A model generated the notes under the pieces. That model did not search any database and was not told the origin of the DNA. It saw nothing but the letters and a program-made list of their open reading frames with translations. From an uncultured Eubacteriales bacterium (GTDB taxonomy: Bacteria > Bacillota > Clostridia > Peptostreptococcales > Anaerovoracaceae), in the NCBI GenBank assembly GCA_902775345.1, contig CACYLW010000008.1, positions 1-64,000 of the forward strand: a stretch of 64,000 bases of DNA. The letters are read 5' to 3'. Positions 1 to 64,000 of this stretch are shown piece after piece (position 1 is the first letter of the stretch; each line of letters opens with the position of its first letter). The position numbers and the translations under genes were made by a program.

Positions 1-159
1 TATGCCTTGAACCTTGATCAATAACTGCTGAATAACAGGCACGCGATGAGTCCTTTTTTAACAATGACACTCACACTGAACGATTACTCTTACAGATCTT
101 CATTAATATAACTGTTATTACACGATATTCAGTAAAGACTGGCACCGGAAGATGCAGGC

Positions 160-672
160 CTACATGAGGCTTACATCGATTTCCATGGTATCGCCGGAAT
201 TGGCCGCATCAAGGGCAAGCTGGATTGCTTTTAGCTTTTCCTGCTCTGCGTGATACGCTTTCCCGGCATCATCTATGTCATAGTTTGCAATAACATAGTC
301 GATGATGTTGCTTCTGAATGATTCAACACGTTCCTTCGGAAGCGCCGCCGCCATATCCTGCAGCTTCCTGACTCGGTTCGAAAGCTGAGGCAGATACACG
401 AGAGCCTGGTCAATGGTCATGTCGTCAAAACCCGGAAGAGTATGCGTCACATTGAACACATTGATGGCATGCTTTACGGTTCTCACATCATGCTCCAGAG
501 CATCTAACTGTTTCTGAGTCTCTTCGAAATCATATGCAGGTCTGAGGTCCTCAGGGTCCTCAATGGATGCCGCGTTGAAAGAACGGCTTTTGTTCTCTCT
601 TCTCTTCAGGTCCGCGATTCTTCCTTCCAGTCCTTTGAGGAGTTTGTTTGCTTCAGATGATGTATATCTCAT
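160..672 (-). CDS. Uncharacterised coiled-coil-rich cytoplasmic protein
   Basis: I do not recognise a characterised family. The start is placed at the ATG at 672 because GGAGGAAA lies about 7 bases upstream; a longer frame would put that Shine-Dalgarno inside the gene. The product is 170 aa, charged and mostly helical, with no signal peptide or membrane segment. N-terminal residues contain a basic heptad-like stretch (LKRRENKSRSF), and the middle has a conserved-looking HTLPGFDDMTIDQ segment. From memory, similar proteins occur as orphan accessory genes in Lachnospiraceae, but no function is known to me. It sits in a tract of small minus-strand genes and mobile-element remnants. Confidence 0.6.
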   Translation of the reverse strand: MRYTSSEANKLLKGLEGRIADLKRRENKSRSFNAASIEDPEDLRPAYDFEETQKQLDALEHDVRTVKHAINVFNVTHTLPGFDDMTIDQALVYLPQLSNRVRKLQDMAAALPKERVESFRSNIIDYVIANYDIDDAGKAYHAEQEKLKAIQLALDAANSGDTMEIDVSLM

Positions 673-756
673 ATTCCATTTCCTCCATGTCAATTCTCTT
701 TTCTGTTACGACAGGATTATATTGCATTGATGCACGCGTGTCATTAAACCCGCAGT

Positions 757-1110
757 TCAGGCAGCCTTCTTACGGACCGCCTTCTTTTTTCTGTGTTCGG
801 TTTGCTTATTGCGTTCTTTCTGAAACGCCAGTCTGAATCTCTTCATAAGCTCTGACATTATTGTCAGTACCTGCTCATATGTCTCATCAGTTGCGATGAT
901 TCCGGCGATTTTATACTCGGCAGGATATCCGAATCTGTACTCTTCGATGCAGAGCTTATATGCCTTAACATACTGCATCGGTGTGATTCTTATCCCCAGG
1001 CTTGCTCCGGTCTGTTCCAGGCTGTTCAGGAAAAGTTCGGCCTGAGCCTTTGCCCACTTTGCTCTTGCTTCGGCGTATGGACTGACAGCTGTGTTCGGTT
1101 TGTTTTTCAT
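757..1110 (-). CDS. Small basic hypothetical protein
   Basis: This is a 117-aa protein with a very basic C-terminus (RKKKAVRKKAA) that may bind nucleic acid. There is no recognisable domain, signal peptide or membrane helix. The ATG at 1110 follows GAAAGGAAA. It lies about 85 bases upstream of the 160-672 gene in the same orientation, so the two may be cotranscribed. The function is unknown and similar genes are probably accessory. Confidence 0.5.
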   Translation of the reverse strand: MKNKPNTAVSPYAEARAKWAKAQAELFLNSLEQTGASLGIRITPMQYVKAYKLCIEEYRFGYPAEYKIAGIIATDETYEQVLTIMSELMKRFRLAFQKERNKQTEHRKKKAVRKKAA

Positions 1111-1322
1111 AGCAGTGATTTCCTTTCTTTCAGAATCAGTTTTGCGTTATTAACAAATAAAGGTCCAAGAGTCCGGCAGGATATAGTTATCCCTTGCCTG
1201 ACATCATGAACCTTTAACTTTTTTGATTATTGGAAATCCCTGACAGTGCAGCCTTTGTATAAGGCTCCCTTCAGCTTCTTCAGTATATCAGTCTGTAATC
1301 CTTTTGTAACTAAACCGGCAGT

Positions 1323-1781
1323 TTAATCGAAAAAAGCAGAGCGGATCTGTTCGAATGTGATCTCTTGCCGGTGAATCTTCTCAGCAAGTTCATCCCGTAT
1401 CTCCCCTTCCTTTCGTGAAGAAGGTTCAATACCCATGATCTCAAATGCGATCAGCGCCACGAAGTCCGCGATCTGTGTTCTGTTAGACAAATTGAAATCA
1501 CTTTCCCTGAAGCCTGGAACATCCCTCAGCAGATCAAGAAACAGGCTGAAGCTTGTAAGCATTCTGTTGTGAGCCTCTGTTCTCTTCCTGTCCAGTCTTG
1601 ATAGCTCATCCTGTTTCTCGGCATGATCCATAAACATGTCTGAGCGGATCTCGTTGCCCTTATAAATGTGTGCCTCTACGCGTCTCATGTATTCGGCAGC
1701 ATCCGAGATGAGCTTTTCTGCAATTATCCTGTTATTGTCTGTCTTCCAGTCTACATGTCTGATGATCTGAGTTATATCCAT
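1323..1781 (-). CDS. DUF3232-like hypothetical protein
   Basis: This 152-aa soluble helical protein has features I associate from memory with the DUF3232 family: a central R-T-E-A-H-N motif (about residues 68-73), followed by an R-x-x-I-A-D-F segment and a small conserved I-x-E-I-M-G-I-E stretch. A strong AGGAAG precedes the ATG at 1781. Members of that family are uncharacterised and often occur in accessory or mobile DNA, which suits the neighbourhood. The family assignment is tentative. Confidence 0.5.
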   Translation of the reverse strand: MDITQIIRHVDWKTDNNRIIAEKLISDAAEYMRRVEAHIYKGNEIRSDMFMDHAEKQDELSRLDRKRTEAHNRMLTSFSLFLDLLRDVPGFRESDFNLSNRTQIADFVALIAFEIMGIEPSSRKEGEIRDELAEKIHRQEITFEQIRSAFFD

Positions 1782-1877
1782 TAACTTCCTCCGCCTCTGT
1801 TTATGCCTCTATATTCAAATGTGCCAGTATTGATTAGCAGGAATTCCTGCATGCCCAGTTCACCGGCATACTCATAC

Positions 1878-1985
1878 AACAGTTTCGATGAGTTCAAATA
1901 TGCGATATATGAATACATACGTTATCACAGCCAAAAGCGCGGCAAGGCATCTCTCGGTTACCGAATTCCGGTTGAATACCGTTAG
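1878..1985 (+). pseudogene. IS3-family transposase (orfB) C-terminal remnant
   Basis: The plus frame encodes about 35 residues beginning NSFDEFKYAIYEYIRYH and ending in G-Y-R-I-P-V-E-Y-R before a stop. This is the pattern of the last helices of the rve integrase core in IS3/IS150-type OrfB (a S-F-x-E-x-x-x-A-I-x-x-Y-I-x-Y-x-N-x-x-R core and a final S-P-V-x-Y-R). The upstream sequence has no DDE motifs, so only the 3' tip survives. It marks an old insertion-sequence scar. Confidence 0.6.
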
Positions 1986-2256
1986 GAAAGCGGTATTCTC
2001 ACAATCAATGAGAGAACTGTTAATATAGCACCTATAGCAATTGCTATTAAGTGCACCTTTAAAAAACTTCTATTCTTTCTCATCGCTTCTCCTAAGGTTT
2101 TGCCCGGGATCTCCCCTGAACATAAATGGGACTTTCAGGATCTCCAAAGGAATCCTTTCCCCTGCATCCGTGTTATTTGTGCTTGCCGGTTATCATTTTG
2201 TTATAAGCGTTGATAACAGAGATGGGGAATCGCTGTCGGATTTCCGTTGCGGGCCT

Positions 2257-2694
2257 TCAAAAGATCAGACTCGTGATAATCAGGCTGATGATTACAGGAA
2301 TGAGTATCAGCATCAACGATCTGAAGCCTGCAGCCCTCCTGATCTTGCTGACATAGTATTTTCCGGTCTTTTTATTGATAGTGATATCCACCTCATCCGG
2401 GAACGTCATCAGGTAGTGCTCATACTGACTGTTGGGATTATCGCAGAACATTATGGTGTGTCTCTTTCCCTGATACTCCCACTCATATTTCCAATCTGTA
2501 ACGACCCTTCCAGATTTATCATCGAAAATTGATCTTCCCGGGATATAACCCAAACTTGGTTCATCTACTCTTCAGCATTTATATGGGAGCGCCATTGGAT
2601 CTTCTTTGACAGGAGAAGTGCGTTTATTACCCAAAATAAGAAATATGGCCTCGAGCAAGACAGTTATTACTGCAAAAACAAGAAATTGCATCAT
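2257..2694 (-). pseudogene. Small DUF3592-like membrane protein split by one in-frame TGA
   Basis: A single minus reading frame runs from ATG at 2694 to the stop at 2257 and is interrupted only by TGA at 2572-2574. The first 40 codons encode a hydrophobic N-terminal segment (MMQFLVFAVITVLLEAIFLI). After the TGA the same frame continues for 104 codons with a polar domain containing Y-E-W-E-Y-Q-G-K and a hydrophobic C-terminal anchor. The helix / polar YxYxG domain / helix layout resembles DUF3592 proteins. The downstream half could restart at TTG 2553 as a 98-aa protein, so this may be two small genes, a recent nonsense mutation, or recoding. Confidence 0.5.
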
Positions 2695-2901
2695 ATACCC
2701 ACGTTATTTAAAGTAAAAACTGCATTCTCCCCTAATCGTTTCATTCCGTTTCTCAAGTCTTCTGTTGCTTCTTCTTTCGTATACATAGTTATCTATAAAT
2801 GCTGTCCTATTTTCTCTCTGGTTATTATAGTTTGTATATAGTCAAAAGAACAGCCAACTATTCATCGAGTGTATCCGGCATAGTTCTGACATCTCCGCAT
2901 A

Positions 2902-2931
2902 AAAAAGCCGTTGGAATTCCAACGGCTTTTT
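2902..2931. terminator. Perfect 30-bp palindromic intrinsic terminator, probably the original guaA terminator
   Basis: The arms AAAAAGCCGTTGGAA and TTCCAACGGCTTTTT are exact complements, with A- and T-tracts that allow termination in both directions. It lies 11 bases beyond the distal copy of the guaA stop-codon sequence. I infer that it is the terminator guaA had before the islands separated the two. Confidence 0.8.
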
Positions 2932-2941
2932 AATATTTCGT

Positions 2942-2961
2942 ACTATTCGAACTCTATCGTG
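2942..2961. repeat. guaA-end-like direct repeat, distal copy (att-like site A)
   Basis: ACTATTCGAACTCTATCGTG matches the guaA stop region at 15008-15027 at 19 of 20 positions. On the minus strand both copies read ...S-T-I-E-F-E-stop. I interpret it as the far boundary of a composite island inserted at the guaA 3' end. Confidence 0.6.
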
Positions 2962-3437
2962 GAAACAGCGTTCTTCATTAGGGACAATATCTCATCATCT
3001 ATAGAAACATCCTCTATTTTCTTTTTGAACTCAAAGGTCGAAAACGCTTCTAACACTTGTCTAATAATGTTTCCAATATAAAGCTCATGTTCTGCAGCAT
3101 TGCCATTTGCATAGTCATAAACCAGCTCTAATAGAGTAGTATATTCATTGCGTTTGTTGACAAATCTAATTACCTGATTGTTTCGTAACTCTTTTGGTGA
3201 ATACGTAAAACGACCATGTCCATTGAACTTCCTGTTGCAATCATCTATTAACTCCGTACACATCTTTCCGACATCAACGGCTGTAAATAAATCATGTGTC
3301 ATAATCAATGCTCTGGAGTCAGGATTTCCAAGCAAATAGTTTTCCAACTCAAGTTTTAAATATGATAAAATACCTACCCTGTTTTCCAGATCATAGCTGG
3401 AGACAGGATCGTCAATAACAAGCAGGTACCGCTTCTC
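2943..3437 (-). pseudogene. AAA-type ATPase, 5'-truncated C-terminal remnant
   Basis: The open frame begins after a TGA at 3438-3440 and encodes a Walker B region (YLLVIDDPVSSYD, about residues 4-16) and then SRALIMTHDLF, the sensor-like H-D motif of RecF/SMC-like AAA ATPases such as the AAA_13/RloC group. The Walker A part and everything before it is missing, so the protein cannot be an active ATPase. An internal TTG at 3347 could start a shorter peptide. The last residues, V-S-T-I-E-F-E, are identical to the end of GuaA, because the frame runs into att-like site A. It was probably a defence or accessory gene of the outer island. Confidence 0.65.
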
Positions 3438-3476
3438 TCATTATCCAAAATGCTGACACACAATCAGCATAGAGTC

Positions 3477-3698
3477 TCATTTTTTCTTTTCTCTGAATTT
3501 TGCCGGATATAGTGGTGTTGTTGGATTATCCAGGGACTTTTCCCTCTCTCCATTTAGATATGCCTGATATCGGTCAGGATGAAGATCAATATAATGTCTA
3601 ATGACTGGGCTGATTTCTGAAAGCCGTACAGCTATGGCTTCAGCCTTCTCTTCTGAAATCCTCGCTGCATTTCGTTTGTCCTCATAATACCCTGCCAA
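3477..3698 (-). CDS. Small hypothetical protein
   Basis: This is a 73-aa hydrophilic frame with a TTG start at 3698, 8 bases after the stop of the transposase fragment. It shows N-A-A-R-I-S-E-E-K-A-E-A-I and HYIDLHPDRYQAYL segments and a basic tail. No domain is recognised. The frame stays open a few codons upstream of the TTG, so it may itself be a truncated gene in this remnant-rich tract. Confidence 0.35.
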   Translation of the reverse strand: MAGYYEDKRNAARISEEKAEAIAVRLSEISPVIRHYIDLHPDRYQAYLNGEREKSLDNPTTPLYPAKFREKKK

Positions 3699-3706
3699 AG
3701 AATCAG

Positions 3707-3991
3707 TCAGTTCAGCCTCCGCTTAAATGAAATTTCTCCAAGTTCTGTGAGTATACATCTCGGGCGGTCCTTCTCCTTGAGGACTAGACCCATTTCTTTT
3801 CTGGTACTCTTGTCCTGGCGGAAGGACTCATTCATATACTTGATCAAGGTCTCAAGGATATTCCTGCTTAGTTCATCACTGTCTTTCTTCAGTGCGCTTG
3901 CTGCTGCATCCAAGTCTGTGATGTTAAATGCATGTTTTGTAAAAACTTTTTCCAAATATGCTTCTACATAGTGTATAATTTCATTGTTCAT
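3707..3991 (-). pseudogene. ISLre2/UPF0236-type transposase, N-terminal fragment
   Basis: The 94-aa frame ends in a segment of the form D-K-S-T-R-K-E-M-G then T-E-L-G-E-I-S-F-K-R-R, matching the beginning of ISLre2-family (UPF0236) transposases, where an RDKxRY...K-T-L-F-G-E-V-x-Y-x-R-R pattern precedes the catalytic domain. The frame stops right after this point and no catalytic domain follows, so it is a truncated transposase. An inverted repeat begins at the base after its start codon. Family assignment is from motif memory. Confidence 0.55.
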
Positions 3992-4055
3992 AAATAGAGA
4001 GCGACTCCTTTCTTGGTTTTGAACGACTTTATTTTACAGGAGTCATTCTCTATTT
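3992..4055. repeat. 18-bp inverted repeat beside the ISLre2-like fragment
   Basis: AAATAGAGAGCGACTCCT (3992-4009) and AGGAGTCATTCTCTATTT (4038-4055) are complementary at 16 of 18 positions around a 28-base spacer. The repeat lies immediately upstream of the transposase fragment. It may be the IS end structure or a hairpin that blocks read-through into the IS. Confidence 0.5.
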
Positions 4056-4157
4056 TTTTATTCTTTTTTTCCGCTCCTGGGCGGGTCCGTCCTGGGTGGG
4101 GTGTAAAAGCGCGTGCTCTTACTTCTTCAAAAACTCCACAATTTCTTTACACTATCT

Positions 4158-4190
4158 CAAAAAGAGGAGAAGGCCGCACGAATGCGGCCT
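4158..4190 (-). terminator. Intrinsic terminator of the heptad-repeat/MMPL operon
   Basis: On the minus strand AGGCCGCA-TTCG-TGCGGCCT forms an 8-bp GC-rich stem (4171-4190). It is followed by a pyrimidine-rich run ending in five T. It lies about 65 bases past the stop of the 4255-6708 gene. Confidence 0.65.
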
Positions 4191-4254
4191 TTAGGATTTA
4201 TCAGCACAGATTCCAGAAGGAACCTGAGTTGATGTCACTTGTTTTGATGCATCT

Positions 4255-6708
4255 CTACTGCGCTTTTACTGCTCCGGACTTGAAGATTATCTTGCTTTCT
4301 CCCTTCATGTCGTCTGCTTTACCGCCGATGAAGTCCGCCTTTGCGGATGCATCGGAAAGCGCATTGAGGCGTGCGATCATATAATCTATATCCATCTCGC
4401 TGAGGCTTGATACAAGTTTCTGTATGCCGTCTCTGTTGAATGCATACATTCCGTCATAGAGAGTCTCTGCTCCGCCCGCGAGTTTTGCGGTTCCTTTTTT
4501 GAACTTGGCTGTTCCGTCTGCAAGCTGTCCGGCTCCGCTGCTTAGTTCATCGGCGCCTGCCTGCAATTTGCCTGCTCCGTCTTTAAGATTGGAAGCGCCT
4601 GAATTAAGATCCGATGCTCCCTTATTCAGTGCAGCAGCCCCGTTATCGAGGTCCTTTGCACCGGCTTTGAGCTTTGCAGCTCCGTCATTTGCATCGGACG
4701 CTCCTTTGGCCAGAGCCTTCGCTCCTTCATCAGCATCGGATGCTCCCTGTGCAAGAGCCTTTGCTCCGTCATCAGCATCGGATGCTCCCTGTGCAAGAGC
4801 CTTTGCTCCGTCATCGGCATCGGATGCTCCCTGTGCAAGAGCCTTTGCTCCGTCATCGGCATCTGACGCTCCCTGTGCAAGAGCCTTTGCTCCGTTGTCG
4901 AGGTCGGCAGCTCCTGTCTGCACGCCGATAATTCCTTCTTTGAGTGCCGGAAGCTTGGATCCGAGCTGATCGAGTCCTCCCGAAACCTGCTGCTCTCCCT
5001 CATAAGCGCTGTCAACTCCGCCTACGTATCCTTTTACAGCTGCAGTATAATCATTCGGCATCGGCAGCTGAGATCTCAATTCCTGAAGCTTGGCTTTGGT
5101 TGCTTCGTCTGTCTCAGCATCTATCATCGCGTCCAGTGCATTTGCATACTGCTCCATTCCTTCCTGGTATGCGTCGCTTGCACCGACAATTGCGCTGCCG
5201 TTTGAGCCTTTGGAGCTCAGCGACTGAAGTCCTGCATCCAGGTTTGTCATCCCGGCTTTAATCTGGCCGTATCCTTCCTCAAGAGCTGCAGCTCCTTCCG
5301 CCAATGCGTCCGTGCCGGCTTTCAGCTGTCCGCTTCCCTCGGCGAGATTTGCGCTGCCTTCTTTTAGAGCACCCGTGCCCTCGGAAAGTGATGCGCTGCC
5401 TTCTTTTAGAGCACCCGTGCCCTCGGAAAGTGATGCGCTGCCTTCTTTTAGAGCACCCGTACCCTCTGAAAGCGATGTGCTTCCTTCCTTGAGCTGCGAG
5501 GTTCCGGTTGAAAGGGCCGCGCTTCCTTCCTTAAGCTGCGAAGTTCCGTCAGCAAGGTCGGAACTCCCGCTCTTAAGAGCTCCCGTTCCGTCCTTCAGGC
5601 TCTTTGTTCCTGCAAGCGCCTTTTGGGTTCCCTGCGCAAGCTGCACCGATCCGTCCGAAAGAGACTTTGCTCCGCTGCTCAGCTCTGCACTTCCGCTGCT
5701 GAGGCTTCCGGCCCCGGCCTTAAGTTCCCCTGCTTTGCTGTCAAGCGTGGCAGCTCCGTCCGCAAGTTCCGATGCTCCGCTTACCAGCTGATTTGATGCG
5801 CTGCTGAGCTGATTCATGGCTCCTTTGAGCTCGCTCACTTTATCCTGCAAAGATCCCGTATCCGAGAGATCCATGTCTGCGAACATTCCACTGAGAGCAA
5901 CTGTATATGTTCCGTCGATTTCGAATTTATCCGTATATGCTTTGATGCTGACGCTCTCCGGTATGTCGAGAGCGGATATATCTGTGTTGAGATTGCTCTT
6001 CAGGTTAGGAAAAGCTATTCCGAGGCAAACGCATTTGCTACCGTCGTCTATCACTTTACCGCCTTCCACTTCGATGTCCGTGAAGTGTTCATCATCCAGA
6101 AGCACTCCGCTCGCCATGGTAAAAGGCGTCTTGAATGTGTATCCGCCGGATTCCACGCTGTCATTTACCTTGTAGCTGAATCTTATCACTACATGTCCTT
6201 TCCGGCCTGCGATCTCGGATGCGCTCATCTTCTGACCGTCCAGATAATATGAGATGTTCACCTTTACGGGAAGCTCTTTGTCCGTATTTCCCTTGTACTT
6301 GATGTCCGAGCCGCCTGCGTCCCATACGAGCTTGTTTCCGTCCTGTTTGAACGATTTATCGTTTGCGGTATTCTCTATGTCCTTGAGGCTTGAGACATCA
6401 TTTATCTTATCCTGGGATTTGCCGTTTCTGATCCATTCTGCGACGGATGTTTTTGTGATGTTTCCGTCCGCGTCCATGACCACATATTCGGTCTCTTCCT
6501 TGAACATCTCTCCTTCCGAATCGGAGGATGTCAGCAGGTTCGGATATTCTTTTTCAATCGCTTCCTGAGTCTCCGTACTGGTCTCGGGCTCGTTCTCAGC
6601 AAACGATTCCATCACGTTCAGTCCCCACAGCGCCGTGACGGAGAGCATGGCAACCGCAAGACATATCGACATGTATCTTCCGGTTTTCTTTCTGTTTCTT
6701 TGTTTCAT
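4255..6708 (-). CDS. Exported heptad-repeat (X-X-X-L-X-X-G) protein partnering an MMPL exporter
   Basis: The protein is 817 aa. A signal sequence or N-terminal anchor spans about residues 12-37 (hydrophobic stretch then SFAENE). Residues 40-280 form a polar extracytoplasmic domain. Residues about 285-750 are a long run of L-x-x-G heptads of the LKEGSASLSEG and ALAQGASDADDG type, predicted to form an extended helical stalk. This X-X-X-Leu-X-X-Gly repeat class is known from YhgE/Pip-like and MMPL-associated surface proteins. The gene follows the MMPL gene by about 40 bases, so the two probably form one envelope system. There is no C-terminal transmembrane helix, unlike YhgE. The DNA contains nearly identical 42-bp tandem copies, so length may vary between strains. 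Confidence 0.75.
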   Translation of the reverse strand: MKQRNRKKTGRYMSICLAVAMLSVTALWGLNVMESFAENEPETSTETQEAIEKEYPNLLTSSDSEGEMFKEETEYVVMDADGNITKTSVAEWIRNGKSQDKINDVSSLKDIENTANDKSFKQDGNKLVWDAGGSDIKYKGNTDKELPVKVNISYYLDGQKMSASEIAGRKGHVVIRFSYKVNDSVESGGYTFKTPFTMASGVLLDDEHFTDIEVEGGKVIDDGSKCVCLGIAFPNLKSNLNTDISALDIPESVSIKAYTDKFEIDGTYTVALSGMFADMDLSDTGSLQDKVSELKGAMNQLSSASNQLVSGASELADGAATLDSKAGELKAGAGSLSSGSAELSSGAKSLSDGSVQLAQGTQKALAGTKSLKDGTGALKSGSSDLADGTSQLKEGSAALSTGTSQLKEGSTSLSEGTGALKEGSASLSEGTGALKEGSASLSEGTGALKEGSANLAEGSGQLKAGTDALAEGAAALEEGYGQIKAGMTNLDAGLQSLSSKGSNGSAIVGASDAYQEGMEQYANALDAMIDAETDEATKAKLQELRSQLPMPNDYTAAVKGYVGGVDSAYEGEQQVSGGLDQLGSKLPALKEGIIGVQTGAADLDNGAKALAQGASDADDGAKALAQGASDADDGAKALAQGASDADDGAKALAQGASDADEGAKALAKGASDANDGAAKLKAGAKDLDNGAAALNKGASDLNSGASNLKDGAGKLQAGADELSSGAGQLADGTAKFKKGTAKLAGGAETLYDGMYAFNRDGIQKLVSSLSEMDIDYMIARLNALSDASAKADFIGGKADDMKGESKIIFKSGAVKAQ
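4699..4908. repeat. Five tandem 42-bp units inside the heptad-repeat gene
   Basis: Units begin at about 4699, 4741, 4783, 4825 and 4867. Each encodes two heptads (ALAQGASDADDGAK with small changes). The central copies differ by only one or two bases, which suggests recent slippage or gene conversion. Confidence 0.85.
5351..5476. repeat. Three tandem 42-bp units inside the heptad-repeat gene
   Basis: Units start at 5351, 5393 and 5435. The first two are identical and the third has a few changes. Each encodes SLSEGTGALKEGSA, again two heptads, so gain or loss of a unit keeps the frame. Confidence 0.85.
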
Positions 6709-6750
6709 TTCCTTTCCTCCTCGATGTACCGATACATCATTTCATCTCCG

Positions 6751-8868
6751 TTATCTTGCGTCCCTGAGCCCTATAGTCGTCTTGCAGATCAGTTTATCCA
6801 ACGCCATCAGAAGCGACGGAAGCAGCAGTATTACCGTGAACATACTGATCAGCGCACCTCTGGCCATAAGCGTGCAGAAAGTGCTTATTATCGCTATGTT
6901 GGAATAGATCGATACGCCTATCGTGGCTGTGAAAAATCCCAGCGCACTGACTATAATCGACGGTATCGATGCGCTCGTGGCCGTCTCGACCGCCTCTCTT
7001 CTGTCTTTACCGCCTATCCTCTCTTCCTTGTATCTGGTCGAAAGGAGTATCGCGTAGTCCACGGTCGATCCGAGCTGTATGGTGCTGATGCAGACCGGCA
7101 CTATGAACGGCAGCTCAAGTCCCGTAAAGCCCGATATGCCGAGGTTCACTATGATGGAAAACTCTATGGCCGCCACAAGTATGAACGGAAGCGAGACGGA
7201 TTTGAGCACGAATAATATGATCACGAAAACCATTGCTATGGATATCGCGCTGACCACCTGGAAATCCTTATTCGTGATTTCGATGAGGTCCTTGGTGGCC
7301 GGGCCTTCTCCTATCAGGGTCGCGCCCTTGTCGTACTCGTTTATTATTTCGTTAATTTTGTCTATCTGCTCGTTGCACTCATCCGTGGAGACTTTATAAG
7401 ATGAATTTACAAGAATCATCTGATGCTTATCTCCCAGAAGAGCTCCTCCGAGCTCATCAGGCAGCATCTCCTTTGGAATCGAAGTTCCCATGATTGCGTC
7501 CAGACCGATAACGCTCTTTACTCCGTCCAGCTTTTCGATTTCATCGCACATGGCCCGCCCGTCCTTGGCTTTAAGGTCCGCATCCGCGATTATTATGTGC
7601 GAGGTTCCTATGTCGAAGTCCTCCTGCAGTTTGTTGTTGGCTATCAGGAAGCCTATATCCTCTTCATCCATATTATCCGCATTGCTGGCAAACATCTTGG
7701 CGAAGTCATATACTACATTCTGCTGATTGTAGAAGTGGACTGCCGGCACAAGCATCACGAGGAATATGATGATATATACCGCGTATCTGCTCGTGAGATG
7801 TTTCGCAAGTCCGTCCATTTTCGGAATCAGCGATCTGTGTCGCGTCCTTCTGAGCAGCTTCGTGAATCTAAGTATCATGACAGGCAGCACCGTTACGCTT
7901 GCCACGACGCCGAAGACGACTCCCTTGGCCATTACTATGCCTAGGTCTTTACCCATTGTGTAGGTCATAAAGCACAACGCCAGGAATCCCGCGATGGTCG
8001 TGATAGAGCTTCCCGTGACTGAAGTCAGAGTATCGTTTATGGCGTGTGCCATGGCTTCTTTTTCGAACTCTCTCTCCTGCTCCTCGTCTTTTAATTCCCC
8101 GCGGGCATCGAGCCTCTCGGTATATCTGTGCCAGAGGAATATCGAATAATCCATCGTGACGGCAAGCTGCAGCACTGCGGCTATAGCCATGGTGATGAAG
8201 GAAATCTCTCCGAAGATTATGTTGCTTCCCATGTTGTAGAATATGGCCATTCCTATGCTCAGCAGGAAAAGCACCGGCGCGGCATATGAGTCGAGCAGCA
8301 CCATCATAGCAACGAGCGAGAGCACTACAGCCACGCCCACGTATTTGACCTCTTCCCTCTCGCACAATTTTTTGAGGTCCAAAACGAGAGAGCTCATGCC
8401 GGATATGTACGCGTCTTTGGTCAATATGCCTCGTATGGTCTCCACGGCGTTGAGCGTCTCCTCCGATGAAGTCGAAGAATCAAAAAACACCACCAGCATG
8501 GATGCATCCGGATTGCTTATGCTCTGCTGCAATACATTCGGGAGCATCTCCTCGGGTACCGATGGGTCTATCAATTGTTCCAGATTTATTACCGTGTCTA
8601 CGTTGTCTACGGCCTCGATGTCCTTTGCAAGCGCCGACACCTCATCCGTTTTCATATTCTCCACTATAACCATGGAGAATCCGCCTTTGCCGAATTCATC
8701 GAGCAGGACGTTCTGTCCCTGCACGGTCTCGATATCGTCAGGCAGATAATAAAGCATGTCGTAATTGATCCTCGTCGCTATCATTCCGATAATCGACGGA
8801 ATCAAAAGAATAAGCGATACCAAAAATATCGCTTTTCTGTGCTTCACTACTTTAGAACCGAAATCCAT
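6751..8868 (-). CDS. MMPL/RND-superfamily membrane exporter
   Basis: The protein is 705 aa with two matching halves, each with one N-terminal helix, an extracytoplasmic domain (about residues 35-180 and 375-540) and a five-helix bundle. T-M-D-Y-S-I-F-L-W-H-R in half one and S-T-V-D-Y-A-I-L-L-S-T-R in half two are the intramembrane Asp-Tyr motifs that carry protons in MMPL proteins. Actinobacterial relatives export lipids; in Firmicutes the substrate is usually unknown. The gene is first in an operon with the heptad-repeat protein and diverges from a TetR regulator, a common layout for regulated exporters. Confidence 0.85.
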   Translation of the reverse strand: MDFGSKVVKHRKAIFLVSLILLIPSIIGMIATRINYDMLYYLPDDIETVQGQNVLLDEFGKGGFSMVIVENMKTDEVSALAKDIEAVDNVDTVINLEQLIDPSVPEEMLPNVLQQSISNPDASMLVVFFDSSTSSEETLNAVETIRGILTKDAYISGMSSLVLDLKKLCEREEVKYVGVAVVLSLVAMMVLLDSYAAPVLFLLSIGMAIFYNMGSNIIFGEISFITMAIAAVLQLAVTMDYSIFLWHRYTERLDARGELKDEEQEREFEKEAMAHAINDTLTSVTGSSITTIAGFLALCFMTYTMGKDLGIVMAKGVVFGVVASVTVLPVMILRFTKLLRRTRHRSLIPKMDGLAKHLTSRYAVYIIIFLVMLVPAVHFYNQQNVVYDFAKMFASNADNMDEEDIGFLIANNKLQEDFDIGTSHIIIADADLKAKDGRAMCDEIEKLDGVKSVIGLDAIMGTSIPKEMLPDELGGALLGDKHQMILVNSSYKVSTDECNEQIDKINEIINEYDKGATLIGEGPATKDLIEITNKDFQVVSAISIAMVFVIILFVLKSVSLPFILVAAIEFSIIVNLGISGFTGLELPFIVPVCISTIQLGSTVDYAILLSTRYKEERIGGKDRREAVETATSASIPSIIVSALGFFTATIGVSIYSNIAIISTFCTLMARGALISMFTVILLLPSLLMALDKLICKTTIGLRDAR

Positions 8869-8959
8869 TATTTATCCCTTTCTCCTCAGTTTTCAACCAT
8901 AGGTATGGTAAGCCTAAGCGCAGTCGACTTGAATGGGCAGTTTGAAAAGCCTGTCGCAT

Positions 8960-8979
8960 TTTTGGGCAAATTCGCAAAA
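8960..8979. promoter_or_regulatory. Candidate TetR operator between mmpL and tetR
   Basis: TTTTGGGCAAATTCGCAAAA is an imperfect 20-bp palindrome with perfect TTTTG/CAAAA outer arms. It lies in the 163-bp divergent intergenic region. Its position suits autoregulation and repression of the exporter, but no close consensus is available. Confidence 0.4.
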
Positions 8980-9031
8980 TTGTCTGACTTTCGCATGCAA
9001 ATGGGTTAGAATTGTCTGAGGAGGATTAGTT

Positions 9032-9598
9032 ATGTCGAACAGTAAGATTACAGCGCGCGCCATACAGGATGCTTTTCTCGCGGAGCTGAACGATAGGCCG
9101 CTTTCGAAGATCAGTGTTAAGGATATTTCGGACAGATGCGGCATCAACCGCAACACCTTTTATTATCATTATGATAATGTGCCTGATTTGCTTGAGAAAT
9201 TATGTCAGGGCGAACTCGATAACATCGTGGCTCAGTATCCGAGTTTCAGCTCTGTCGAAGAGTGCCTCGGAGCCGCCATGCGGCTTGCCAACGAACATAA
9301 GAAAGCCATCCATCATATCTACTACTCCGCAAGCCGCGAGACTTATATTTCTTCGCTTTGGAGAATCTGCGATTATGTAATCTCCAAATATGCCGACACC
9401 GCATTTCCCGACATCCCGATTTCGGACAAGGACAGGGAGCTCTTTATCAGATATCACAAATGCGCATGCTTCGGTCTCATAGTGGACTGGATAGGTTCGG
9501 GCATGGATGATTCGTATGCGGAAGGGATCTCCAGAATTTTTGAACTAAAAAAAGGAAGCGAGGATCTCATAATCAAGAACGCCATCGCTTCCTACTGA
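9032..9598 (+). CDS. TetR/AcrR-family transcriptional regulator
   Basis: The protein is 188 aa. Residues about 8-55 form a TetR HTH: S-K-I-S-V-K-D-I-S-D-R-C-G-I-N-R-N-T-F-Y-Y-H-Y carries the recognition helix and the hallmark F-Y-Y-H-Y. The C-terminal helical domain (about 75-180) is the ligand and dimer domain, close in style to the DhaS/TetR_C_8 group. GAGGAGG lies before the ATG. Its divergent position implies control of the MMPL and heptad-repeat operon. Effectors cannot be predicted. Confidence 0.85.
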   Translation: MSNSKITARAIQDAFLAELNDRPLSKISVKDISDRCGINRNTFYYHYDNVPDLLEKLCQGELDNIVAQYPSFSSVEECLGAAMRLANEHKKAIHHIYYSASRETYISSLWRICDYVISKYADTAFPDIPISDKDRELFIRYHKCACFGLIVDWIGSGMDDSYAEGISRIFELKKGSEDLIIKNAIASY

Positions 9599-9606
9599 TC
9601 ATCTGC

Positions 9607-10196
9607 CTATTTCAGGGTGATTTTCATGTATTTTTTCTTGCCTTTTTGGAGGACGAGTTCGCCGTTTTCGAAGTCGGCCTCGGTGACCGCATATCTCTTG
9701 TCGGTGATCTGAGTGCCGTTGATGCGGGCACCACCGCCCTGGATGGTGCGGTAGGCTTCGCTCGTCGAAGGCTCGAGGCCGACTTCCTTTCCGTGAACGA
9801 GCTTGGTGACCTCGAAAGCGAGTATCTCCTTGGCTTTGTTGATCTCTGCACCCTCGAGAGCCGACAGTCTGTTAACCTCATCCATCGGGAGGAAGGTCAG
9901 CATGCGGAGGCACTTGTTTACATCAGCATCCGCGACATTTCTCCAGTACTGAAAGAAGTCATATACGGAGCACTTGCTCTCGTCGAGCCAGAGCGCACCT
10001 TTCTGAGTCTTACCCATCTTGATGCTTTCGCTTGTGGTCAGAAGCGCGACGGTCAGGCCGTATACTTCCTTACCGCAGGTCTTCCTGGTCAGGTCCACGC
10101 CGGCGATAATATTGGACCACTGGTCATTGCCTCCGAACTGAGCCTTGAGATCGAAGTCGCGCGCCATAACCATGAAGTCATATGCCTGTATACCGA
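9607..10196 (-). pseudogene. tyrS: Tyrosyl-tRNA synthetase, 3' half only
   Basis: The sequence encodes the C-terminal part of TyrRS: Q-A-Y-D-F, the tyrosine-pocket G-G-N-D-Q-W-S-N-I, a KMSKS-type loop (I-K-M-G-K-T) and the C-terminal S4-like RNA-binding region. About the first 190 residues, including the HIGH-type motif and most of the active site, are absent. Upstream of the Q-A-Y-D-F codons the homology switches to a TnsA-like gene remnant at about 10,186-10,196. The fragment cannot encode an active synthetase, so an intact tyrS must exist elsewhere. It may be island cargo or displaced chromosomal DNA. Confidence 0.8.
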
Positions 10197-10276
10197 TCCA
10201 GCAGTCCATCACCTTCAACTGCCTCAAACGGCACATTGCATCTGAACTCTGTGATATCCTCTCGCCCTTTGCTCAT
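10178..10276 (-). pseudogene. TnsA-like gene remnant fused to the tyrS fragment
   Basis: A 32-codon frame reads REDITEFRCNVPFE (residues 5-18) and later D-R-Y-T. The intact gene at 14047-14403 has REDISEFRCNVPFE and E-R-Y-T at the same spacing. The frame ends where tyrS begins, overlapping it in another frame. It shows that the outer island once carried the same TnsA-like gene near its guaA-proximal end. Confidence 0.65.
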
Positions 10277-10375
10277 GGCGTGCTGCTCGCGCCCCTCTCT
10301 CCCCTCACACACCCCTCTCTCCAATTCTCCTTTCTTGGTTAGAGATCTCGTTACATGATCATGGCGAGAGCCTAT
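10277..10375. other. Non-coding stretch upstream of the tnsA-like remnant
   Basis: The minus strand carries a purine-rich tract (GGGAGAGAGGGG) and no recognisable gene. The purine tract may belong to the lost 5' part of the TnsA-like gene, but alignment is not clear. Confidence 0.3.
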
Positions 10376-10617
10376 GCGCGGAGTTCCTGAAACAAAGTGT
10401 TTTCAACGGTTTGAAGTTGGATTGATTTCTCTTCACCAAGATCGATTCGAGTTCCGGGCCGAGACTGTCGGCCGGAAATCGGTCGATAAAAAAAGACCTT
10501 AGGAGAGAAAGGTACTCTCTCCTAAAGTCTTAGGTTATTGACTGATTTATGGCTTAGGTAGGATATTGTTTTTTGCCTTTTAGCCGCTAATCAATGTTGC
10601 CTCGTGACATCTCTTCT
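10376..10617. repeat. Island proximal end, copy 1 (diverged duplicate of 14755-15007)
   Basis: Shared blocks in the same order as copy 2 include a CCTGAAAC/TCTGAAAC block, GGTTTGAAGTTGGA, CTCTTCAC, a C-GAGACT-C block, GAAATCGG, a strong hairpin, a TGATTTATG/TAATTTATG block and TGCCTCGT just before the att-like site. Overall similarity is partial but collinear over about 240 bp. No reading frame is shared. Confidence 0.65.
10493..10531. other. Long hairpin in proximal end copy 1
   Basis: AGACCTTAGGAGAGA (10494-10508) pairs with TCTCTCCTAAAGTCT (10516-10530) with one mismatch and a 7-base loop, after a run of seven A. An equivalent hairpin with different bases sits at 14883-14924. It could be a terminator insulating the island end or part of a structured RNA. 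Confidence 0.6.
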
Positions 10618-10630
10618 CTATTCGAATTCT
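10618..10630. repeat. att-like site C between the two islands
   Basis: CTATTCGAATTCT matches CTATTCGAACTCT of sites A and B at 12 of 13 positions. The minus strand reads ...E-E-F-E-stop at the same place as the guaA stop. It is flanked on the high-coordinate side by the end of the inner island and on the low-coordinate side by the proximal end of the outer island. Confidence 0.5.
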
Positions 10631-10710
10631 TCAAGGGTTTCCATGATAACGGGTTCAAATGCGATTAATATAGGCTTTCTAAGCCTCCTCAGCAACTTAT
10701 TTCGCCTTGT
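10618..10710 (-). pseudogene. C-terminal remnant reading into att-like site C
   Basis: A 30-codon frame opens after a TGA at 10711-10713 and reads RRNKLLRRLRKP, then E-P-V-I-M-E-T-L-E-E-F-E-stop. No family is recognised. As at site A, the leftmost frame of the island runs into the att-like repeat and borrows its E-F-E-stop. Confidence 0.35.
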
Positions 10711-10713
10711 TCA

Positions 10714-11009
10714 TAGGGTTTTGAAAGCTTTTAGTATCAAATTAGTATCACTCCATATATCAATTTGTTGAACAATTTCTATCCCTGAATTCCAATCTCT
10801 TCAACAATCGCTATTTTGAAGCAATTATCATATATGCTGATTGCTGTGCTTTGCATTACGGAATCTCCTGCTGCAGATCAAGTCATGTAAATAATTCTTT
10901 TCACTTTAACTACGTTTAAGGAAGTAACGTTACACTATACTTGTCAAACGAAATAGACAAAACTTTTCTTCATAATAAACCTTCCATATAAATACCTAAA
11001 ATACCAATG
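10714..11009. other. AT-rich stretch without a recognisable gene
   Basis: About 300 bp with stops in all frames and no clear promoter. A short palindrome GTAACGTTAC at about 10925-10934 is the only local structure I see. Confidence 0.4.
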
Positions 11010-11050
11010 ACAATAACAGCTCTGTCAGAGAAACACTCTCGGCAGAGCTG
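11010..11050 (-). terminator. Intrinsic terminator after the transporter remnant
   Basis: On the minus strand CAGCTCTG...CAGAGCTG (11043-11050 with 11017-11024) forms a stem extended by GAGA/TCTC, followed by TTATTGTCATT. It lies 27 bases beyond the stop at 11077. Confidence 0.55.
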
Positions 11051-11076
11051 CTGTCATTTTAGTCCCAAAGCCTTTG

Positions 11077-11385
11077 TTATGCCCACGCAGCCATTATACC
11101 TGCGAATACTACTGATACTACTGATACCGAAACCATTCCTGCGATAATCATCTTAGGTACGAGATGTTTCTTGAGCATTTCGACTTCTTCTTCGCTTTCA
11201 CCAACAGCGTTGGCAACTTCTGTAGGAACTATGAGTGTTCCCGGGAATCCGAAAAGTGCAGTTACGCCAAGTACAAATGACATGTACCAACTCTCTCCAA
11301 GAAGCTTTCCAACAAGGATACTTGGTCCTACGTTGCTAAAGGTTCCCTGATTGCCAAACTTCTCCTGAATAAACGGAAGAGCAAA
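11077..11385 (-). pseudogene. Membrane transporter C-terminal fragment
   Basis: The frame encodes about 100 residues with two hydrophobic spans around G-P-S-I-L-V-G-K-L-L and M-I-I-A-G-M-V-S-V-S-V-V, linked by a G-F-P-G-T-L-I-V-P-T-E-V loop and an acidic stretch. It resembles the end of an integral-membrane transporter whose family I cannot name. Homology begins where the hsdR frame loses its own sequence (about 11385), so the 5' part was lost in the same rearrangement. The ATG at 11400 lies within hsdR sequence and is not a real start. Confidence 0.5.
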
Positions 11386-13822
11386 ACTTATATCTTTCAT
11401 CTGCTGTCAGCTTGTTATATCTATCAGCAACAGGTTTGAGCACACTGGTCATCCGGCCCATTGCTTTTGAATCCTGTTTGTTATAGCTGAAGTATTCAGC
11501 AGCAAAAGCATCGATATCAGCATCGGAGTATACTGAGTATCCGCGCAAATCATGCTGCACCTGATAGAGCAGATCAGTGTTGACTTCACTTTCCAGCATT
11601 GTTTCCTGATAAAATGGCTGGAAAGCTTCCTGAATGTCCTCCTGCTTATTTATAAAGTCCAGTACAAAGGTATCCGTTTTGCCTGGGTAAGTTCTGTTCA
11701 GACGTGACAATGTCTGGACTGCTTTGACACCCTTGAGTTTCTTGTCCACTATCATGGTATGAAGCAGCGGCTCATCAAATCCCGTCTGATACTTCTCAGC
11801 CACCACAAGGACATTGAAGTTTTCATGGAATTCAGTCTTTGTCTGGGATTCTCCAATATGGCTGCCATCTTTGCGGACGTTCAGCTTCGGTTCTGTATAT
11901 TCTTCTCCTCCGTCATTTACAGAGCCCGAGAATGCAACCAGAAGGTCGATATCCTTATATCCCTTCTCCTCAATATATCGTTTGCATTCCTTAAAATATC
12001 GAACTGCTGCAAGACGGGATGACGTAATGACCATCATTTTCCCTCTGCCGCCTATCTTGAATCGGGTTGTTTCCATATAGGTTTCAACGATGATCTGTGC
12101 TTTCTGGCTGATGTTATAAGGATGTAGTTCTTCGAACTTTCTGATGACCTTTGCCGCTCTGCTGCTTGGAACATCAGGATTGTCTTCAATCGTCTTGGCG
12201 ATCCTAAAGCAAGTGTCATAGGTCATGTAGTTCTGAAGAACATCCAGAATGAAGCCTTCTTCAATGGCCTGTCTCATGCTGTAGATATGGAACGGATGGA
12301 AGCTACCATCCGGATATTCAGTTCCAAACATCTCCAAAGTCGTTCCCTTCGGAGTCGCTGTAAAAGCAAAGAATGAAAGGTTCTTATGCCTGCCGTGAGT
12401 GATCATCTCCTGAACAAGCTTATCAGTAGGATCGATATCTTCTTCGGCCTTGCCTTCGATTTCAGCATATTCTCTGAGGGCATCCTCTGTATCCGCGAGA
12501 GCTGCCTTGAGTTTCATGGCAGATGTTCCAGTCTGAGATGAATGCGCCTCGTCAACGATGACAGCATAATTTCTGCCCTTAGCCTCATCTACTTCCTGAT
12601 AGATGACTGGGAACTTCTGCAGCGTCGTTACGATGATGCGCACGCCAGCATTGAGGGCATCTCTGAGGTGGCCACTATTCTTATCCTCACCTATTGTCTC
12701 GACTGCTCCGAGCGTATGATCAAATCCGGAAATCGTCTCCTGCAGCTGAGCATCCAACACGGTTCTGTCGGTGACAACTACGACGCTGGAGAAGATAGGA
12801 TTATTGTCTTTATCATGCAAGGATGCCAGGCGATACGCTGTCCAAGCAATAGAATTGGACTTCCCGGATCCGGCTGAATGCTGGATTAGGTAATTATGTC
12901 CTGCTCCGTTTTCGGATACATGCGCTATCATCTTCCGTACTACGTCTAGCTGATGATAACGAGGGAATATCAGAGTCTTCTTTCTGATGATCTTCTCTGT
13001 TCTATCAGGCAGCAGTTTCTTTTCTTCGACTATCTGCAGATGTATGAACTTCTGCAGAATATCCATCATGCTGTCTTTCCGGAACACTTCTTCCCAGAGG
13101 TATGCCGTCGGATAACCATTCGGATTAGGCGGGTTTCCTGCCCCACCATCATGGCCAGCACCGTTGCTGCCTTGATTGAACGGTAGGAAATAAGTATCCT
13201 TTCCAGCAAGCTTGGTAGTCATCCACACTTCGGTATGATCTACTGCAAAGTAGCCGAGGATACGCTTGTTGAATTGGAAGCAGATCTCCCGTGGATCACG
13301 GTCATACATCCACTGTTTCTTAGCATTGTCTACGGTCTGACCTGTATACTGATTTTTCAGTTCGAAAGCAAATACCGGAATACCATTAAGCGCAATAACC
13401 AAATCGACGCTCTTCTTGCTGTCGGCACTGTAATACCACTGGCGATAGCAGGCTGCATTATTCTTGGCATATAGTGCTACCGCAGTCTGATTCAGTGATG
13501 ACTCAGGCTTGAAGTAGCATACTCTGAACTTGATACCGCGATGTTTGAAGCCATGACGGAGAACTGAAACAAGGCCATACATATCACAAGCATTGTTGAA
13601 TGCCACGCAAAACTTTCGTATGGTATCGATCTTGTTTGCGTTCTCGAAGCGCGCCCACTCCTTTGGCTGAGTTCTCTGAACAAAATCGATCAGCGAATTA
13701 ATATAAAGTCCAATCTTTGGATCATAACTATCATCGCCCTTGTTATAGCCGCCAGCAGGAGATATCAAAGCTGCTTCGATATCTGTTTCAAAGCGTTTCT
13801 CTTTTGTGTCATCTATAGACAT
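11336..13822 (-). CDS. hsdR: Type I restriction enzyme R subunit, 3'-truncated
   Basis: The 828-aa frame has an N-terminal HSDR_N nuclease domain (about residues 40-220; G-I-P-V-F-A-F-E-L-K-N carries the E-x-K motif) and a superfamily 2 helicase motor with Walker A HSAGSGKS (about 316-323), DEAH box V-D-E-A-H-S-S and later motif VI-type Q-x-x-x-R-x-N-R (Q-T-L-S-R-L-N-R). AGGAGG precedes the ATG. The normal C-terminal helical domain that contacts HsdM/HsdS is missing. After Y-K-F the frame reads 15 foreign codons out of frame with the transporter remnant and stops. No hsdM or hsdS is present, so restriction is not expected. Confidence 0.8.
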   Translation of the reverse strand: MSIDDTKEKRFETDIEAALISPAGGYNKGDDSYDPKIGLYINSLIDFVQRTQPKEWARFENANKIDTIRKFCVAFNNACDMYGLVSVLRHGFKHRGIKFRVCYFKPESSLNQTAVALYAKNNAACYRQWYYSADSKKSVDLVIALNGIPVFAFELKNQYTGQTVDNAKKQWMYDRDPREICFQFNKRILGYFAVDHTEVWMTTKLAGKDTYFLPFNQGSNGAGHDGGAGNPPNPNGYPTAYLWEEVFRKDSMMDILQKFIHLQIVEEKKLLPDRTEKIIRKKTLIFPRYHQLDVVRKMIAHVSENGAGHNYLIQHSAGSGKSNSIAWTAYRLASLHDKDNNPIFSSVVVVTDRTVLDAQLQETISGFDHTLGAVETIGEDKNSGHLRDALNAGVRIIVTTLQKFPVIYQEVDEAKGRNYAVIVDEAHSSQTGTSAMKLKAALADTEDALREYAEIEGKAEEDIDPTDKLVQEMITHGRHKNLSFFAFTATPKGTTLEMFGTEYPDGSFHPFHIYSMRQAIEEGFILDVLQNYMTYDTCFRIAKTIEDNPDVPSSRAAKVIRKFEELHPYNISQKAQIIVETYMETTRFKIGGRGKMMVITSSRLAAVRYFKECKRYIEEKGYKDIDLLVAFSGSVNDGGEEYTEPKLNVRKDGSHIGESQTKTEFHENFNVLVVAEKYQTGFDEPLLHTMIVDKKLKGVKAVQTLSRLNRTYPGKTDTFVLDFINKQEDIQEAFQPFYQETMLESEVNTDLLYQVQHDLRGYSVYSDADIDAFAAEYFSYNKQDSKAMGRMTSVLKPVADRYNKLTADERYKFCSSVYSGEVWQSGNL

Positions 13823-13823
13823 A

Positions 13824-14060
13824 TTAGCCTCCTATGCCAAAAAGTTTGAAGAGCAGAAGCTCGACAAGTCCACCAAGAATTGCCCCGATAATGAGCATCA
13901 TAATGTCATCAGTAATTGTCTCGGCATCCGGAATAGATGTTGCCTCTATCCATTGAGGCATTGTGAGCTTCATGCAATCAATTACGAGAACTTCCTGTTC
14001 AGATACATCAAGTACCCTATATATCTTGTCTTGATTCTTTATTAGTTCATTTTTCTTCAT
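13824..14060 (-). CDS. TnsB-like N-terminal fragment with a foreign membrane tail
   Basis: The start at 14060 overlaps the end of the TnsA-like gene by 14 bases. Residues 1-50 (MKKNELIKNQDKIYRVLD..., then LVIDCMKLTMPQW) resemble, from memory, the first domain of clostridial TnsB-like DDE transposases, which begin with a small beta domain and a D-C-x-K-x-T-M-P-x-W motif. The HTH and DDE domains are absent. Instead the frame changes at about residue 50 to one hydrophobic helix (MMLIIGAILGGLVELLLF) and ends at G-I-G-G. I infer a deletion that joined the tnsB 5' end to the tail of another gene. The stop region supplies the hsdR Shine-Dalgarno. Function as encoded is doubtful. Confidence 0.45.
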   Translation of the reverse strand: MKKNELIKNQDKIYRVLDVSEQEVLVIDCMKLTMPQWIEATSIPDAETITDDIMMLIIGAILGGLVELLLFKLFGIGG

Positions 14061-14403
14061 CGACAACAATCCCCCAATCTGTTACACCTCTCCCGTTCCA
14101 ATAATCTTTTGACAGATCCAGTAGTCTTGACATTTTTGGTCTTGTGATGTTCTTCCTCCAAAGGCATTCACGAACCATAATCTCACCATCAACCTTTACA
14201 CAGACAAAATCGGTTGTGTACCGTTCCAGTTCATCACCTTCATCTACTTCAAACGGCACGTTACACCTGAACTCGCTTATATCCTCCCTCTTCTGAAGCA
14301 GTTTTGCGTAGGCAGTCTGTACAGCATCGTATGTTTTGCAGACCTCCGGACACTTGATGAAATGATTTTTCTCGCATCGATCCTTGATTTTTCTGTTCTT
14401 CAT
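14047..14403 (-). CDS. TnsA-like PD-(D/E)xK-type small protein
   Basis: The 118-aa protein begins MKNRKIKDRCEKNHFIKCPE. Its second half reads E-R-Y-T-T-D-F-V-C-V-K-V-D-G-E-I-M-V-R-E-C and ends in S-K-D-Y-W-N-G-R-G-V-T-D-W-G-I-V. The Y-T-x-D-F ... E-x-x order and the terminal Y-W-x-x-x-G-x-x-W-G-I-V helix/strand match TnsA endonucleases of Tn7-like elements. The expected E-V-K is R-E-C here, so the catalytic Lys is replaced and activity is uncertain. It overlaps the TnsB-like frame, as tnsA/tnsB pairs often do. It is the first gene inward from the guaA-proximal end. Confidence 0.55.
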   Translation of the reverse strand: MKNRKIKDRCEKNHFIKCPEVCKTYDAVQTAYAKLLQKREDISEFRCNVPFEVDEGDELERYTTDFVCVKVDGEIMVRECLWRKNITRPKMSRLLDLSKDYWNGRGVTDWGIVVDEEK

Positions 14404-14419
14404 CGCTTCCTCCTCTTTT

Positions 14420-14586
14420 CCGGATTATCTCCCGGATTTTGATTTGATTTCCCGGATTTTGTTCCGGATTTTCAATATCCGGCCGGATTTTGAAAATAAT
14501 CCGGGTTATCAAAATAATGAGATAACTTGACAAACCATTGAAATCACTGCATCAGAGCCACACTCAGATACTGTTCCCGGATTTTG
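14420..14586. repeat. Array of CCGGATTTTG-type direct repeats upstream of the TnsA-like gene
   Basis: CCGGATT occurs in direct orientation at about 14420, 14432, 14452, 14464, 14483 and 14577, four or five times as CCGGATTTTG or close to it. One inverted AATCCGGG lies at about 14498-14505. Repeats of this kind could be transposase- or replication-protein-binding sites, or operators of the tnsA-like promoter they surround. Confidence 0.65.
14505..14533 (-). promoter_or_regulatory. Candidate promoter of the TnsA-like gene
   Basis: On the minus strand TTGTCA (14528-14533) and GATAAC (14505-14510) are spaced by 17 bp, about 100 bp before the ATG at 14403. It lies inside the CCGGATTTTG array, so bound protein could control it. 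Confidence 0.45.
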
Positions 14587-14722
14587 TTCTGGAAATCATA
14601 CTATGTCCTTGTGTAACGCTCTCTATCCTGTGATGTAACTTTTGTTATCGTCTCTTAACAAGAATTTGGTACATCTTTCACGTACCGATATTTCTTACTA
14701 AACTTCTGTGTACCTAACCCAT
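14587..14722. other. Island end interior without a gene
   Basis: No coding frame or clear structure is visible. It separates the CCGGATTTTG array from the palindrome and the conserved proximal end. Confidence 0.4.
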
Positions 14723-14752
14723 TATTTCTAACGGTATATACCGTTAGAAATA
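14723..14752. repeat. Perfect 30-bp palindrome
   Basis: The arms TATTTCTAACGGTAT and ATACCGTTAGAAATA are exact complements with no loop. It has no T-tract beyond the stem, so an operator, cruciform or recombinase-binding site fits better than a terminator. No copy is visible in the outer island. Confidence 0.8.
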
Positions 14753-14754
14753 AA

Positions 14755-15007
14755 ACGCGCGCGTCGCACAGAAGCTCTGAAACGAAGTAATTCCAATGGT
14801 TTGATGTTGGAAGCATATCTCTTCACGGGTCCTTTTATGAGTCTCGGGGCGAGACTACGTGGCAGAAATCGGCCAAGAAAAAAAGGACTTGGGGAGAGAG
14901 AAAGTACTCTCTCCAAAAGTCCTTGGTTTGTTGGCTAATTTATGCCTTTGGGACGATATTAATTATTGCCCCTTACGCTATTAAACACTGCCTCGTATCA
15001 GTTTTGC
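14755..15007. repeat. Island proximal end, copy 2 (next to guaA)
   Basis: This is the non-coding end of the inner island, collinear with 10376-10617. The two copies share spaced blocks and the hairpin position and end at the same distance from the att-like site. The high divergence implies that the islands were separate arrivals and not a recent duplication. Confidence 0.65.
14883..14924. other. Long hairpin in proximal end copy 2
   Basis: AAGGACTT (14883-14890) pairs with AAGTCCTT (14917-14924), and GGAGAGAG (14893-14900) with CTCTCTCC (14907-14914), broken by one GG/AA internal mismatch. Its bases differ from the hairpin at 10493-10531, yet both helices are maintained. Confidence 0.6.
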
Positions 15008-15027
15008 ACTATTCGAACTCTATTGTG
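15008..15027. repeat. att-like site B at the guaA stop codon
   Basis: ACTATTCGAACTCTATTGTG covers the last codons and stop of guaA. It matches site A at 2942-2961 except for one base. The 3' end of guaA is a known insertion point for genomic islands in several Firmicutes. Confidence 0.6.
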
Positions 15028-15980
15028 CTTACCGGTTTATCCGAGATGTCCCACATTACTCTGTTGACTCCCGGTACTGTAGCGATAATACGGTCTCTCA
15101 TCCTCTTCAGCATGTCCCAAGGGATCTCCACCGACTCTGCTGTAACGGCATCTACTGTGTTGATTGCCCTGATGATGACCGGCCATCCCATGTATCTCTT
15201 TCCGTCCTTGATTCCTGTCGACTGCATGTCAGGAATGACTGCGAAGTACTGCCAAGGAACATTCTCCATCTTGCCGATCTCTTCTCTTACGATGGCGTCT
15301 GCCTCTCTGAGAGCCTCGAGTCTGTCTCTTGTGATGGCTCCCGTGCATCTTACGCCGAGTCCCGGGCCAGGGAACGGCTGTCTGTAGACCATGCTGTCAG
15401 GAAGTCCGAGAGCTGAGCCGACTACTCTTACTTCGTCCTTGTAAAGCAGCTTTACAGGCTCTACGAGTTCAAACTGAAGGTCTTCAGGAAGTCCGCCGAC
15501 ATTATGATGAGCTTTTACTCCGTCGGATTCGAGAATGTCAGGATAGATGGTTCCCTGTCCGAGGAATGCGATGCCGTCGAGTTTTGCCGCTTCTTCTGCG
15601 AACACGTCGATGAACTCCTTGCCGATGATCTTGCGCTTTGTTTCAGGATCGTCCACTCCTGCAAGCTTGTCGAGGAATCTGTCAACAGCGTCAACGTAGA
15701 TGAGGTTTGCTCCGAGCTCTTCCCTGAACACCTTGATCACCATTTCAGGCTCGCCCTTGCGGAGAAGTCCGTGGTTTACATGAACGCAGACCAGATTGTC
15801 GCCGATGGCCTTGATCAGCAGCGCAGCTACTACACTCGAGTCAACGCCTCCGGACAGAGCAAGAAGGACCTTCTTGTCTCCAACCTGTGCCTTGATCTCG
15901 GCGAGCTGCTCCTCGATGAATTTGTCAGCGAGTGCACGTGTTGTGATACGTTCCATTGTTTCCGGTCTGATGTCTGCCAT
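15009..15980 (-). CDS. guaA: GMP synthase, ATP-pyrophosphatase subunit without glutaminase domain
   Basis: This enzyme adenylates XMP and aminates it to GMP. The 323-aa protein has the PP-loop L-S-G-G-V-D-S-S (about residues 43-50), the G-Q-G-T-I-Y-P-D segment and the C-terminal dimerisation domain with R-Q-P-F-P-G-P-G-L and the final P-V-S-T-I-E-F-E. Usual bacterial GuaA is about 515 aa because a class I glutaminase domain precedes the synthetase. Here that domain is absent and the ATG at 15980 has its own GGAGG, so this is a stand-alone subunit as in archaeal-type split enzymes. No glutaminase partner is seen in the window. It follows guaB by 42 bases. Its 3' end is the proposed island insertion site. 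Confidence 0.92.
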   Translation of the reverse strand: MADIRPETMERITTRALADKFIEEQLAEIKAQVGDKKVLLALSGGVDSSVVAALLIKAIGDNLVCVHVNHGLLRKGEPEMVIKVFREELGANLIYVDAVDRFLDKLAGVDDPETKRKIIGKEFIDVFAEEAAKLDGIAFLGQGTIYPDILESDGVKAHHNVGGLPEDLQFELVEPVKLLYKDEVRVVGSALGLPDSMVYRQPFPGPGLGVRCTGAITRDRLEALREADAIVREEIGKMENVPWQYFAVIPDMQSTGIKDGKRYMGWPVIIRAINTVDAVTAESVEIPWDMLKRMRDRIIATVPGVNRVMWDISDKPVSTIEFE

Positions 15981-16022
15981 TTTTATACCTCCGTGAAACT
16001 CAGTTGAGTGATATTTGCTATA

Positions 16023-17540
16023 TTAGCGGCCGCCGCCTGATGTACGGCCGGATACTTCCTTGAGAATTACGTCGTGCGCTCCGCCCTCAACGATGCTGAC
16101 AGCCGATACGAGAGTCAGCTTGGCGTTCTTGTGGAAATCAGGAATGTTGAGCGCTCCGCAGTTGCACATCGTGGACTTTACCTTTCCGAGCGACATCTGT
16201 ACATTGTCGTGGAGTGAACCTGCATAAGGTACGTAGGAATCGACGCCCTCTTCGAACTTGAGCTTGGCATCTCCTCCCAGATCGTATCTCTGCCAGTTGC
16301 GGGCTCTTGCCGAACCTTCGCCCCAGTACTCCTTGACATAGCTTCCGTTGAGCATGAGCTTTGCGGAAGGCGATTCATCGAATCTGGCGAAGTATCTGCC
16401 GAGCATGATGAAGTCCGCTCCCATTGCCAGTGCCAGTGTCATGTGGTAATCATACACGATTCCGCCGTCAGAGCAGATAGGCACATATACACCAGTTTTC
16501 TTGAAATACTCGTCTCTTGCCTGAGCGACCTCAATGACTGCAGAAGCCTGTCCGCGTCCGATGCCCTTCTGCTCACGTGTGATGCAGATGGAACCGCCGC
16601 CTATTCCTACCTTTACGAAGTCCGCGCCGCAGTCTGCGAGGAAATTGAATCCGTCAGCGTCAACGACATTTCCGGCTCCTACCTTTACTGTATCTCCGTA
16701 GTTGTCTCTGATCCACTTAAGGGTCACTGCCTGCCATTCAGAGTAACCCTCGGACGAATCGATCGTGAGAACATCAACGCCTGCCTTAAGAAGCGCCGGT
16801 ACTCTTTCCTTGTAATCTCTTGTATTGATGCCTGCGCCGACGATGTATCTCTTGTCAGCATCAAGGAGTTCCAGCGGATGCTCCTTATGCGAATCGTAAT
16901 CCTTGCGGAATACGAATGAAGTCAGCCTCTGATTATCGTCAATTATTGGCAGCTGGTTGACCTTGTTGTCCCAGATGAGGTCGTTCGCCTCGGAGAGAGT
17001 GATTCCCTCGTGGCCATAGACCATCTTGTCGAACGGCGTCATGAACTCGGATACCTCCGTATCGCGGCTCATGCGTGAGATCCTGTAGTCCTTGCTCGTA
17101 ACGATACCGAGGAGCTTTCCGTCAGCAGTGCCATCTTCAGTGATGGCTATGGTGGAATGTCCCTTTTCAGCCTTGAGGTCGAGTACATCCTGAAGTGTTG
17201 CATCAGGTTTCAGGTTGGAATCGCTCGGAACGAAACCCGCCTTGTAGCTCTTGGCCTTTTTGACCATCGCAGCCTGGCTCTCTATGGACTGTGAGCCGAA
17301 GATGAACGAGATGCCGCCTTCCTTTGCAAGAGCTACGGCCATGTTGTTGTCGGAGACAGCCTGCATGACAGCGGATGTCAGCGGAATGTTCATGGACAGA
17401 GCAGGCTCCTCGCCCTTTCTGAATCTGACTACCGGAGTCTTAAGTGATACGTTCTCCGGTCTTGCCTCCATTCCGGAATATCCCGGAATTAGAAGATATT
17501 CATTAAAAGTTCTTGATGGTTCCCTGAGGACAGTTGCCAT
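16023..17540 (-). CDS. guaB: IMP dehydrogenase
   Basis: The enzyme oxidises IMP to XMP with NAD, the step before GuaA. The 505-aa protein has the TIM barrel split by a CBS pair (about residues 105-230). The catalytic loop is [13 protein letters not shown] with the active-site Cys, and the flap region carries N-W-Q-R-Y-D. The loop and the C-terminal C-N-C-G-A-L-N-I segment differ from the common G-I-G-P-G-S-I-C-T-T-R form, so this is a divergent IMPDH subtype. AGAGGTG lies before the ATG. A TTGACA at 17594-17599 (minus) may be part of the promoter, but I cannot place a convincing -10. Confidence 0.92.
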
Positions 17541-17722
17541 ATTTCACCTCTTTTTTTATATTTTATGCGCTATTTTTTGTGATAACAGCCGATTGTCAAC
17601 CGTTAGAAGCATTTAACTTTTCGGCATTTTTGTGCTGTTTCACCTAATATAGCACTATAAAATGGCAAAATAAAGCGATTTTCAGATGTTAGAAAGGACT
17701 AATTTACAAAAACCGGCAGTTC

Positions 17723-17751
17723 TTGTTATACAAAGACCGCTGATGTACAAT
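17723..17751 (+). promoter_or_regulatory. Promoter of the MATE gene
   Basis: TTGTTA (17723-17728) and TACAAT (17746-17751) are separated by 17 bp. They lie 26 bp before the start codon. Confidence 0.7.
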
Positions 17752-17777
17752 AGGCGTTGACTGAAAGCGAGGTTTAA

Positions 17778-19130
17778 GTGGAAGAAGAACGTTCTGAAAA
17801 CAGAATAGACCTGTTGAAAGGAAACATTGCCGGCGCACTGTTCTGGCTTTCCCTCCCTATCATGGGGACGCAGTTCATAGAGATGGCATACAATCTTTTT
17901 GACACTATGTGGGTTGGTCAGTTAGGCAATCAGGCCGTGACTGCAGTCGGAGTCGCGGGCTCTTTTATGTGGCTTGGTTCGGGTATCGCCATGATACCTC
18001 AGATCGGCGGTCAGGTGATGACCGGTCAGTCCATCGGAGAAGGCAGCATGATGAAGGCACGGCGCTTTGCCCGGACAGCGATCCAGCTTATGCTGCTTAT
18101 CATGATAGCCTATTCAGCTGTCTGTATCCTTTTCAGGCATCAGCTCATATCTTTTTTCCGTCTGCACGACCCGGATACCGCAGCTTTTGCCGCATCCTAT
18201 CTGTCGATAGTTTCTTTAGGCCACATAGTGATGGGTTTCAACTACGTAATGCAGGGAGTACTCACTGCAGCCGGCGACAGCAAGACTCCTTTTAAATACA
18301 ACGCGTCCGGAGCAATACTGAACATAGTTCTTGACCCCGTCCTGATATTCGGTGTCGGGCCATTCCCAGAGCTTGGTGTAAACGGAGCTGCTATTGCTAC
18401 CGTTTTTTCTGAATTCGTTGTGACGGTACTGTTTGCCCGCTTTATCAGGGCTGATAATTACCTTTTCGAGGACTTCAGTCTGTTCGGCAGATTTGAGCGT
18501 AAGGAAGCAGCGCGCATAGTAAAGTTAGGAGCGCCGCCAGCCATATTCAATATTGGCTATGCGTTCATCTCAATGGTCATCTCAAGGATCATCGTCACCT
18601 TCGGCGATGCCGCAGTCGCGATCCAGAGGATAGGCGGTCAGATAGAATCCGTCACCTGGATGACCTGTGAAGGTTTCTCATATTCAATGAATGCATTCAC
18701 GTCCCAGAATTATGGTGCTGAAAACTATGACAGGGTCAGGAAGGGATTCAGAACAGGGACCGCCATGGTTACCGTATACGGCGTCCTTGCAACAGCCCTG
18801 CTGGTACTCGGCGCCGCCCCTATATTCGGCATATTCATACACGAACCTGATGTCATTGCAGGCGGAGCCGGCTACCTGAGGATCGTAGGTCTTTCGCAGC
18901 TTTTCATGGGTTATGAGCTCGCGACATCCGGCGCGTTCAACGGTCTCGGTCAGACCAGGCTGCCCGCTGCCGTCGGACTCATCCTCACAGTTGCAAGGAT
19001 CCCGATGTGCTACATTCTCATGCCTGTGCTTGGCATAAACGGAGTATGGTGGGCAATATCCCTTTCGAGCATACTCAAAGGCACCCTCCTGAACATCCTG
19101 TTCATCTACAGACTGAAAAAGCTTAAATAG
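17778..19130 (+). CDS. MATE-family multidrug/sodium efflux transporter
   Basis: The protein is 450 aa with 12 predicted membrane helices in two MatE repeats. P-I-M-G-T-Q-F-I-E-M-A-Y-N-L-F-D-T-M-W-V-G opens repeat one, and G-A-P-P-A-I-F-N-I-G-Y-A opens repeat two at about residue 254. MATE proteins export cationic drugs or metabolites with Na+ or H+ entry. A GTG start at 17778 with AGCGAGG upstream is used. The gene is monocistronic, transcribed opposite to guaB and groEL, and ends in a bidirectional terminator. The substrate is unknown. Confidence 0.9.
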   Translation: MEEERSENRIDLLKGNIAGALFWLSLPIMGTQFIEMAYNLFDTMWVGQLGNQAVTAVGVAGSFMWLGSGIAMIPQIGGQVMTGQSIGEGSMMKARRFARTAIQLMLLIMIAYSAVCILFRHQLISFFRLHDPDTAAFAASYLSIVSLGHIVMGFNYVMQGVLTAAGDSKTPFKYNASGAILNIVLDPVLIFGVGPFPELGVNGAAIATVFSEFVVTVLFARFIRADNYLFEDFSLFGRFERKEAARIVKLGAPPAIFNIGYAFISMVISRIIVTFGDAAVAIQRIGGQIESVTWMTCEGFSYSMNAFTSQNYGAENYDRVRKGFRTGTAMVTVYGVLATALLVLGAAPIFGIFIHEPDVIAGGAGYLRIVGLSQLFMGYELATSGAFNGLGQTRLPAAVGLILTVARIPMCYILMPVLGINGVWWAISLSSILKGTLLNILFIYRLKKLK

Positions 19131-19141
19131 AAATAAAAAAG

Positions 19142-19170
19142 GAAGGCTCCCCTTAAAGGGAGCCTTCTTT
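19142..19170. terminator. Bidirectional terminator between the MATE gene and groEL
   Basis: GAAGGCTCCC (19142-19151) and GGGAGCCTTC (19158-19167) form a 10-bp stem with T-rich tails on both sides. It serves the convergent genes. Confidence 0.9.
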
Positions 19171-19182
19171 ATTTTATTTCAA

Positions 19183-20817
<1,635 letters not shown>

Positions 20818-20834
20818 CTATATGTACCTGCTTC

Positions 20835-21116
20835 CTATTTTTCTATGGTAGCAAGGATGTCTTTCTGATTGATGATGGTATATTCAACGCCCTTGTACTT
20901 GAGGTCGTTTCCGCCGTATCTGCTGAAAATGACGATATCGCCAACCTTGAGCAGCATAGGTTCTTCTTCTGTTCCAGGGCCGACAGCCAGGACTTCAGCC
21001 TGCTGAGGCTTTTCCTTTGCGCTTCCGGACAGCAGCAGTCCTGCTTCCGTTCTTTCTTCGGCTTCCATTTTCTTGATAACTACTCTTGCTCCGAGTGGTC
21101 TGATTCCAATGCTCAT
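20835..21116 (-). CDS. groES: Co-chaperonin GroES
   Basis: The 93-aa GroES caps the GroEL ring. It has the start I-R-P-L-G-A-R-V-V, a mobile loop at about residues 16-33 and the G-D-I-V-I-F-S-R-Y-G-G segment. It is first in the groES-groEL operon, with a consensus promoter and CIRCE operator directly upstream. Confidence 0.97.
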   Translation of the reverse strand: MSIGIRPLGARVVIKKMEAEERTEAGLLLSGSAKEKPQQAEVLAVGPGTEEEPMLLKVGDIVIFSRYGGNDLKYKGVEYTIINQKDILATIEK

Positions 21117-21142
21117 TTCATGCCTCCTGATCAGTTATATTG

Positions 21143-21169
21143 TTAGCACTCTGAATGTTTGAGTGCCAA
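21143..21169. promoter_or_regulatory. CIRCE operator (HrcA site)
   Basis: TTAGCACTC-N9-GAGTGCCAA has one change from the consensus TTAGCACTC-N9-GAGTGCTAA. It lies between the promoter and the groES start, where HrcA binding blocks transcription until heat shock. Confidence 0.95.
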
Positions 21170-21181
21170 ATTCCAAAACAT

Positions 21182-21210
21182 ATTGTACTCACCCCGGCCC
21201 TAAGTGTCAA
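21182..21210 (-). promoter_or_regulatory. groESL sigma-A promoter
   Basis: On the minus strand TTGACA (21205-21210) and TACAAT (21182-21187) are spaced by 17 bp. The CIRCE element begins 12 bp downstream of the -10. Confidence 0.9.
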
Positions 21211-21231
21211 CACTTCAGGATGAAGAATTCT

Positions 21232-22038
21232 TCACTTTTGTGCGCGCGATCTGTCTCTGTAGTAATAGAACAGATACTGCTGCGCGTATCCCGCCAGATC
21301 ACCGTACTTTTCTGCGGCAAACTCCTGCATTCCCTTCACGTCCTTAAGGTCGAAACCGTACATGTCGTTCATGATCTGTTTCACCCATGTGTCGACCGGA
21401 AAGGCCGCAGTATCTCTGAGTCCGAACAGCATGATGCAATTTGCGACTTTAGGTCCTATGCCGTGAAATGCCAGCAGCTTCTCGCGTGTTTCCGGGCAGC
21501 CCTCTTTCAGATATCTCTCCGCGCTTGCCTTTATATACTCGCATCTGTAGCCCAGCCTGAGATCCGCCAGGTCGCATACATCAGCGTCAGCCAGGGCTTC
21601 AGGAGACGGGAACGCACAGAGCCCGGACCCTTCTATCGGCTCGCCGTACGCATTGCAGAGCGACTCGATGTTCCTGCGTATGCGCGGGATGTTATTGTTC
21701 TGGGATATGATGAACGAAATGATCGTCTCAAACGGATCCTGATTGAGTATGCGTATGCCATGGCCGTATTCGGTCGCCGGCTTTATCAGCGGTTCGGAAT
21801 CCGTCAGCTGCCTCTTTATGGCGCCGTAGTCCGTATCCAAGTCGAAATAACGCCTCCAGAAGGCCTCATCTCCTCCTGTCGCCTCAATATCCAGGCAGTC
21901 CCCATCCAGCCTTACACGGGCAGCAAAAGAGCCTGCGGCTCCGGTATACGCGTCCGGGCCGTCAGGCACCCATCTGAAGCACTGACCGCACTCAAATATA
22001 TGCGTGAGATCTGTATCTTTTATGTTTTTAAAAATCAT
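21232..22038 (-). CDS. OGG1-type 8-oxoguanine DNA glycosylase/AP lyase
   Basis: The enzyme removes oxidised guanine. The 268-aa protein begins with a TBP-like domain holding G-Q-C-F-R-W, followed by F-I-I-S-Q-N-N-N-I-P-R-I and the helix-hairpin-helix F-H-G-I-G-P-K-V-A-N-C. The Lys in that motif corresponds to the catalytic Lys249 of human OGG1, and the Asp in F-P-V-D-T-W to Asp268. The ATG follows AAGGAAA. It lies 15 bases after the P-loop/Asp23-like gene and is probably cotranscribed with it. AlkA-type specificity is the main alternative. Confidence 0.85.
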   Translation of the reverse strand: MIFKNIKDTDLTHIFECGQCFRWVPDGPDAYTGAAGSFAARVRLDGDCLDIEATGGDEAFWRRYFDLDTDYGAIKRQLTDSEPLIKPATEYGHGIRILNQDPFETIISFIISQNNNIPRIRRNIESLCNAYGEPIEGSGLCAFPSPEALADADVCDLADLRLGYRCEYIKASAERYLKEGCPETREKLLAFHGIGPKVANCIMLFGLRDTAAFPVDTWVKQIMNDMYGFDLKDVKGMQEFAAEKYGDLAGYAQQYLFYYYRDRSRAQK

Positions 22039-22053
22039 TCGCTTTCCTTTTCA

Positions 22054-22932
22054 TCAGTGGAGTTTTCTTGAGAGCATCTCTTCTCTGTCTCTTACGATGT
22101 CCCTGATCCTTACGTTGACGCTGTCTATGGTAAACGCCGTCATGTTCACAAGAGCGCCGTAGACATCCTGCTGCAGGTCCATGCACTTGTCTATCGATTC
22201 GGGGTCTCTGACCGCCATTACGTCTATTGTCACGGACATGTTCGTCTGTTTGCCGTTGTTCATCCTGTCGACCACCACCAGATGCGACTCATACTCTTCT
22301 GCCGCGATCTTGATGATGTCTCTTATGACCTGCTCGCTTATGGTAAAACTGCCGAAGTAACTGAATGTAGGCCTTACCACGGTGCGGTCATTAGGACCGT
22401 CCTCGACCGGCTTCGGATCCTCATCAATGCTCACCGCATTTCCGCGCGCCTTGTGGATGAACTGCTTGATCGGGTCCATGAAGTAGCCCGCGAAGTCACG
22501 TCTCAGCTGACCTACCGGAGCCGGTATGACATGTTCACCCTCCTCGATGCGGTAATGAGCGGCAAGCTTCCGCTGCTCTTCCGTGGTCACGTCCTCGATG
22601 TATATGCGCTCTTCAGGGAGCGGCAGCCCCAGCTGCTCGGCTACTATGTCAGTCATCCTGTCCGAAGTGCCGATTATCATGAGCGCCTGCGGGTCATAAC
22701 TTGCGATAGCTTCCTTCACCTCTTCCCTGTGATCCTCATAGTTGAAGAGAGCGGTCCTCATGGCAGCTGCCTTTGACGCGCATTTCTTTGCCGAGCTGCC
22801 GGCAACTATCTGGCCCTTATAAATGAGCAGGCCATCGTCGATAATGGCATCAAAACCGCGCCGCTGCGCAAGCGCAGTAGCCTGAAAGCTCTTGCCTGTT
22901 CCGCTTTTTCCCGTGAATGAAACTACCTTCAT
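22054..22932 (-). CDS. P-loop NTPase with C-terminal Asp23/Gls24-like domain
   Basis: The start is set at ATG 22932 because a longer frame from TTG 23025 would cover the ferredoxin promoter. The protein is 292 aa. Residues 2-15 (KVVSFTGKSGTGKS) form a Walker A motif, and residues to about 150 look like a small kinase-type P-loop fold with a D-D-G-L-L segment. Residues about 185-290 resemble the alkaline-shock protein Asp23/Gls24 domain. I know of no characterised function for the pairing. It may link nucleotide binding to an envelope-stress scaffold. It diverges from the ferredoxin gene and is followed by the glycosylase. Confidence 0.6.
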   Translation of the reverse strand: MKVVSFTGKSGTGKSFQATALAQRRGFDAIIDDGLLIYKGQIVAGSSAKKCASKAAAMRTALFNYEDHREEVKEAIASYDPQALMIIGTSDRMTDIVAEQLGLPLPEERIYIEDVTTEEQRKLAAHYRIEEGEHVIPAPVGQLRRDFAGYFMDPIKQFIHKARGNAVSIDEDPKPVEDGPNDRTVVRPTFSYFGSFTISEQVIRDIIKIAAEEYESHLVVVDRMNNGKQTNMSVTIDVMAVRDPESIDKCMDLQQDVYGALVNMTAFTIDSVNVRIRDIVRDREEMLSRKLH

Positions 22933-22993
22933 ATCCTTGCAACTACTAATTCCCACCGATTTGGTAGGATTGTATTTATTTGTTTTTTTGATA

Positions 22994-23022
22994 TTTACAT
23001 CCTCAACCTTGGGTGTTATACT
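22994..23022 (+). promoter_or_regulatory. Ferredoxin promoter
   Basis: TTTACA (22994-22999) and TATACT (23017-23022) are spaced by 17 bp, 40 bp before the ferredoxin ATG. Confidence 0.75.
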
Positions 23023-23062
23023 CAAGGCGTAGTAGATATTGACATACTAAGGAGGTAATACT

Positions 23063-23230
23063 ATGGCTTATAAGATTACAGAAGACTGCATCGGTTGCGG
23101 AGTTTGCGCTGGTAACTGCCCTGTTGAGGCTATTACAGAGGGTACACCTTACGTTATCGATGAGAGCGCTTGCATCGACTGCGGAGCTTGCGCTGCTAAC
23201 TGCCCTGTAGGAGCACCTGTAGAGGCATAA
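23063..23230 (+). CDS. Clostridial 2[4Fe-4S] ferredoxin
   Basis: This 55-aa low-potential electron carrier begins MAYKITEDCIGCGVC. The two cluster motifs are C-I-G-C-G-V-C-x3-C-P and C-I-D-C-G-A-C-x3-C-P, giving the pseudo-symmetric classical fold. GGAGG lies 8 bases before the ATG, and a consensus promoter and a strong terminator make it a high-expression single gene. It would serve pyruvate- and 2-oxoacid:ferredoxin oxidoreductases such as the one at 43691-46311. Confidence 0.95.
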   Translation: MAYKITEDCIGCGVCAGNCPVEAITEGTPYVIDESACIDCGACAANCPVGAPVEA

Positions 23231-23249
23231 TCGATCATCAATAATGATC

Positions 23250-23280
23250 AAAATCCCGTAGCGGTGGCTACGGGATTTTT
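23250..23280. terminator. Terminator between ferredoxin and rex
   Basis: AAAATCCCGTAGC and GCTACGGGATTTTT form a 13-bp stem with a GGTG loop and T/A tails. It can serve the convergent rex gene as well. Confidence 0.92.
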
Positions 23281-23302
23281 ATTTGTCCGGATCTGTCAGC
23301 CG

Positions 23303-23944
23303 TCACTCCCTGCCTTCACTCATGCTCTTGATCATGAACGACAGAGCGTGGAGGCTGTCTGAAAGATGCACTGACTCAAGTGCGATACCCTCAGGTATCT
23401 CGAGATCGATCGGCGCGAAGTTCCAAATGCCTTTTACGCCGCCCGAAACCAGTGCATCCGCCACTTTCTGCGCATTCTCTCTGTTGACGCAGATGATGCC
23501 GATGTCGATCTTTTCTCTTTTGCAGTATTCCTCAAGATCGGCGCTGTCCAAAACCTCAACATCGTTGATAACGTTACCGACGATCTTAGGGTTCGCGTCA
23601 AACAGACCGATGATGTTGAATCCGATCTTGTAATAGTAGGTGTAATTGGTAATGGCCTGTCCCAGATTACCTACTCCTACTACTACCGTCTTGTATTCTC
23701 TGTCAAGCCCGAGGATCTTGTTGATCTCTTTGTATAATCTGTCGACCTCGTAGCCATATCCCTGCTGACCGAATTCACCGAAGGTGTTAAGGTCCTGTCT
23801 TATCTGAGACGCAGTGTAGCCTATCATCTCACTGAGTTCATTTGAGGATACCTTTTTGATGCCTTTTGTCTGAAGATATCCAAGATACCTTCTGTAGCGA
23901 GGGAGCCGGCGGATGATCGCGTTTGATACTTTCATCTTGCCCAT
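23303..23944 (-). CDS. rex: Redox-sensing transcriptional repressor Rex
   Basis: Rex represses fermentation and NADH-linked genes until the NADH/NAD ratio rises. The 213-aa protein has an N-terminal winged helix (about residues 1-80; R-L-P-R-Y-R-R-Y-L, then S-S-N-E-L-S-E, Q-I-R-Q-D-L), a Rossmann domain with G-V-G-N-L-G-Q-A and a C-terminal domain-swap helix. GAGGTG precedes the ATG. It lies 15 bases after acpP and is likely cotranscribed with it. Confidence 0.95.
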   Translation of the reverse strand: MGKMKVSNAIIRRLPRYRRYLGYLQTKGIKKVSSNELSEMIGYTASQIRQDLNTFGEFGQQGYGYEVDRLYKEINKILGLDREYKTVVVGVGNLGQAITNYTYYYKIGFNIIGLFDANPKIVGNVINDVEVLDSADLEEYCKREKIDIGIICVNRENAQKVADALVSGGVKGIWNFAPIDLEIPEGIALESVHLSDSLHALSFMIKSMSEGRE

Positions 23945-23959
23945 TGCACACCTCAGTTA

Positions 23960-24187
23960 TTATTTGTTAGCCTCTACGTATTTAACGATATCGCCGACCT
24001 TTGTGAAATTCTCTGCAACATCATCAGGGATCTCGATACCGTATTCTTCCTCTACTCCGAGGATGATCTCAACAGCGTCAAGCGAGTCTGCTTCAAGATC
24101 TTTCATGAAGTCTGTGTCCATTGTGACCATCGAAGGATCAACGTCGAGCTGTTCGCATATAAGAGCCTGGATCTTGTCAAATGTCAT
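23960..24187 (-). CDS. acpP: Acyl carrier protein
   Basis: This 75-aa acidic carrier holds fatty-acid intermediates on a 4'-phosphopantetheine attached to the Ser of E-A-D-S-L-D-A-V-E. A GGAG site and a consensus promoter lie upstream. The usual fab neighbours are not next to it. It is instead followed by rex. Confidence 0.97.
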   Translation of the reverse strand: MTFDKIQALICEQLDVDPSMVTMDTDFMKDLEADSLDAVEIILGVEEEYGIEIPDDVAENFTKVGDIVKYVEANK

Positions 24188-24231
24188 TTCTTTTCTCCTT
24201 TGTATTGATAATTCCTATTTGTGCTAAATTG

Positions 24232-24261
24232 ATTATAGACTACGCCAGTTAACGATTTCAA
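24232..24261 (-). promoter_or_regulatory. acpP-rex promoter
   Basis: On the minus strand TTGAAA (24256-24261) and TATAAT (24232-24237) are spaced by 18 bp, about 45 bp before the acpP start. Confidence 0.8.
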
Positions 24262-24277
24262 TGATTTGCGTAGAATT

Positions 24278-24306
24278 TTTAACAAAATTGTTCAAGTTTT
24301 TCACAA
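24278..24306. promoter_or_regulatory. Overlapping near-palindromes upstream of the acpP promoter
   Basis: TTTAACAAAATTGTTCAA is a near-palindrome. It overlaps TTGTTCAAGTTTTTCACAA, whose outer halves resemble Rex half-sites (TTGTGAA/TTCACAA), but with one spacer base too many. The site may bind Rex or a lipid regulator. Confidence 0.3.
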
Positions 24307-24313
24307 AGATTTG

Positions 24314-26254
24314 CTACTGAAGCTCCATCCACTCATCGTAAAGAGCCGTGACTTCCTCCTCCAGAGCAGCCATTTCCGAGGCCTTCCGGTGCATCCATGC
24401 GGGATCTGCAGAATTCTCCGGAAGAGACATTTCATCCTGGATATCAGCTATTTCTGCCTCTATCTCGTGTATCCTGTTCTCAACGCTTTCCGCCCTTCTC
24501 TGCCTGCGCCGCTCCTCCGCTTCGCTTTGCTTCTTTGCCTTGCGCTCAGCCTCTGAGTCCTTCACGAGTTTTCTCGTGAGCTCGAGTTCATTAATGCCTC
24601 CGGACGCGGAGGTGCCGGCTGCTTCCGGTGCCTGGCGGCCGGCCGATATTCCGGATTTTTCGAGGTAGTAATCAAACTTTCCCTTATATTCCACCAGGCC
24701 GTGCTCTGTGAGCTCTAGTATCCTGTCAGGAATGGTGTTCAGCAGATATCTGTCGTGAGAAACTATGAGGAGCGTGCCCTCGAACTCCATCAGAGCCTCT
24801 TCAACTATCTCCTTGGACTCGATGTCCAGGTGGTTGGTAGGCTCATCAAGTATGAGTGTGTTGGCGCCTGAGAGCATAAGCTTCAGCAGCGACAGCTTGG
24901 CCTTCTCTCCACCTGACAGATCCCTTACCTGTTTGAACACGTCGTCGCCGGTGAAGAGGAACCGTCCGAGCAGGGAGCGCATCTCTGTGTCCGTGTATAG
25001 ATGATAGGCATTCTTCATCTCTCCAAGGACCGTCTCATTCTCATCCAGCAGCAGCTGACCCTGATCATAATATCCGAAGTTTACGTTGTAACCTATCCTG
25101 AGATAGCCGTCATCAGGCTTCTCAAGGCCCATGAGGATCTTCAGCAGGGTCGTCTTTCCGATGCCGTTGTCGCCTATTATGCAGACCCTTTCACCTTTTC
25201 TTATGAGCAGTCCCGCGTGGTCGAACAGTTTCCTTGCGCCGAAGCTCTTTGACAGGTCTTCGGCCTCGATCACCTCTCCGCCGCTTTTGAAATCCGCCTC
25301 AAAGCTGAGTTTCATCCTGTTCTGCTTCAGTTTAGGTTTCTCCCTGATCTCCATCATGGCCAGGCGTTTCTCGCGCGAAGCAGCGCGCTTGGCAAGGTGC
25401 TCGGTGCCGTGCTGTCTGAAGCGGCGGATCATGTCCTCCTGCCTTGCGATCTCGGCCTGCTGCTTTTCATACTCGCGGCGCATTGCCTCGAGGCGCTCCT
25501 CGCGCTTCACAAGGAATGCCGAATAATTGCCCGTATATGCTTCGAGGGTCCCGCCTCCCATGTCGAATATCCTGTTCGTTATGCGGTCGAGGAAGTATCT
25601 GTCGTGGGAGACTACAATGATGGTTCCCCTGTAGTTATCCAGATAAGCCTCGAGCCACTCGAGCATGTGAAGGTCGAGATGGTTGGTAGGCTCGTCGAGC
25701 ATCAGTACATCCGGCTTGCTTAGGAGAAGGCAGCTGAGCGCCAGCCTTGTCCTTTCACCTCCGGACAGCTTGCTTATCTCTTTGTTCTGGGCCTCTTCAT
25801 CGAATCCCATGTGAGTGAGCATGGCCCCGAGTTCGCTTTTATATGTGTATCCGCCCTTCTGTTCATACTCATCCATCAGGCGGGTGTATTCTTCCAGATC
25901 TCTTTCAAAGCTGCCGCTTTCATGGTCTGAGATCGCCAGCTGGAGACTCTCGAGTTTTTTCTCCATGTCAAAGAGATGCGTGAAGCTCTTCTCCGCCTGC
26001 GATCTTACCGTTCCGCTTCCGCCGAACTGGTTCTGCTGACGGAGGTAGCCGATATTGACATCGTTGCGGATATAAAGGCTTCCGGATGTCGCCTCCATGT
26101 CTCCGGCGATTATGCTGAGCAGGGTCGTCTTGCCTGTGCCATTGGCTCCGACTATGCCTATGCGGTCGCCCTTTTCCACGCCAAAACAGACATCTTCAAA
26201 AATGATGTCTGTCCCGTACGCTTTGCTGATGTCCTTACCCGTGATTATCGGCAT
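24314..26254 (-). CDS. ABC-F family ATPase (ribosome-associated)
   Basis: This soluble protein of 646 aa has two ABC domains: Walker A G-A-N-G-T-G-K-T with signature L-S-G-G-E-R-T, and G-D-N-G-I-G-K-T with L-S-G-G-E-K-A. A charged linker and a coiled-coil C-terminal end (about residues 560-646) follow. There is no transmembrane domain, which marks the ABC-F group (Uup/YdiF/EttA type). These act on ribosomes in translation or antibiotic protection. The gene begins 2 bases after the tsaD stop. The subtype is closest to YdiF/Uup by layout. Confidence 0.88.
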   Translation of the reverse strand: MPIITGKDISKAYGTDIIFEDVCFGVEKGDRIGIVGANGTGKTTLLSIIAGDMEATSGSLYIRNDVNIGYLRQQNQFGGSGTVRSQAEKSFTHLFDMEKKLESLQLAISDHESGSFERDLEEYTRLMDEYEQKGGYTYKSELGAMLTHMGFDEEAQNKEISKLSGGERTRLALSCLLLSKPDVLMLDEPTNHLDLHMLEWLEAYLDNYRGTIIVVSHDRYFLDRITNRIFDMGGGTLEAYTGNYSAFLVKREERLEAMRREYEKQQAEIARQEDMIRRFRQHGTEHLAKRAASREKRLAMMEIREKPKLKQNRMKLSFEADFKSGGEVIEAEDLSKSFGARKLFDHAGLLIRKGERVCIIGDNGIGKTTLLKILMGLEKPDDGYLRIGYNVNFGYYDQGQLLLDENETVLGEMKNAYHLYTDTEMRSLLGRFLFTGDDVFKQVRDLSGGEKAKLSLLKLMLSGANTLILDEPTNHLDIESKEIVEEALMEFEGTLLIVSHDRYLLNTIPDRILELTEHGLVEYKGKFDYYLEKSGISAGRQAPEAAGTSASGGINELELTRKLVKDSEAERKAKKQSEAEERRRQRRAESVENRIHEIEAEIADIQDEMSLPENSADPAWMHRKASEMAALEEEVTALYDEWMELQ

Positions 26255-26256
26255 TG

Positions 26257-27273
26257 TTAAAACTCCAGGCCCGGTACCGCGTCAAGTTCGAGGTCGGGCT
26301 TTACACCGGATCTGTATGCGTAATATGCGGCAGAAGCTATCATTGCGCCGTTGTCCGTGCACAATACAGGGCTCGGCTTAAGAACATCGATCCCCTTGCT
26401 TCCCGCTTTTTCTGTTATAAGAGCTCTGAGCCTTGAGTTGGACGCGACTCCTCCGGCCATCACGATGCGCTTCTGACCGTATTTCTCCGCGGCCATGACC
26501 GCCTTGTCTGCGATCACCTCCACTACGGCTTCCTGGAAGCTCGCAGCCACGTTGTTCACGTCTATCTCACGGCCCGCCTGTCTCTCCTGGTTGAGATAAT
26601 TGAGAGCCTGGGTCTTGAGACCCGAGAAGCTGAAATCAAGGCTGCCCTGCTCAAGATATACGCGCTTGAAGGCTATGCTGTCAGGATCGCCATCCTTTGC
26701 CGCCTTATCGATCTTAGGCCCTCCCGGATATCCGAGCCCGATGACTCTGGCTACCTTGTCGAAGGCCTCGCCTGCAGCGTCATCACGCGTTCCGCCAAGC
26801 TTCTCACACTTGTTGTAGTCAGGCACATTGACTATCTCGGTATGACCGCCGGACACTATGAGCGCCATGAAAGGCGGCTCCAGTTCCTTATGTTCAAGAT
26901 AATTCGCTGCTATGTGACCATGCATGTGATTGACGCCTACCAGAGGAATGTCACACGCATACGCCATTGCCTTTGCGGCAGCTACGCCTATCAGAAGAGC
27001 GCCTACAAGACCCGGGCCGTATGTTACGCCGATAAGATCGATGTCCTTCGCGCACACTTCCGCGTCATCCAGCGCCTTGCCTATGACATCATTGATACGC
27101 TCCAGATGCTTTCTTGAAGCTATCTCGGGAACGACCCCGCCGTACGCTGTATGTATGTCTATCTGAGAGCTTATGACATTGCTCATCACAAAACGGCCGT
27201 CAGCTACTACCGAGGCTGCCGTCTCATCACAGCTTGTCTCTATTCCCAGTGTAAGGAATCTTCCGTCTTTCAT
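26257..27273 (-). CDS. tsaD: tRNA threonylcarbamoyladenosine transferase TsaD
   Basis: TsaD transfers threonylcarbamoyl to A37 of ANN-decoding tRNAs. The 338-aa protein has the ASKHA fold, metal-binding H-M-H-G-H (about residue 110), a G-I-E-T-S-C-D-E-T start and G-G-V-A-S-N-S-R-L. It lies in a tsaE-tsaB-rimI-tsaD cluster that supplies most of the t6A complex. Confidence 0.97.
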
Positions 27274-27282
27274 TATCTTCTG

Positions 27283-27759
27283 TTACTCTACTTCAACTTC
27301 TACTTCGATCTTTCGGAGGTCGAGGTCCATGAGAACGGCATCCTCCCCTCCTTTTGAATAATATCCTTTGCGGCGTCCGACCTCACGGAATCCCAGCTTT
27401 TTATAGAGTGACATCGCAGCCTCGTTGCCTCCTCTGACTTCGAGGGTAACGAGAACGCATCCGTCATCTTCCGCCCTGGCGATCATGTGGCGCAGCAGCG
27501 CCTCGCCAATGCCCTCTCTTCTGAATTCCGGGGCGATCGCTATGTTGTATACCTGAGCTTCTCCGGCAACTGTTCTGATCTCGCCGTAGCCCGCTTTTTC
27601 ATCACCGCATTCCGCGACTGCAACATAAACATTTCCTCCCGCAGTCACGTCTTTCGTTATCTCATCGGCGCTCCACGGAGATCCGAACGAATCCCTTTCT
27701 ATGCGCGCCATGGCAGGTACGTCGTAAAGCTTTGCCTGTCTTATCCTGATTTCTGCCAT
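27283..27759 (-). CDS. rimI: Ribosomal-protein S18-type N-acetyltransferase RimI
   Basis: The 158-aa GNAT enzyme has an acetyl-CoA loop R-R-E-G-I-G-E-A-L-L (about residues 79-88) and the later Y-x-x-L-G-F (motif B). In Firmicutes it is commonly encoded between tsaB and tsaD, as here, and acetylates ribosomal protein S18 or other N-termini. The C-terminus is an odd acidic E-V-E-V-E-V-E repeat. Confidence 0.88.
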   Translation of the reverse strand: MAEIRIRQAKLYDVPAMARIERDSFGSPWSADEITKDVTAGGNVYVAVAECGDEKAGYGEIRTVAGEAQVYNIAIAPEFRREGIGEALLRHMIARAEDDGCVLVTLEVRGGNEAAMSLYKKLGFREVGRRKGYYSKGGEDAVLMDLDLRKIEVEVEVE

Positions 27760-27775
27760 ATGCTCTTCACCTGCC

Positions 27776-28555
27776 CTATTTTGAAGGTACTCTTATTCTG
27801 TCGCTCAGCGTTCCCGCCCTGAGACGCTGCTCCGCCTCAGCAAGACGCATGTATTCAGGCATGAGTTCGTCGTACGTAAGCGTCTTTCCTGCGCGTGCCT
27901 TTTTGAGCGCCGTCTTTGCTACTGATTCCGCATGCTGATACCTCAGTTCTTCATCCGCGAATACATACGAGCCCTCAGGCAGTGTTTCCCTGATGATGTC
28001 GCCGTACGCGTCGATGCCGTCTCCTGTAAAGAACACAGCAGTGTCCTCATGCTCCGCCATCTTTGTTCTGAGGTCTTCAAGAAGCTCCTCGATCATATAC
28101 TGTCTTTCTTCCATGACAGGAATGGCTGACACATGTTCAGAGTCCGTCGTGCATACGGCCTCATATACGCCCGCGTAAGTCTGATGCCTTCTGGCATTGA
28201 TGACCGGCACCACATAAAGCGCTCCGGATGATATGGCTTTGCCGGCGGCTCCGGCTGCCATGGCTTCGAGCGTCGAAACGGCGATGCATGGTATCCTCAG
28301 CATCTGTGAGAATATCCTTGCAGTCGTTACGCCGATCCTTATGCCCGTGAATGACCCCGGTCCGGCTGAAGCAGCAACATGCGTAAGCTCATCCTTTGTG
28401 ATGCCCGCCTCGCGCAGCGCCTCATCGATCAGTGTGATCATGCCTCTGAGATGATTCATCTCTTCGCGTGAAGAGGCACTGAAAACACGTCCGTCATCAT
28501 CGATGACAGATGCCGATCCGTATTTACCTGTTGTTTCTATTGCGAGTATTTTCAT
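27776..28555 (-). CDS. tsaB: tRNA t6A partner protein TsaB
   Basis: This 259-aa ASKHA-fold protein stabilises TsaD. It shows I-E-T-T-G-K-Y-G and the diagnostic A-A-S-A-G-P-G-S-F-T-G-I-R-I-G segment (about residues 64-78). It lies 4 bases after tsaE and before rimI. Confidence 0.94.
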   Translation of the reverse strand: MKILAIETTGKYGSASVIDDDGRVFSASSREEMNHLRGMITLIDEALREAGITKDELTHVAASAGPGSFTGIRIGVTTARIFSQMLRIPCIAVSTLEAMAAGAAGKAISSGALYVVPVINARRHQTYAGVYEAVCTTDSEHVSAIPVMEERQYMIEELLEDLRTKMAEHEDTAVFFTGDGIDAYGDIIRETLPEGSYVFADEELRYQHAESVAKTALKKARAGKTLTYDELMPEYMRLAEAEQRLRAGTLSDRIRVPSK

Positions 28556-28559
28556 TGTT

Positions 28560-28991
28560 CTACAGGAATTCAGCTATGCGTTCTCCTTCATTTTCTCCGT
28601 ACTTCAGACAGACCGCCATGGAATCCTCGGGCAGCACATCGGCTACGATGTCGGCCCACTCTATGACGCAGACGCCGTCTCCGTCGAGCATCTCCTCTGC
28701 TCCGATGTCCAGAAGTTCTTCACCGCTTCCGAGCCTGTACACATCAAAATGATACAGGGGCAGCCTTCCGCTCCTGTATTCCTTTACGATGGTAAATGTC
28801 GGGCTGTTTATCTCTTCGGAGATCCCCAGTCCCTCAGCGATGTACTTCGTGAGGGCTGTCTTGCCTGTGCCGAGATCACCGATCAGCGCAACGACATCGC
28901 CGGGCTCAAGAGCATCTGCTATCTCGAGCCCGAACGCGCGTGTATCGTCTTCAGTATTCAGTTTTCTGATGGACTGACAGATCGTCTTCAA
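28560..28991 (-). CDS. tsaE: tRNA t6A ATPase TsaE
   Basis: The 143-aa P-loop ATPase of the t6A complex has Walker A G-D-L-G-T-G-K-T (about residues 39-46), S-P-T-F-T-I and Y-H-F-D-V-Y-R-L. The start is TTG at 28991 with GGGAG upstream. It begins the tsaE-tsaB-rimI-tsaD set. Confidence 0.94.
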   Translation of the reverse strand: MKTICQSIRKLNTEDDTRAFGLEIADALEPGDVVALIGDLGTGKTALTKYIAEGLGISEEINSPTFTIVKEYRSGRLPLYHFDVYRLGSGEELLDIGAEEMLDGDGVCVIEWADIVADVLPEDSMAVCLKYGENEGERIAEFL

Positions 28992-28997
28992 ATACTT

Positions 28998-29567
28998 CTA
29001 TTCTCCCTGCGGGACCACCGTCTTGCCGCTTCCGTGGAGAAGGCCGGATATCCTCTTGTAAAGCAGGAATGTCAGTATGGAGTTTACTCCGGCTTTTACC
29101 AGGTTGAACGGTATGATCACAGTCGGCAGCATTGCCACGACCGCTTCTCTAGGGGCTCCCATATATATAGGTGTCACAATAAGATTCATTGCGCACATGA
29201 CTATCACAGCCACGATCACTCCGACCGCGAGTGCCTTTATAGCAGTTTTCTTTGTCTTCTGTTTTTTGTACATCATGCCTATTGCTACGGCTACTATTCC
29301 GGTAGCGACAAAATGCATGATGAATCCGTAGAAGCCGTCTCCTCCAAGACCGAACGCCTGAAGCAGGCATACTACGAGGGTCACAACCAGCCCTTCAACC
29401 GGTCCGAAAGCAAATGCCGTGATGTAGATCGGAACATCAGCAGGATCGTATACCAGGAAAGGTGCAGGCGGCCATGGAACTCTTATCAGCAGAAGAAGCA
29501 CGAGCGACACCGCCGTCATCATTGCGAGTTTTGCAAGTTTGGCTGTAGACATTTTGTTTTGGTTCAT
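28998..29567 (-). CDS. ribU: ECF-type riboflavin transporter, substrate-binding S component
   Basis: This 189-aa membrane protein has about six helices. The helix 1 motif (K-L-A-K-L-A-M-M-T-A) matches S components that dock on the EcfT/AA' module, which is encoded elsewhere. Y-D-P-A-D-V-P in the first loop is typical of RibU-type riboflavin or related S components. The FMN riboswitch directly upstream makes riboflavin the likely substrate. AAGGAGG lies before the ATG at 29567. Confidence 0.88.
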   Translation of the reverse strand: MNQNKMSTAKLAKLAMMTAVSLVLLLLIRVPWPPAPFLVYDPADVPIYITAFAFGPVEGLVVTLVVCLLQAFGLGGDGFYGFIMHFVATGIVAVAIGMMYKKQKTKKTAIKALAVGVIVAVIVMCAMNLIVTPIYMGAPREAVVAMLPTVIIPFNLVKAGVNSILTFLLYKRISGLLHGSGKTVVPQGE

Positions 29568-29621
29568 AACATATTCCTCCTTTTCGATATCATGAACTGG
29601 TGGAATCTGTCAGGCATTAAT

Positions 29622-29648
29622 AATGGCCTTGAAAAGGTCAAGGCCATT
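29622..29648 (-). terminator. Riboswitch expression-platform hairpin
   Basis: On the minus strand an ATGGCCTTGA/TCAAGGCCAT stem with a short loop lies just after the FMN aptamer. It is followed by only a modest T-rich stretch. It probably acts as the FMN-dependent terminator or as part of its switching helix. Confidence 0.6.
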
Positions 29649-29674
29649 CATCACAAACATGATTGCAATGTTGT

Positions 29675-29803
29675 TTCTTTCATCCGGACTATACCGTCGG
29701 TACCGGAATCTCACCGGTTCGGCCAAAATGGTTCGCGGACTTACGCAGGATGCCCCCTGTGATCACCGCCGGTGTGGACTTTCACCACGCCCTGAAACAG
29801 ATT
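29675..29803 (-). promoter_or_regulatory. FMN riboswitch (RFN element)
   Basis: The minus strand has the conserved RFN parts in order: CAGGGCGTGGTGAAAG, ACCGGCGGTGATC, GTAAGTCCGCGA, CCGGTGAGATTCCGGTACC, and the 3' closing GACGGTATAGTCCGGATGAA. FMN binding should lower transcription or translation of ribU. Confidence 0.95.
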
Positions 29804-29829
29804 AAGTTTGATTTGCCGCTTAGCGGCGC

Positions 29830-31263
29830 TTATTCGCAGCAGAGCGATTCGACAGCCCTCGCGTAGACACGCGCCATCTTCATGAACGATGCTACGCTGA
29901 ACTTCTCGTCAGCCTGATGCATGGTGTTCTCGTCTTCCGGGAATGCAGCCCCGTAGGCGAGTATATTATTGAACATCTTGGCGTATGTACCGCCTCCGAT
30001 GGTCATTGGCTGAGCTTCTGTGTCTCCGGTCTCATCGATGTAGGCCTGCATGAGTTTCACTACCATCGGATGATCCATATCCATGTACAGAGGATACTGC
30101 ACCATCCTGGTGACTATGCCTACGCGGCTTTCACCCAGAACTGACTCGATACCCGAAAGCACCTGTTCGTCAGTGCAGCTCACCGGATAGCGGATGTTTA
30201 CCGCTACGCTCGCGATGTCCTCATTAATATTAGCTACTCCGACATTAAAAATCAATGGGCCGGACGGTTTATCTTCAAAATAGCAGCCGATGCGCTCCCC
30301 GTGAAGGTCGAATCCGATGTTGTCGTTGTAGAATGCTATGAACTCATTGAGTTCTTCGCTTGCGAAGCTGATCTTTCCCAGAAAGTCCATGAGGATGCTG
30401 ACCGCATTGAGTCCGAGTTCAGGATGCGCTCCGTGAGCAGCCGCACCGAATGCCTCGACTGTGAGTGCTGATCCCTGCTTCCTGGTTTTGACCTTGTATC
30501 CGCTCTCTTCGCAGAAAAGCCTTGCCCTGTCCGCAATGAGGTCATACTGATCCTTACTGCCTGCGATCACCGCCTTGGCATATGCAGGGACCGCATTGTG
30601 AGCTGTGCCGCCCTCGAGCTTCGTGAGTCTGAGATCATCCTTGCCCGGCTTTGAAGAGAACTTCCTCGCAAGTTCAAATACAAGAATGCCCATCTCGCCG
30701 TTGACAAGCGGAAAGTCCGCGTCAGGCGTGAATCCGAGCGCCGGATGTCCGCAGTGTTCAGTATAGTGCTCAGCGCTTATATGTCCTGTTTCTTCATCAA
30801 GGCCGAGAACCAGCCTGACGTTCATTTTAGGCTTCAGGCCTTCATCTTTCAGTGCCTTGAGAGCATAAAGGCATGCAACTACCGGGCCTTTGTCGTCCGA
30901 TGTGCCCCTGCCGTAAACAAAGCCGTCACCCTTGTCGGTCATTTCAAAAGGGTCTGTCTTCCAGCCGCTGTCAACAGGTACTACATCCAGATGTCCCACT
31001 ATTCCGAAGTACTCATCGCCGCCGTTTTCCGACTTCCATTCGATGTGACCGGCATAGTTGTCGTCATTATAGGTATCGAAGCCAAGCTCTTTTCCCTTGC
31101 TGAGCATGCTGATGAGAGCCTCGTGCACTCCCTGTCCGAAAGGCAGGATCTCTCCGTCTTTCGTTTTTACGGGTGCAGCGTTCACACTCGGCTTTGAGAC
31201 CGATTCAGCGAGCGCGTCAAGCATTTCATCCTTATATGCGTCAATCCTTTCAAGATATCCCAT
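29830..31263 (-). CDS. pepV: M20-family dipeptidase PepV
   Basis: The start at 31263 follows AAGGAGA at 6 bases. The 477-aa zinc peptidase cleaves dipeptides. Metal-site motifs are G-H-L-D-V-V-P (first His/Asp), G-R-G-T-S-D-D-K-G-P (bridging Asp), D-E-E-T-G (catalytic Glu and metal Glu) and a late G-G-G-T-Y-A-K with the usual lid domain between. No signal peptide is present, so it is cytoplasmic. It follows the substrate-binding lipoprotein gene by 13 bases. Confidence 0.9.
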   Translation of the reverse strand: MGYLERIDAYKDEMLDALAESVSKPSVNAAPVKTKDGEILPFGQGVHEALISMLSKGKELGFDTYNDDNYAGHIEWKSENGGDEYFGIVGHLDVVPVDSGWKTDPFEMTDKGDGFVYGRGTSDDKGPVVACLYALKALKDEGLKPKMNVRLVLGLDEETGHISAEHYTEHCGHPALGFTPDADFPLVNGEMGILVFELARKFSSKPGKDDLRLTKLEGGTAHNAVPAYAKAVIAGSKDQYDLIADRARLFCEESGYKVKTRKQGSALTVEAFGAAAHGAHPELGLNAVSILMDFLGKISFASEELNEFIAFYNDNIGFDLHGERIGCYFEDKPSGPLIFNVGVANINEDIASVAVNIRYPVSCTDEQVLSGIESVLGESRVGIVTRMVQYPLYMDMDHPMVVKLMQAYIDETGDTEAQPMTIGGGTYAKMFNNILAYGAAFPEDENTMHQADEKFSVASFMKMARVYARAVESLCCE

Positions 31264-31276
31264 TTTATTCTCCTTA

Positions 31277-32572
31277 TCAGCTGGCGGAATCTTCAGCCAC
31301 AATGGTCTCGAGGTCATCGAGTTCTGTTGCTTCCGCTTCACTCTGTGTTACGTATTCAGTTACAGGCTTGCTGTCTTTTATGGTTGACAGCGTTACGGAT
31401 CTCACAACGTTTCCGTTATCATCGAAAGTGAACAGGCCTGTAGCACACTTGAGTCCGTTGAAGTCGAGCATGGCGTTGAGAATATCCGGTCCTTCGGTCG
31501 ATTTCGCGTTGTGGAAAGCGTTTATCAGGAGCAGATACGAGTCGTATGCAAGCGCCGCATTGTCTGTAGGTGTGTCGTCCGCACCATATCTGTTGGCGTA
31601 CTCTATCTGGAACCTCTGAGCTTCTTCCGTATACGTATCGGAGGTGTCGTCATTCTTGGTAAGTACCGATTCGTACGGGAACACCACCTTTATGTCCTTG
31701 TGCTTTTCCATCATCGAGATGAACGAAGGGTCTCCCCAGCTTCTGGTCCCAAGGAACGTAACGTTTCCGAGGCCCATTTCTTCAGCCATGGTGAAGAAGA
31801 CATCCATCTCTTCGGCGCCCATGGATACGAAGCAGACGTCGATGCTCTTTCTGCGGATCTCATTCAGGACGTTCCTGATCTCATCTTCCACAGGACTTAT
31901 CTCCTGCGTCATCGGAACAGCATAGCTGCGCTTTCCTGCTATCTCGCTGATCTTTTTGTCAAATCCCTGCAGGAGCGCCGATGTGCTGCTGTCGTTTTTG
32001 AGACTTACTACTGCGATCTTTCTGGATCCGAGCTCCTTGGCAGCGTATTCCGCAAGACCCTCTCCCATCTGCGATTCTGTCACGCACGCTCTGAAGTAAT
32101 ACGTGCTGTTCTGTGTGATCAGAGGGTTGGTTGCCGCAGGAGTTATCGCAGGTATCTCAGCTTCATCCAGATATTCACCTATCGCAAGCGATGAAGCCTC
32201 GCCGGCGGCTCCTATGATCGCTATAGGATGCATCTCAGTGAGCGCCTTGATCGCCGTCTCGGTGCCTGCCACGGTGGACTGGGTATCTACTTTTACCAGG
32301 TTGACCTTATAACCGTCCACATTGTTGTAAATGCTGTTGGCAAGCTCTATGCCCTTGATCTCATCCTTTCCCTTGGATGCGTATCTTCCGGTCTGCGGCT
32401 CAATGACGCCTATCGTGATGACGGGGTCGGTCTCACTCTGAGGCTTGCTTATAAAGGTTTGCCTGAAGCTGCTCCACGTTGAGCATCCTGACAAAAGTAA
32501 AACTGCCATGCCCAGAATGGCCGGGAGCAGCAGTTTTTTTATTGAGATTTTCTTATTGTTTTTAACAGCCAA
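31277..32572 (-). CDS. LivJ-like substrate-binding lipoprotein (Peripla_BP_6)
   Basis: The 431-aa protein has a lipobox L-L-S-G-C (about residues 26-30) and a bilobal type I binding fold beginning I-T-I-G-V-I-E-P-Q-T-G-R-Y-A. It resembles branched-chain amino-acid or amide receptors. The start is TTG at 32572 with AAGGAAG upstream, overlapping the end of dusB by 11 bases. No permease or ATPase genes of the Liv type are adjacent, so it is an orphan receptor or works with a distant transporter. The dipeptidase next to it may be functionally linked. Confidence 0.85.
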   Translation of the reverse strand: MAVKNNKKISIKKLLLPAILGMAVLLLSGCSTWSSFRQTFISKPQSETDPVITIGVIEPQTGRYASKGKDEIKGIELANSIYNNVDGYKVNLVKVDTQSTVAGTETAIKALTEMHPIAIIGAAGEASSLAIGEYLDEAEIPAITPAATNPLITQNSTYYFRACVTESQMGEGLAEYAAKELGSRKIAVVSLKNDSSTSALLQGFDKKISEIAGKRSYAVPMTQEISPVEDEIRNVLNEIRRKSIDVCFVSMGAEEMDVFFTMAEEMGLGNVTFLGTRSWGDPSFISMMEKHKDIKVVFPYESVLTKNDDTSDTYTEEAQRFQIEYANRYGADDTPTDNAALAYDSYLLLINAFHNAKSTEGPDILNAMLDFNGLKCATGLFTFDDNGNVVRSVTLSTIKDSKPVTEYVTQSEAEATELDDLETIVAEDSAS

Positions 32573-33515
32573 TATTTATGACTTCCTTCATTTCTTCAAG
32601 GCTTACGGCATCGTTTGCCCTGCGCCTTACGGCAGTGGCTCCGTGCATGCCTTTTGTATATCTGATTATGTATTTTCTGAATTCCTTAACGCCTGTCGAC
32701 TCACCCTTGAGTCCGCACAGCATCTCAAGATGTCTGAGCATCATGGATATCCGCTCCTCATCCGACGGACGGGGCGGGATGCCGAGACCTTTGTACGCGG
32801 CGTCAAGTTCCCTGAATATCCACGGATTCCCGAGCGCACCGCGCCCGATCATCACCATGTCGCATCCGGTCTCATTCAACATGCTCATGCCGGATGCCGC
32901 ATCGGTCACATCTCCGCTGGCTATGACGGGGATATTCAGCGCTTTTTTCACATCTTTTATGATCTCTCTGTCGACCACTCCGCTGTAATACTGCTCACGG
33001 GTCCTTCCGTGCACACAGACAGCGGACGCGCCGCCTTCCTGGGCCGCGAGTGCCACTTCCACGGCGTTCGGCCGGTCGAAGCCCTTGCGGATCTTCACCG
33101 TTACGGGCTTTCCTGCTGCCGAAGCGACAGCCTTTACTATTTCAAATACGAGTCCGGGATCACGCATGAGGGCGGATCCGTCTCCGTTCCTCACCACCTT
33201 CGGTACCGGACAGCCCATGTTTATGTCGAGCACTTCATTCCGGAGGTCCCTGAGTTCTCGGGCTGCGTATGCCATGATCTCAGGCTCGCTTCCGAATATC
33301 TGTATCGCAGTCGGGCCCGCGCCGTCAGGTATGTAAGTGAGATCGCCGGTCTTGCTCCCGCCGTAATAAAGGCCTTTTGCGCTTACCATCTCCGTATATG
33401 TGAGCGCAGCGCCCTGTTCTTCGCAAAGCGTACGCATCACGGCGTCGGTAAAACCCGCCAGGGGCGCAAGGATCCATGGTGAAGCAAGTTCAAGGTTTCC
33501 GATCTTTATGCTCAT
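32562..33515 (-). CDS. dusB: tRNA-dihydrouridine synthase
   Basis: This FMN-dependent enzyme reduces uridine in tRNA D-loops. The 317-aa TIM barrel shows A-P-L-A-G-F-T-D, N-M-G-C-P-V (catalytic Cys), K-I-R-K-G, V-H-G-R-T-R and G-R-G-A-L-G-N-P-W. The start codon shares bases with the coaX stop (TAATG), giving translational coupling. DusB class is the usual Firmicute form. Confidence 0.93.
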   Translation of the reverse strand: MSIKIGNLELASPWILAPLAGFTDAVMRTLCEEQGAALTYTEMVSAKGLYYGGSKTGDLTYIPDGAGPTAIQIFGSEPEIMAYAARELRDLRNEVLDINMGCPVPKVVRNGDGSALMRDPGLVFEIVKAVASAAGKPVTVKIRKGFDRPNAVEVALAAQEGGASAVCVHGRTREQYYSGVVDREIIKDVKKALNIPVIASGDVTDAASGMSMLNETGCDMVMIGRGALGNPWIFRELDAAYKGLGIPPRPSDEERISMMLRHLEMLCGLKGESTGVKEFRKYIIRYTKGMHGATAVRRRANDAVSLEEMKEVINIGC

Positions 33516-34330
33516 TAATCCTGAAGGACTCTCTTCTTATTGAGTCCCTTGTTTTTCTCGTGCAGCATCTTGAGTCCGTCGATGGTGAGTCTTCTGTCTA
33601 TGACATCTATGCAGTCTACACCGCTCGAAACCATGGTTGCCATACCTCCGGTGGCTATGACTTTGATCTTTTCAGGATCGCAGCCGGTCTCCTTAGCCAT
33701 CTCCTGCTTCATTCCTCTTACCATGTGTTCGGTGAAGCCCATGTGGCCGTAGATGAGTCCTGACTGCATCGATTCAGAGGTGTTGCGGCAGATGAACTTT
33801 CCCGGAAGTTCAAGGTCTACGTTAGGGAGCTTCGCAGTGTGCTCAAAGAGTGCCGCTGCCTGAGTCTTGATTCCCGGTGCGATCGCTCCTCCGAGGAAGC
33901 ATCCGTCTGCCGAGACACAGTCGAACGTTGTTGCAGTACCGAAGTCGATGACGATAAGGTCTCCGCCGTATCTCTCATGAGCAGCGACCGAGTTTACCAG
34001 ACGGTCGGCACCCAGGGCACGGGGATTCTCATATTTGATCTTGATCCCTGTCTTTATGCCCTGTTCCACGACTATAGGAGTCTTGTCGTAGAACTTCAGG
34101 CACATGTGCTCGAGCGTAAACAGCAGCGACGGTACGACTGACGCTATGATTATGTCATCGATGTCCTTTTCAGTGATATCGATACGTCTGAACATCGATC
34201 CGATTATTGTACCGTACTCGTCAGCGGAACGCTTGTTATCCGTAGCAAGTCTCCAGCTTTCTACCAGTTTATCGCCCTCAAAGACACCGAGTACGATGTT
34301 CGTGTTGCCAACATCTATAGCGAGCAGCAT
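33515..34330 (-). CDS. coaX: Type III pantothenate kinase
   Basis: CoaX phosphorylates pantothenate in the first step of CoA synthesis. The start at ATG 34330 follows GAGGAGG. The 271-aa ASKHA protein begins M-L-L-A-I-D-V-G-N-T-N and has G-A-D-R-L-V-N and D-F-G-T-A-T-T-F-D. It overlaps dusB by one base and starts 2 bases after the pucR-type gene. Confidence 0.95.
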   Translation of the reverse strand: MLLAIDVGNTNIVLGVFEGDKLVESWRLATDNKRSADEYGTIIGSMFRRIDITEKDIDDIIIASVVPSLLFTLEHMCLKFYDKTPIVVEQGIKTGIKIKYENPRALGADRLVNSVAAHERYGGDLIVIDFGTATTFDCVSADGCFLGGAIAPGIKTQAAALFEHTAKLPNVDLELPGKFICRNTSESMQSGLIYGHMGFTEHMVRGMKQEMAKETGCDPEKIKVIATGGMATMVSSGVDCIDVIDRRLTIDGLKMLHEKNKGLNKKRVLQD

Positions 34331-34331
34331 A

Positions 34332-35912
34332 TTAACCCTCCTCTTCGAGTCTCTTAAGAGCAAGCGCAAGCGTAAGGCCAGGTATGACCCTGTTTGCAGT
34401 CATTTCAGCTCCGAGGATCTCGTTCGCCTTCTTGAGTCTGTACTGTACGGTGTTATTGTGTATCTCGAGGAATTCGGCTGTTCTGCCTGAATTCATTCCT
34501 GCATCGAGCACGAAAGTCGAGAGCGTATCAACGAGCATCCTGCCCTTGTTCTGCGAAACTTCGCGTTCAAAAGGCTCCAGAAGATCGAGATACATCTTGC
34601 GCTGCATCTGCGATCCGCTCTGCATGTATACGCAGTCGCTCACCATTGAGATCTCGTACTTCGAGAATACTCTCTTATACGGGAACACTTTCTCCATGTA
34701 TCTGGCGGTCTTGTTGATCATCTTGAAGCCGTCGACGCAGCTCTCAAGTCTCTCAAGTCCTGTCACATGGAAGATCCTCTCGTCCTTCTTGACGGATTTC
34801 AGTTCGTCAAACATCTCAAGGCAGGCATTCTTGACTTCTATGCCCTTTTCCTGTCCGCCGTCCGTGTAGACGATTCCGTAGATCTCATTCGAGTCCGTCG
34901 TTGTAAGCAGTCCGAAGCCCGCTTTCTTCTTGTATGAAGCCAGTATGTCAAGGAATGTATTGATATACTCGCCGGCATTCCTGATATAGAACGCGCATGT
35001 GAACTGCATTCCGCGGAGACCCGATTCATCGAGCAGCGTGTGGCAGAATGAAATGTCGCCGCGAACTGCGGATTTTATGAATTCAGCCCTGGAGTCTCTG
35101 TCCGGAGTATACTTCCACATTCCTATCGCGAGCTCTATCGTCTGGGCAAGCTTGCTCATCTCTGCCGAAGAATACTCGTCTTCATTATCCACGATTACGA
35201 GGATATACCTGCTGTCCTTGATATTTATGAATCCCCAGTATGTTATGACGCCTTCGATCTCGACACGCGTGAAGCCTGTCATCGAAAACGCATCGAGCTT
35301 GCGTGCGGCCTGCACCGCATCCTCGATCTTTACGAGGTGTCTTGTCTCGACAGTGAGTATCGTGTTGTACTCCTCTGTCATCAGGACTACCTGATAGTTG
35401 TTATTGAGAGCAGCTTCTCTGAGAGCTGCGGGGAAATTGCTGTGCTTTTCGAAGTTCAGCAGGTGATAGATCGTGTTGTTGAGAATGTTGTCAGTGTAAT
35501 TCTCACCATAAAGGATCTTGTCGAGCACCTGCTCAATGAGCATGCTGTAAGTGATGCTGCCGTTATCATCAATGACGATGAGCGGAAGTCTTGCTTCCTC
35601 TGCGGCTGCGATCACCTCAGGGTCTACCGCTCTGACACCTCTTTCATTTAGGTATACGACGAGAGCGCTTACGCCCTTTGTCCCAAGATCTTTCACTGCC
35701 TTTTTCTGTGCCGCTGCATCGTTCCTGCTGGACCAGAAATGCGTTATTACCATCTGGTCTTTGATCCCGTTGCGCTCAACGCCCATATCAAGATCATATT
35801 CATCAAGTACCGATACGGATCTGACACGCCTGGTGCATTCTTCCTTGCACGCAAGAACGCGGCTTCCTCTGAACGCATCAAGTTTCAGGCAATCGTTTAC
35901 ATTTATCTTCAT
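34332..35912 (-). CDS. PucR-family transcriptional regulator
   Basis: The 526-aa protein has an N-terminal PucR ligand-binding domain (about residues 1-125), a middle GGDEF-like/CdaR region and a C-terminal HTH_30 (about residues 460-520; T-A-E-F-L-E-I-H-N-N-T-V-Q-Y-R-L-K-K). The family controls purine, polyamine or sugar-acid metabolism in different species. No obvious catabolic target is adjacent. It lies upstream of coaX in the same run. Confidence 0.88.
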   Translation of the reverse strand: MKINVNDCLKLDAFRGSRVLACKEECTRRVRSVSVLDEYDLDMGVERNGIKDQMVITHFWSSRNDAAAQKKAVKDLGTKGVSALVVYLNERGVRAVDPEVIAAAEEARLPLIVIDDNGSITYSMLIEQVLDKILYGENYTDNILNNTIYHLLNFEKHSNFPAALREAALNNNYQVVLMTEEYNTILTVETRHLVKIEDAVQAARKLDAFSMTGFTRVEIEGVITYWGFINIKDSRYILVIVDNEDEYSSAEMSKLAQTIELAIGMWKYTPDRDSRAEFIKSAVRGDISFCHTLLDESGLRGMQFTCAFYIRNAGEYINTFLDILASYKKKAGFGLLTTTDSNEIYGIVYTDGGQEKGIEVKNACLEMFDELKSVKKDERIFHVTGLERLESCVDGFKMINKTARYMEKVFPYKRVFSKYEISMVSDCVYMQSGSQMQRKMYLDLLEPFEREVSQNKGRMLVDTLSTFVLDAGMNSGRTAEFLEIHNNTVQYRLKKANEILGAEMTANRVIPGLTLALALKRLEEEG

Positions 35913-35939
35913 AATTCGGTCTCCGGTCTGTCAATCAGA

Positions 35940-37952
35940 TCACTTCTGATCTTTTTCATCTGTTTCGAAGCTTACGACTTCGCGGTCGTCAGGCATCGCT
36001 GCGGCATTGAGCTTCTGGAGTTCTTCTCTCATCAGTCTCTTTTCCTCTTCTTCGATGCGTCTGGATTCCTCAGCTTCTTTCTTATTCTTACGGGCGATCT
36101 CTTTGTTCTCGCTTTCGATTTCCTGCCTTATAGTCTCAGGATCAGCCTCGCCCGTGAAGAGTCTCTCAAACTGCTCTCCGTCGAGTGTCTCTACGAGCAG
36201 CAGCGCCTGAGCAACTCTCTCGAAGGCAGCATCGTTGTCCTGAAGTATCTTCTTTGTGTCAGCATAGCACTGGGTAAGCAGGGCTCTGATCTCGTGATCG
36301 ACTTCCGAGGCCACTTCTTCAGAGTAATTCTGACGTGTCGAGAAATCCCTTCCGAGGAATACCTCATCGCTCGAGCTGAACGATACAGGACCGAGTTTCT
36401 CACTGAATCCGTACTTGGTGATCATCTGACGCGCTATGCCTGTAGCACGCTCGAGGTCGTTGCTGGCTCCCGTCGAGATGTCGTCGAGTTTGAGCTCTTC
36501 AGCGACCCTTCCTCCAAGCAGATGCTTTATGTTGTCTATCATGTGACCTTTCGTCTCGAAGAACCTGTCTTCTTCAGGCAGCCACATCGTAAAGCCTCCT
36601 GCCATTCCTCTCGGGATGATGGTTATCTGATGCACCGGATCCGAACCAGGTGTGGCACGCATCACGATCGCATGTCCGGCTTCGTGATAAGCTGTAAGCT
36701 TCTTCTCCGCGTCTGAGATGACTCTGGACTTTTTCTGAGGTCCGGCCATTACCTTGGTGGTCGCCTCCTCGATCTCGTCCATCCTTATCTTTGTTCCGTT
36801 TCTTCTGGCGGTCAGAAGAGCTGCCTCATTTATGAGGTTCTCGATATCTGCCGGCGAGAAGCCCGGTGTCCTCTTTGCGAGGATCTCAGGAGAAACGTCA
36901 TCGTCAAGCGGCTTGTTCTTCGTATAAAGTCTGAAGATCTCCTCCCTGGCCTTGATGTCAGGCATTCCGATGACGATCTGTCTGTCGAATCTGCCCGGTC
37001 TCAGCAGAGCCGGGTCGAGTACGTCAGGCCTGTTTGTAGCAGCCAGGATGATGATGCCGAGGTTTCCGTCGAATCCGTCCATCTCAACGAGGAGCTGGTT
37101 AAGGGTCTGCTCTCTTTCATCATTGCCGCCTCCGAGGCCGGCGCCTCTGCGTCTTCCTACTGCGTCTATCTCGTCGATGAACACTATGCAAGGAGCGTTC
37201 TTTTTAGCTTCATTAAAGAGGTCTCTTACTCTGGAAGCTCCTACACCTACGAACATCTCAACAAAGTCAGAGCCCGAGATGGTAAAGAACGGCACTCCTG
37301 CCTCTCCGGCGGTAGCACGTGAAATGTAAGTCTTTCCGGTACCCGGAGATCCGACGAGCAGAACGCCCTTAGGGATGCGTGCTCCAAGTTTGGTGTATTT
37401 GCCCGGGTTGCGCAGGAAGTCCACGATCTCAGAAAGTTCGACCTTCTCCTCTTCAAGTCCGGCAACGTCCTTGAACGTGATCGACTTTGAGTCGCTCTTG
37501 TAAAGCCTTGCCCTGTTTTTTCCGAACTGGAAGGCCTGCTTGTTGCCTCCCTGGCTCATCATGAAATAGAACAGGAAGCCCATAGCCACGACCATGAGCA
37601 GCGTCGGCAGAATGTTCAGCAGAGTGTATTCGCTCTTAGGCGGTTCACTCTCGAGCTCGATCTTGTGATCCTCGAGCATCGGATTGATGGTCTTCTCTTC
37701 AAGCCAGCTGATCTCAAGCAGTGAAGGCGCGTAGGTAACCTCCTGGGTACCGTCCTTCTTTTCACCTGTGAGCTTTCTGTCTGTAATGTTGATAGTCTCG
37801 AAATCCCCTTTTTCGAGATGCGTCGCAAACTGTGAAAACTTGACCTCTTTAACGTCGGCACTGCCCGCCATGCCTCTTATCATCATGGACATGCTGAGCA
37901 CTACTGCAAAGATGATCAGGTATGTTCCTATACTGCGTCCGATATTTCTCAA
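35940..37952 (-). CDS. ftsH: ATP-dependent membrane metalloprotease FtsH
   Basis: The 670-aa protein has two N-terminal helices (about 7-25 and 112-133), an AAA module with Walker [18 protein letters not shown] and second-region-of-homology [17 protein letters not shown], and the zinc site H-E-A-G-H. Its charged tail is rich in Glu and Lys. The start is TTG at 37952 with AAAGGA upstream. It degrades membrane and regulatory proteins. It follows tilS; the hpt gene often found between them is absent. Confidence 0.97.
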
Positions 37953-38027
37953 TTCGTATTTTCCTTTCTCTATCTAAAAAGCGGCACTAAAAAAGCCTCT
38001 GATTTTGTGTCCCGAGCACAAATTTTA

Positions 38028-39455
38028 TCATATAGTCTCGTCAAGTTCAATCAAAAGAACTCTCTTCGTCGTGTCCGTTATATGAAATTTTGGTGAAAAC
38101 CTGCCCTTTGTCTTCTCCTGCTCGCCCGCGAAGTATTCGCTAGGGAGCACCCAGAGCACCTCGCTGCCGATGCATGCCATCAGTATGCTGTCTCTTGCAG
38201 TCTTCCTTACTTTCGAGTCCACAAGCAGATCCTGTATCTTTTTGCTGCCCTTTTTCATAGGCAGATAGTCGCCCTCGCGCCTCGTGCGGAGTTCTATCTC
38301 GCCTATCCTTCCGGGATATTCCTCGTTGAACGCGTCGAAGTCGAATGCCGCATAGGGAACATCCTCATCAGGGATGAAGTCCTTGGCCATGATCACCCTC
38401 GGGTAGATGGCTATGCTTTCGTCAGGCTTTATGAGTTCCTCTTCTGCGGAAAAGATTATCCTGTCATATTCCCTGCGAGCTCTTATCCCGTATGGCAGGT
38501 CGATCCCTGCAGACGGATGGTCGCTGTATATAAGGCCGGTGATCGCGGACACGTTTTCAAAAGTCGCGCAGTCCTCAAGCCTCAGAAGCTCAAAGATCAT
38601 GCTGACAATGCGGCTGTTTATCGAAGGCGGGTTGTCCTTTAGCTTTTTGATGTTGAGAACAACCTCTTCCTTTTCTCCGCTGATCTCTACGCTGTCGAAG
38701 TAATCGCTCATGGCGATCTCCTTAAGGAGCGCATCGTCCATGTATGCAAGTCCCGCGTAACGCCTCAGATTGTCCTTGATCTTAGGGTTGAAGTTCTTCT
38801 CCAGATAAGGGATCAGCTCGTTTCTGATCCTATTGCGCGTATATGTGTTCTCGTCGTTCGACTTGTCGATATTTGGCCTGAGCTTGTTCTCCCTGATATA
38901 TGCTTCGATGTCAGCGCGCTCAACATTCAGAAGAGGCCGCACTATGAGATAGCCGCCTTCAGACATCCTTACAGAAGGTATACCGGCCAGGCCGTGCGGA
39001 CCTGTACCGCGGATAAGCCTGAAGAGAACTGTCTCGGCCTGATCGTCCGCATTATGAGCAAGGGCTATGACGATCTTATCTGATGGAACGCCGCTTTCCT
39101 CAAGCTCGGCAGCCACCTCATCGAATATCTGGTATCTGATCTGCCTGCCCGCTTCCTCGACGGAAATGCCGAGCTCTCCGGCAACGTCCTTGCACGAAGC
39201 TTCATAGATCCTGAGTTCGAGATCCATGCGCTCGCAGATGTCCTCAAGGTGCCGGCTTTCTTCGTAAGCCTCCGGTCTCAGCATGTGATTTACATGCACA
39301 GGAACAAGGACCAGATCGTACATGTCCGCAATGCTGCTTAGAGCATGCAGCAGGCACAGTGAATCAGGTCCGCCGGAGACGCCGAGTATGACCGCCGATG
39401 CCGGCGGGATGAGGTCGTTGTCTATGATAGTGTCAATAATATGATTTCGTTTCAT
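38028..39455 (-). CDS. tilS: tRNA(Ile)-lysidine synthetase
   Basis: TilS converts C34 to lysidine in the AUA-reading tRNA-Ile. The 475-aa protein has the PP-loop L-G-V-S-G-G-P-D-S-L (about residues 24-33), H-V-N-H and A-H-N-A-D-D-Q-A-E-T, followed by the TilS middle and C-terminal domains. It starts 7 bases after the tatD stop. Confidence 0.95.
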   Translation of the reverse strand: MKRNHIIDTIIDNDLIPPASAVILGVSGGPDSLCLLHALSSIADMYDLVLVPVHVNHMLRPEAYEESRHLEDICERMDLELRIYEASCKDVAGELGISVEEAGRQIRYQIFDEVAAELEESGVPSDKIVIALAHNADDQAETVLFRLIRGTGPHGLAGIPSVRMSEGGYLIVRPLLNVERADIEAYIRENKLRPNIDKSNDENTYTRNRIRNELIPYLEKNFNPKIKDNLRRYAGLAYMDDALLKEIAMSDYFDSVEISGEKEEVVLNIKKLKDNPPSINSRIVSMIFELLRLEDCATFENVSAITGLIYSDHPSAGIDLPYGIRARREYDRIIFSAEEELIKPDESIAIYPRVIMAKDFIPDEDVPYAAFDFDAFNEEYPGRIGEIELRTRREGDYLPMKKGSKKIQDLLVDSKVRKTARDSILMACIGSEVLWVLPSEYFAGEQEKTKGRFSPKFHITDTTKRVLLIELDETI

Positions 39456-39462
39456 GATGATC

Positions 39463-40290
39463 TTATCTGATGCCGAAAAAGCGCCTGCCGTTTTCGGTCA
39501 GTATCTTCGCAGCCTCTTCATATTCGAGGCCTTTCAGTAACGCCATGCGGCGCACGATATGTTCTATGTAAGGCGATTTATTCGGTCTGCCGCGTAAAGG
39601 CACCGGCGCCATGTACGGCGCGTCTGTCTCTGACATGAGGTATTCGACCGGTACCTGCCTGACTACTTCGGCTGCCTTTTTGCCGTTCTTGAATGTTACC
39701 GGCCCTCCGAGCGACATGGTCGCGCCCAGCTTTACGTATTCGAACGCCAGCTCCGGCGAGCCCGAGAAGCAGTGCATCTGTACACGAGGGTCAGGCACTT
39801 CCTTTCCGTTGACCACTCTCGGCGGGAACCATGTCTTTCTCTCGTCAGAGAAAGCCCCCTCCTCCTTCAGGATGTCCATGGTCAGCTGATGGGCGTCGCG
39901 GGAATGTATCATGATCGGCATCCTAAGCTCATTAGCCAGCCTTATCTGCTTCCTGAAGAGCTCCTGCTGTTCCTCTCTGTCATCTGTGCCGTAATAGAAA
40001 TCGAGTCCGATCTCTCCGATCGCCACAGCCTTAGGGTGAGCAGCGAGCTTTTTTATTTCCGCTATGTCAGCGTCAGTGTATGTCGACGCGTGATCCGGAT
40101 GGATCCCCACTGCGGCATAGCACCACGGATAATCATCCGCGTCCTTCAGCGCCTGTACCGCGGAATCAACACAGTCCGCCACGTCAATTATATAGGAAAC
40201 ATCAGAAGCCTCTATTTCAGAAGCCAGTTCGCGTCTTTCCTCTTCTGTATACTTTTCAAAATTCAGATGTGTGTGTGCGTCAAACAGCAT
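39463..40290 (-). CDS. tatD: TatD-family metal-dependent deoxyribonuclease
   Basis: The start at 40290 is preferred because CAGGAAA is correctly placed and the H-T-H metal motif (D-A-H-T-H) then lies at residues 4-8. The 275-aa TIM-barrel hydrolase also has G-E-I-G-L-D-F-Y, M-I-H-S-R-D-A, M-H-C-F-S-G and S-E-T-D-A-P-Y. It follows metG in the common metG-tatD pairing. Confidence 0.93.
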   Translation of the reverse strand: MLFDAHTHLNFEKYTEEERRELASEIEASDVSYIIDVADCVDSAVQALKDADDYPWCYAAVGIHPDHASTYTDADIAEIKKLAAHPKAVAIGEIGLDFYYGTDDREEQQELFRKQIRLANELRMPIMIHSRDAHQLTMDILKEEGAFSDERKTWFPPRVVNGKEVPDPRVQMHCFSGSPELAFEYVKLGATMSLGGPVTFKNGKKAAEVVRQVPVEYLMSETDAPYMAPVPLRGRPNKSPYIEHIVRRMALLKGLEYEEAAKILTENGRRFFGIR

Positions 40291-40389
40291 TGTATTTCCT
40301 GAATAAACCGGAAAAGTGTACAAAAAGTCATTTCTCTGATTTCATGTACACTTTTCTTTGATCTCCGTTTTTAATTATTTTCTGTGTCC

Positions 40390-41979
40390 CTATGCCCTGG
40401 CTGCTCCGCCGAGTGCGTAGAGTTCTTCGAGTTCCTTGTCGATGTCAAGTCTCGGGAAGAGCATGTCGCCCTTGTGAGTTTCGGCGCCTTCCATCTGATA
40501 GAACTCGAAAGCGTCTTCCCATACCGCAGGCTTGTCAGCGATTCCGAGCTGATCTCTCATGCGCTCTGATGTGGTGTGCATGAACGGCACGATCAGTATC
40601 GAAACGATCCTGAGGACCTCTGCGAGGTTTCTCATTACGGTATCGAGTTCAGCCTTCTTCGACTCATCCTTGGCAAGCACCCAAGGTGTCTTTTCGTCGA
40701 TGTACTTATTGGCACGTCTTATGAGGACCCATATCTCCTCAAGAGCCATGTTGAACTGGAACTGATCCATCTTCTCAGACACTCTGTCAGCTGTCGAGGT
40801 CGCAAGTGCTATGAGTTCGTCATCGATCTCATCTCTTGTTGCTGCCGCAGGAACTGTTCCGCCGCAGTACTTCTTTATCATGCTGACCGTTCTTGAGAGC
40901 AGGTTGCCCAGGTCATTTGCCAGGTCGAAGTTCATTCTCTTCAGCATCACCTCATTTGTGAAGATGCCGTCCTGTCCGAATGTGTACTCGCGGAGCAGGA
41001 AATATTTGAGGGCGTCGATGCCGTAACGGTCGATCAGCACTACAGGATCGATAACGTCCTGCCCTTTTGCAGCCTTTGACTTTGACACTTTCTCGCCGCC
41101 GAGCAGCAGCCATCCGTGTCCCCTTACCTGCTTAGGAATAGGCAGATCAGCGCTCATGAGCATTGCAGGCCATATAAGCGAGTGGAATCTTACGATCTCC
41201 TTGCCGACAAGGTGGCAGTCACAAGGCCAGTACTTGTTGAACTTCTCGCAGTCATCCGGTCCGCCGAGAGCCGTTACATAGTTCGAAAGCGCGTCGACCC
41301 ATACATACATTACATGCTTCGGATCGTTAGGCACAGGGATTCCCCAGTCGAACGATGAACGGGACACGCAGAGGTCTTCCATGCCCTGCTCTACAAAGGC
41401 TACCATCTCATTACGTCTCGTCTCAGGCACCAGGAAGTCAGGATTTTCCCTGAACTCCTCAAGAAGTCTGTCGGCATACTTTGACATTCTGAAGAAATAG
41501 GCCGGCTCACTGGCCTTTGTGACAGGCCTGCCGCAGTCAGGGCAGCAGCCGTTCACGAGCTGTGACTCAGTCCAGAATGCCTCGCATTCCTTGCAGTAAA
41601 GACCTTCATATGCTCCGAGATAGATGTCGCCCTTGTCGTACATCCTCTGCCAGATCTTCTGTACTCTTTCCATGTGTCTTGGCTCTGTGGTCCTGATGAA
41701 GTCATCATAGGAGATCTCCATGGTTGCCCACAGATCCTTTATGCCCGCAACGATCTCATCGACGTATTCCTGAGGAGTAACGCCTTTTTCGATCGCCTTT
41801 GTCTGGATCTTCTGTCCGTGCTCGTCAGTACCCGTCAGGAACATGACGTCGTAGCCCTGCAGCCTCTTGAACCTCGCCATTGCGTCTGCCATGACAGTGC
41901 AGTAAGTATGTCCGATGTGCAGGTTTGAACTCGGATAGTAGATCGGTGTTGAGATGTAATAAGTTCCTTTGTTCTCCAT
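40390..41979 (-). CDS. metG: Methionyl-tRNA synthetase
   Basis: MetRS charges tRNA-Met. The 529-aa protein has H-I-G-H (about residues 22-25), a zinc knuckle with C-K-E-C and C-C-P-D-C, and K-V-S-K-S as the KMSKS loop. It lacks the C-terminal EMAP-like tRNA-binding domain found in many 650-aa MetRS. GGAAGGA precedes the ATG. Confidence 0.96.
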   Translation of the reverse strand: MENKGTYYISTPIYYPSSNLHIGHTYCTVMADAMARFKRLQGYDVMFLTGTDEHGQKIQTKAIEKGVTPQEYVDEIVAGIKDLWATMEISYDDFIRTTEPRHMERVQKIWQRMYDKGDIYLGAYEGLYCKECEAFWTESQLVNGCCPDCGRPVTKASEPAYFFRMSKYADRLLEEFRENPDFLVPETRRNEMVAFVEQGMEDLCVSRSSFDWGIPVPNDPKHVMYVWVDALSNYVTALGGPDDCEKFNKYWPCDCHLVGKEIVRFHSLIWPAMLMSADLPIPKQVRGHGWLLLGGEKVSKSKAAKGQDVIDPVVLIDRYGIDALKYFLLREYTFGQDGIFTNEVMLKRMNFDLANDLGNLLSRTVSMIKKYCGGTVPAAATRDEIDDELIALATSTADRVSEKMDQFQFNMALEEIWVLIRRANKYIDEKTPWVLAKDESKKAELDTVMRNLAEVLRIVSILIVPFMHTTSERMRDQLGIADKPAVWEDAFEFYQMEGAETHKGDMLFPRLDIDKELEELYALGGAARA

Positions 41980-42008
41980 TGTCTTCCTTCCCGCTCGAAT
42001 GAGAGCTT

Positions 42009-42179
42009 CTAGTTGATGCCGTATTCCCTTTCGTCTATGCTCCAGTCGCCGGTCCCGGACTCACCTTCTGAAACGAATGAATCCACGAGCTTTGATGTAG
42101 CGACGGCGAGCGCCCAGATGGCTGCGCTTATTACAAGCGCTCCGAATACGGAAATCTCGATTTTTGTATTGGGTTTCAT
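42009..42179 (-). CDS. Small single-pass membrane protein
   Basis: The start at 42179 follows AAAGGAG. The 56-aa product is MKPNTKIE, then one hydrophobic helix (about residues 10-30) and a short acidic tail (D-E-R-E-Y-G-I-N). No family is recognised. It lies 29 bases before metG and is likely on the same transcript. Confidence 0.55.
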   Translation of the reverse strand: MKPNTKIEISVFGALVISAAIWALAVATSKLVDSFVSEGESGTGDWSIDEREYGIN

Positions 42180-42251
42180 AGTATACTCCTTTGCAGTCAC
42201 TTTCTGCAAACTAACATTACAATTATAGCAAACGGCGCGGACGATGTCATT

Positions 42252-42710
42252 CTATTTGTCTTCAGGCTCGCGGATCATCTCCGCGTACCCCAGCGTCGTA
42301 AAGCCGTTCTTTTTATAAGTCCTGATGGCACGCAGGTTGGTCTCTTCGACTTCAAGCCTGTGTACATGGTCAGGATATTTCTCCCTGACAAGATCAAACA
42401 GCATGTTTGAAAGGCCTTTGTTTCTGGCATCCTCTTCGATATACAGATCCTCGATCCATATGACAGGCCTGCCGTACTCCGTGCTGAAGCCGTGAGACAG
42501 CATCGAATAGCCGCAGACGCTGCCGTCCTCACGCGTGAATACGTACCCCGAGGCGAACGGACAGTCTGACACGCAGGTATCCACATCATTATTGAAGACC
42601 TCTTCCGAACCATTCGTGTGAACGGCTTCCGATGCGTAGAACCCCCGCATCATCCTGATCACTTCCGCTTTATCAGCAGCTTCCATTGGTCTTAATGAAT
42701 AATCACTCAT
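42252..42710 (-). CDS. GNAT-family N-acetyltransferase
   Basis: The 152-aa protein has the acetyl-CoA-binding motif A-R-N-K-G-L-S-N-M-L (about residues 95-104, a variant R-x-x-G-x-G/A) preceded by I-E-D-L-Y-I-E, and the C-terminal Y-K-K-N-G-F. The start has GGTGAA upstream. The substrate is unknown. It follows the nucleotidase remnant by 18 bases. Confidence 0.8.
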   Translation of the reverse strand: MSDYSLRPMEAADKAEVIRMMRGFYASEAVHTNGSEEVFNNDVDTCVSDCPFASGYVFTREDGSVCGYSMLSHGFSTEYGRPVIWIEDLYIEEDARNKGLSNMLFDLVREKYPDHVHRLEVEETNLRAIRTYKKNGFTTLGYAEMIREPEDK

Positions 42711-42728
42711 AACTTCACCGCTTCTTTC

Positions 42729-43133
42729 CTACTGGATGATACTGATCCTGCCCTGGCCGTAAGGGTCCGCATAGTCCGTGCCGACCTCGCCGCCAAGATC
42801 TTCTTTTATATAGTTTATAAGAACTTCGCTGTCCAGTCTCCCTGTCATGACAGCACTCTTTTTATCGTCAAACATCGTGAATCCGTCACCGTCATCAACA
42901 AGCAGCGTCTCATAGCCTTCTGATTCAAGATTCTCCCTGATGGCCTGCAGGCCTGCCAGGCCGAAGCCTTCCCTGACACCGCAGTGCATGTCGCTCGTAT
43001 AAAGTATCATGACTTTGCCGTTGCCCTGAGCCTGCTCCGGAGTGCCTTCCCCCGTGCCTCCGGTACTGCATCCTGCAAGCAACATCATAACTGATACTAT
43101 CAGTGCCAGGATCCTAAGTTTTTTATTATTCAT
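42729..43133 (-). pseudogene. 5'-nucleotidase/metallophosphatase lipoprotein with an internal deletion
   Basis: The start at 43133 follows GGGAGAGTGAGAG. Residues 1-25 are a lipoprotein signal ending L-L-A-G-C. Then I-L-Y-T-S-D-M-H-C-G-V is the first metal motif of bifunctional UshA-type 5'-nucleotidases, continuing to L-L-V-D-D-G-D. The next residues G-F-T-M-F and the ending Y-A-D-P-Y-G-Q-G-R-I belong to the far C-terminus of the same family. About 350-400 residues are missing between them, so the frame is intact but the enzyme is not functional. The remnant may still be exported. Confidence 0.7.
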
Positions 43134-43230
43134 ATCTCTCACTCTCCCAATAATACGCCCTGACTCCAAATCACTGTCGTTGCAAACATTGTATCACACT
43201 GTCCGCTCAATTATGTTATTATTAAATCCC

Positions 43231-43665
43231 ATGAGAAAGACTGACAGAAAAAAGATGAAAAGGCATGCATACACTGCCGCCCAGTGGACCTGGGGCCTGC
43301 CTCAGACCCTGATCGGAGCGGCTCTTTATGCTGCGCACCGTAAAGACGAGCATTTTGACTACAAGGGGGCCAGGGCTACCGCATGGGACAGGGACGAGGG
43401 AATATCTCTCGGAAAGTTCATTTTCGTACCGCGCAGAAACGGAAGATCCGAAGAAGGGCGTTTTCTGCTCGAGCACGAATACGGCCACTCGCTCCAGTCT
43501 CTCATACTCGGTCCCTTCTATCTTCTGGCGGTAGGAGCTCCGTCCATGCTCTGGAACAGGCTTCCGTATTTTAAGGGCAAAAGAAAACGAAGCGGAAAGT
43601 CTTATTATTCCGCTCCGTTTGAAAAAACAGCCAATATTCTTGCTGACAGGGTGTCGAAAAAATAG
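43231..43665 (+). CDS. Putative HExxH metalloprotein, small
   Basis: The 144-aa protein carries L-L-E-H-E-Y-G-H-S-L-Q-S (about residues 85-96), an H-E-x-x-H zinc motif, followed by a hydrophobic stretch (L-G-P-F-Y-L-L-A-V-G-A-P-S). The basic N-terminus and the Y-A-P-F-E-K-T-A-N-like end match small uncharacterised clostridial proteins. No Shine-Dalgarno precedes either ATG (43213 or 43231). A TATTAT box just upstream suggests a leaderless transcript. Peptidase activity is not shown. Confidence 0.65.
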   Translation: MRKTDRKKMKRHAYTAAQWTWGLPQTLIGAALYAAHRKDEHFDYKGARATAWDRDEGISLGKFIFVPRRNGRSEEGRFLLEHEYGHSLQSLILGPFYLLAVGAPSMLWNRLPYFKGKRKRSGKSYYSAPFEKTANILADRVSKK

Positions 43666-43690
43666 GTCCGGCACCTTTTTTAATTTCCGC

Positions 43691-44242
43691 TTATTTTGCC
43701 TTCTGAGCCTTTCCTATTTCAAGACCCATCCTGAACGCTTCCACGTTAGGTGCGATCAGTTTCTCTTTCTTGGCAAACTTGTGAGCTATGCCCTTTTCGA
43801 TGACTTCCGCCGGAACAGCATCGGTAGCGCCTACATATACACCGAGCATGATGACATTGAGTGCTCTCGGATTTCCGATGTCGATGGACATCTGGGTCAC
43901 AGGAGCCTCGATAATGTTGATGTCATCTCTGTCGACAGGATCCGTTACGATAGTGCTGTTGACGAACAGGTTCCCGCCTGGCTTGAGGTTGCCGATGAAC
44001 TTGTGCAGCGACGGTCCGTTCATAACCACGAGATCTTCGAGGCTGTAGCTTACAGGAGCTCCGATCGGATCATCAGAAATAACTACGTAGCAGTTTGCCG
44101 TGCCGCCTCTCATGGCAGCTCCGTATGAAGGGAAGAATGTGACGTTGAGGTCTGTTGCCTGAGAAGTTGCTTCTGCGAGGAGCTTACCCATTGTCATAAC
44201 TCCCTGTCCGCCGAATCCGGCGATCATAAGATTTCTTTCCAT
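43691..44242 (-). CDS. 2-oxoacid:ferredoxin oxidoreductase, gamma subunit
   Basis: The 183-aa protein is the POR_C/gamma domain with G-F-G-G-Q-G-V-M-T-M-G (about residues 8-18) and P-S-Y-G-A-A-M-R-G-G. It completes a four-subunit enzyme with the beta, alpha and delta genes upstream. It is last in the operon, 10 bases after beta. Confidence 0.9.
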   Translation of the reverse strand: MERNLMIAGFGGQGVMTMGKLLAEATSQATDLNVTFFPSYGAAMRGGTANCYVVISDDPIGAPVSYSLEDLVVMNGPSLHKFIGNLKPGGNLFVNSTIVTDPVDRDDINIIEAPVTQMSIDIGNPRALNVIMLGVYVGATDAVPAEVIEKGIAHKFAKKEKLIAPNVEAFRMGLEIGKAQKAK

Positions 44243-44252
44243 GGTTTACCTC

Positions 44253-45014
44253 CTATTGCTTCTTCTCTCCGCCATCCCTGAATACACCGAGAGGATATTC
44301 AGCAAACATCTTCTCTCTCAGGAAGTCGAGCGACTTCAGAGGATCAAGTCCCCAGTTTGTAGGGCACGATGTAACGATCTCAACGATCGAATAGCCCTTG
44401 CCCTCAAGCTGATACTTAAATGCCTTCTTGATGGCGTTTCTTGCCTTGATGACGTTCTGTGGTGTATCGCAGCTTACTCTCTCGATGTAATATGGAGCTG
44501 TCAGCTGGTTGATGATCTCGCTCATGTGCATCGGATATCCGTGCTCCTGAGGATCACGTCCGCCAGGTGTAGTCGTGGACTTCATGCCTACGAGTGTTGT
44601 AGGAGCCATCTGTCCGCCTGTCATTCCGTAAATACCGTTGTTTACGAAGATGACCGTGAAGTTCTCGCCTCTGTTGGCTGCCGAGAGCGTCTCAGCAAGT
44701 CCGATAGCAGCGAGGTCTCCGTCGCCCTGATATGTATAAACGAGCGAGTTCGGGGACGATCTCTTGATGCCTGTTGCTACGGCGCCTGCTCTGCCGTGAG
44801 CAGCGATGGTCTCATCACATGTCACGTAGAACTGTCCGAGTCCGCAGCATCCTACGCCCTCTACTCTTACGAGGTTGTCGAGCTGTCCGAGCTCTTCAGC
44901 GGCCTCGCCGATGATCTTGTGGATCGTGCTGTGCATGCAGCCCGGGCAGAATCCGGAAACCGCACCTTCTATGATACCTTTGGTCCTGGTATAGACTTTC
45001 TTTTCTTCAGCCAT
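44253..45014 (-). CDS. 2-oxoacid:ferredoxin oxidoreductase, beta (TPP) subunit
   Basis: The 253-aa TPP-binding subunit shows C-P-G-C near the N-terminus, G-x-G-C-C, A-H-G-R-A-G-A-V-A-T-G, Y-Q-G-D-G-D-L-A-A-I-G (the TPP/Mg motif) and N-N-x-I-Y-G-M-T-G-G-Q. It overlaps the alpha stop codon by one base. The C-P-T-N-W-G-L-D end matches the Vor/Kor class. Confidence 0.92.
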   Translation of the reverse strand: MAEEKKVYTRTKGIIEGAVSGFCPGCMHSTIHKIIGEAAEELGQLDNLVRVEGVGCCGLGQFYVTCDETIAAHGRAGAVATGIKRSSPNSLVYTYQGDGDLAAIGLAETLSAANRGENFTVIFVNNGIYGMTGGQMAPTTLVGMKSTTTPGGRDPQEHGYPMHMSEIINQLTAPYYIERVSCDTPQNVIKARNAIKKAFKYQLEGKGYSIVEIVTSCPTNWGLDPLKSLDFLREKMFAEYPLGVFRDGGEKKQ

Positions 45015-46093
45015 TACAGCACCTCCTTAATGAATTCTCTTGCGCCCTTCAGCACCTGATCGTTGGTCAGCAGCTGGCCTCCTGATCTCAGTACTTCGTG
45101 GATCGGGCATCTGCCCTGTACTGCAAAGTCAACATCCCATCTCATCTGGGCCGGGATCGACATCTCTACATCGATGATGCCCTTGACTCTGTCGAAGTCG
45201 AGGTTTCTGAACGAATCATACGGGAACGGCGAGATCGTGATCGGTCTGATCATGCCGGCCTTGATTCCCTCTTCGCGGAGCTGTCTGATGACTGCTCTTG
45301 AGATACGTGCACTGATGCCGTATGCAGCGAATACGATCTCTGCATCATCCATCATGAACTCTTCGACTCTGATGTCCTTGTCCCATGTCTCATACATTGC
45401 AGCAGCTTCGATATTTGCCTGTTCCTGGCCGTCACCTACCGAACCCGGTCTGCATGTTGCCTGCTGTCCGAGCGGATGTCCGATGATAGCTCTAGGAAGG
45501 AATTTTGCTCTGCACTCTGCGAGCTCTTCATCTGTCTTCATTGGCGGAAGAACTACAGGTTCCATCATTGTGCCCATAACGCCGTCTGTAAGAACCAGTA
45601 CCGGGTTCTGATCTCTCTCAGCAAGGTCATATGCCTCGTAGACCATGTCGACGCACTCCTGGACTGAGTCCGGAGCGAGTACGATCATTCTGAATCCGCC
45701 GTTGCCGGATGCCTTTGTTGCCTGCATGTAGTCCTGCTGTGCCGGCTGGATAGCTCCGATTCCCGGGCCGCCTCTCTGAACGTTAACGTATACCATCGGG
45801 ATACGCGCTGACGCACAGTATGACACGCCTTCACTGTAAAGGGAGATTCCGCATGACGAGGACGAGCTCATTGCTCTGATACCTGTCGAAGCAGCGCCGT
45901 ACAGCATGTTGACGGAAGCGACTTCGCTCTCGCCCTGTACGAATGTGCCGCCTACTTCAGGAAGCCTTCTTGCCATGTATTCAGGGATCTCATTCTGAGG
46001 AGTGATAGGGTAGCCTGCGAAGAAGCGGCATCCTGCTCTTACAGCAGCCTCTGCTATCGCTTCTGTTCCTTTCATGAATACTCTTTCTGCCAT
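45014..46093 (-). CDS. vorB: 2-oxoacid:ferredoxin oxidoreductase, alpha subunit (VorB-like)
   Basis: The start at 46093 follows AAGGAGA. The 359-aa protein has the pyrimidine-binding domain and domain II, with F-F-A-G-Y-P-I-T-P-Q-N-E and G-Y-S-type P-G-x-G segments (R-G-G-P-G-I-G-A-I-Q-P). Sequence and length fit 2-oxoisovalerate or 2-oxoglutarate:ferredoxin oxidoreductases; the choice of substrate (branched-chain 2-oxoacids or 2-oxoglutarate) is not settled. The enzyme makes acyl-CoA, CO2 and reduced ferredoxin. Confidence 0.88.
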   Translation of the reverse strand: MAERVFMKGTEAIAEAAVRAGCRFFAGYPITPQNEIPEYMARRLPEVGGTFVQGESEVASVNMLYGAASTGIRAMSSSSSCGISLYSEGVSYCASARIPMVYVNVQRGGPGIGAIQPAQQDYMQATKASGNGGFRMIVLAPDSVQECVDMVYEAYDLAERDQNPVLVLTDGVMGTMMEPVVLPPMKTDEELAECRAKFLPRAIIGHPLGQQATCRPGSVGDGQEQANIEAAAMYETWDKDIRVEEFMMDDAEIVFAAYGISARISRAVIRQLREEGIKAGMIRPITISPFPYDSFRNLDFDRVKGIIDVEMSIPAQMRWDVDFAVQGRCPIHEVLRSGGQLLTNDQVLKGAREFIKEVL

Positions 46094-46107
46094 ATCGATC
46101 TCCTTTC

Positions 46108-46311
46108 CTATCTCCACACCTCTATTGCGGACTCAGGGCAGATCTGGGCGCACATCGCACATCCGATGCAATCCTCAGGTCTTACGGAAGTCGCATAGAG
46201 GTATCCCTTGGAGTTAACTTTTTCGCCGATCTCGATGCACTTCTTTGGGCAGGAGATGACGCAGTAGGAGCATGATTTGCAGGCTTCAGTCGTGATTTCG
46301 ATTCTTGCCAT
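46108..46311 (-). CDS. 2-oxoacid:ferredoxin oxidoreductase, delta (2[4Fe-4S]) subunit
   Basis: The 67-aa protein has two cluster motifs, C-K-S-C-S-Y-C-x3-C-P and C-I-G-C-A-M-C-x3-C-P, and carries electrons out of the enzyme. It is the first of the four oxidoreductase genes, 14 bases before alpha. Confidence 0.92.
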   Translation of the reverse strand: MARIEITTEACKSCSYCVISCPKKCIEIGEKVNSKGYLYATSVRPEDCIGCAMCAQICPESAIEVWR

Positions 46312-46347
46312 TAATATTCCTCCTTCTTAGCAATATCTTGGTTTATT

Positions 46348-47049
46348 CTAATCAACCCACGAGTAGGTCAGGAAGAGGTCGAGAGGCACCAGAGACTTGC
46401 CGGTCATTGCCTGCGCTTCTTCGAAGATCTCTCTTCTCACGCAGGCACTGTTGACGACCGTGAAGCCGTCAAACAGCTCATCGATCCTGTCCAGTCCTTC
46501 CATGAATTCATTAACTGTGGTTGCGTATCCGAGATTCGGATTGCCTAGTATGTATATGTGATCGAGCCTCATGGACCCGAGAATGTGCCGCATCGTGCCG
46601 TCGATCGCGTCAACGCTCTTCGTCCACGGTCTGTACGGATTTACGATATATACCGGAACAGCGTCGTCCCTGCTCAGGAGATCGCTGTACGCTCCTGCGA
46701 ATTTCGCAGCCTGATGGCCTCCGCCTATGTCGAGCAGAGTATAATGATCTGATATGAGCGACACCCTGACTCCGCCGACCATTACCGGTGCGTCGAGATA
46801 CTGCTCCTGATAAATGATGTTCACTCCTCTTTCGGCGAAATCATTCTGCATGTCGCGGGATCTGTAGAGCGGCTTGGTCTGATCGAGGTCGAAGAGATCC
46901 ACCGGCTTTCCGGTCTTCTGCGCGAGTTTGTTCGCGATGTTGAGGATTATCTCGCTCTTGCCCGAGCCGGCCTCTCCGATGAAGACGAAATTCTTCTTTT
47001 CATCCATCAGCTGTTCAAATGTTTTGTCTGATTCGTAAAAAAGTCCCAT
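46348..47049 (-). CDS. P-loop ATP-binding protein preceding the oxidoreductase operon
   Basis: The 233-aa protein has Walker A G-E-A-G-S-G-K-S (about residues 25-32), L-F-D-L-D-Q-T-K-P in switch position and L-L-D-I-G-G-G-H as a Walker B-like motif, a SIMIBI (MinD/CobQ-like) pattern. Its function is unknown. It is 36 bases upstream of the delta subunit and on the same strand, so an assembly or regulatory role for the oxidoreductase is possible. The Shine-Dalgarno is weak. Confidence 0.6.
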   Translation of the reverse strand: MGLFYESDKTFEQLMDEKKNFVFIGEAGSGKSEIILNIANKLAQKTGKPVDLFDLDQTKPLYRSRDMQNDFAERGVNIIYQEQYLDAPVMVGGVRVSLISDHYTLLDIGGGHQAAKFAGAYSDLLSRDDAVPVYIVNPYRPWTKSVDAIDGTMRHILGSMRLDHIYILGNPNLGYATTVNEFMEGLDRIDELFDGFTVVNSACVRREIFEEAQAMTGKSLVPLDLFLTYSWVD

Positions 47050-47061
47050 ATGTTTATACTT

Positions 47062-47096
47062 ACAAAAACAGCTGTCCCCTTGCCCCGGAACAGCTT
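47062..47096 (-). promoter_or_regulatory. Candidate attenuator hairpin in the oxidoreductase operon leader
   Basis: On the minus strand AGCTGTTCC and GGACAGCT form a stem with a purine-rich loop (GGGGCAAGG region), followed by GTTTTTGT. It lies between the predicted promoter and the 47049 start codon, so it would stop transcription before the first gene unless opposed. Confidence 0.5.
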
Positions 47097-47134
47097 CATT
47101 CTATATTACCCATTCGTATTCTCTTGACTATTTA

Positions 47135-47163
47135 TTTATACAATAGAATACACACTTTTGCAA
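47135..47163 (-). promoter_or_regulatory. Promoter of the P-loop/oxidoreductase operon
   Basis: On the minus strand TTGCAA (47158-47163) and TATAAA (47135-47140) are spaced by 17 bp. Transcription would begin near 47128, leaving a leader of about 80 nt. Confidence 0.65.
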
Positions 47164-47210
47164 GTAAAGATTGTGTGAAGGAAACTGCGGCTTTATGTTA
47201 TCATAGGGGC

Positions 47211-48470
47211 ATGAAGATACTCAGCATAACCGCACAAAAGCCGCATTCAACCGGAAGCGGCACATACATGACCGAGCTGGTGAGAGCCTTTGCCCGCATG
47301 GGACATGAGCAAGCCGTTGTCTGCGGGATCTTTCCGGACGACTCAATAGACTTCCCGGAAAATGTCTCCTGCTATCCAGTCTTTTTCACTGATAAAAAGG
47401 CGGACCTGCTTGCTGCGCCATGCAAGGCGGCGCAGGCCCGGTTCAGCTCTCTTCAGTTTCCTGTAGTGGGGATGTCGGATATAATGCCGTACACTTCAAC
47501 GCGGTACCGCGATCTTAGTCCTGAAATGATCTCGCAGTTTGAGAAGGCGTTCATCGACGCTGTCGGACGCGCTGTCTCCGATCTGGATCCCGATCTTATA
47601 ATATGCCATCATCTGTTTTTGCTGACGGCGCTTGTAAGGAAGCATTTCCCGGACAGGCGTATAGCCGGCATTTCACACGGAACGGATCTCAGGCAGATGA
47701 TAAACTGCGACAATCTCCGTGAGACAGTCAGACCTTATATAAAGGAACTTGATGCCGCCCTGGCGCTCCACTCGGAGCAGCGGGCACAGATCATGGATAT
47801 ATTCGGGATGGATGAAAGCCGTGTGTCCGTTATAGGAAGCGGATACAACAATAAGCTGTTCAACACGGAGGGAAGGACCGGACGCGGTCAGGGAGAGCCT
47901 CTCAGGATCGCCTACGCCGGCAAGATAAGCAGGCCCAAGGGAGTTCCGGAGATGCTCGAAGCCCTTGGGATACTGGCTTCTGAAAGCGGCTCTCCTGCCT
48001 TTGAGCTTACGATGGCCGGAGGCTGCCAGGATGAAGCTCTCAAGGACCGTCTTGACAGTCTGCCTCCATATGTGAAATGGCTCGGGCAGATACCGCAGCC
48101 CGCTCTCGCGGAGCTGCTGCGCCGCACGGACATCTTTATCCTTCCGTCATACTTTGAAGGCCTCCCGCTGGTGCTCATCGAAGCGATGTCCGCCGGCGCC
48201 GTACCGGTCAGCACCGATCTGCCGGGCATAAAAAACTGGATAAACGCGAATGTCGGCGGTTCCAATGCCGTATTCGTGCCCATGCCTCAGATGAAAAGCA
48301 TAGACGAGCCGACCGAAGCCGGACGCAGGGCGTTTACCGCTGATCTCGTTTCAACGCTCAGGTATGTCATGTCAGCTTTCGGCACCGGAGAACTGCCCGG
48401 TCCCCTGCCTGATACCTCCGCGATAACCTGGGACGGATTGGCCGCCAGACTTCTGTCGATCTGCATGTAA
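47211..48470 (+). CDS. Glycosyltransferase family 4 protein
   Basis: The start at 47211 follows AGGGGC; a longer frame would read through the divergent promoter. The 419-aa GT-B protein begins M-K-I-L-S-I-T, with acceptor-side S-T-G-S-G-T-Y and the nucleotide-sugar segment G-K-I-S-R-P-K-G-V, then the E-x7-E motif as F-E-G-L-P-L-V-L-I-E-A. It probably moves a hexose onto an envelope glycan or lipid. It is a single gene with its own terminator. Donor and acceptor are unknown. Confidence 0.88.
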   Translation: MKILSITAQKPHSTGSGTYMTELVRAFARMGHEQAVVCGIFPDDSIDFPENVSCYPVFFTDKKADLLAAPCKAAQARFSSLQFPVVGMSDIMPYTSTRYRDLSPEMISQFEKAFIDAVGRAVSDLDPDLIICHHLFLLTALVRKHFPDRRIAGISHGTDLRQMINCDNLRETVRPYIKELDAALALHSEQRAQIMDIFGMDESRVSVIGSGYNNKLFNTEGRTGRGQGEPLRIAYAGKISRPKGVPEMLEALGILASESGSPAFELTMAGGCQDEALKDRLDSLPPYVKWLGQIPQPALAELLRRTDIFILPSYFEGLPLVLIEAMSAGAVPVSTDLPGIKNWINANVGGSNAVFVPMPQMKSIDEPTEAGRRAFTADLVSTLRYVMSAFGTGELPGPLPDTSAITWDGLAARLLSICM

Positions 48471-48475
48471 ACTGC

Positions 48476-48504
48476 GCGCCGCTGTTTATCAGCGGCGCTT
48501 TTTT
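48476..48504 (+). terminator. Terminator of the glycosyltransferase gene
   Basis: GCGCCGCTG-TTTAT-CAGCGGCGC is followed by six T, starting 5 bases after the stop codon. Confidence 0.92.
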
Positions 48505-48532
48505 CTTCAGGCAAAAACTACCTTTAAGTTTA

Positions 48533-48538
48533 TATAAT
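48533..48538 (+). promoter_or_regulatory. Probable -10 box of the aldolase-like gene
   Basis: TATAAT lies 86 bases before the start codon. No clear -35 is present at 17 bp, which suggests an activator-dependent or weak promoter. Confidence 0.45.
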
Positions 48539-48549
48539 CATCACAATTT

Positions 48550-48593
48550 TTTTGAAACCGTATGCTACTATTCTTTTGAAACCGCATGCTACT
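48550..48593. repeat. Two 20-bp direct repeats in the aldolase-like leader
   Basis: TTTTGAAACCGTATGCTACT (48550-48569) and TTTTGAAACCGCATGCTACT (48574-48593) differ by one base and are 24 bp apart. They lie just downstream of the -10 box, as operators or a regulator-binding leader would. Confidence 0.7.
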
Positions 48594-48624
48594 TTTTAAG
48601 CATAAAAAAGGCAGGGAGAGGGAC

Positions 48625-49809
48625 ATGACAAGAGATGAAGCGGCCACAATAATGACTAATGCCCTTAAGGGTTTTCACGGCAGATTCAAAAGGATGTACG
48701 GCCAGCTTTGCGTGCGCGTGGATGAAAACACATTCCTCAGCACCGGCGGCAACAAGATACTTGCCGAGATCTCCGAAGACAGCTATGAGCTCTGCGATAT
48801 TAATTCAGGCGAGCTTGGCGAGATCTTCACAAGAAGAAGCGATATCAACGCTATTTTGTTCGGCTGCTCAGCCGATACTGTTGCCGTATCTGAAAAAGCC
48901 GATGCCCTGCCTGTCACTCTTGAAGACCTGGCCATGCTTACCGGTCCTGAGCTCAGAGTCATACCTGACGCCTCTTCCGCAAGCATCCTTGCAGCACTCA
49001 GGGATTCCTCCGTCTGCCTCATAAAGGGCACAGGCACGATCGCGGTGGGAACTAACTGCCGGAAAGCCGTAGCCGGGGCCCAGATAGTCGAAAAAGCCTG
49101 CGAGGCCGAAGTCCATGGTGAAATGCTTGGAGGCACGGTTCCAATCGAAAAAGCCCTTGCTGAAGAAATCAGAAAGGACTTTGTTTCAGATTATATCAAC
49201 CGCAATGAAGAGCCGAACGCCGAGTACGTCAAATACGATGAAGAAGAATTTGCCGTCAGGGGCAGCCTCATAGACCACGGCAAGGAGCTCGTAAAGAGCG
49301 ATCTTTCATATGGTTCCTGGGGCAATCTGTCCGTCAGACTCAACGATGAAGAGATGCTCATCACCCCTTCTTCCATGGACTACTTTGACATAAGGATCGA
49401 AGACATCGTCAAAGTGAACATCTACACTCTTGATCACGGCAACCAGCGCATGCCGAGCACTGAAGTGAAGATGCATGCAGCAGCGTACAGGGAACTGCCT
49501 GACTGCAGGGCAATGATACAGACCCGTTCCAATGCCATAAGCGTATTCGCCGCATGTGAAGCCGGTTTCGCGCTTGGCGGGGGCGAGCTCCAGGATCTGA
49601 TAGGCGATGTCAAAGTCACAGGATATGCCGCGCCGGGTTCAGATGAGCTCGCGGAAGCTGTCGTTTCCACATTCAGAGATACTCACGCCTGCGTGATACC
49701 TCATCACGGAGCGGTTTTTTACGGTCCGTCACTCGAAGTAGTCATGGCGATAGCCGAAGCTGTTGAGATGAGAGCACGAAACCTTCTCTCTTTCGACTCA
49801 GGACTCTAA
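48625..49809 (+). CDS. Tandem class II aldolase-like protein, degenerate active sites
   Basis: The start at 48625 follows AGGGAGAGG. The 394-aa protein has two class II aldolase/adducin domains (about residues 1-185 and 215-390). The second shows S-Y-G-S-W-G-N-L-S-V-R and late P-H-H-G-A-V-F-Y-G, as in fuculose-phosphate aldolases. The zinc pair H-x-H is replaced by Q-T-R (M-I-Q-T-R-S-N-A), and the first domain also lacks it. Catalysis as a normal zinc aldolase is doubtful. It may be a regulator or bind a sugar phosphate. It is convergent with rarD and overlaps it by 12 bases. Confidence 0.7.
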   Translation: MTRDEAATIMTNALKGFHGRFKRMYGQLCVRVDENTFLSTGGNKILAEISEDSYELCDINSGELGEIFTRRSDINAILFGCSADTVAVSEKADALPVTLEDLAMLTGPELRVIPDASSASILAALRDSSVCLIKGTGTIAVGTNCRKAVAGAQIVEKACEAEVHGEMLGGTVPIEKALAEEIRKDFVSDYINRNEEPNAEYVKYDEEEFAVRGSLIDHGKELVKSDLSYGSWGNLSVRLNDEEMLITPSSMDYFDIRIEDIVKVNIYTLDHGNQRMPSTEVKMHAAAYRELPDCRAMIQTRSNAISVFAACEAGFALGGGELQDLIGDVKVTGYAAPGSDELAEAVVSTFRDTHACVIPHHGAVFYGPSLEVVMAIAEAVEMRARNLLSFDSGL

Positions 49810-50721
49810 CTGCTCCCTGTAATTCTTATATTCTCCATAACTGAAGAACACGAGGCCGATCCAGATTATTGCAAAGGAAATTACCTGCACCCTGTCGATC
49901 GGCTCTTTATATGCCAGTATCCCGAGCAGCAAAGTCATCGTAGGGCTTATGTACTGTGCAAGACCTATGATGAACAGCTCCACCTTCTTGGCCGCGCTTC
50001 CGAAGAGAGCTATCGGTATGAGTGTGATGAGTCCGCTCAGGAACATCAGCGCGTACTTTCCCGGCACTCCCAGGCTGATCGCGCCAACGCCTCTGGTCTC
50101 GATGAAAATGATAGCGAATAACGCGATCACTGCATAGACCATTGTCTCATAAACAAGTTCTATGACCGGCGGCCTGTCCGTCGATTTTTTTATCGCCGAA
50201 TAACATGCCCAGGTAAAAGCCAGACCGAGAGCTACTCCCGGGATCTGTCCGTAATGGACAAGCATGACCGTGAGTGAGATCATGGCAAGAGCCATGGCGG
50301 TCACATTGTATTTAGTAAACTTTTCCCTGAAGATCAGGACGCCGAAAAGACAGATCACGATAGGTTCTATGTAATATCCTATCGAGGCCTGCACCATGTG
50401 ACCGGTCGTCATTGCCCAGATATATGTGCTCCAGTTGGCCGTAAGCAGAAGCCCGGCCGCGAGATATCTGACGAGCACGTCCTTCTCTTTCAGCGGGCTC
50501 CATATCTCCTCCCTGGAATATCTCATCCTTGCCGCGATATACGAATACACGAACATGGTAAGCATCCTGTACAGGATGATGATCCACGACGGTATGGGTA
50601 CAAGCGCCTGCCAGTATACAGGGCAAATGCCCCAGAACAGCTGGCATGCCAGAACGCAGATAACGCCCGATCTGTAGTCGCTGCTTTTTTTATTTTTGAT
50701 TCCAAGACCCTTTTCGTCCAT
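49798..50721 (-). CDS. rarD: RarD-type EamA transporter
   Basis: The start at 50721 has a GGAG 9 bases upstream. The 307-aa protein has ten helices in two EamA repeats, opening G-V-I-C-V-L-A-C-Q-L-F-W-G and later L-L-T-A-N-W-S-T-Y-I-W. RarD proteins were named for chloramphenicol resistance but the natural substrate is unclear. It follows the CGCAxxGCC gene by 13 bases. Confidence 0.9.
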   Translation of the reverse strand: MDEKGLGIKNKKSSDYRSGVICVLACQLFWGICPVYWQALVPIPSWIIILYRMLTMFVYSYIAARMRYSREEIWSPLKEKDVLVRYLAAGLLLTANWSTYIWAMTTGHMVQASIGYYIEPIVICLFGVLIFREKFTKYNVTAMALAMISLTVMLVHYGQIPGVALGLAFTWACYSAIKKSTDRPPVIELVYETMVYAVIALFAIIFIETRGVGAISLGVPGKYALMFLSGLITLIPIALFGSAAKKVELFIIGLAQYISPTMTLLLGILAYKEPIDRVQVISFAIIWIGLVFFSYGEYKNYREQLES

Positions 50722-50734
50722 AAGGAAAACTCCG

Positions 50735-51142
50735 CTAAAGACCAAGCTCCTCTTCAACCAGTTCCGTCGCTATCCTTATGCAGTCATCGCACGATGTGAA
50801 TGCCTTGCCGTCATTTCCGGTCTTGATCTCCTTGCAGACCAGTGCCTTGGCACGCTCCACGAATTTCTTCTGCATGATGCCTGCGGCCCTTGTAGTCTTT
50901 GCCTTTGTCTGGCCTGCCCTCTCCGTATTGCCGTCACTGTACACAAGACCTGCGATCATTGCAGCTCCGCTGATTGCTCCGCAGACTCCCTGCGTAGTTC
51001 CCATTCCGGCTCCGAAGCCTTCGCCCATCTTATAGATAAGGGATTCGTCGATCCCCACCTTATCGGCAAAAGTGCAGGCTACAGCCTGACAGCAGTTATA
51101 TCCGTTTCTGTGCTTTGCGCTGGCATCGTCAGCTCTGCTCAT
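50735..51142 (-). CDS. C_GCAxxG_C_C family redox-type protein
   Basis: The start at 51142 follows GGAGG. The 135-aa protein has N-C-C-Q-A-V (early Cys pair), G-V-C-G-A-I-S-G-A and a late S-C-D-D-C. This matches the C_GCAxxG_C_C family, proposed to bind a metal or carry redox-active cysteines. The function remains unknown. It shares an operon with rarD. Confidence 0.82.
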   Translation of the reverse strand: MSRADDASAKHRNGYNCCQAVACTFADKVGIDESLIYKMGEGFGAGMGTTQGVCGAISGAAMIAGLVYSDGNTERAGQTKAKTTRAAGIMQKKFVERAKALVCKEIKTGNDGKAFTSCDDCIRIATELVEEELGL

Positions 51143-51274
51143 TGTTGTTTCCTCCTGTTTGTTCATTTACGACGAATATGATACCACATTTTTTGCAACA
51201 CTTTGCCTTTTTTAAGATACTATATTAATGAGAGCTCTTAAAAAGCATCTATATTGCTGATTGAGGAAGATCAA

Positions 51275-51781
51275 ATGGATGAAAAACTTATCAACGAAGC
51301 GATAGCCGGGAGCAAGGAGGCGTTCTGCTCGCTCTACGGTGAATACAAGGACAGGCTGTACCGTTACGCTCTCTACAGGCTCGGTGATCCGACCGAAGCC
51401 GAGGATGCCGTAAGTGACTGCGTTCTCGCGGCCTGGAAAAGCATCGGCAGTCTCAGGAGCGGAAAAGCCTTCGGTTCGTGGATCTTCAGGATCCTCTCGA
51501 ATTGCTGTGCGGCGAAGATACGTGAGAAGATCGCAGCGCGCGAGAACCTCGGACGCATCTATGACGCGTCGCCGGGAAACGTATCTGCTCCCGCTTCTCT
51601 TTCGGTCGAACTGGCCGAAGCTCTGTCACAGCTGAAGGATGAGGAACGGGATATCGTATTGCTCAGCATAATAGGCGGGCTGAACAGCACGGAGATAGCA
51701 TCACTTACGGACCTGACCGCAGGAAGTGTAAGGTCGAAGCTGTCGAGAAGCCTCGCGAAGATGCGTGAGTTCTTATCATAA
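51275..51781 (+). CDS. ECF-type sigma-70 family RNA polymerase sigma factor
   Basis: The start at 51275 follows GAGGAAG. The 168-aa protein has region 2 (A-F-C-S-L-Y-G-E-Y-K, then D-P-T-E-A-E-D-A-V-S-D) and region 4 (V-L-L-S-I-I-G-G-L-N-S-T-E-I-A-S-L). It starts an operon with the membrane beta-propeller protein 11 bases downstream, an anti-sigma-like arrangement. Confidence 0.88.
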   Translation: MDEKLINEAIAGSKEAFCSLYGEYKDRLYRYALYRLGDPTEAEDAVSDCVLAAWKSIGSLRSGKAFGSWIFRILSNCCAAKIREKIAARENLGRIYDASPGNVSAPASLSVELAEALSQLKDEERDIVLLSIIGGLNSTEIASLTDLTAGSVRSKLSRSLAKMREFLS

Positions 51782-51792
51782 GGAGAATAAGG

Positions 51793-53745
51793 ATGAGCAA
51801 AGATCATGAACATATAAAAGAATTATTCGACAGCGACAGGATCAGGGCTCCGGAAAGTCTTTCCGAGGAAAACATGCTTGCCATGCTGAACGCTGCCGAA
51901 GAAAAACAGACTGCCGGAGAGTCAGTCAGCCGGGAAGAAAGGAACTATATTCCTGCACGAGCCAAAGCCCGCCCTTCCCTTAAAAGATGGATAGCAGTTG
52001 CGGCAGTAGCAGTCATCGCCGTCTTCGGCATAAGCGGTCTCAGGGATATACTGACCGCTCCTCCTGACACAACGCCTGCCGGGAATGAGCTCTACACGTT
52101 CAAGAGTGAAAATGAGATCGAACGGCTGCTCAGAAGCATGGACAGCACTCCGCGCTTCCGCCTCTTCAAACCGGGTCTGGGGTCCGCCGATGAAGAACTG
52201 GTCGAGTACGAGACTGAAGATTCCGGAGCAACTACCGGAGTTGCCGGCAACGACGCGGTCCCTAAATCGGCAGAGACCGCAGGCCACTCGGAGACATATC
52301 TTCAGGTTGATGAAGTCGATGAAGCGGACATCGTCAAAACCGACGGCAAATATATCTATTATGTTACGGACAGCCGTGAAGTCGTCATCCTTTCGGCCAA
52401 AGGCGGAAAGACCAGAAAGCTCTCCACTGTCGGAAGCAGCGGCATCGAGAACTACATCGAGGATATCTACGTAAAAGGCGACCGGCTCATCACGGTCGGC
52501 ACCGTTTACAGAGATGACAGCGACGAGTCTTCTTCGGGGATCGTAGTATATGACATCAGTGACCGCAGCAAACCGGAAGTGCTCTTTGACTTCAGCCAGA
52601 CCGGAAGCATACTCTCAAGCCGCATGGTTGGAGACTGCGTATACCTCGTTACCAACGACTACGTTTACAGAGGCGGACGCACCGTGCCTATGTGCGGCAG
52701 CGCCAAAGAACTCAAGGGACTCGGAGCATCAGACATCTGCTGTGTTCCTGATCCGCGCACGACCTCGTACATAGTGCTCAGCGCGGTCGACGTCTCTTCG
52801 GGTGAACAGGGAAGATCGGCGACAAAAGCCGTTTTCGGGGCAAGCGATCAGATCTACTGCAACGACCGCAACCTCTACTGCACCTCAATGGAATGGCCGG
52901 ATGACAGCGGCGCATATTATACCCGCATAGTCCGCGCCAGCCTGGACGGTCTCAGGGTCAAGGTCAACGCTACCACAAAAGTGCGCGGATCCGTCGATTC
53001 CCAGTTCTCCATGGATGAGCGCGACGGGTACTTCCGTATCGCGACTACCTCGAACCGCGCAGGCATCGACGTGAACAACCTGTATGTCCTCGACTCAGAA
53101 CTTAGGGAGGCCGGCAAGGTAACTGGATTCGCCCGCAACGAAAGCATAAAGGCCGTCCGTTATATAGGTGACAAGGCGTATGTCATCACTTACGAAGCGA
53201 TCGATCCGCTCTTCATAATCGATCTGTCGGATCCTGCAAGTCCGCGCATCGAAGGAGAAGTGAAGATAGACGGTTTCTCCACCCTTCTCGTCCCTGTCAG
53301 CAAGGACAGGCTGCTCGGGATCGGTCACGCGACCGGCGACAACGGTTACGGCGGCGAATACGACAGCGGACTCAAACTGGCGCTCTTTGACATATCCGAC
53401 CCGTCGGAGCCTAAAGTGCTCGACAGCAAGGAATTCAAGGATATGTCAAGCATCGCCCAGTACGATCACCACGCGCTGATGGTCAACAGCGACGAGGGAT
53501 ACTTCGCGATCCCTTACGAGGTCTGGGATTACTCTGATATCGAAGATTCGGAGGAAGAAGGCACGGAAGAACCGGAAGACTCTTTCGACACCGGCGTGCT
53601 GCTCTTCAAGGCCGGAGACAGCATCGGTCCGGTCGACAGGCACAGCCTTGACGGATCGTCGATCTGCAGAAGTGTTTACATAGGCGACTGGGTATACGCC
53701 CTCGACGCTGACGGAAACGCAAAGAGCTTCAGGCCTTCCTTCTGA
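51793..53745 (+). CDS. Membrane-anchored beta-propeller protein, probable anti-sigma factor
   Basis: The 650-aa protein has a short cytoplasmic part (residues 1-62) that could hold the sigma factor, a single helix (about 66-82) and a large extracytoplasmic beta-propeller of the Beta_propel (DUF2074-like) type with V-D-E-V-D-E-A-D-I-V-K-T-D-G and repeated Y-V-T, Y-D-I-S-D blade motifs. AAGGAG precedes the ATG. The extracytoplasmic propeller may sense a ligand or cell-surface state and release the sigma factor. The anti-sigma role is inferred from operon and topology. Confidence 0.75.
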   Translation: MSKDHEHIKELFDSDRIRAPESLSEENMLAMLNAAEEKQTAGESVSREERNYIPARAKARPSLKRWIAVAAVAVIAVFGISGLRDILTAPPDTTPAGNELYTFKSENEIERLLRSMDSTPRFRLFKPGLGSADEELVEYETEDSGATTGVAGNDAVPKSAETAGHSETYLQVDEVDEADIVKTDGKYIYYVTDSREVVILSAKGGKTRKLSTVGSSGIENYIEDIYVKGDRLITVGTVYRDDSDESSSGIVVYDISDRSKPEVLFDFSQTGSILSSRMVGDCVYLVTNDYVYRGGRTVPMCGSAKELKGLGASDICCVPDPRTTSYIVLSAVDVSSGEQGRSATKAVFGASDQIYCNDRNLYCTSMEWPDDSGAYYTRIVRASLDGLRVKVNATTKVRGSVDSQFSMDERDGYFRIATTSNRAGIDVNNLYVLDSELREAGKVTGFARNESIKAVRYIGDKAYVITYEAIDPLFIIDLSDPASPRIEGEVKIDGFSTLLVPVSKDRLLGIGHATGDNGYGGEYDSGLKLALFDISDPSEPKVLDSKEFKDMSSIAQYDHHALMVNSDEGYFAIPYEVWDYSDIEDSEEEGTEEPEDSFDTGVLLFKAGDSIGPVDRHSLDGSSICRSVYIGDWVYALDADGNAKSFRPSF

Positions 53746-53794
53746 CTATCTATATTTGCAATAGAAAAACCGTGTAAGTATAATAAACAGGACT

Positions 53795-55516
53795 ATGGCT
53801 TACGATGGAATCATTACATATGCAGCTGCAAAGGAATTAAAGGAAAGAATCGTGCCCGGCAAGATAGAGAAAGTCTATCAGCCGGGTCCCGAGGATCTTT
53901 TGGTGCACATCCACACCCAGCGTGGGAATGTGCGCCTTTTCATTTCCTGTAACAGCAGTTCTGCAAGAGTCTGCCTCACCGGAGGCAGCTATACGAATCC
54001 GGAACAGCCTCCGACGTTCTGCATGCTTCTCAGAAAGCACCTTCAGGGAGGCCGCATAACCGACGTCAGGCAGAAAGATGCCGAACGCATCATTGAAATA
54101 GATATTGAAGCTCAGAACGAGCTGGGCTTCTCGGTATGCCGCAGGCTGACAGTCGAGATAATGTCGAAGCACAGCAACATCGTGCTCACCGATATCGAAA
54201 GCGGCAAGATCATAGACTCGATAAAGCGCATATCGATCGATGTGAACAGATACCGCCAGCTGCTGCCGGGGATGATATACAAATACCCTCCTGCGCAGGA
54301 CAAAATGCCGTTCAAGGAGGTAACTCCCGATACGCTGCTTCCTCACGACGACCGCGCCCTCATGTCACGTATTGCCGGCATCTCCCCTTCTGTCAGCCGT
54401 GAGCTGCTCGCGCGCTGCTACACATCTCACGATGCTTCCGTGATGTCCGTGGTCCCTGCCAGAAAGCTCATCGAGATAGTTTCCTCGATCGACGACGGCA
54501 CCGCCAGGCCGCGCGTATATGTCGATGACGAAGGCACGCCGAGAGAATTCCATATCACTGATCTCACTGAGTTCGGGGAACTCGATACGATCTGCTTCGA
54601 TACTGTCTCGGAATGCGTCGACTACTATTTTTCGAACCGCGTGGCTTCAAACATGGTGCGGCAGAAATCGATGCCGCTCCTGAAATCGGTACAGGCATCG
54701 CACAGCAAGGCTCTTCTCAAGAAAAAAAGGCTCTCGGAAGACCTGCTCAGCGCAGAAAATTCTGAGAAGTACAGACTTTACGGAGAACTGCTGACCGCTA
54801 ACCTTCACCTCATAAAGCCGGGCGATCGCAGAGTGAGAGTCATAAACTATTATGACGGAAGTGAGATCGAGATCCCTCTTGACGAGAAGATCTCTGCATC
54901 CGCCAATGCGCAGAAGTATTTCAAGAGATATTCCAAGGCAAGGACGGCCATACACGAAAAGCAGGCCCAGCTCGAAGACAACGACAGAGACATAGAATAT
55001 CTCGAGTCGGTGATACAGAACATCGAAGCGGCAGACAGCGTTCCGCTGCTCGATGCCATAAGGGATGAACTCGAGCAGACAGGCTATGTCAGAAGGCGTC
55101 AGAAGGCGTCTCAGCGGAGGAAAAAGAACCGCAGGCCTGAGCCTCTCAGATATACGCTCAGCGACGGCACAGAGGTTCTGGTAGGCCGCAATAACATCGA
55201 CAATGACTGGCTCACCATGAAGTTCGCTTCAAAGACCGACATCTGGATGCACACCAAGGACATCCCGGGATCGCATGTGATAGTCAGACTCGAAGACGGA
55301 CGCAATGTGAATGACCTTTCTGCTGAGCTCATATATGAGGCGGCGTCGATCGCGGCATATCACAGCAAGGCAGCCGGAAGCGACAACGTGCCGGTGGATT
55401 ACGTGCCTGTCAGGTATGTAAAAAAGCCTAACGGCGCTAAGCCGGGCATGGTCATATTCACCCATAACCAGACTGTATATGTGACACCGAAACTTCCCGG
55501 CAAAAAAATAAAGTAG
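53795..55516 (+). CDS. rqcH: Ribosome quality control protein RqcH (NFACT family)
   Basis: RqcH binds stalled 50S subunits and recruits tRNA-Ala to add C-terminal Ala tails. The 573-aa protein has NFACT-N (about 1-200) with the R-L-F-I-S-C-N region, coiled-coil arms and NFACT-R with D-I-W-M-H-T-K-D-I-P-G-S-H. It was earlier annotated as a fibronectin-binding protein. The next feature is a tRNA gene. Confidence 0.92.
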   Translation: MAYDGIITYAAAKELKERIVPGKIEKVYQPGPEDLLVHIHTQRGNVRLFISCNSSSARVCLTGGSYTNPEQPPTFCMLLRKHLQGGRITDVRQKDAERIIEIDIEAQNELGFSVCRRLTVEIMSKHSNIVLTDIESGKIIDSIKRISIDVNRYRQLLPGMIYKYPPAQDKMPFKEVTPDTLLPHDDRALMSRIAGISPSVSRELLARCYTSHDASVMSVVPARKLIEIVSSIDDGTARPRVYVDDEGTPREFHITDLTEFGELDTICFDTVSECVDYYFSNRVASNMVRQKSMPLLKSVQASHSKALLKKKRLSEDLLSAENSEKYRLYGELLTANLHLIKPGDRRVRVINYYDGSEIEIPLDEKISASANAQKYFKRYSKARTAIHEKQAQLEDNDRDIEYLESVIQNIEAADSVPLLDAIRDELEQTGYVRRRQKASQRRKKNRRPEPLRYTLSDGTEVLVGRNNIDNDWLTMKFASKTDIWMHTKDIPGSHVIVRLEDGRNVNDLSAELIYEAASIAAYHSKAAGSDNVPVDYVPVRYVKKPNGAKPGMVIFTHNQTVYVTPKLPGKKIK

Positions 55517-55544
55517 TGAAATCACTTCATAAAAGGAGTACAAT
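55516..55544 (+). promoter_or_regulatory. tRNA-Val promoter
   Basis: GTGAAA (55516-55521) and TACAAT (55539-55544) are spaced by 17 bp. A small GTGCGC/GCGCAC hairpin (55549-55567) lies between promoter and tRNA. Confidence 0.6.
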
Positions 55545-55576
55545 AGTCGTGCGCGGTAAAAGCGCACGCTTCACAA

Positions 55577-55652
55577 GGTCTGTTAGCTCAGCTGGGAGAG
55601 CGCATGGGTCACAACCATGATGTCGCGGGTTCGAGTCCCTCACAGACCACCA
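55577..55652 (+). tRNA. tRNA-Val (anticodon CAC)
   Basis: The 76-nt cloverleaf has acceptor GGTCTGT/ACAGACC, D-stem GCTC/GAGC, anticodon stem CATGG/CCATG with loop GTCACAA (anticodon CAC, reading GUG), and T-loop TTCGAGT. CCA is encoded. The T-stem GCGGG/CCCTC has one C-T mismatch. Confidence 0.93.
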
Positions 55653-55653
55653 T

Positions 55654-55690
55654 AAAAGCGCTGAAGTCTCAAAGGCTTCAGCGCTTTTTA
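55654..55690. terminator. Bidirectional terminator after tRNA-Val
   Basis: AAAAGCGCTGAAG and CTTCAGCGCTTTTT form a 13-bp stem with A/T tails. It also suits the convergent phosphatase gene ending at 55703. Confidence 0.9.
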
Positions 55691-55702
55691 TTTCTCTTTT
55701 TA

Positions 55703-57298
55703 TTATTTGCATCCTTTGTATTTGAAGATCATCATGGTGATGTCATCGAACTGAGGCGCATTTCCTACAAAGATGTCTATCTCATTCTTGAGAGCCGGCA
55801 GTATGTCTTCGGTCTCAAGGCCCTTGATCCGGTTGAGAGCCTCGACCATCCTTTCATCTCCCATGAGTTCCAGGTTTTCATTGGTCGCTTCCGTGACTCC
55901 GTCGGTATATACGAACACGCAGTCTCCCGGATTAAGTTCAAACTCATGCTCCCTGTATACCATTCCTTCGAGCGTTGATACTGCAGGAGAATGTTTGTAT
56001 TTTATCATCTCGAATTCCCCGCCTGCTCTTTTGACTACAGGGTGCTCATGACCGGCATTGGCTACAACTCCCTTTCCGGTAGTAATGTCTATGACTGCAA
56101 GCCAGACTGTGACGAAGAGACCTGTGTCATTTCCTTCAAGGAGCTGGTTATTGACCCTCTCAAGAGTCTCAGCCGGGCCGCGTCCCGCCTGCACGCTTGT
56201 CTTGATGAGAACTTTGGATATCGCCATGAACAGCGCCGCCGGCACGCCCTTGCCTGACACATCTGCCATTACAAGAGCAATATGAGTATCGTCTACCATA
56301 AAGAAGTCGTAGAAATCTCCTCCGACCTCCTTGGCAGGGATCATGGACGCGTAAAGATCAAACTCTTTTCTGTCAGGGAAAGGCGGGAAGATGTTCGGCA
56401 GCATTCCCTCCTGGATGCGTTTGGCGACGTACAGCTCAGTTCCTATGCGCTCCTTTTCCTTGGTGACCGCAGCCAGCCTGCTGATATATGAACGGAGGTC
56501 TCCATCCATCTTTTTGACCGCGTCCGCAAGATCCTCTATCTCATCTCCGGTATGTATGTCGATATCGATCACCTCATCGCTTTCGAGGTTATCTATCATC
56601 CTTCCGGCTCTTTCGGTCAGCAAGCCTATCGGCTTGATGATGTTTTTCTCTACAGATGAATAGAACAATGTCAGCGCGACCAGTGTGATGGTGAAAATCG
56701 CTGCAACAACGAGCAGCATATACATCATTATCGTCTTTCTGAAGCCCGGTATCGAAAGGTCGACCCCGACTACCGCTACAGGTTCTCCGGAACTGTTGAA
56801 TATAGGCGAATAGGCTGAAGCGATGTGTCCGTAAGTTTCATCCTTCTGTATGCTGATCTTCTCCGGAGGATTCTGGCGGAATATCTCAAACGTAGCCGCC
56901 TTGCTTTCTTCACTCATGTACTTTTCGTGCTGACCCAGATCGCACGCGCCTTCTACATTTACGGCGTCCCAGACGTATACCAGGTCGTCCTCATAAGGCA
57001 CAAAAACATAGTAATACTTAAGGTTGGTCTCGTACTGAGTGACGTTCAGGAAGTCGAGGATCTCGTAATAATAATCATCCTTTTCTCCCGTCTCGACATA
57101 CTCAAGCACCCTGTCGCCATCAATGATATTGGCTGCCGTACGCGCGAAATCGAATGCCTGCTTGCTGTAGTTCTGCTTCTGTGAAAAGTAATACTGAATG
57201 CAGACAAGCGCTCCCGTGGCGATCACGAGCACTACGGCGAACAGCACGATTTTTTCGAGTACCTTTTTATTCAGACTTGTTCTTTTGGATCTGTTCAT
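55703..57298 (-). CDS. Sensor SpoIIE-type PP2C serine phosphatase
   Basis: The 531-aa protein has two helices (about 15-37 and 190-213) flanking an extracytoplasmic Cache-like sensor, a HAMP domain (about 214-265) and a C-terminal SpoIIE/PP2C domain with E-V-G-G-D-F-Y-D-F-F and later V-Y-T-D-G-V-T-E-A. Such proteins dephosphorylate anti-sigma-factor antagonists. The start overlaps the membrane-acyltransferase stop by 4 bases, indicating coupling. Confidence 0.88.
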   Translation of the reverse strand: MNRSKRTSLNKKVLEKIVLFAVVLVIATGALVCIQYYFSQKQNYSKQAFDFARTAANIIDGDRVLEYVETGEKDDYYYEILDFLNVTQYETNLKYYYVFVPYEDDLVYVWDAVNVEGACDLGQHEKYMSEESKAATFEIFRQNPPEKISIQKDETYGHIASAYSPIFNSSGEPVAVVGVDLSIPGFRKTIMMYMLLVVAAIFTITLVALTLFYSSVEKNIIKPIGLLTERAGRMIDNLESDEVIDIDIHTGDEIEDLADAVKKMDGDLRSYISRLAAVTKEKERIGTELYVAKRIQEGMLPNIFPPFPDRKEFDLYASMIPAKEVGGDFYDFFMVDDTHIALVMADVSGKGVPAALFMAISKVLIKTSVQAGRGPAETLERVNNQLLEGNDTGLFVTVWLAVIDITTGKGVVANAGHEHPVVKRAGGEFEMIKYKHSPAVSTLEGMVYREHEFELNPGDCVFVYTDGVTEATNENLELMGDERMVEALNRIKGLETEDILPALKNEIDIFVGNAPQFDDITMMIFKYKGCK

Positions 57299-58449
57299 GA
57301 TTTTCCGAGTCCCGGCGAATTAATATGCTTCCTTGTAATTATATCTGCCTTAAGCACTTTGTAGTAGTGCGAAATGTTAAGCGTCACGATCAGGATCGCA
57401 AGTGAAAGCAGCATGGTCTCCCACAGCGGAAGGATCTGCGTACCGTTCTTTATATATAATATAACATTAGTTATGGATCTTACGAACACCCAATGTATGC
57501 AATATATCGAGGTAATGTTGGCGCTGACCTCCCTTAAGAATGCTTTTGCCCTGCCGTCCATCAGATACGACAGATTATGCCATACTCCCAGCATTCCTAT
57601 GTCCAGGCAGAGGCACACGCAAACATCCCATATCTTCATGTGATAGTAGCAGTTCTGACCTTCTCCGAACATGCCCCAGCCGAAGTGTATGCCGATCGGG
57701 AAATATATCAGTGCTATGAGAAGCGGCAGCGGTGAGATCTTCCGGTAAAACGCGTCCTTGTCTTTCACTCTTATGAGCACCTTGCCGAACACCATCCCCG
57801 CCACCGGTACTATCAGCCATGTCATAAGCGGAAAATCAGAGATCACCAGACCTGTGGCGTCATCGGTCCCGATCAGATAACCGAGAAATATGTTGCCGAA
57901 CATCGAATGCGTGTCGACGTCACCTATCAGGCTGCTTGTCAGAGTCATGGCGGCTGCGATCCCGAAGATCGCTCTGTCGGACAATTTCAAATACCTGAAG
58001 GCAGCTATCGTGATGTAGGTCAGTCCCGCAAACAGCAGCACGTCATTGCCGAGCCATCTGTAAAACAGCGGTTCGATGAACTGCCCTCTGTCGCCGCTTA
58101 TCCTGTAACCTATCAGGTATGGAATAAGGAACCTGCATGTATTGCTGAGATAAAAAATGCCTGTCATCACGAGTCCTCGTATCAGCTTCTGCTTTGGCAG
58201 GACTCTTCTGCTGTATACAAGCCCTATTCCCATCGCGAAAAGATACATCGGCGCACTGAAAGGCCCCCCGATAATGGTATCAAAAAGATAGGGGATCCCG
58301 CTGCACAGGTCCTCTTCGCTTGTACATTCTATTATGCAGTGTATGAAAGGCAGCATAAGCACCATTTCGGCTTTCGCTATGTCTACATCGTACTGCCTTC
58401 TGGTATTGACCGGCTCGTCAGCCAGCATTCCGTTTATGCCCTTTAACAT
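57295..58449 (-). CDS. Multi-pass membrane protein, HGSNAT/acyltransferase-3-like
   Basis: The 384-aa protein has about ten membrane helices, and conserved His residues in M-L-P-F-I-H-C and later Y-C-I-H-W-V-F. The layout resembles heparan-alpha-glucosaminide N-acetyltransferase-like or acyltransferase-3-like membrane proteins. The substrate is unknown. ATG 58428, with AAAGGG upstream, is an alternative start because 58449 has no Shine-Dalgarno. Its stop overlaps the phosphatase start, so the pair may act together. Confidence 0.65.
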   Translation of the reverse strand: MLKGINGMLADEPVNTRRQYDVDIAKAEMVLMLPFIHCIIECTSEEDLCSGIPYLFDTIIGGPFSAPMYLFAMGIGLVYSRRVLPKQKLIRGLVMTGIFYLSNTCRFLIPYLIGYRISGDRGQFIEPLFYRWLGNDVLLFAGLTYITIAAFRYLKLSDRAIFGIAAAMTLTSSLIGDVDTHSMFGNIFLGYLIGTDDATGLVISDFPLMTWLIVPVAGMVFGKVLIRVKDKDAFYRKISPLPLLIALIYFPIGIHFGWGMFGEGQNCYYHMKIWDVCVCLCLDIGMLGVWHNLSYLMDGRAKAFLREVSANITSIYCIHWVFVRSITNVILYIKNGTQILPLWETMLLSLAILIVTLNISHYYKVLKADIITRKHINSPGLGKS

Positions 58450-58493
58450 AAATTCATTTTAACAACTTTTGCCGGTCATTGCACTCAAAATCG

Positions 58494-58523
58494 TTGAAGG
58501 CCACCCCATTTCAATAGTATTAT
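58494..58523 (+). promoter_or_regulatory. lspA promoter
   Basis: TTGAAG (58494-58499) and TATTAT (58518-58523) are spaced by 18 bp. Transcription would begin at about 58530, at or next to the lspA ATG. Confidence 0.65.
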
Positions 58524-58530
58524 GTTATTC

Positions 58531-58995
58531 ATGAAAAGAATTATATACCCTGTGATAGCGGTGGCCGTCATCGCTCTCGATCAGTTTACCAAATATCTTG
58601 TAAGAACAAACATGCAGCCCGGTGACAGGATCCCCGTGATCGGGAACTGGATGAGTATTTATTATATACAGAATACAGGCACGGCATTCAGCATGTTCCG
58701 CGGCAATCAGTTCGTCACTGTCTTTCTGACATCCGCGCTCATAATCTTCTGTATCGTTTTCATAGTAAAAGAGCACCGTGAGGGCCAGAGGCTCATAGCG
58801 GTCCTGTTCACTTTTGTCGCAGCCGGCGGCATGTCCAACATGATCGACAGGCTCACTCTCGGATTTGTCACAGACATGATATCCTGCGGAAGCTTCGCCG
58901 TATTCAATGTAGCTGATATCGGTGTGACCTGCGGCTGCATTCTTTCCATGATAGCTCTGCTGGTCCTTTATAAGGATGAAGACAAGGAGGCATAG
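58531..58995 (+). CDS. lspA: Lipoprotein signal peptidase
   Basis: LspA cleaves prolipoprotein signals. The start at 58531 is preferred to 58522 because the predicted transcription start lies there; no Shine-Dalgarno is present. The 154-aa protein has four helices and catalytic Asp motifs N-M-I-D-R and F-N-V-A-D. It is followed by rluD with no gap. Confidence 0.95.
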   Translation: MKRIIYPVIAVAVIALDQFTKYLVRTNMQPGDRIPVIGNWMSIYYIQNTGTAFSMFRGNQFVTVFLTSALIIFCIVFIVKEHREGQRLIAVLFTFVAAGGMSNMIDRLTLGFVTDMISCGSFAVFNVADIGVTCGCILSMIALLVLYKDEDKEA

Positions 58996-59934
58996 ATGTC
59001 GGAATACATTCTTACCGTAAAGGCCTCCGCTGAGGACTCAGGCGCAAGGCTAGACGCCTTTATCGGATACAATACCGATGAACTGTCAAGGAGTTACGCC
59101 GTGAAGCTGATCGAAAAAGGCCGCGTGAGCGTAAACGGCGAGACTGTCACCTCAAAGAAGCGGGCTGTTTCAGAAGGTGATACGGTAACCATAGACATGC
59201 CTGAACCTGAACCGCTCGAGGTCACGGCAGAAAACATCCCGCTTGACATAGTTTATGAAGATGACGATGTTGCGGTGATCAACAAGCCGCGCGGCATGGT
59301 CGTGCATCCGGGACCGGGCAATCCTTCGGGCACTCTGGTGAACGCGGTCATGTACCACATGGGCGATTTGCTCTCATCGATCAACGGCGTTATACGCCCG
59401 GGAATAGTCCACAGGATCGACAAGGACACCAGCGGGCTTCTGATGATAGCCAAGAACGATAAGGCTCATGAGTCGCTTGCGGCCCAATTGAAGGAGCACA
59501 GCGTAACCAGGGAATATACCGCACTCGTTTATGACAACATACGCGAAGACGAGCTGACCATCGACGAGCCGATCGGCCGCGATGAGCGCAACCGCATGCG
59601 CCATGCTGTAAACGGAAGCGGCTCAAGACATGCCGTAACGCACATAAAAGTGCTGGAGCGCTTCGGTAAATATACGCTCGTAAGGGCCAGGCTCGAGACG
59701 GGACGCACGCACCAGATAAGAGTGCACATGGCTTACATGCATCACCCTCTTGCAGGTGATGAGCTCTATGGCCCGCGCAGGCAGTCCTCAAAAATAGGAG
59801 GCATAGAGGTGCGCGGCCAGCTGCTCCACGCGGGAACGCTCGGCTTCGTACACCCTTCGACGGGAGAGTATCTTGAATTCCATTCGGAACTCCCTGAAAT
59901 ATTCAAAGCGGTACTTGAAAAGCTGCGCAATTAA
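58996..59934 (+). CDS. rluD: RluD-type 23S rRNA pseudouridine synthase
   Basis: The 312-aa enzyme has an N-terminal S4 domain (about 15-70) and the catalytic R-I-D-K-D-T-S-G-L-L-M motif with the active Asp (about residue 141), and R-T-H-Q-I-R-V-H. AAGGAGG lies before the ATG. It is cotranscribed with lspA, a common pair in Firmicutes. Confidence 0.95.
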   Translation: MSEYILTVKASAEDSGARLDAFIGYNTDELSRSYAVKLIEKGRVSVNGETVTSKKRAVSEGDTVTIDMPEPEPLEVTAENIPLDIVYEDDDVAVINKPRGMVVHPGPGNPSGTLVNAVMYHMGDLLSSINGVIRPGIVHRIDKDTSGLLMIAKNDKAHESLAAQLKEHSVTREYTALVYDNIREDELTIDEPIGRDERNRMRHAVNGSGSRHAVTHIKVLERFGKYTLVRARLETGRTHQIRVHMAYMHHPLAGDELYGPRRQSSKIGGIEVRGQLLHAGTLGFVHPSTGEYLEFHSELPEIFKAVLEKLRN

Positions 59935-59962
59935 AAAACCGGCTTCCGCCGGTTTTTGTTTT
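59934..59962. terminator. Bidirectional terminator after rluD
   Basis: AAAAACCGGC-TTCC-GCCGGTTTTT forms a 10-bp stem with A/T tails and serves the convergent 59974 gene as well. Confidence 0.9.
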
Positions 59963-59973
59963 TCTGTTGTTTT

Positions 59974-60537
59974 CTATTCTGTGATGTCCTGGTTGAAATC
60001 GAACTCCACTTCGCTTTCTTCCTTTGCTGCAGCAGGCTCAGCCTTTGATACTACAGGCTCAACCTTTTCAACAACAGGCGCCTGCTTAACGACGTCGAAG
60101 TCGACCGTCCTTGCCTGACGCGCTTCACCTGTACGTGTGTCGCCCTCTCCGTAAGGTCCGAAGTAACTGTACTGCTTGCTGAATCCCGTGATGCAATAGA
60201 ACACCGGCGCGAGGAAGGTATATCCCCATGCCCATGTTTCAGGCTGGCCGTATGCCTTTGCTGTAGCCTTTCCCATCTGATATGCAAAGTAGAAATACAT
60301 GAACCATCCGACGATCGGAACGATGACGATGAACAGTCTTACCCAGTACCAAGGGTTGTTCATGACTTTTTCGCAGAGCTTATACTGGTTATAGAACGGT
60401 ATGAAACCGATCCAGCCCTCTACTCCGGCCTTTTCGAACATCTTCCAGAGTCCGATAGCCATGATGATATACCAGATACCCGAGGATCCGGATGTTGCGG
60501 AACTGTTCTCCTGTGCATATGCCAATAATGAACCCAT
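59974..60537 (-). CDS. DUF5684-like membrane protein
   Basis: The start at 60537 follows AAGGAGA. The 187-aa protein has about four helices and G-W-I-G-F-I-P-F-Y-N-Q-Y, a signature of DUF5684-type proteins, and ends in an acidic, Glu/Ala/Val-rich tail. The function is unknown. It follows the 60577-60822 small gene by 39 bases and is probably cotranscribed with it. Confidence 0.72.
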   Translation of the reverse strand: MGSLLAYAQENSSATSGSSGIWYIIMAIGLWKMFEKAGVEGWIGFIPFYNQYKLCEKVMNNPWYWVRLFIVIVPIVGWFMYFYFAYQMGKATAKAYGQPETWAWGYTFLAPVFYCITGFSKQYSYFGPYGEGDTRTGEARQARTVDFDVVKQAPVVEKVEPVVSKAEPAAAKEESEVEFDFNQDITE

Positions 60538-60576
60538 TTTCATTCTCCTTTTCAATAAAAATCTCTAAAACCGGAG

Positions 60577-60822
60577 CTACTGCTCGTTAGGATCATTCTC
60601 CACGATGCGTCTGATCTCTTCCCTGTCAGCCGCTCTCTGCTCCTCGAGCTTTTTCTGGTCGCTTTCCTGCTTGTCTAGCAGGGCTTCTCCGAGCTGTTTT
60701 GCTCCGCTTATCAGAAGCGCTCCTCCCGCTAAACCGTACGCAAGTATCTTTATCAGCGTTCCGCCGAGATTCCTGCCTGCGCTTGCGTTCAGATTATCGA
60801 TTCCTGTTTTATTGCTTGCCAT
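60577..60822 (-). CDS. Small single-helix membrane protein
   Basis: The start at 60822 follows AAGGAGGG. The 81-aa product has one helix (about residues 21-42) and a charged coiled-coil tail. No family is recognised. It lies between the hydrolase gene and the DUF5684-like gene on the same strand. Confidence 0.6.
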   Translation of the reverse strand: MASNKTGIDNLNASAGRNLGGTLIKILAYGLAGGALLISGAKQLGEALLDKQESDQKKLEEQRAADREEIRRIVENDPNEQ

Positions 60823-60860
60823 TCTAAGTCCCTCCTTAGATGTTTTGATTAACTGCATTA

Positions 60861-61694
60861 TTATAGCACAAAATAGCGCAAATCATATATATCTGTACGG
60901 CGGGCTGAAAGAAGCGGCAGTTTCTGCCTTACTTCATCAACATAGTCAAGATCGATCTCTGTGATCTCGTGGCCTTCTTTCTCATCCATCTGCATCAGCA
61001 CCCTGCCCCACGGATCGGTTATTATTGAGTGTCCGTACGCGATATAGCCCGCGCCGGGGTCTCTCGCAGTCGCGGTACCTACCATGTAGATCTGGTTTTC
61101 AACGGCTCTCTGGCGGAATGCCAGCTCCCAGTGCGCAGGTCCGGTAGTCATGTTGAACGAAGCCGGATTGAACACGACCTTTGCGCCGGCAAGAGCCGGG
61201 ATGCGTGAGCTCTCAGGGAACCTTATGTCGAAGCAGATGTTGACAGCCATCCTGCACCATTCAGTCTCGAAGGTATCGAAAGTGCTGCCTGCCGTCAGAG
61301 TATCGGATTCCTTGAACACCTGCTCCCCGTGAGCATATATGTCGAAGAGATGCACCTTGCGGTGCTTGCCTATCTGTCTGCCCTCCCTGTCGAAGACGTA
61401 GCAGGTATTGTAAATCTTTCCGTCCTCACCGAGCTCAGGTATGGATCCTCCCACCATGTACACGCTGTTCTTGCGCGCTATCGTAGACATGGCAAGCCAG
61501 CTGTCTCCCTGCTCGGGTTCGGCATTGACAGGGAAAAGATCCGTCTGATAAGGACTGTTCCATATCTCGGGCAGGCTGATGATATCGGCGCCTTCGGCAA
61601 CGCCGTCGGCTACCAGTTCAGCCAGCATCTCAATATTCTCATATTTATCCTCTTTCACCTTCAGCTGTAGGCTTGCGATCTTTATATTTTTCAT
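60861..61694 (-). CDS. Carbon-nitrogen hydrolase (omega-amidase-like)
   Basis: The 277-aa nitrilase-superfamily enzyme has the Glu-Lys-Cys triad: S-L-P-E-I-W, H-R-K-V-H-L-F-D and N-I-C-F-D-I-R-F-P-E. The last two match Nit2/omega-amidase proteins that hydrolyse 2-oxoglutaramate or 2-oxosuccinamate. It begins 12 bases after the YdcZ gene stop. Confidence 0.88.
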   Translation of the reverse strand: MKNIKIASLQLKVKEDKYENIEMLAELVADGVAEGADIISLPEIWNSPYQTDLFPVNAEPEQGDSWLAMSTIARKNSVYMVGGSIPELGEDGKIYNTCYVFDREGRQIGKHRKVHLFDIYAHGEQVFKESDTLTAGSTFDTFETEWCRMAVNICFDIRFPESSRIPALAGAKVVFNPASFNMTTGPAHWELAFRQRAVENQIYMVGTATARDPGAGYIAYGHSIITDPWGRVLMQMDEKEGHEITEIDLDYVDEVRQKLPLLSARRTDIYDLRYFVL

Positions 61695-61706
61695 ATCACT
61701 GTTCCT

Positions 61707-62639
61707 TTACAGAAATGATATAACTGCCGTGCCGGCCAGCATCAGGAGCATGCCGGCGATCTTTTTCAGCGTGACAGGCTTCCTCTCTATGCCGAGGAAG
61801 CCGGTCGCATCGATCACGAGTCCGGAAGCCATCATGCCGATCAGGTTTGTGATCGTTGACAGCCCCGTTCCAAGTACCGGCGCTACCGCCGCGTTTCCGC
61901 TGACCACAGTCAGAGCAAATATTCCTCCGCTTGCCATCCAGGCCCTGAAATCCGGCCCGGCTTCATCAGTCCTGTCGAATATTCCGTTTTTTCCTTTCAT
62001 CAGCGCCAGTACGGTCACCACGGCACATGTCGAGATGAGCCCCACTGACATTGATACCAGCGTCGCCTTGCTGACTGACTGAACGACAGTCCTCAGCGTT
62101 CCGTTGACCGCTATCTGTGTCGAGCATGCTATACCGTCAATGAAAGCAAGGACGGCATAGAGCATGGGAAGCGTACGGCGCTCCATCCCTCCGGAAGGCT
62201 TTTCATGGTTCACGAGTATCAGGCCCGCAAATACCATGACAGCGCCGATCACTCTTGTAAGGGATATTCTCGCTTCATCAGCTCCGAACAGAGCAAAATG
62301 GTCAATGACCAGACCTGTTACTATCTGCCCGAAGTTCAGTATCATGACATTGCCGGCAGCGCCGAGTTTCGGCACGCACACGATGTTCAGGGTCACTATG
62401 ATGATGGCACAGACTCCCCCCAGCCAGATCCACGGAGGGTTCTTTGCTATCTCACCTACGGGAATGGATAACCGGTGCTCATTGAAAATAATAAAAGCGG
62501 CAAGGCAGAGCCATGCCACCGTAAAATTGAGCCCCGCTGTGATAAACGGGGATCTGAAAAATTTTCTTGCTTCCGTATTGACGCTCGCCTGCACGGTAGA
62601 GGCGATGCCTGCTATCACTCCTATTACCAGAGCAATCAT
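61707..62639 (-). CDS. YdcZ/DMT-type transporter (double DUF606)
   Basis: The 310-aa protein has about ten helices, arranged as two YdcZ (DUF606) repeats, each with a P-x-x-x-G-N-A or P-K-L-G-A-A-G-N type motif and G-L-V-I-D. It belongs to the drug/metabolite transporter superfamily. The substrate is unknown. It lies 15 bases after pyrE. Confidence 0.85.
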   Translation of the reverse strand: MIALVIGVIAGIASTVQASVNTEARKFFRSPFITAGLNFTVAWLCLAAFIIFNEHRLSIPVGEIAKNPPWIWLGGVCAIIIVTLNIVCVPKLGAAGNVMILNFGQIVTGLVIDHFALFGADEARISLTRVIGAVMVFAGLILVNHEKPSGGMERRTLPMLYAVLAFIDGIACSTQIAVNGTLRTVVQSVSKATLVSMSVGLISTCAVVTVLALMKGKNGIFDRTDEAGPDFRAWMASGGIFALTVVSGNAAVAPVLGTGLSTITNLIGMMASGLVIDATGFLGIERKPVTLKKIAGMLLMLAGTAVISFL

Positions 62640-62654
62640 TATTTGTTATAGTCC

Positions 62655-63305
62655 CTATTTCCCTATCCAGCTCTCATCTGACGGATTGTCCCTGAAAGCC
62701 TTGAGTCTCGATATATCTCCCTCTGAGATATATCCGTTTTCGGCTGCTGCCGCTATTACCTCATCAAAGTTTGTCAGCGAGACCCACTTGATATCCGCTT
62801 CAGCCATGCGGTCGATGCCCTTCTTCATGCCATAGGTCATGATGGAGATGACTCCAAGCACCTCTGCGCCGGCTTCTCTGAGCACATTGACAGTATCTAT
62901 GCAGCTTCCGCCTGTCGATATCAGGTCTTCTACCACTACTACCTTCTGGCCCGGCTCGAGCCTGCCTTCTATCTGGTTGCCCCTTCCGTGGTCTTTTGCG
63001 CCGGATCTTACATATCCCATAGGAAGACCCATGAGATGAGCCGTTATCGCCGCATGAGCGATACCTGCCGTGGCGGTTCCCATCAGGACTTCCACTTCAG
63101 GAAAGACCTCCCTGATCGTAAGAGCAAGCGCTTCTTCAACGTCAGTTCTCACCTCAGGTGCCGTAAGGGTCAGTCTGTTGTCACAGTAGATCGGGCTTTT
63201 GATCCCGCTTGCCCATGTGAAAGGCTCCTCAGGTCTCAGGAATACGGCTCTGATACTGAGAAGATCCTCTGCTATCTTTCTTTTAATGCTGTTGTTATTA
63301 TCCAT
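62655..63305 (-). CDS. pyrE: Orotate phosphoribosyltransferase
   Basis: PyrE makes OMP from orotate and PRPP. The 216-aa protein has the PRPP motif V-V-V-V-E-D-L-I-S-T-G-G-S, G-I-K-S-P-I-Y-C-D and a T-A-G-I-A-H-A segment. It lies 17 bases after pyrF. Confidence 0.95.
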   Translation of the reverse strand: MDNNNSIKRKIAEDLLSIRAVFLRPEEPFTWASGIKSPIYCDNRLTLTAPEVRTDVEEALALTIREVFPEVEVLMGTATAGIAHAAITAHLMGLPMGYVRSGAKDHGRGNQIEGRLEPGQKVVVVEDLISTGGSCIDTVNVLREAGAEVLGVISIMTYGMKKGIDRMAEADIKWVSLTNFDEVIAAAAENGYISEGDISRLKAFRDNPSDESWIGK

Positions 63306-63322
63306 GTTTCGTCACTTTAACT

Positions 63323-64000
63323 TTAGAGAAATTCCTCTTTGCATCTTGCATACGCTTCGAAAGGCTTGTCTGCCGCCGTGATAGGTCTGCCTACTACGAT
63401 GTAGTCAGATCCGGCAAGCTTTGCCTGTGCAGGTGTCATTACCCGCTTCTGGTCATCATTCGAGCCCTCAGCAAATCTGATGCCCGGTGTCACGGTAATG
63501 AAGTCAGCGCCGCATGTTTTGTGTATCTCTTCTGCCTCGAACGCGGAGCAGACTACACCATCGAGCCCTGCCTCCCTGGCATTAAGAGCATACTGCTTTA
63601 CGACCTCGGCCATCGGCCTGTTGATAAGGAGCTCGTCGTGCAGAGTCTCCTCGTCTGTCGACGTCAGCTGGGTGACAGCGATCAGTTTCGGCTTGTCGGC
63701 AAACCTTGCGGCTCCGAGCATGAGTCCTTCCTTTGCGGCCTTCATCATCCCGACTCCGCCTGCGGCATGCACGTTCACCATGTCGACGCCATATCCTCCA
63801 AGCACCTGCATGGTCTTTTTAACGGTGTTCGGTATATCGTGCAGTTTCAGATCGAGGAACACCTTGTGTCCTCTGGACTTGAGCAGTTTGATCATCTCCG
63901 GCCCTTCGGCATAGAACAGCTCCATGCCTATCTTTACATATGGTCTTCCCTCTCCGAATCTGCTGTCATCACAGCTGATGACCTCACTCCTGATCCTTGT
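63323..64000 (-). CDS. pyrF: Orotidine-5'-phosphate decarboxylase, 5' end beyond the window
   Basis: PyrF forms UMP from OMP. The frame stays open to the window edge, with [13 protein letters not shown] upstream of the internal ATG at 63925, so that ATG is not the start. The catalytic Asp-x-Lys set is [12 protein letters not shown], and the phosphate loop is V-T-P-G-I-R-F and V-G-R-P-I-T. It forms a pyrimidine operon with pyrE. Confidence 0.95.

Follow-up and report, generated by a model that had tools for sequence, protein, structure and literature searches.

The guaA 3′ end as a probable docking site for Tn7-like transposons and tyrosine-integrase islands

In the 64,000-nucleotide stretch of DNA analysed here (the window), which derives from an uncultured gut bacterium of the Eubacteriales, sequence resembling the 3′ end of guaA is present at guaA itself (site C) and at two further places behind it (sites B and A), raising the question of how one gene end came to recur and what the intervening segments are (Table 1). 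The initial annotation attributed the region to two decayed islands, laid down by successive insertions at one attachment point. We consider it likely that the guaA 3′ end is a dock for two kinds of element, Tn7-like transposons and tyrosine-integrase islands, and that the window holds stacked relics of both.

The 9-mer CTATTCGAA occurs three times in the window (2943, 10618 and 15009), each time on the same strand, and an E-F-E-stop is indeed read on the minus strand at sites A, B and C, as had been noted from the sequence. Taken alone the 9-mer is weak evidence, since 0.61 occurrences are expected by chance and 2 of 100 shuffled sequences reach three. With a 21-bp query and up to three mismatches, sites A and C were the sole matches in the window (0 of 100 shuffles reached two), and a 20-bp pattern with up to two mismatches returned the same two sites from the whole genome. 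Site A has the form of a direct repeat of the guaA end on the distal side of the island (26 bp, 88% identity). The claim that the guaA stop region recurs at three sites thus holds for A and C but not for B, which has 9–12 bp in common with the guaA end and is no full repeat. Across the window and 33 loci of the genus (530,315 bases), the guaA-end motif matched 42 times in guaA orientation, comprising the 34 guaA genes themselves and 8 extra copies, and never in reverse.

Comparison with these relatives revealed sites that are free, or nearly free, of insertions. The guaA-type terminator annotated beyond site A was confirmed: window positions 2887–2939 are 81% identical to G039:C66:3269–3321, which lies directly behind the guaA gene of G039 (3326–4297). 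This genome also provides the empty site that had been predicted, with guaA joined directly to the terminator, and in G018 metA lies 103 bp behind guaA, a site without an insertion, or nearly so. Contig C8, to which the window belongs, shares a 99-bp overlap with contig C2, and this join would put metA-metY-guaA on the far side of window base 1. The gene order of the window is absent from all 33 genus loci, several of which end early at contig ends. Individual segments do recur: the region around 11054–11320 has matches in G019 (100%), G026 (99%), G038 (98%), G018 (86%), G022 (76%) and G003 (73%), and parts of 4763–9789, the MMPL/TetR/tyrS block, are 92–98% identical in G016, G030, G032 and G039. 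This block has the look of mobile cargo in which tyrS is cut off at differing points, and we dropped neighbouring cargo as a part of the mechanism; the tyrS fragment in the window lacks ~136 bp at 9789/9791 relative to the native tyrS of G017 and G030. A distinction between E-W-E and E-F-E as a mark of insertion was likewise abandoned, as by eye it follows lineage only partly. Neighbouring genes in relatives (MetA, MetY, LysR, glutamine synthetase, AsnB, PyrG and CarB) were named by eye from sequence. Within the window, the statement that all intervening genes are accessory or broken proved too sweeping: the tnsA-like, heptad-repeat, MMPL and TetR reading frames remain open, truncation affects tyrS and tnsB, and the C-terminus of hsdR appears shortened. 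The 134-aa ORF that runs into site A has a weak match to PADLOC PDC-S06 (E 0.00096), and the fragment at 11077–11400 gave no informative Pfam match.

Table 1. Features of the guaA-linked island in the window.
Feature	Position	Strand	Similarity
Short-form guaA of 323 aa, synthetase part without glutaminase domain; docking gene	15009–15980	-	
Site C, present guaA 3′ end	15002–15027	-	88% over 26 bp to site A
Degenerate Tn7-like end (TGATACGAGGC...), 8 nt past guaA stop; hairpin read as terminator	14777–15000	-	
tnsA-like gene, 118 aa, open	14047–14403	-	81% identity to G029 TnsA-like protein
tnsB stub, then broken off	13899–14060	-	TnsB residues 1–54, 59% identity, E 1.6e-15 (G029 TnsB)
HsdR (type I restriction), 828 aa, C-terminus apparently short	11336–13822	-	
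Fragment resembling membrane-protein C-terminus (by eye)	11077–11400	-	
Site B, minimal guaA-end copy (GAATTCGAATAG)	10618–10629	-	
Tn7-like end, intact-looking (TGTCACGAGGCAACATTGATTAGC...), 8 nt past site B stop	10387–10609	-	
Second tnsA scrap, adjoining tyrS fragment	10202–10261	-	83% to 14227–14286
tyrS 3′ fragment, TyrS residues 203–443	9607–10236	-	
TetR-family regulator, cargo, 188 aa	9032–9598	+	
MMPL-family RND transporter, cargo, 705 aa	6751–8868	-	
Heptad-repeat protein (xxxLxxG repeats), cargo, 817 aa	4255–6708	-	
UPF0236-like fragment	3707–3991	-	23.7 bits versus cut-off 24.3, just below
134-aa ORF, in frame into site A guaA end (...VSTIEFE-stop)	2943–3347	-	
Site A, older guaA 3′ end with guaA terminator behind	2936–2961	-	
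guaA-type intrinsic terminator hairpin	2902–2931	.	Same arrangement directly behind G039 guaA

The ~250-bp stretch beside sites B and C had been recognised as a duplication, and it is one (10387–10630 versus 14777–15021, 72.7% identity over 249 bp); what it consists of is two Tn7-like transposon ends (TGTCACGAGGCAAC...), each placed 8 nt after a guaA-type stop. The C end is followed by a tnsA-like gene and by a tnsB stub of 54 residues, the B end by a tnsA scrap, which forms a separate 60-bp duplicated piece. The B end matches the genus-wide end pattern exactly and scores 36.0 bits on the end matrix, but is among the eight sequences from which that matrix was built. The C end, which was left out of matrix building, scores 16.9 bits, near three chance-like matches in other loci (14.4, 15.0 and 16.1). 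The tnsA-like protein has no Pfam match to TnsA, and the name TnsA is assigned from position and from distant similarity to a Pfam-positive TnsA (30% over 93 residues, E 6.6e-7). A left-end matrix search found no right or inverted transposon end in the window, and no paired ends with a 5-bp target duplication were seen there; the right ends are presumed deleted, and we therefore regard these copies as relics rather than transposons.

Complete versions of this machinery are found behind guaA in relatives. In G029, TnsA-TnsB-TnsC-TniQ are encoded on a contig whose first bases are TGTCAC and which shares a 99-bp overlap with the guaA contig, with Pfam matches for TnsB (PF09299, 27.4 bits, cut-off 21.7), TnsC (TniB PF05621, 47.2 bits, cut-off 22.4) and TniQ (PF06527, 69.0 bits, cut-off 27); a TnsB match to PF00665 fell under the cut-off. 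The closest solved relatives of TnsB and TniQ are Tn7 TnsB (E 5.6e-44) and Tn7 TnsD (E 4e-12), respectively. In G457, which belongs to another family, guaA is followed by tnsA-tnsB-tnsC-tniQ on one contig, the genes being assigned by similarity to G029, and in G639 a 285-bp overlap links the tns contig to the guaA contig. TnsA is the least readily recognised component: the G029 and G457 proteins match no Pfam family, the G639 protein (L176) scores 18.4 against a cut-off of 26.5 for PF08722, and a TnsA profile yielded two matches to solved structures that we rejected as chance (E 0.38 and 0.56). A C-terminal TniQ stretch of ~140 residues (31–47% identity) is common to G029, G457, G639 and G422, while a comparison of TniQ with plasmids gave 388 records, all below 60% identity and none covering 80% of the query. 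A unit with paired ends was seen once, in G010, where 12,359 bp bounded by inverted ends and by the 5-bp duplication ACAAA on both sides lie 8 nt past the guaA stop; its right end, left out of matrix building, scores 21.7 bits, and no tns genes were recognised in the unit. An inverted end-like sequence occurs 154–237 bp upstream of tnsA in 7 of 8 tns loci, leaving the tns genes outside, and one regular expression recognised no right end on the contigs of G457, G029 and G631:C6.

Twelve of the 13 Tn7-like ends considered lie 7–9 nt past a guaA-type stop, the exception being one near 51.6 kb in G033:C4 that lacks such a stop, a count that is biased because the ends were largely found through their nearness to guaA. 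A genus-wide search with the end pattern, independent of guaA, gave 10 places, and all 8 with 0–2 mismatches are at guaA-type ends, two of them being one G029 end on overlapping contigs. Among eight genomes carrying this TnsB subfamily, four have the element at a guaA-type end, including G422, where it adjoins only a mini-copy (~12–13 nt of guaA) and the real guaA lies elsewhere. No guaA-type end was found upstream in G631:C70 and G499, the contigs of G543, G284 and G631:C6 stop too early to show one, and the 80 bp behind the guaA genes of G284 (two), G631 and G543 contain no such transposon end. In four of these eight genomes, then, the position of the element points to homing at guaA. The locations of the ends also bear on the possibility that the copies arose without any site-specific insertion, through segmental duplication, homologous recombination among guaA-linked sequences, or chance. 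Although site B is only 9–12 bp long, three 9-mers can appear in shuffled sequence and the stretches beside B and C are divergent copies of one another, we consider this highly improbable in view of the missing reverse-orientation copies in 530 kb, the 7–9 nt spacing with its less biased genus-wide counterpart, and the filled and near-empty sites in relatives, G010 and G039 above all.

Transposition might by itself account for all three copies if a mimic of the guaA end near the right end of the element formed each new landing site. The internal guaA-end copies do lie the same 7–9 nt from the next transposon end; however, the 12.4-kb unit of G010 has no second guaA-end match (L086: one match, guaA itself), no transposon end follows site A, and copies with ~12–13 nt of guaA, as in G422, seem short for a TnsD-type reader, making transposition alone distinctly unlikely. 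A tyrosine integrase would best explain the guaA-end copies. One integrase family accounts for 13 ORFs in 12 of 120 guaA-bearing loci scanned, starting within ~1.2 kb behind guaA in 11 of the 12; within the genus, the integrase lies 0.9–1.8 kb behind a guaA in 6 of 7 genomes with a match of at least 41% identity. G012 has a guaA-end copy that is separated from guaA by a broken integrase, and a Tn7-like end comes 7 nt after this copy. In the window itself, none of 322 frames matches this family and none of the 12 island ORFs of at least 60 aa has a Pfam integrase match; in G000, none of the four listed PF00589 matches (of 8) is on C8, and all five serine recombinase matches (PF07508) are on contig C6.

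Integrase islands at guaA are already known, and for Tn5801 and GIsul2 this is documented in passages of PMC4844618 and PMC8239412, the former describing use of the guaA 3′ end and the 11-bp direct repeat that Tn5801 leaves. These precedents, together with the integrase family behind guaA and the unvarying orientation of the guaA-end copies where scanned, favour a history of integrase islands only, in which islands integrated one after another at the guaA core, with A, B and C as their att sites and the shared 250-bp stretch as their left end. We judge it unlikely: that stretch opens with a TGT terminus followed by tnsA and tnsB remains, and the same type of end stands before the complete tns operon of G029 and, in G010, has an inverted partner and a 5-bp duplication. 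A purely integrase-based reading was dropped once the G029 contig revealed its tns operon. What is well supported, by orientation and empty sites, is successive insertion at the guaA 3′ end; a single attachment reaction is not, as B and C sit 8 nt before Tn7-like ends with tns remains.

We therefore return to a dock used by both kinds of element. A Tn7-like transposon (TnsA, TnsB, TnsC and a TniQ/TnsD selector) would insert 7–9 nt downstream of the guaA stop and duplicate 5 bp, with the 3′ coding end of guaA probably being read by its TniQ. Tyrosine-integrase islands would recombine within the last guaA codons, and a copy of the previous guaA end would persist on the side of the island away from the gene. 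Whichever kind inserts, the target of the other would stay beside guaA, and elements could therefore stack, with older units furthest from guaA. Site A would then be the oldest guaA end, retaining the original terminator, site B an intermediate one to which a Tn7-like end is attached, and site C the present end with a second, decayed Tn7-like end; the integrase, the right ends, tnsC and tniQ would have been lost by deletion, along with most of tnsB. In this inferred order, the two islands first proposed are a minimum, and the most economical history would need about four insertions. A more ambitious version, which we think improbable, is that a guaA-attTn7 subfamily of Tn7-like elements in gut Clostridia forms, with integrase islands, a self-renewing double dock: transposons landing just past the stop would leave the tyrosine-integrase core intact, and integrase islands would restore the guaA end that the transposon reads. 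The mobile unit may here be a cargo cassette mobilised in trans by a resident tns operon, given the inverted end-like sequences at 7 of 8 tns loci and the tns-less unit of G010.

CIMEs and tandem accretion at one att site likewise produce tandem stacks of integrase-less segments between att copies. The window resembles them in its integrase-less stacked segments but appears to mix integrase-type and Tn7-type insertions. It has the use of the guaA 3′ end in common with Tn5801 and GIsul2, although no integrase was found in its island; with Tn5801 it also shares a direct repeat. With Tn7 (attTn7 at glmS) and Tn7-like elements the family shares the TnsA-B-C-TniQ/TnsD order, TGT ends with repeated binding-like motifs, a place just past the stop of a conserved gene, a 5-bp duplication (in G010) and varied cargo. 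It differs in the guaA site, in lying only 7–9 nt past the stop, and in a TnsA of 111–118 aa without a match to the TnsA C-terminal family; the window copies are, in addition, dead. Attachment genes named in the relevant passages of PMC11406308 and PMC10293859 are glmS, tRNA genes, parE, comM, guaC, yciA, ffs and rsmJ, and no guaA-homing Tn7-like elements appeared among the papers listed in our literature search. If our reading is correct, guaA would join this short list of Tn7-like attachment genes, in gut Clostridia, and since the guaA-type elements have a TniQ C-terminal stretch in common, target recognition becomes testable. Two unrelated insertion machineries could then use the same gene end and leave each other's target intact, which would offer a simple reason why loci of this kind continue to grow.

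The genome to which the window belongs, as contig C8, measures 2.25 Mb; the short-form GuaA encoded in the window shares 99% identity with the protein from a Mogibacterium sp. sheep-colon MAG. We found relatives of this short form (at least 82% identity) in 36 of 47 genus genomes, the window genome included, and 24 of these 36, counted from tabulated data, additionally carry a full-length guaA (about 50–56%). Among the best 80 loci (L003–L082), the short GuaA is 72–99% identical across MAGs labelled Clostridia, Bacteroidales, Prevotella, Erysipelotrichaceae and Thermoplasmata, which reflects either wide horizontal spread or mis-binning.

Features of the window at and around the guaA 3′ end
Feature	Position (nt)	Remark
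Site A	2936-2961	guaA 3′-end copy
Transporter block	4763-9789	transporter operon and tyrS 3′ fragment
Tn7-like end beside B	10387-10609	TGT-type terminus
Site B	10618-10629	guaA 3′-end copy
Candidate dispersed repeat	10871-11060	
Degenerate Tn7-like end beside C	14777-15000	TGT-type terminus
Site C	15002-15027	end of present guaA
guaA, short form	15009-15980	323 aa, without glutaminase part

Bases 1–99 of a second contig, C2, when reversed, match bases 1–99 of the window (exact overlap of 99). C2 then carries metA, metY and a full-length guaA, an order also present behind the short guaA in genomes G018, G037, G044 and G010. If this join holds, the short guaA-metA interval of the window genome is about 16 kb. 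In relatives, where the comparison rests on the 8 of 33 genus loci in which metA is visible, the interval is 103 bp (G018), 1.6 kb (G037), 3.8 kb (G017), 4.9 kb (G044), 12.4 kb (G010) and 13.1 kb (G012), and 9.9 kb (G034) and 10.3 kb (G015) with the full-length guaA itself in between. The full-length gene precedes metA in G034 (locus L091) and G015 (L092) and follows metY in G018, G037, G044 and the window genome; from gene order, we read its differing position in L091 and L092 as a rearrangement near the dock.

The initial annotation had described three guaA-end repeats, which stands for sites A and C; site B is only a minimal guaA end and falls outside our degenerate guaA-end motif. The stretch adjoining B and C, described as duplicated, is indeed a diverged duplicate, and the terminator type found beyond A lies directly behind guaA in G039, in agreement with the predicted empty junction. 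Across 530,315 bases (the window plus 33 of the 34 genus loci fetched; L114, without a full match, was left out) the motif had 42 forward and no reverse matches, with eight extra copies: three in L097 and one each in the window, L089, L091, L095 and L106. A wider set of 1,135,368 bases (79 of the 80 best guaA loci, L041 left out) gave nine extra forward and no reverse matches, of which five repeat genus loci, one is a second guaA and three are new (L025, L032 and L034). Four guaA ends, including guaA's own, stand in a row in L097 (G007), with a guaA-type terminator after the last. The Lachnospiraceae guaA of L025 has a second end copy 8.3 kb downstream (+8331), with similarity continuing, by eye, beyond the stop; this pair looks like a clean integrase-type pair.

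The stretch behind site B begins TGTCACGAGGCAACATTGATTAGC. In G029, the guaA contig extends 99 bp into an end of this type, exactly where contig C21, encoding a small TnsA, TnsB, TnsC and TniQ, starts. The TnsA-like protein behind site C is 81% identical to G029 TnsA and is accompanied by a TnsB stub, and a 60-bp scrap matching tnsA lies behind site B. A matrix built from eight ends, the window B end included, scored sequences outside it at 16.9 bits (window C), 21.7 bits (G010 right end) and 24.8 bits (second G033 end); it also gave three weak, chance-like matches (14.4, 15.0 and 16.1) in the loci scanned, and none above 14 on a control of one single-strand shuffle per sequence. For 12 of 13 ends examined, the distance past a guaA-type stop is 7–9 nt; the end in G033:C4 near 51.6 kb is the exception. 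Since many of these ends came from inspecting the DNA behind guaA, a genus-wide pattern search is the fairer test. Allowing up to three mismatches, this search returned ten places in 7 of 47 genomes: all eight with at most two mismatches sit at guaA-type ends (two are one G029 end on overlapping contigs), and the two with three are chance-like, as are four control matches. A complete unit of 12,359 bp in G010, with an inverted far end and ACAAA on both sides, lies 8 nt past the guaA stop. No tns gene was recognised in this unit, which carries, among other cargo, genes for a RyR-domain ion-channel protein and for a protein containing a ThsB-type TIR domain.

Searches with the G029 TnsB matched 4 of 349 family genomes (G029, G284, the window stub and, very weakly, G143) and 25 of 391 class genomes (five at 50–58% identity, a partial match at 45%, 18 at about 22–33%, and the window stub). 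The close TnsB subfamily comprises eight genomes: G029, G284, G457, G543, G631, G639, G422 and, in part, G499. The tns genes share a contig with guaA in G457 and are linked to it by exact contig overlap in G029 and G639; those of G422 stand behind a mini guaA-end copy, the real guaA being elsewhere. No guaA-type end was found upstream of tns on G631:C70 (within 3,371 bp) or G499:C85 (within 2,293 bp), the contigs of G543, G284 and G631:C6 are too short to show tns context, and no Tn7-like end was found within 80 bp behind the guaA genes of G284 (two), G631, G543 and G422. A C-terminal stretch of TniQ, the predicted TnsD-type target selector, is common to G029, G457, G639 and G422 (31–47% identity) and missing from the TniQ of G631:C6 (11 residues alignable), a comparison of four versus one in which the G631:C6 insertion site could be guaA too. 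In seven of eight tns loci checked (L131, L140 and L175–L179), an inverted end-like sequence (e.g. TGTTACGGGGCAAA...AAAGGGCAAA) ends 154–237 bp before tnsA, with tnsA outside. ACAT at the edge was a requirement of the search pattern itself. No such sequence was found in G457 or in the window. It is perhaps a TnsB operator, perhaps a true second end.

G039 has the guaA-terminator arrangement without insertion, yet carries part of the window transporter block elsewhere (C51, 95%), so this block is probably mobile cargo. Parts of the block are 92–98% identical in four more distant congeners, whose copies have differing lengths of tyrS attached. In L091, L095 and L098, a LysR-glutamine synthetase-AsnB set lies directly behind the short guaA, with PyrG too in L091 and L095 (names by eye), and a guaA-end copy follows at +6.8 kb in L091 and +6.6 kb in L095; these metabolic genes are perhaps carried as an island. 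The candidate dispersed repeat is suggested by 82–83% matches in several congeners, three of which lie less than 150 bases from where a contig begins.

Integrase islands in guaA are already known, with PMC4844618 describing Tn5801 and PMC8239412 and PMC9376610 describing GIsul2. For Tn7-like elements, passages of PMC11406308, PMC10293859 and PMC8649781 name sites other than guaA, and the term "guaA" occurs zero times in these three papers; PMC8239412 mentions both Tn7-like and guaA, for different elements. Among the matches listed, the open-licence literature held no link of Tn7-like, TniQ, TnsD or TnsB to guaA or GMP synthase, which does not in itself prove novelty.

The integrase family seen behind guaA matches PF00589 (73.8 bits). 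The scan covered 120 guaA-bearing loci, some overlapping each other; in 12 of them a member of this family follows guaA in guaA orientation, and in 11 of those 12 it does so within about 1.2 kb. Seven genus genomes have an integrase matching this family at 41% identity or higher (two matches have an internal stop and two are partial), located 0.9–1.8 kb behind a guaA in six, the exception being G038. In G012, a broken integrase of this family separates guaA from a guaA-end copy, and a Tn7-like end stands 7 nt behind that copy, a layout that would arise if a Tn7-like element landed just past the guaA stop and an integrase island later landed at guaA. Site B may be read as having the same history. 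Site A, followed by the terminator alone, would then represent the oldest guaA end. Successive insertion at one attachment point, as first proposed, is right in outline, with a mechanism richer than stated, and the window locus is a real, decayed stack of docking sites.
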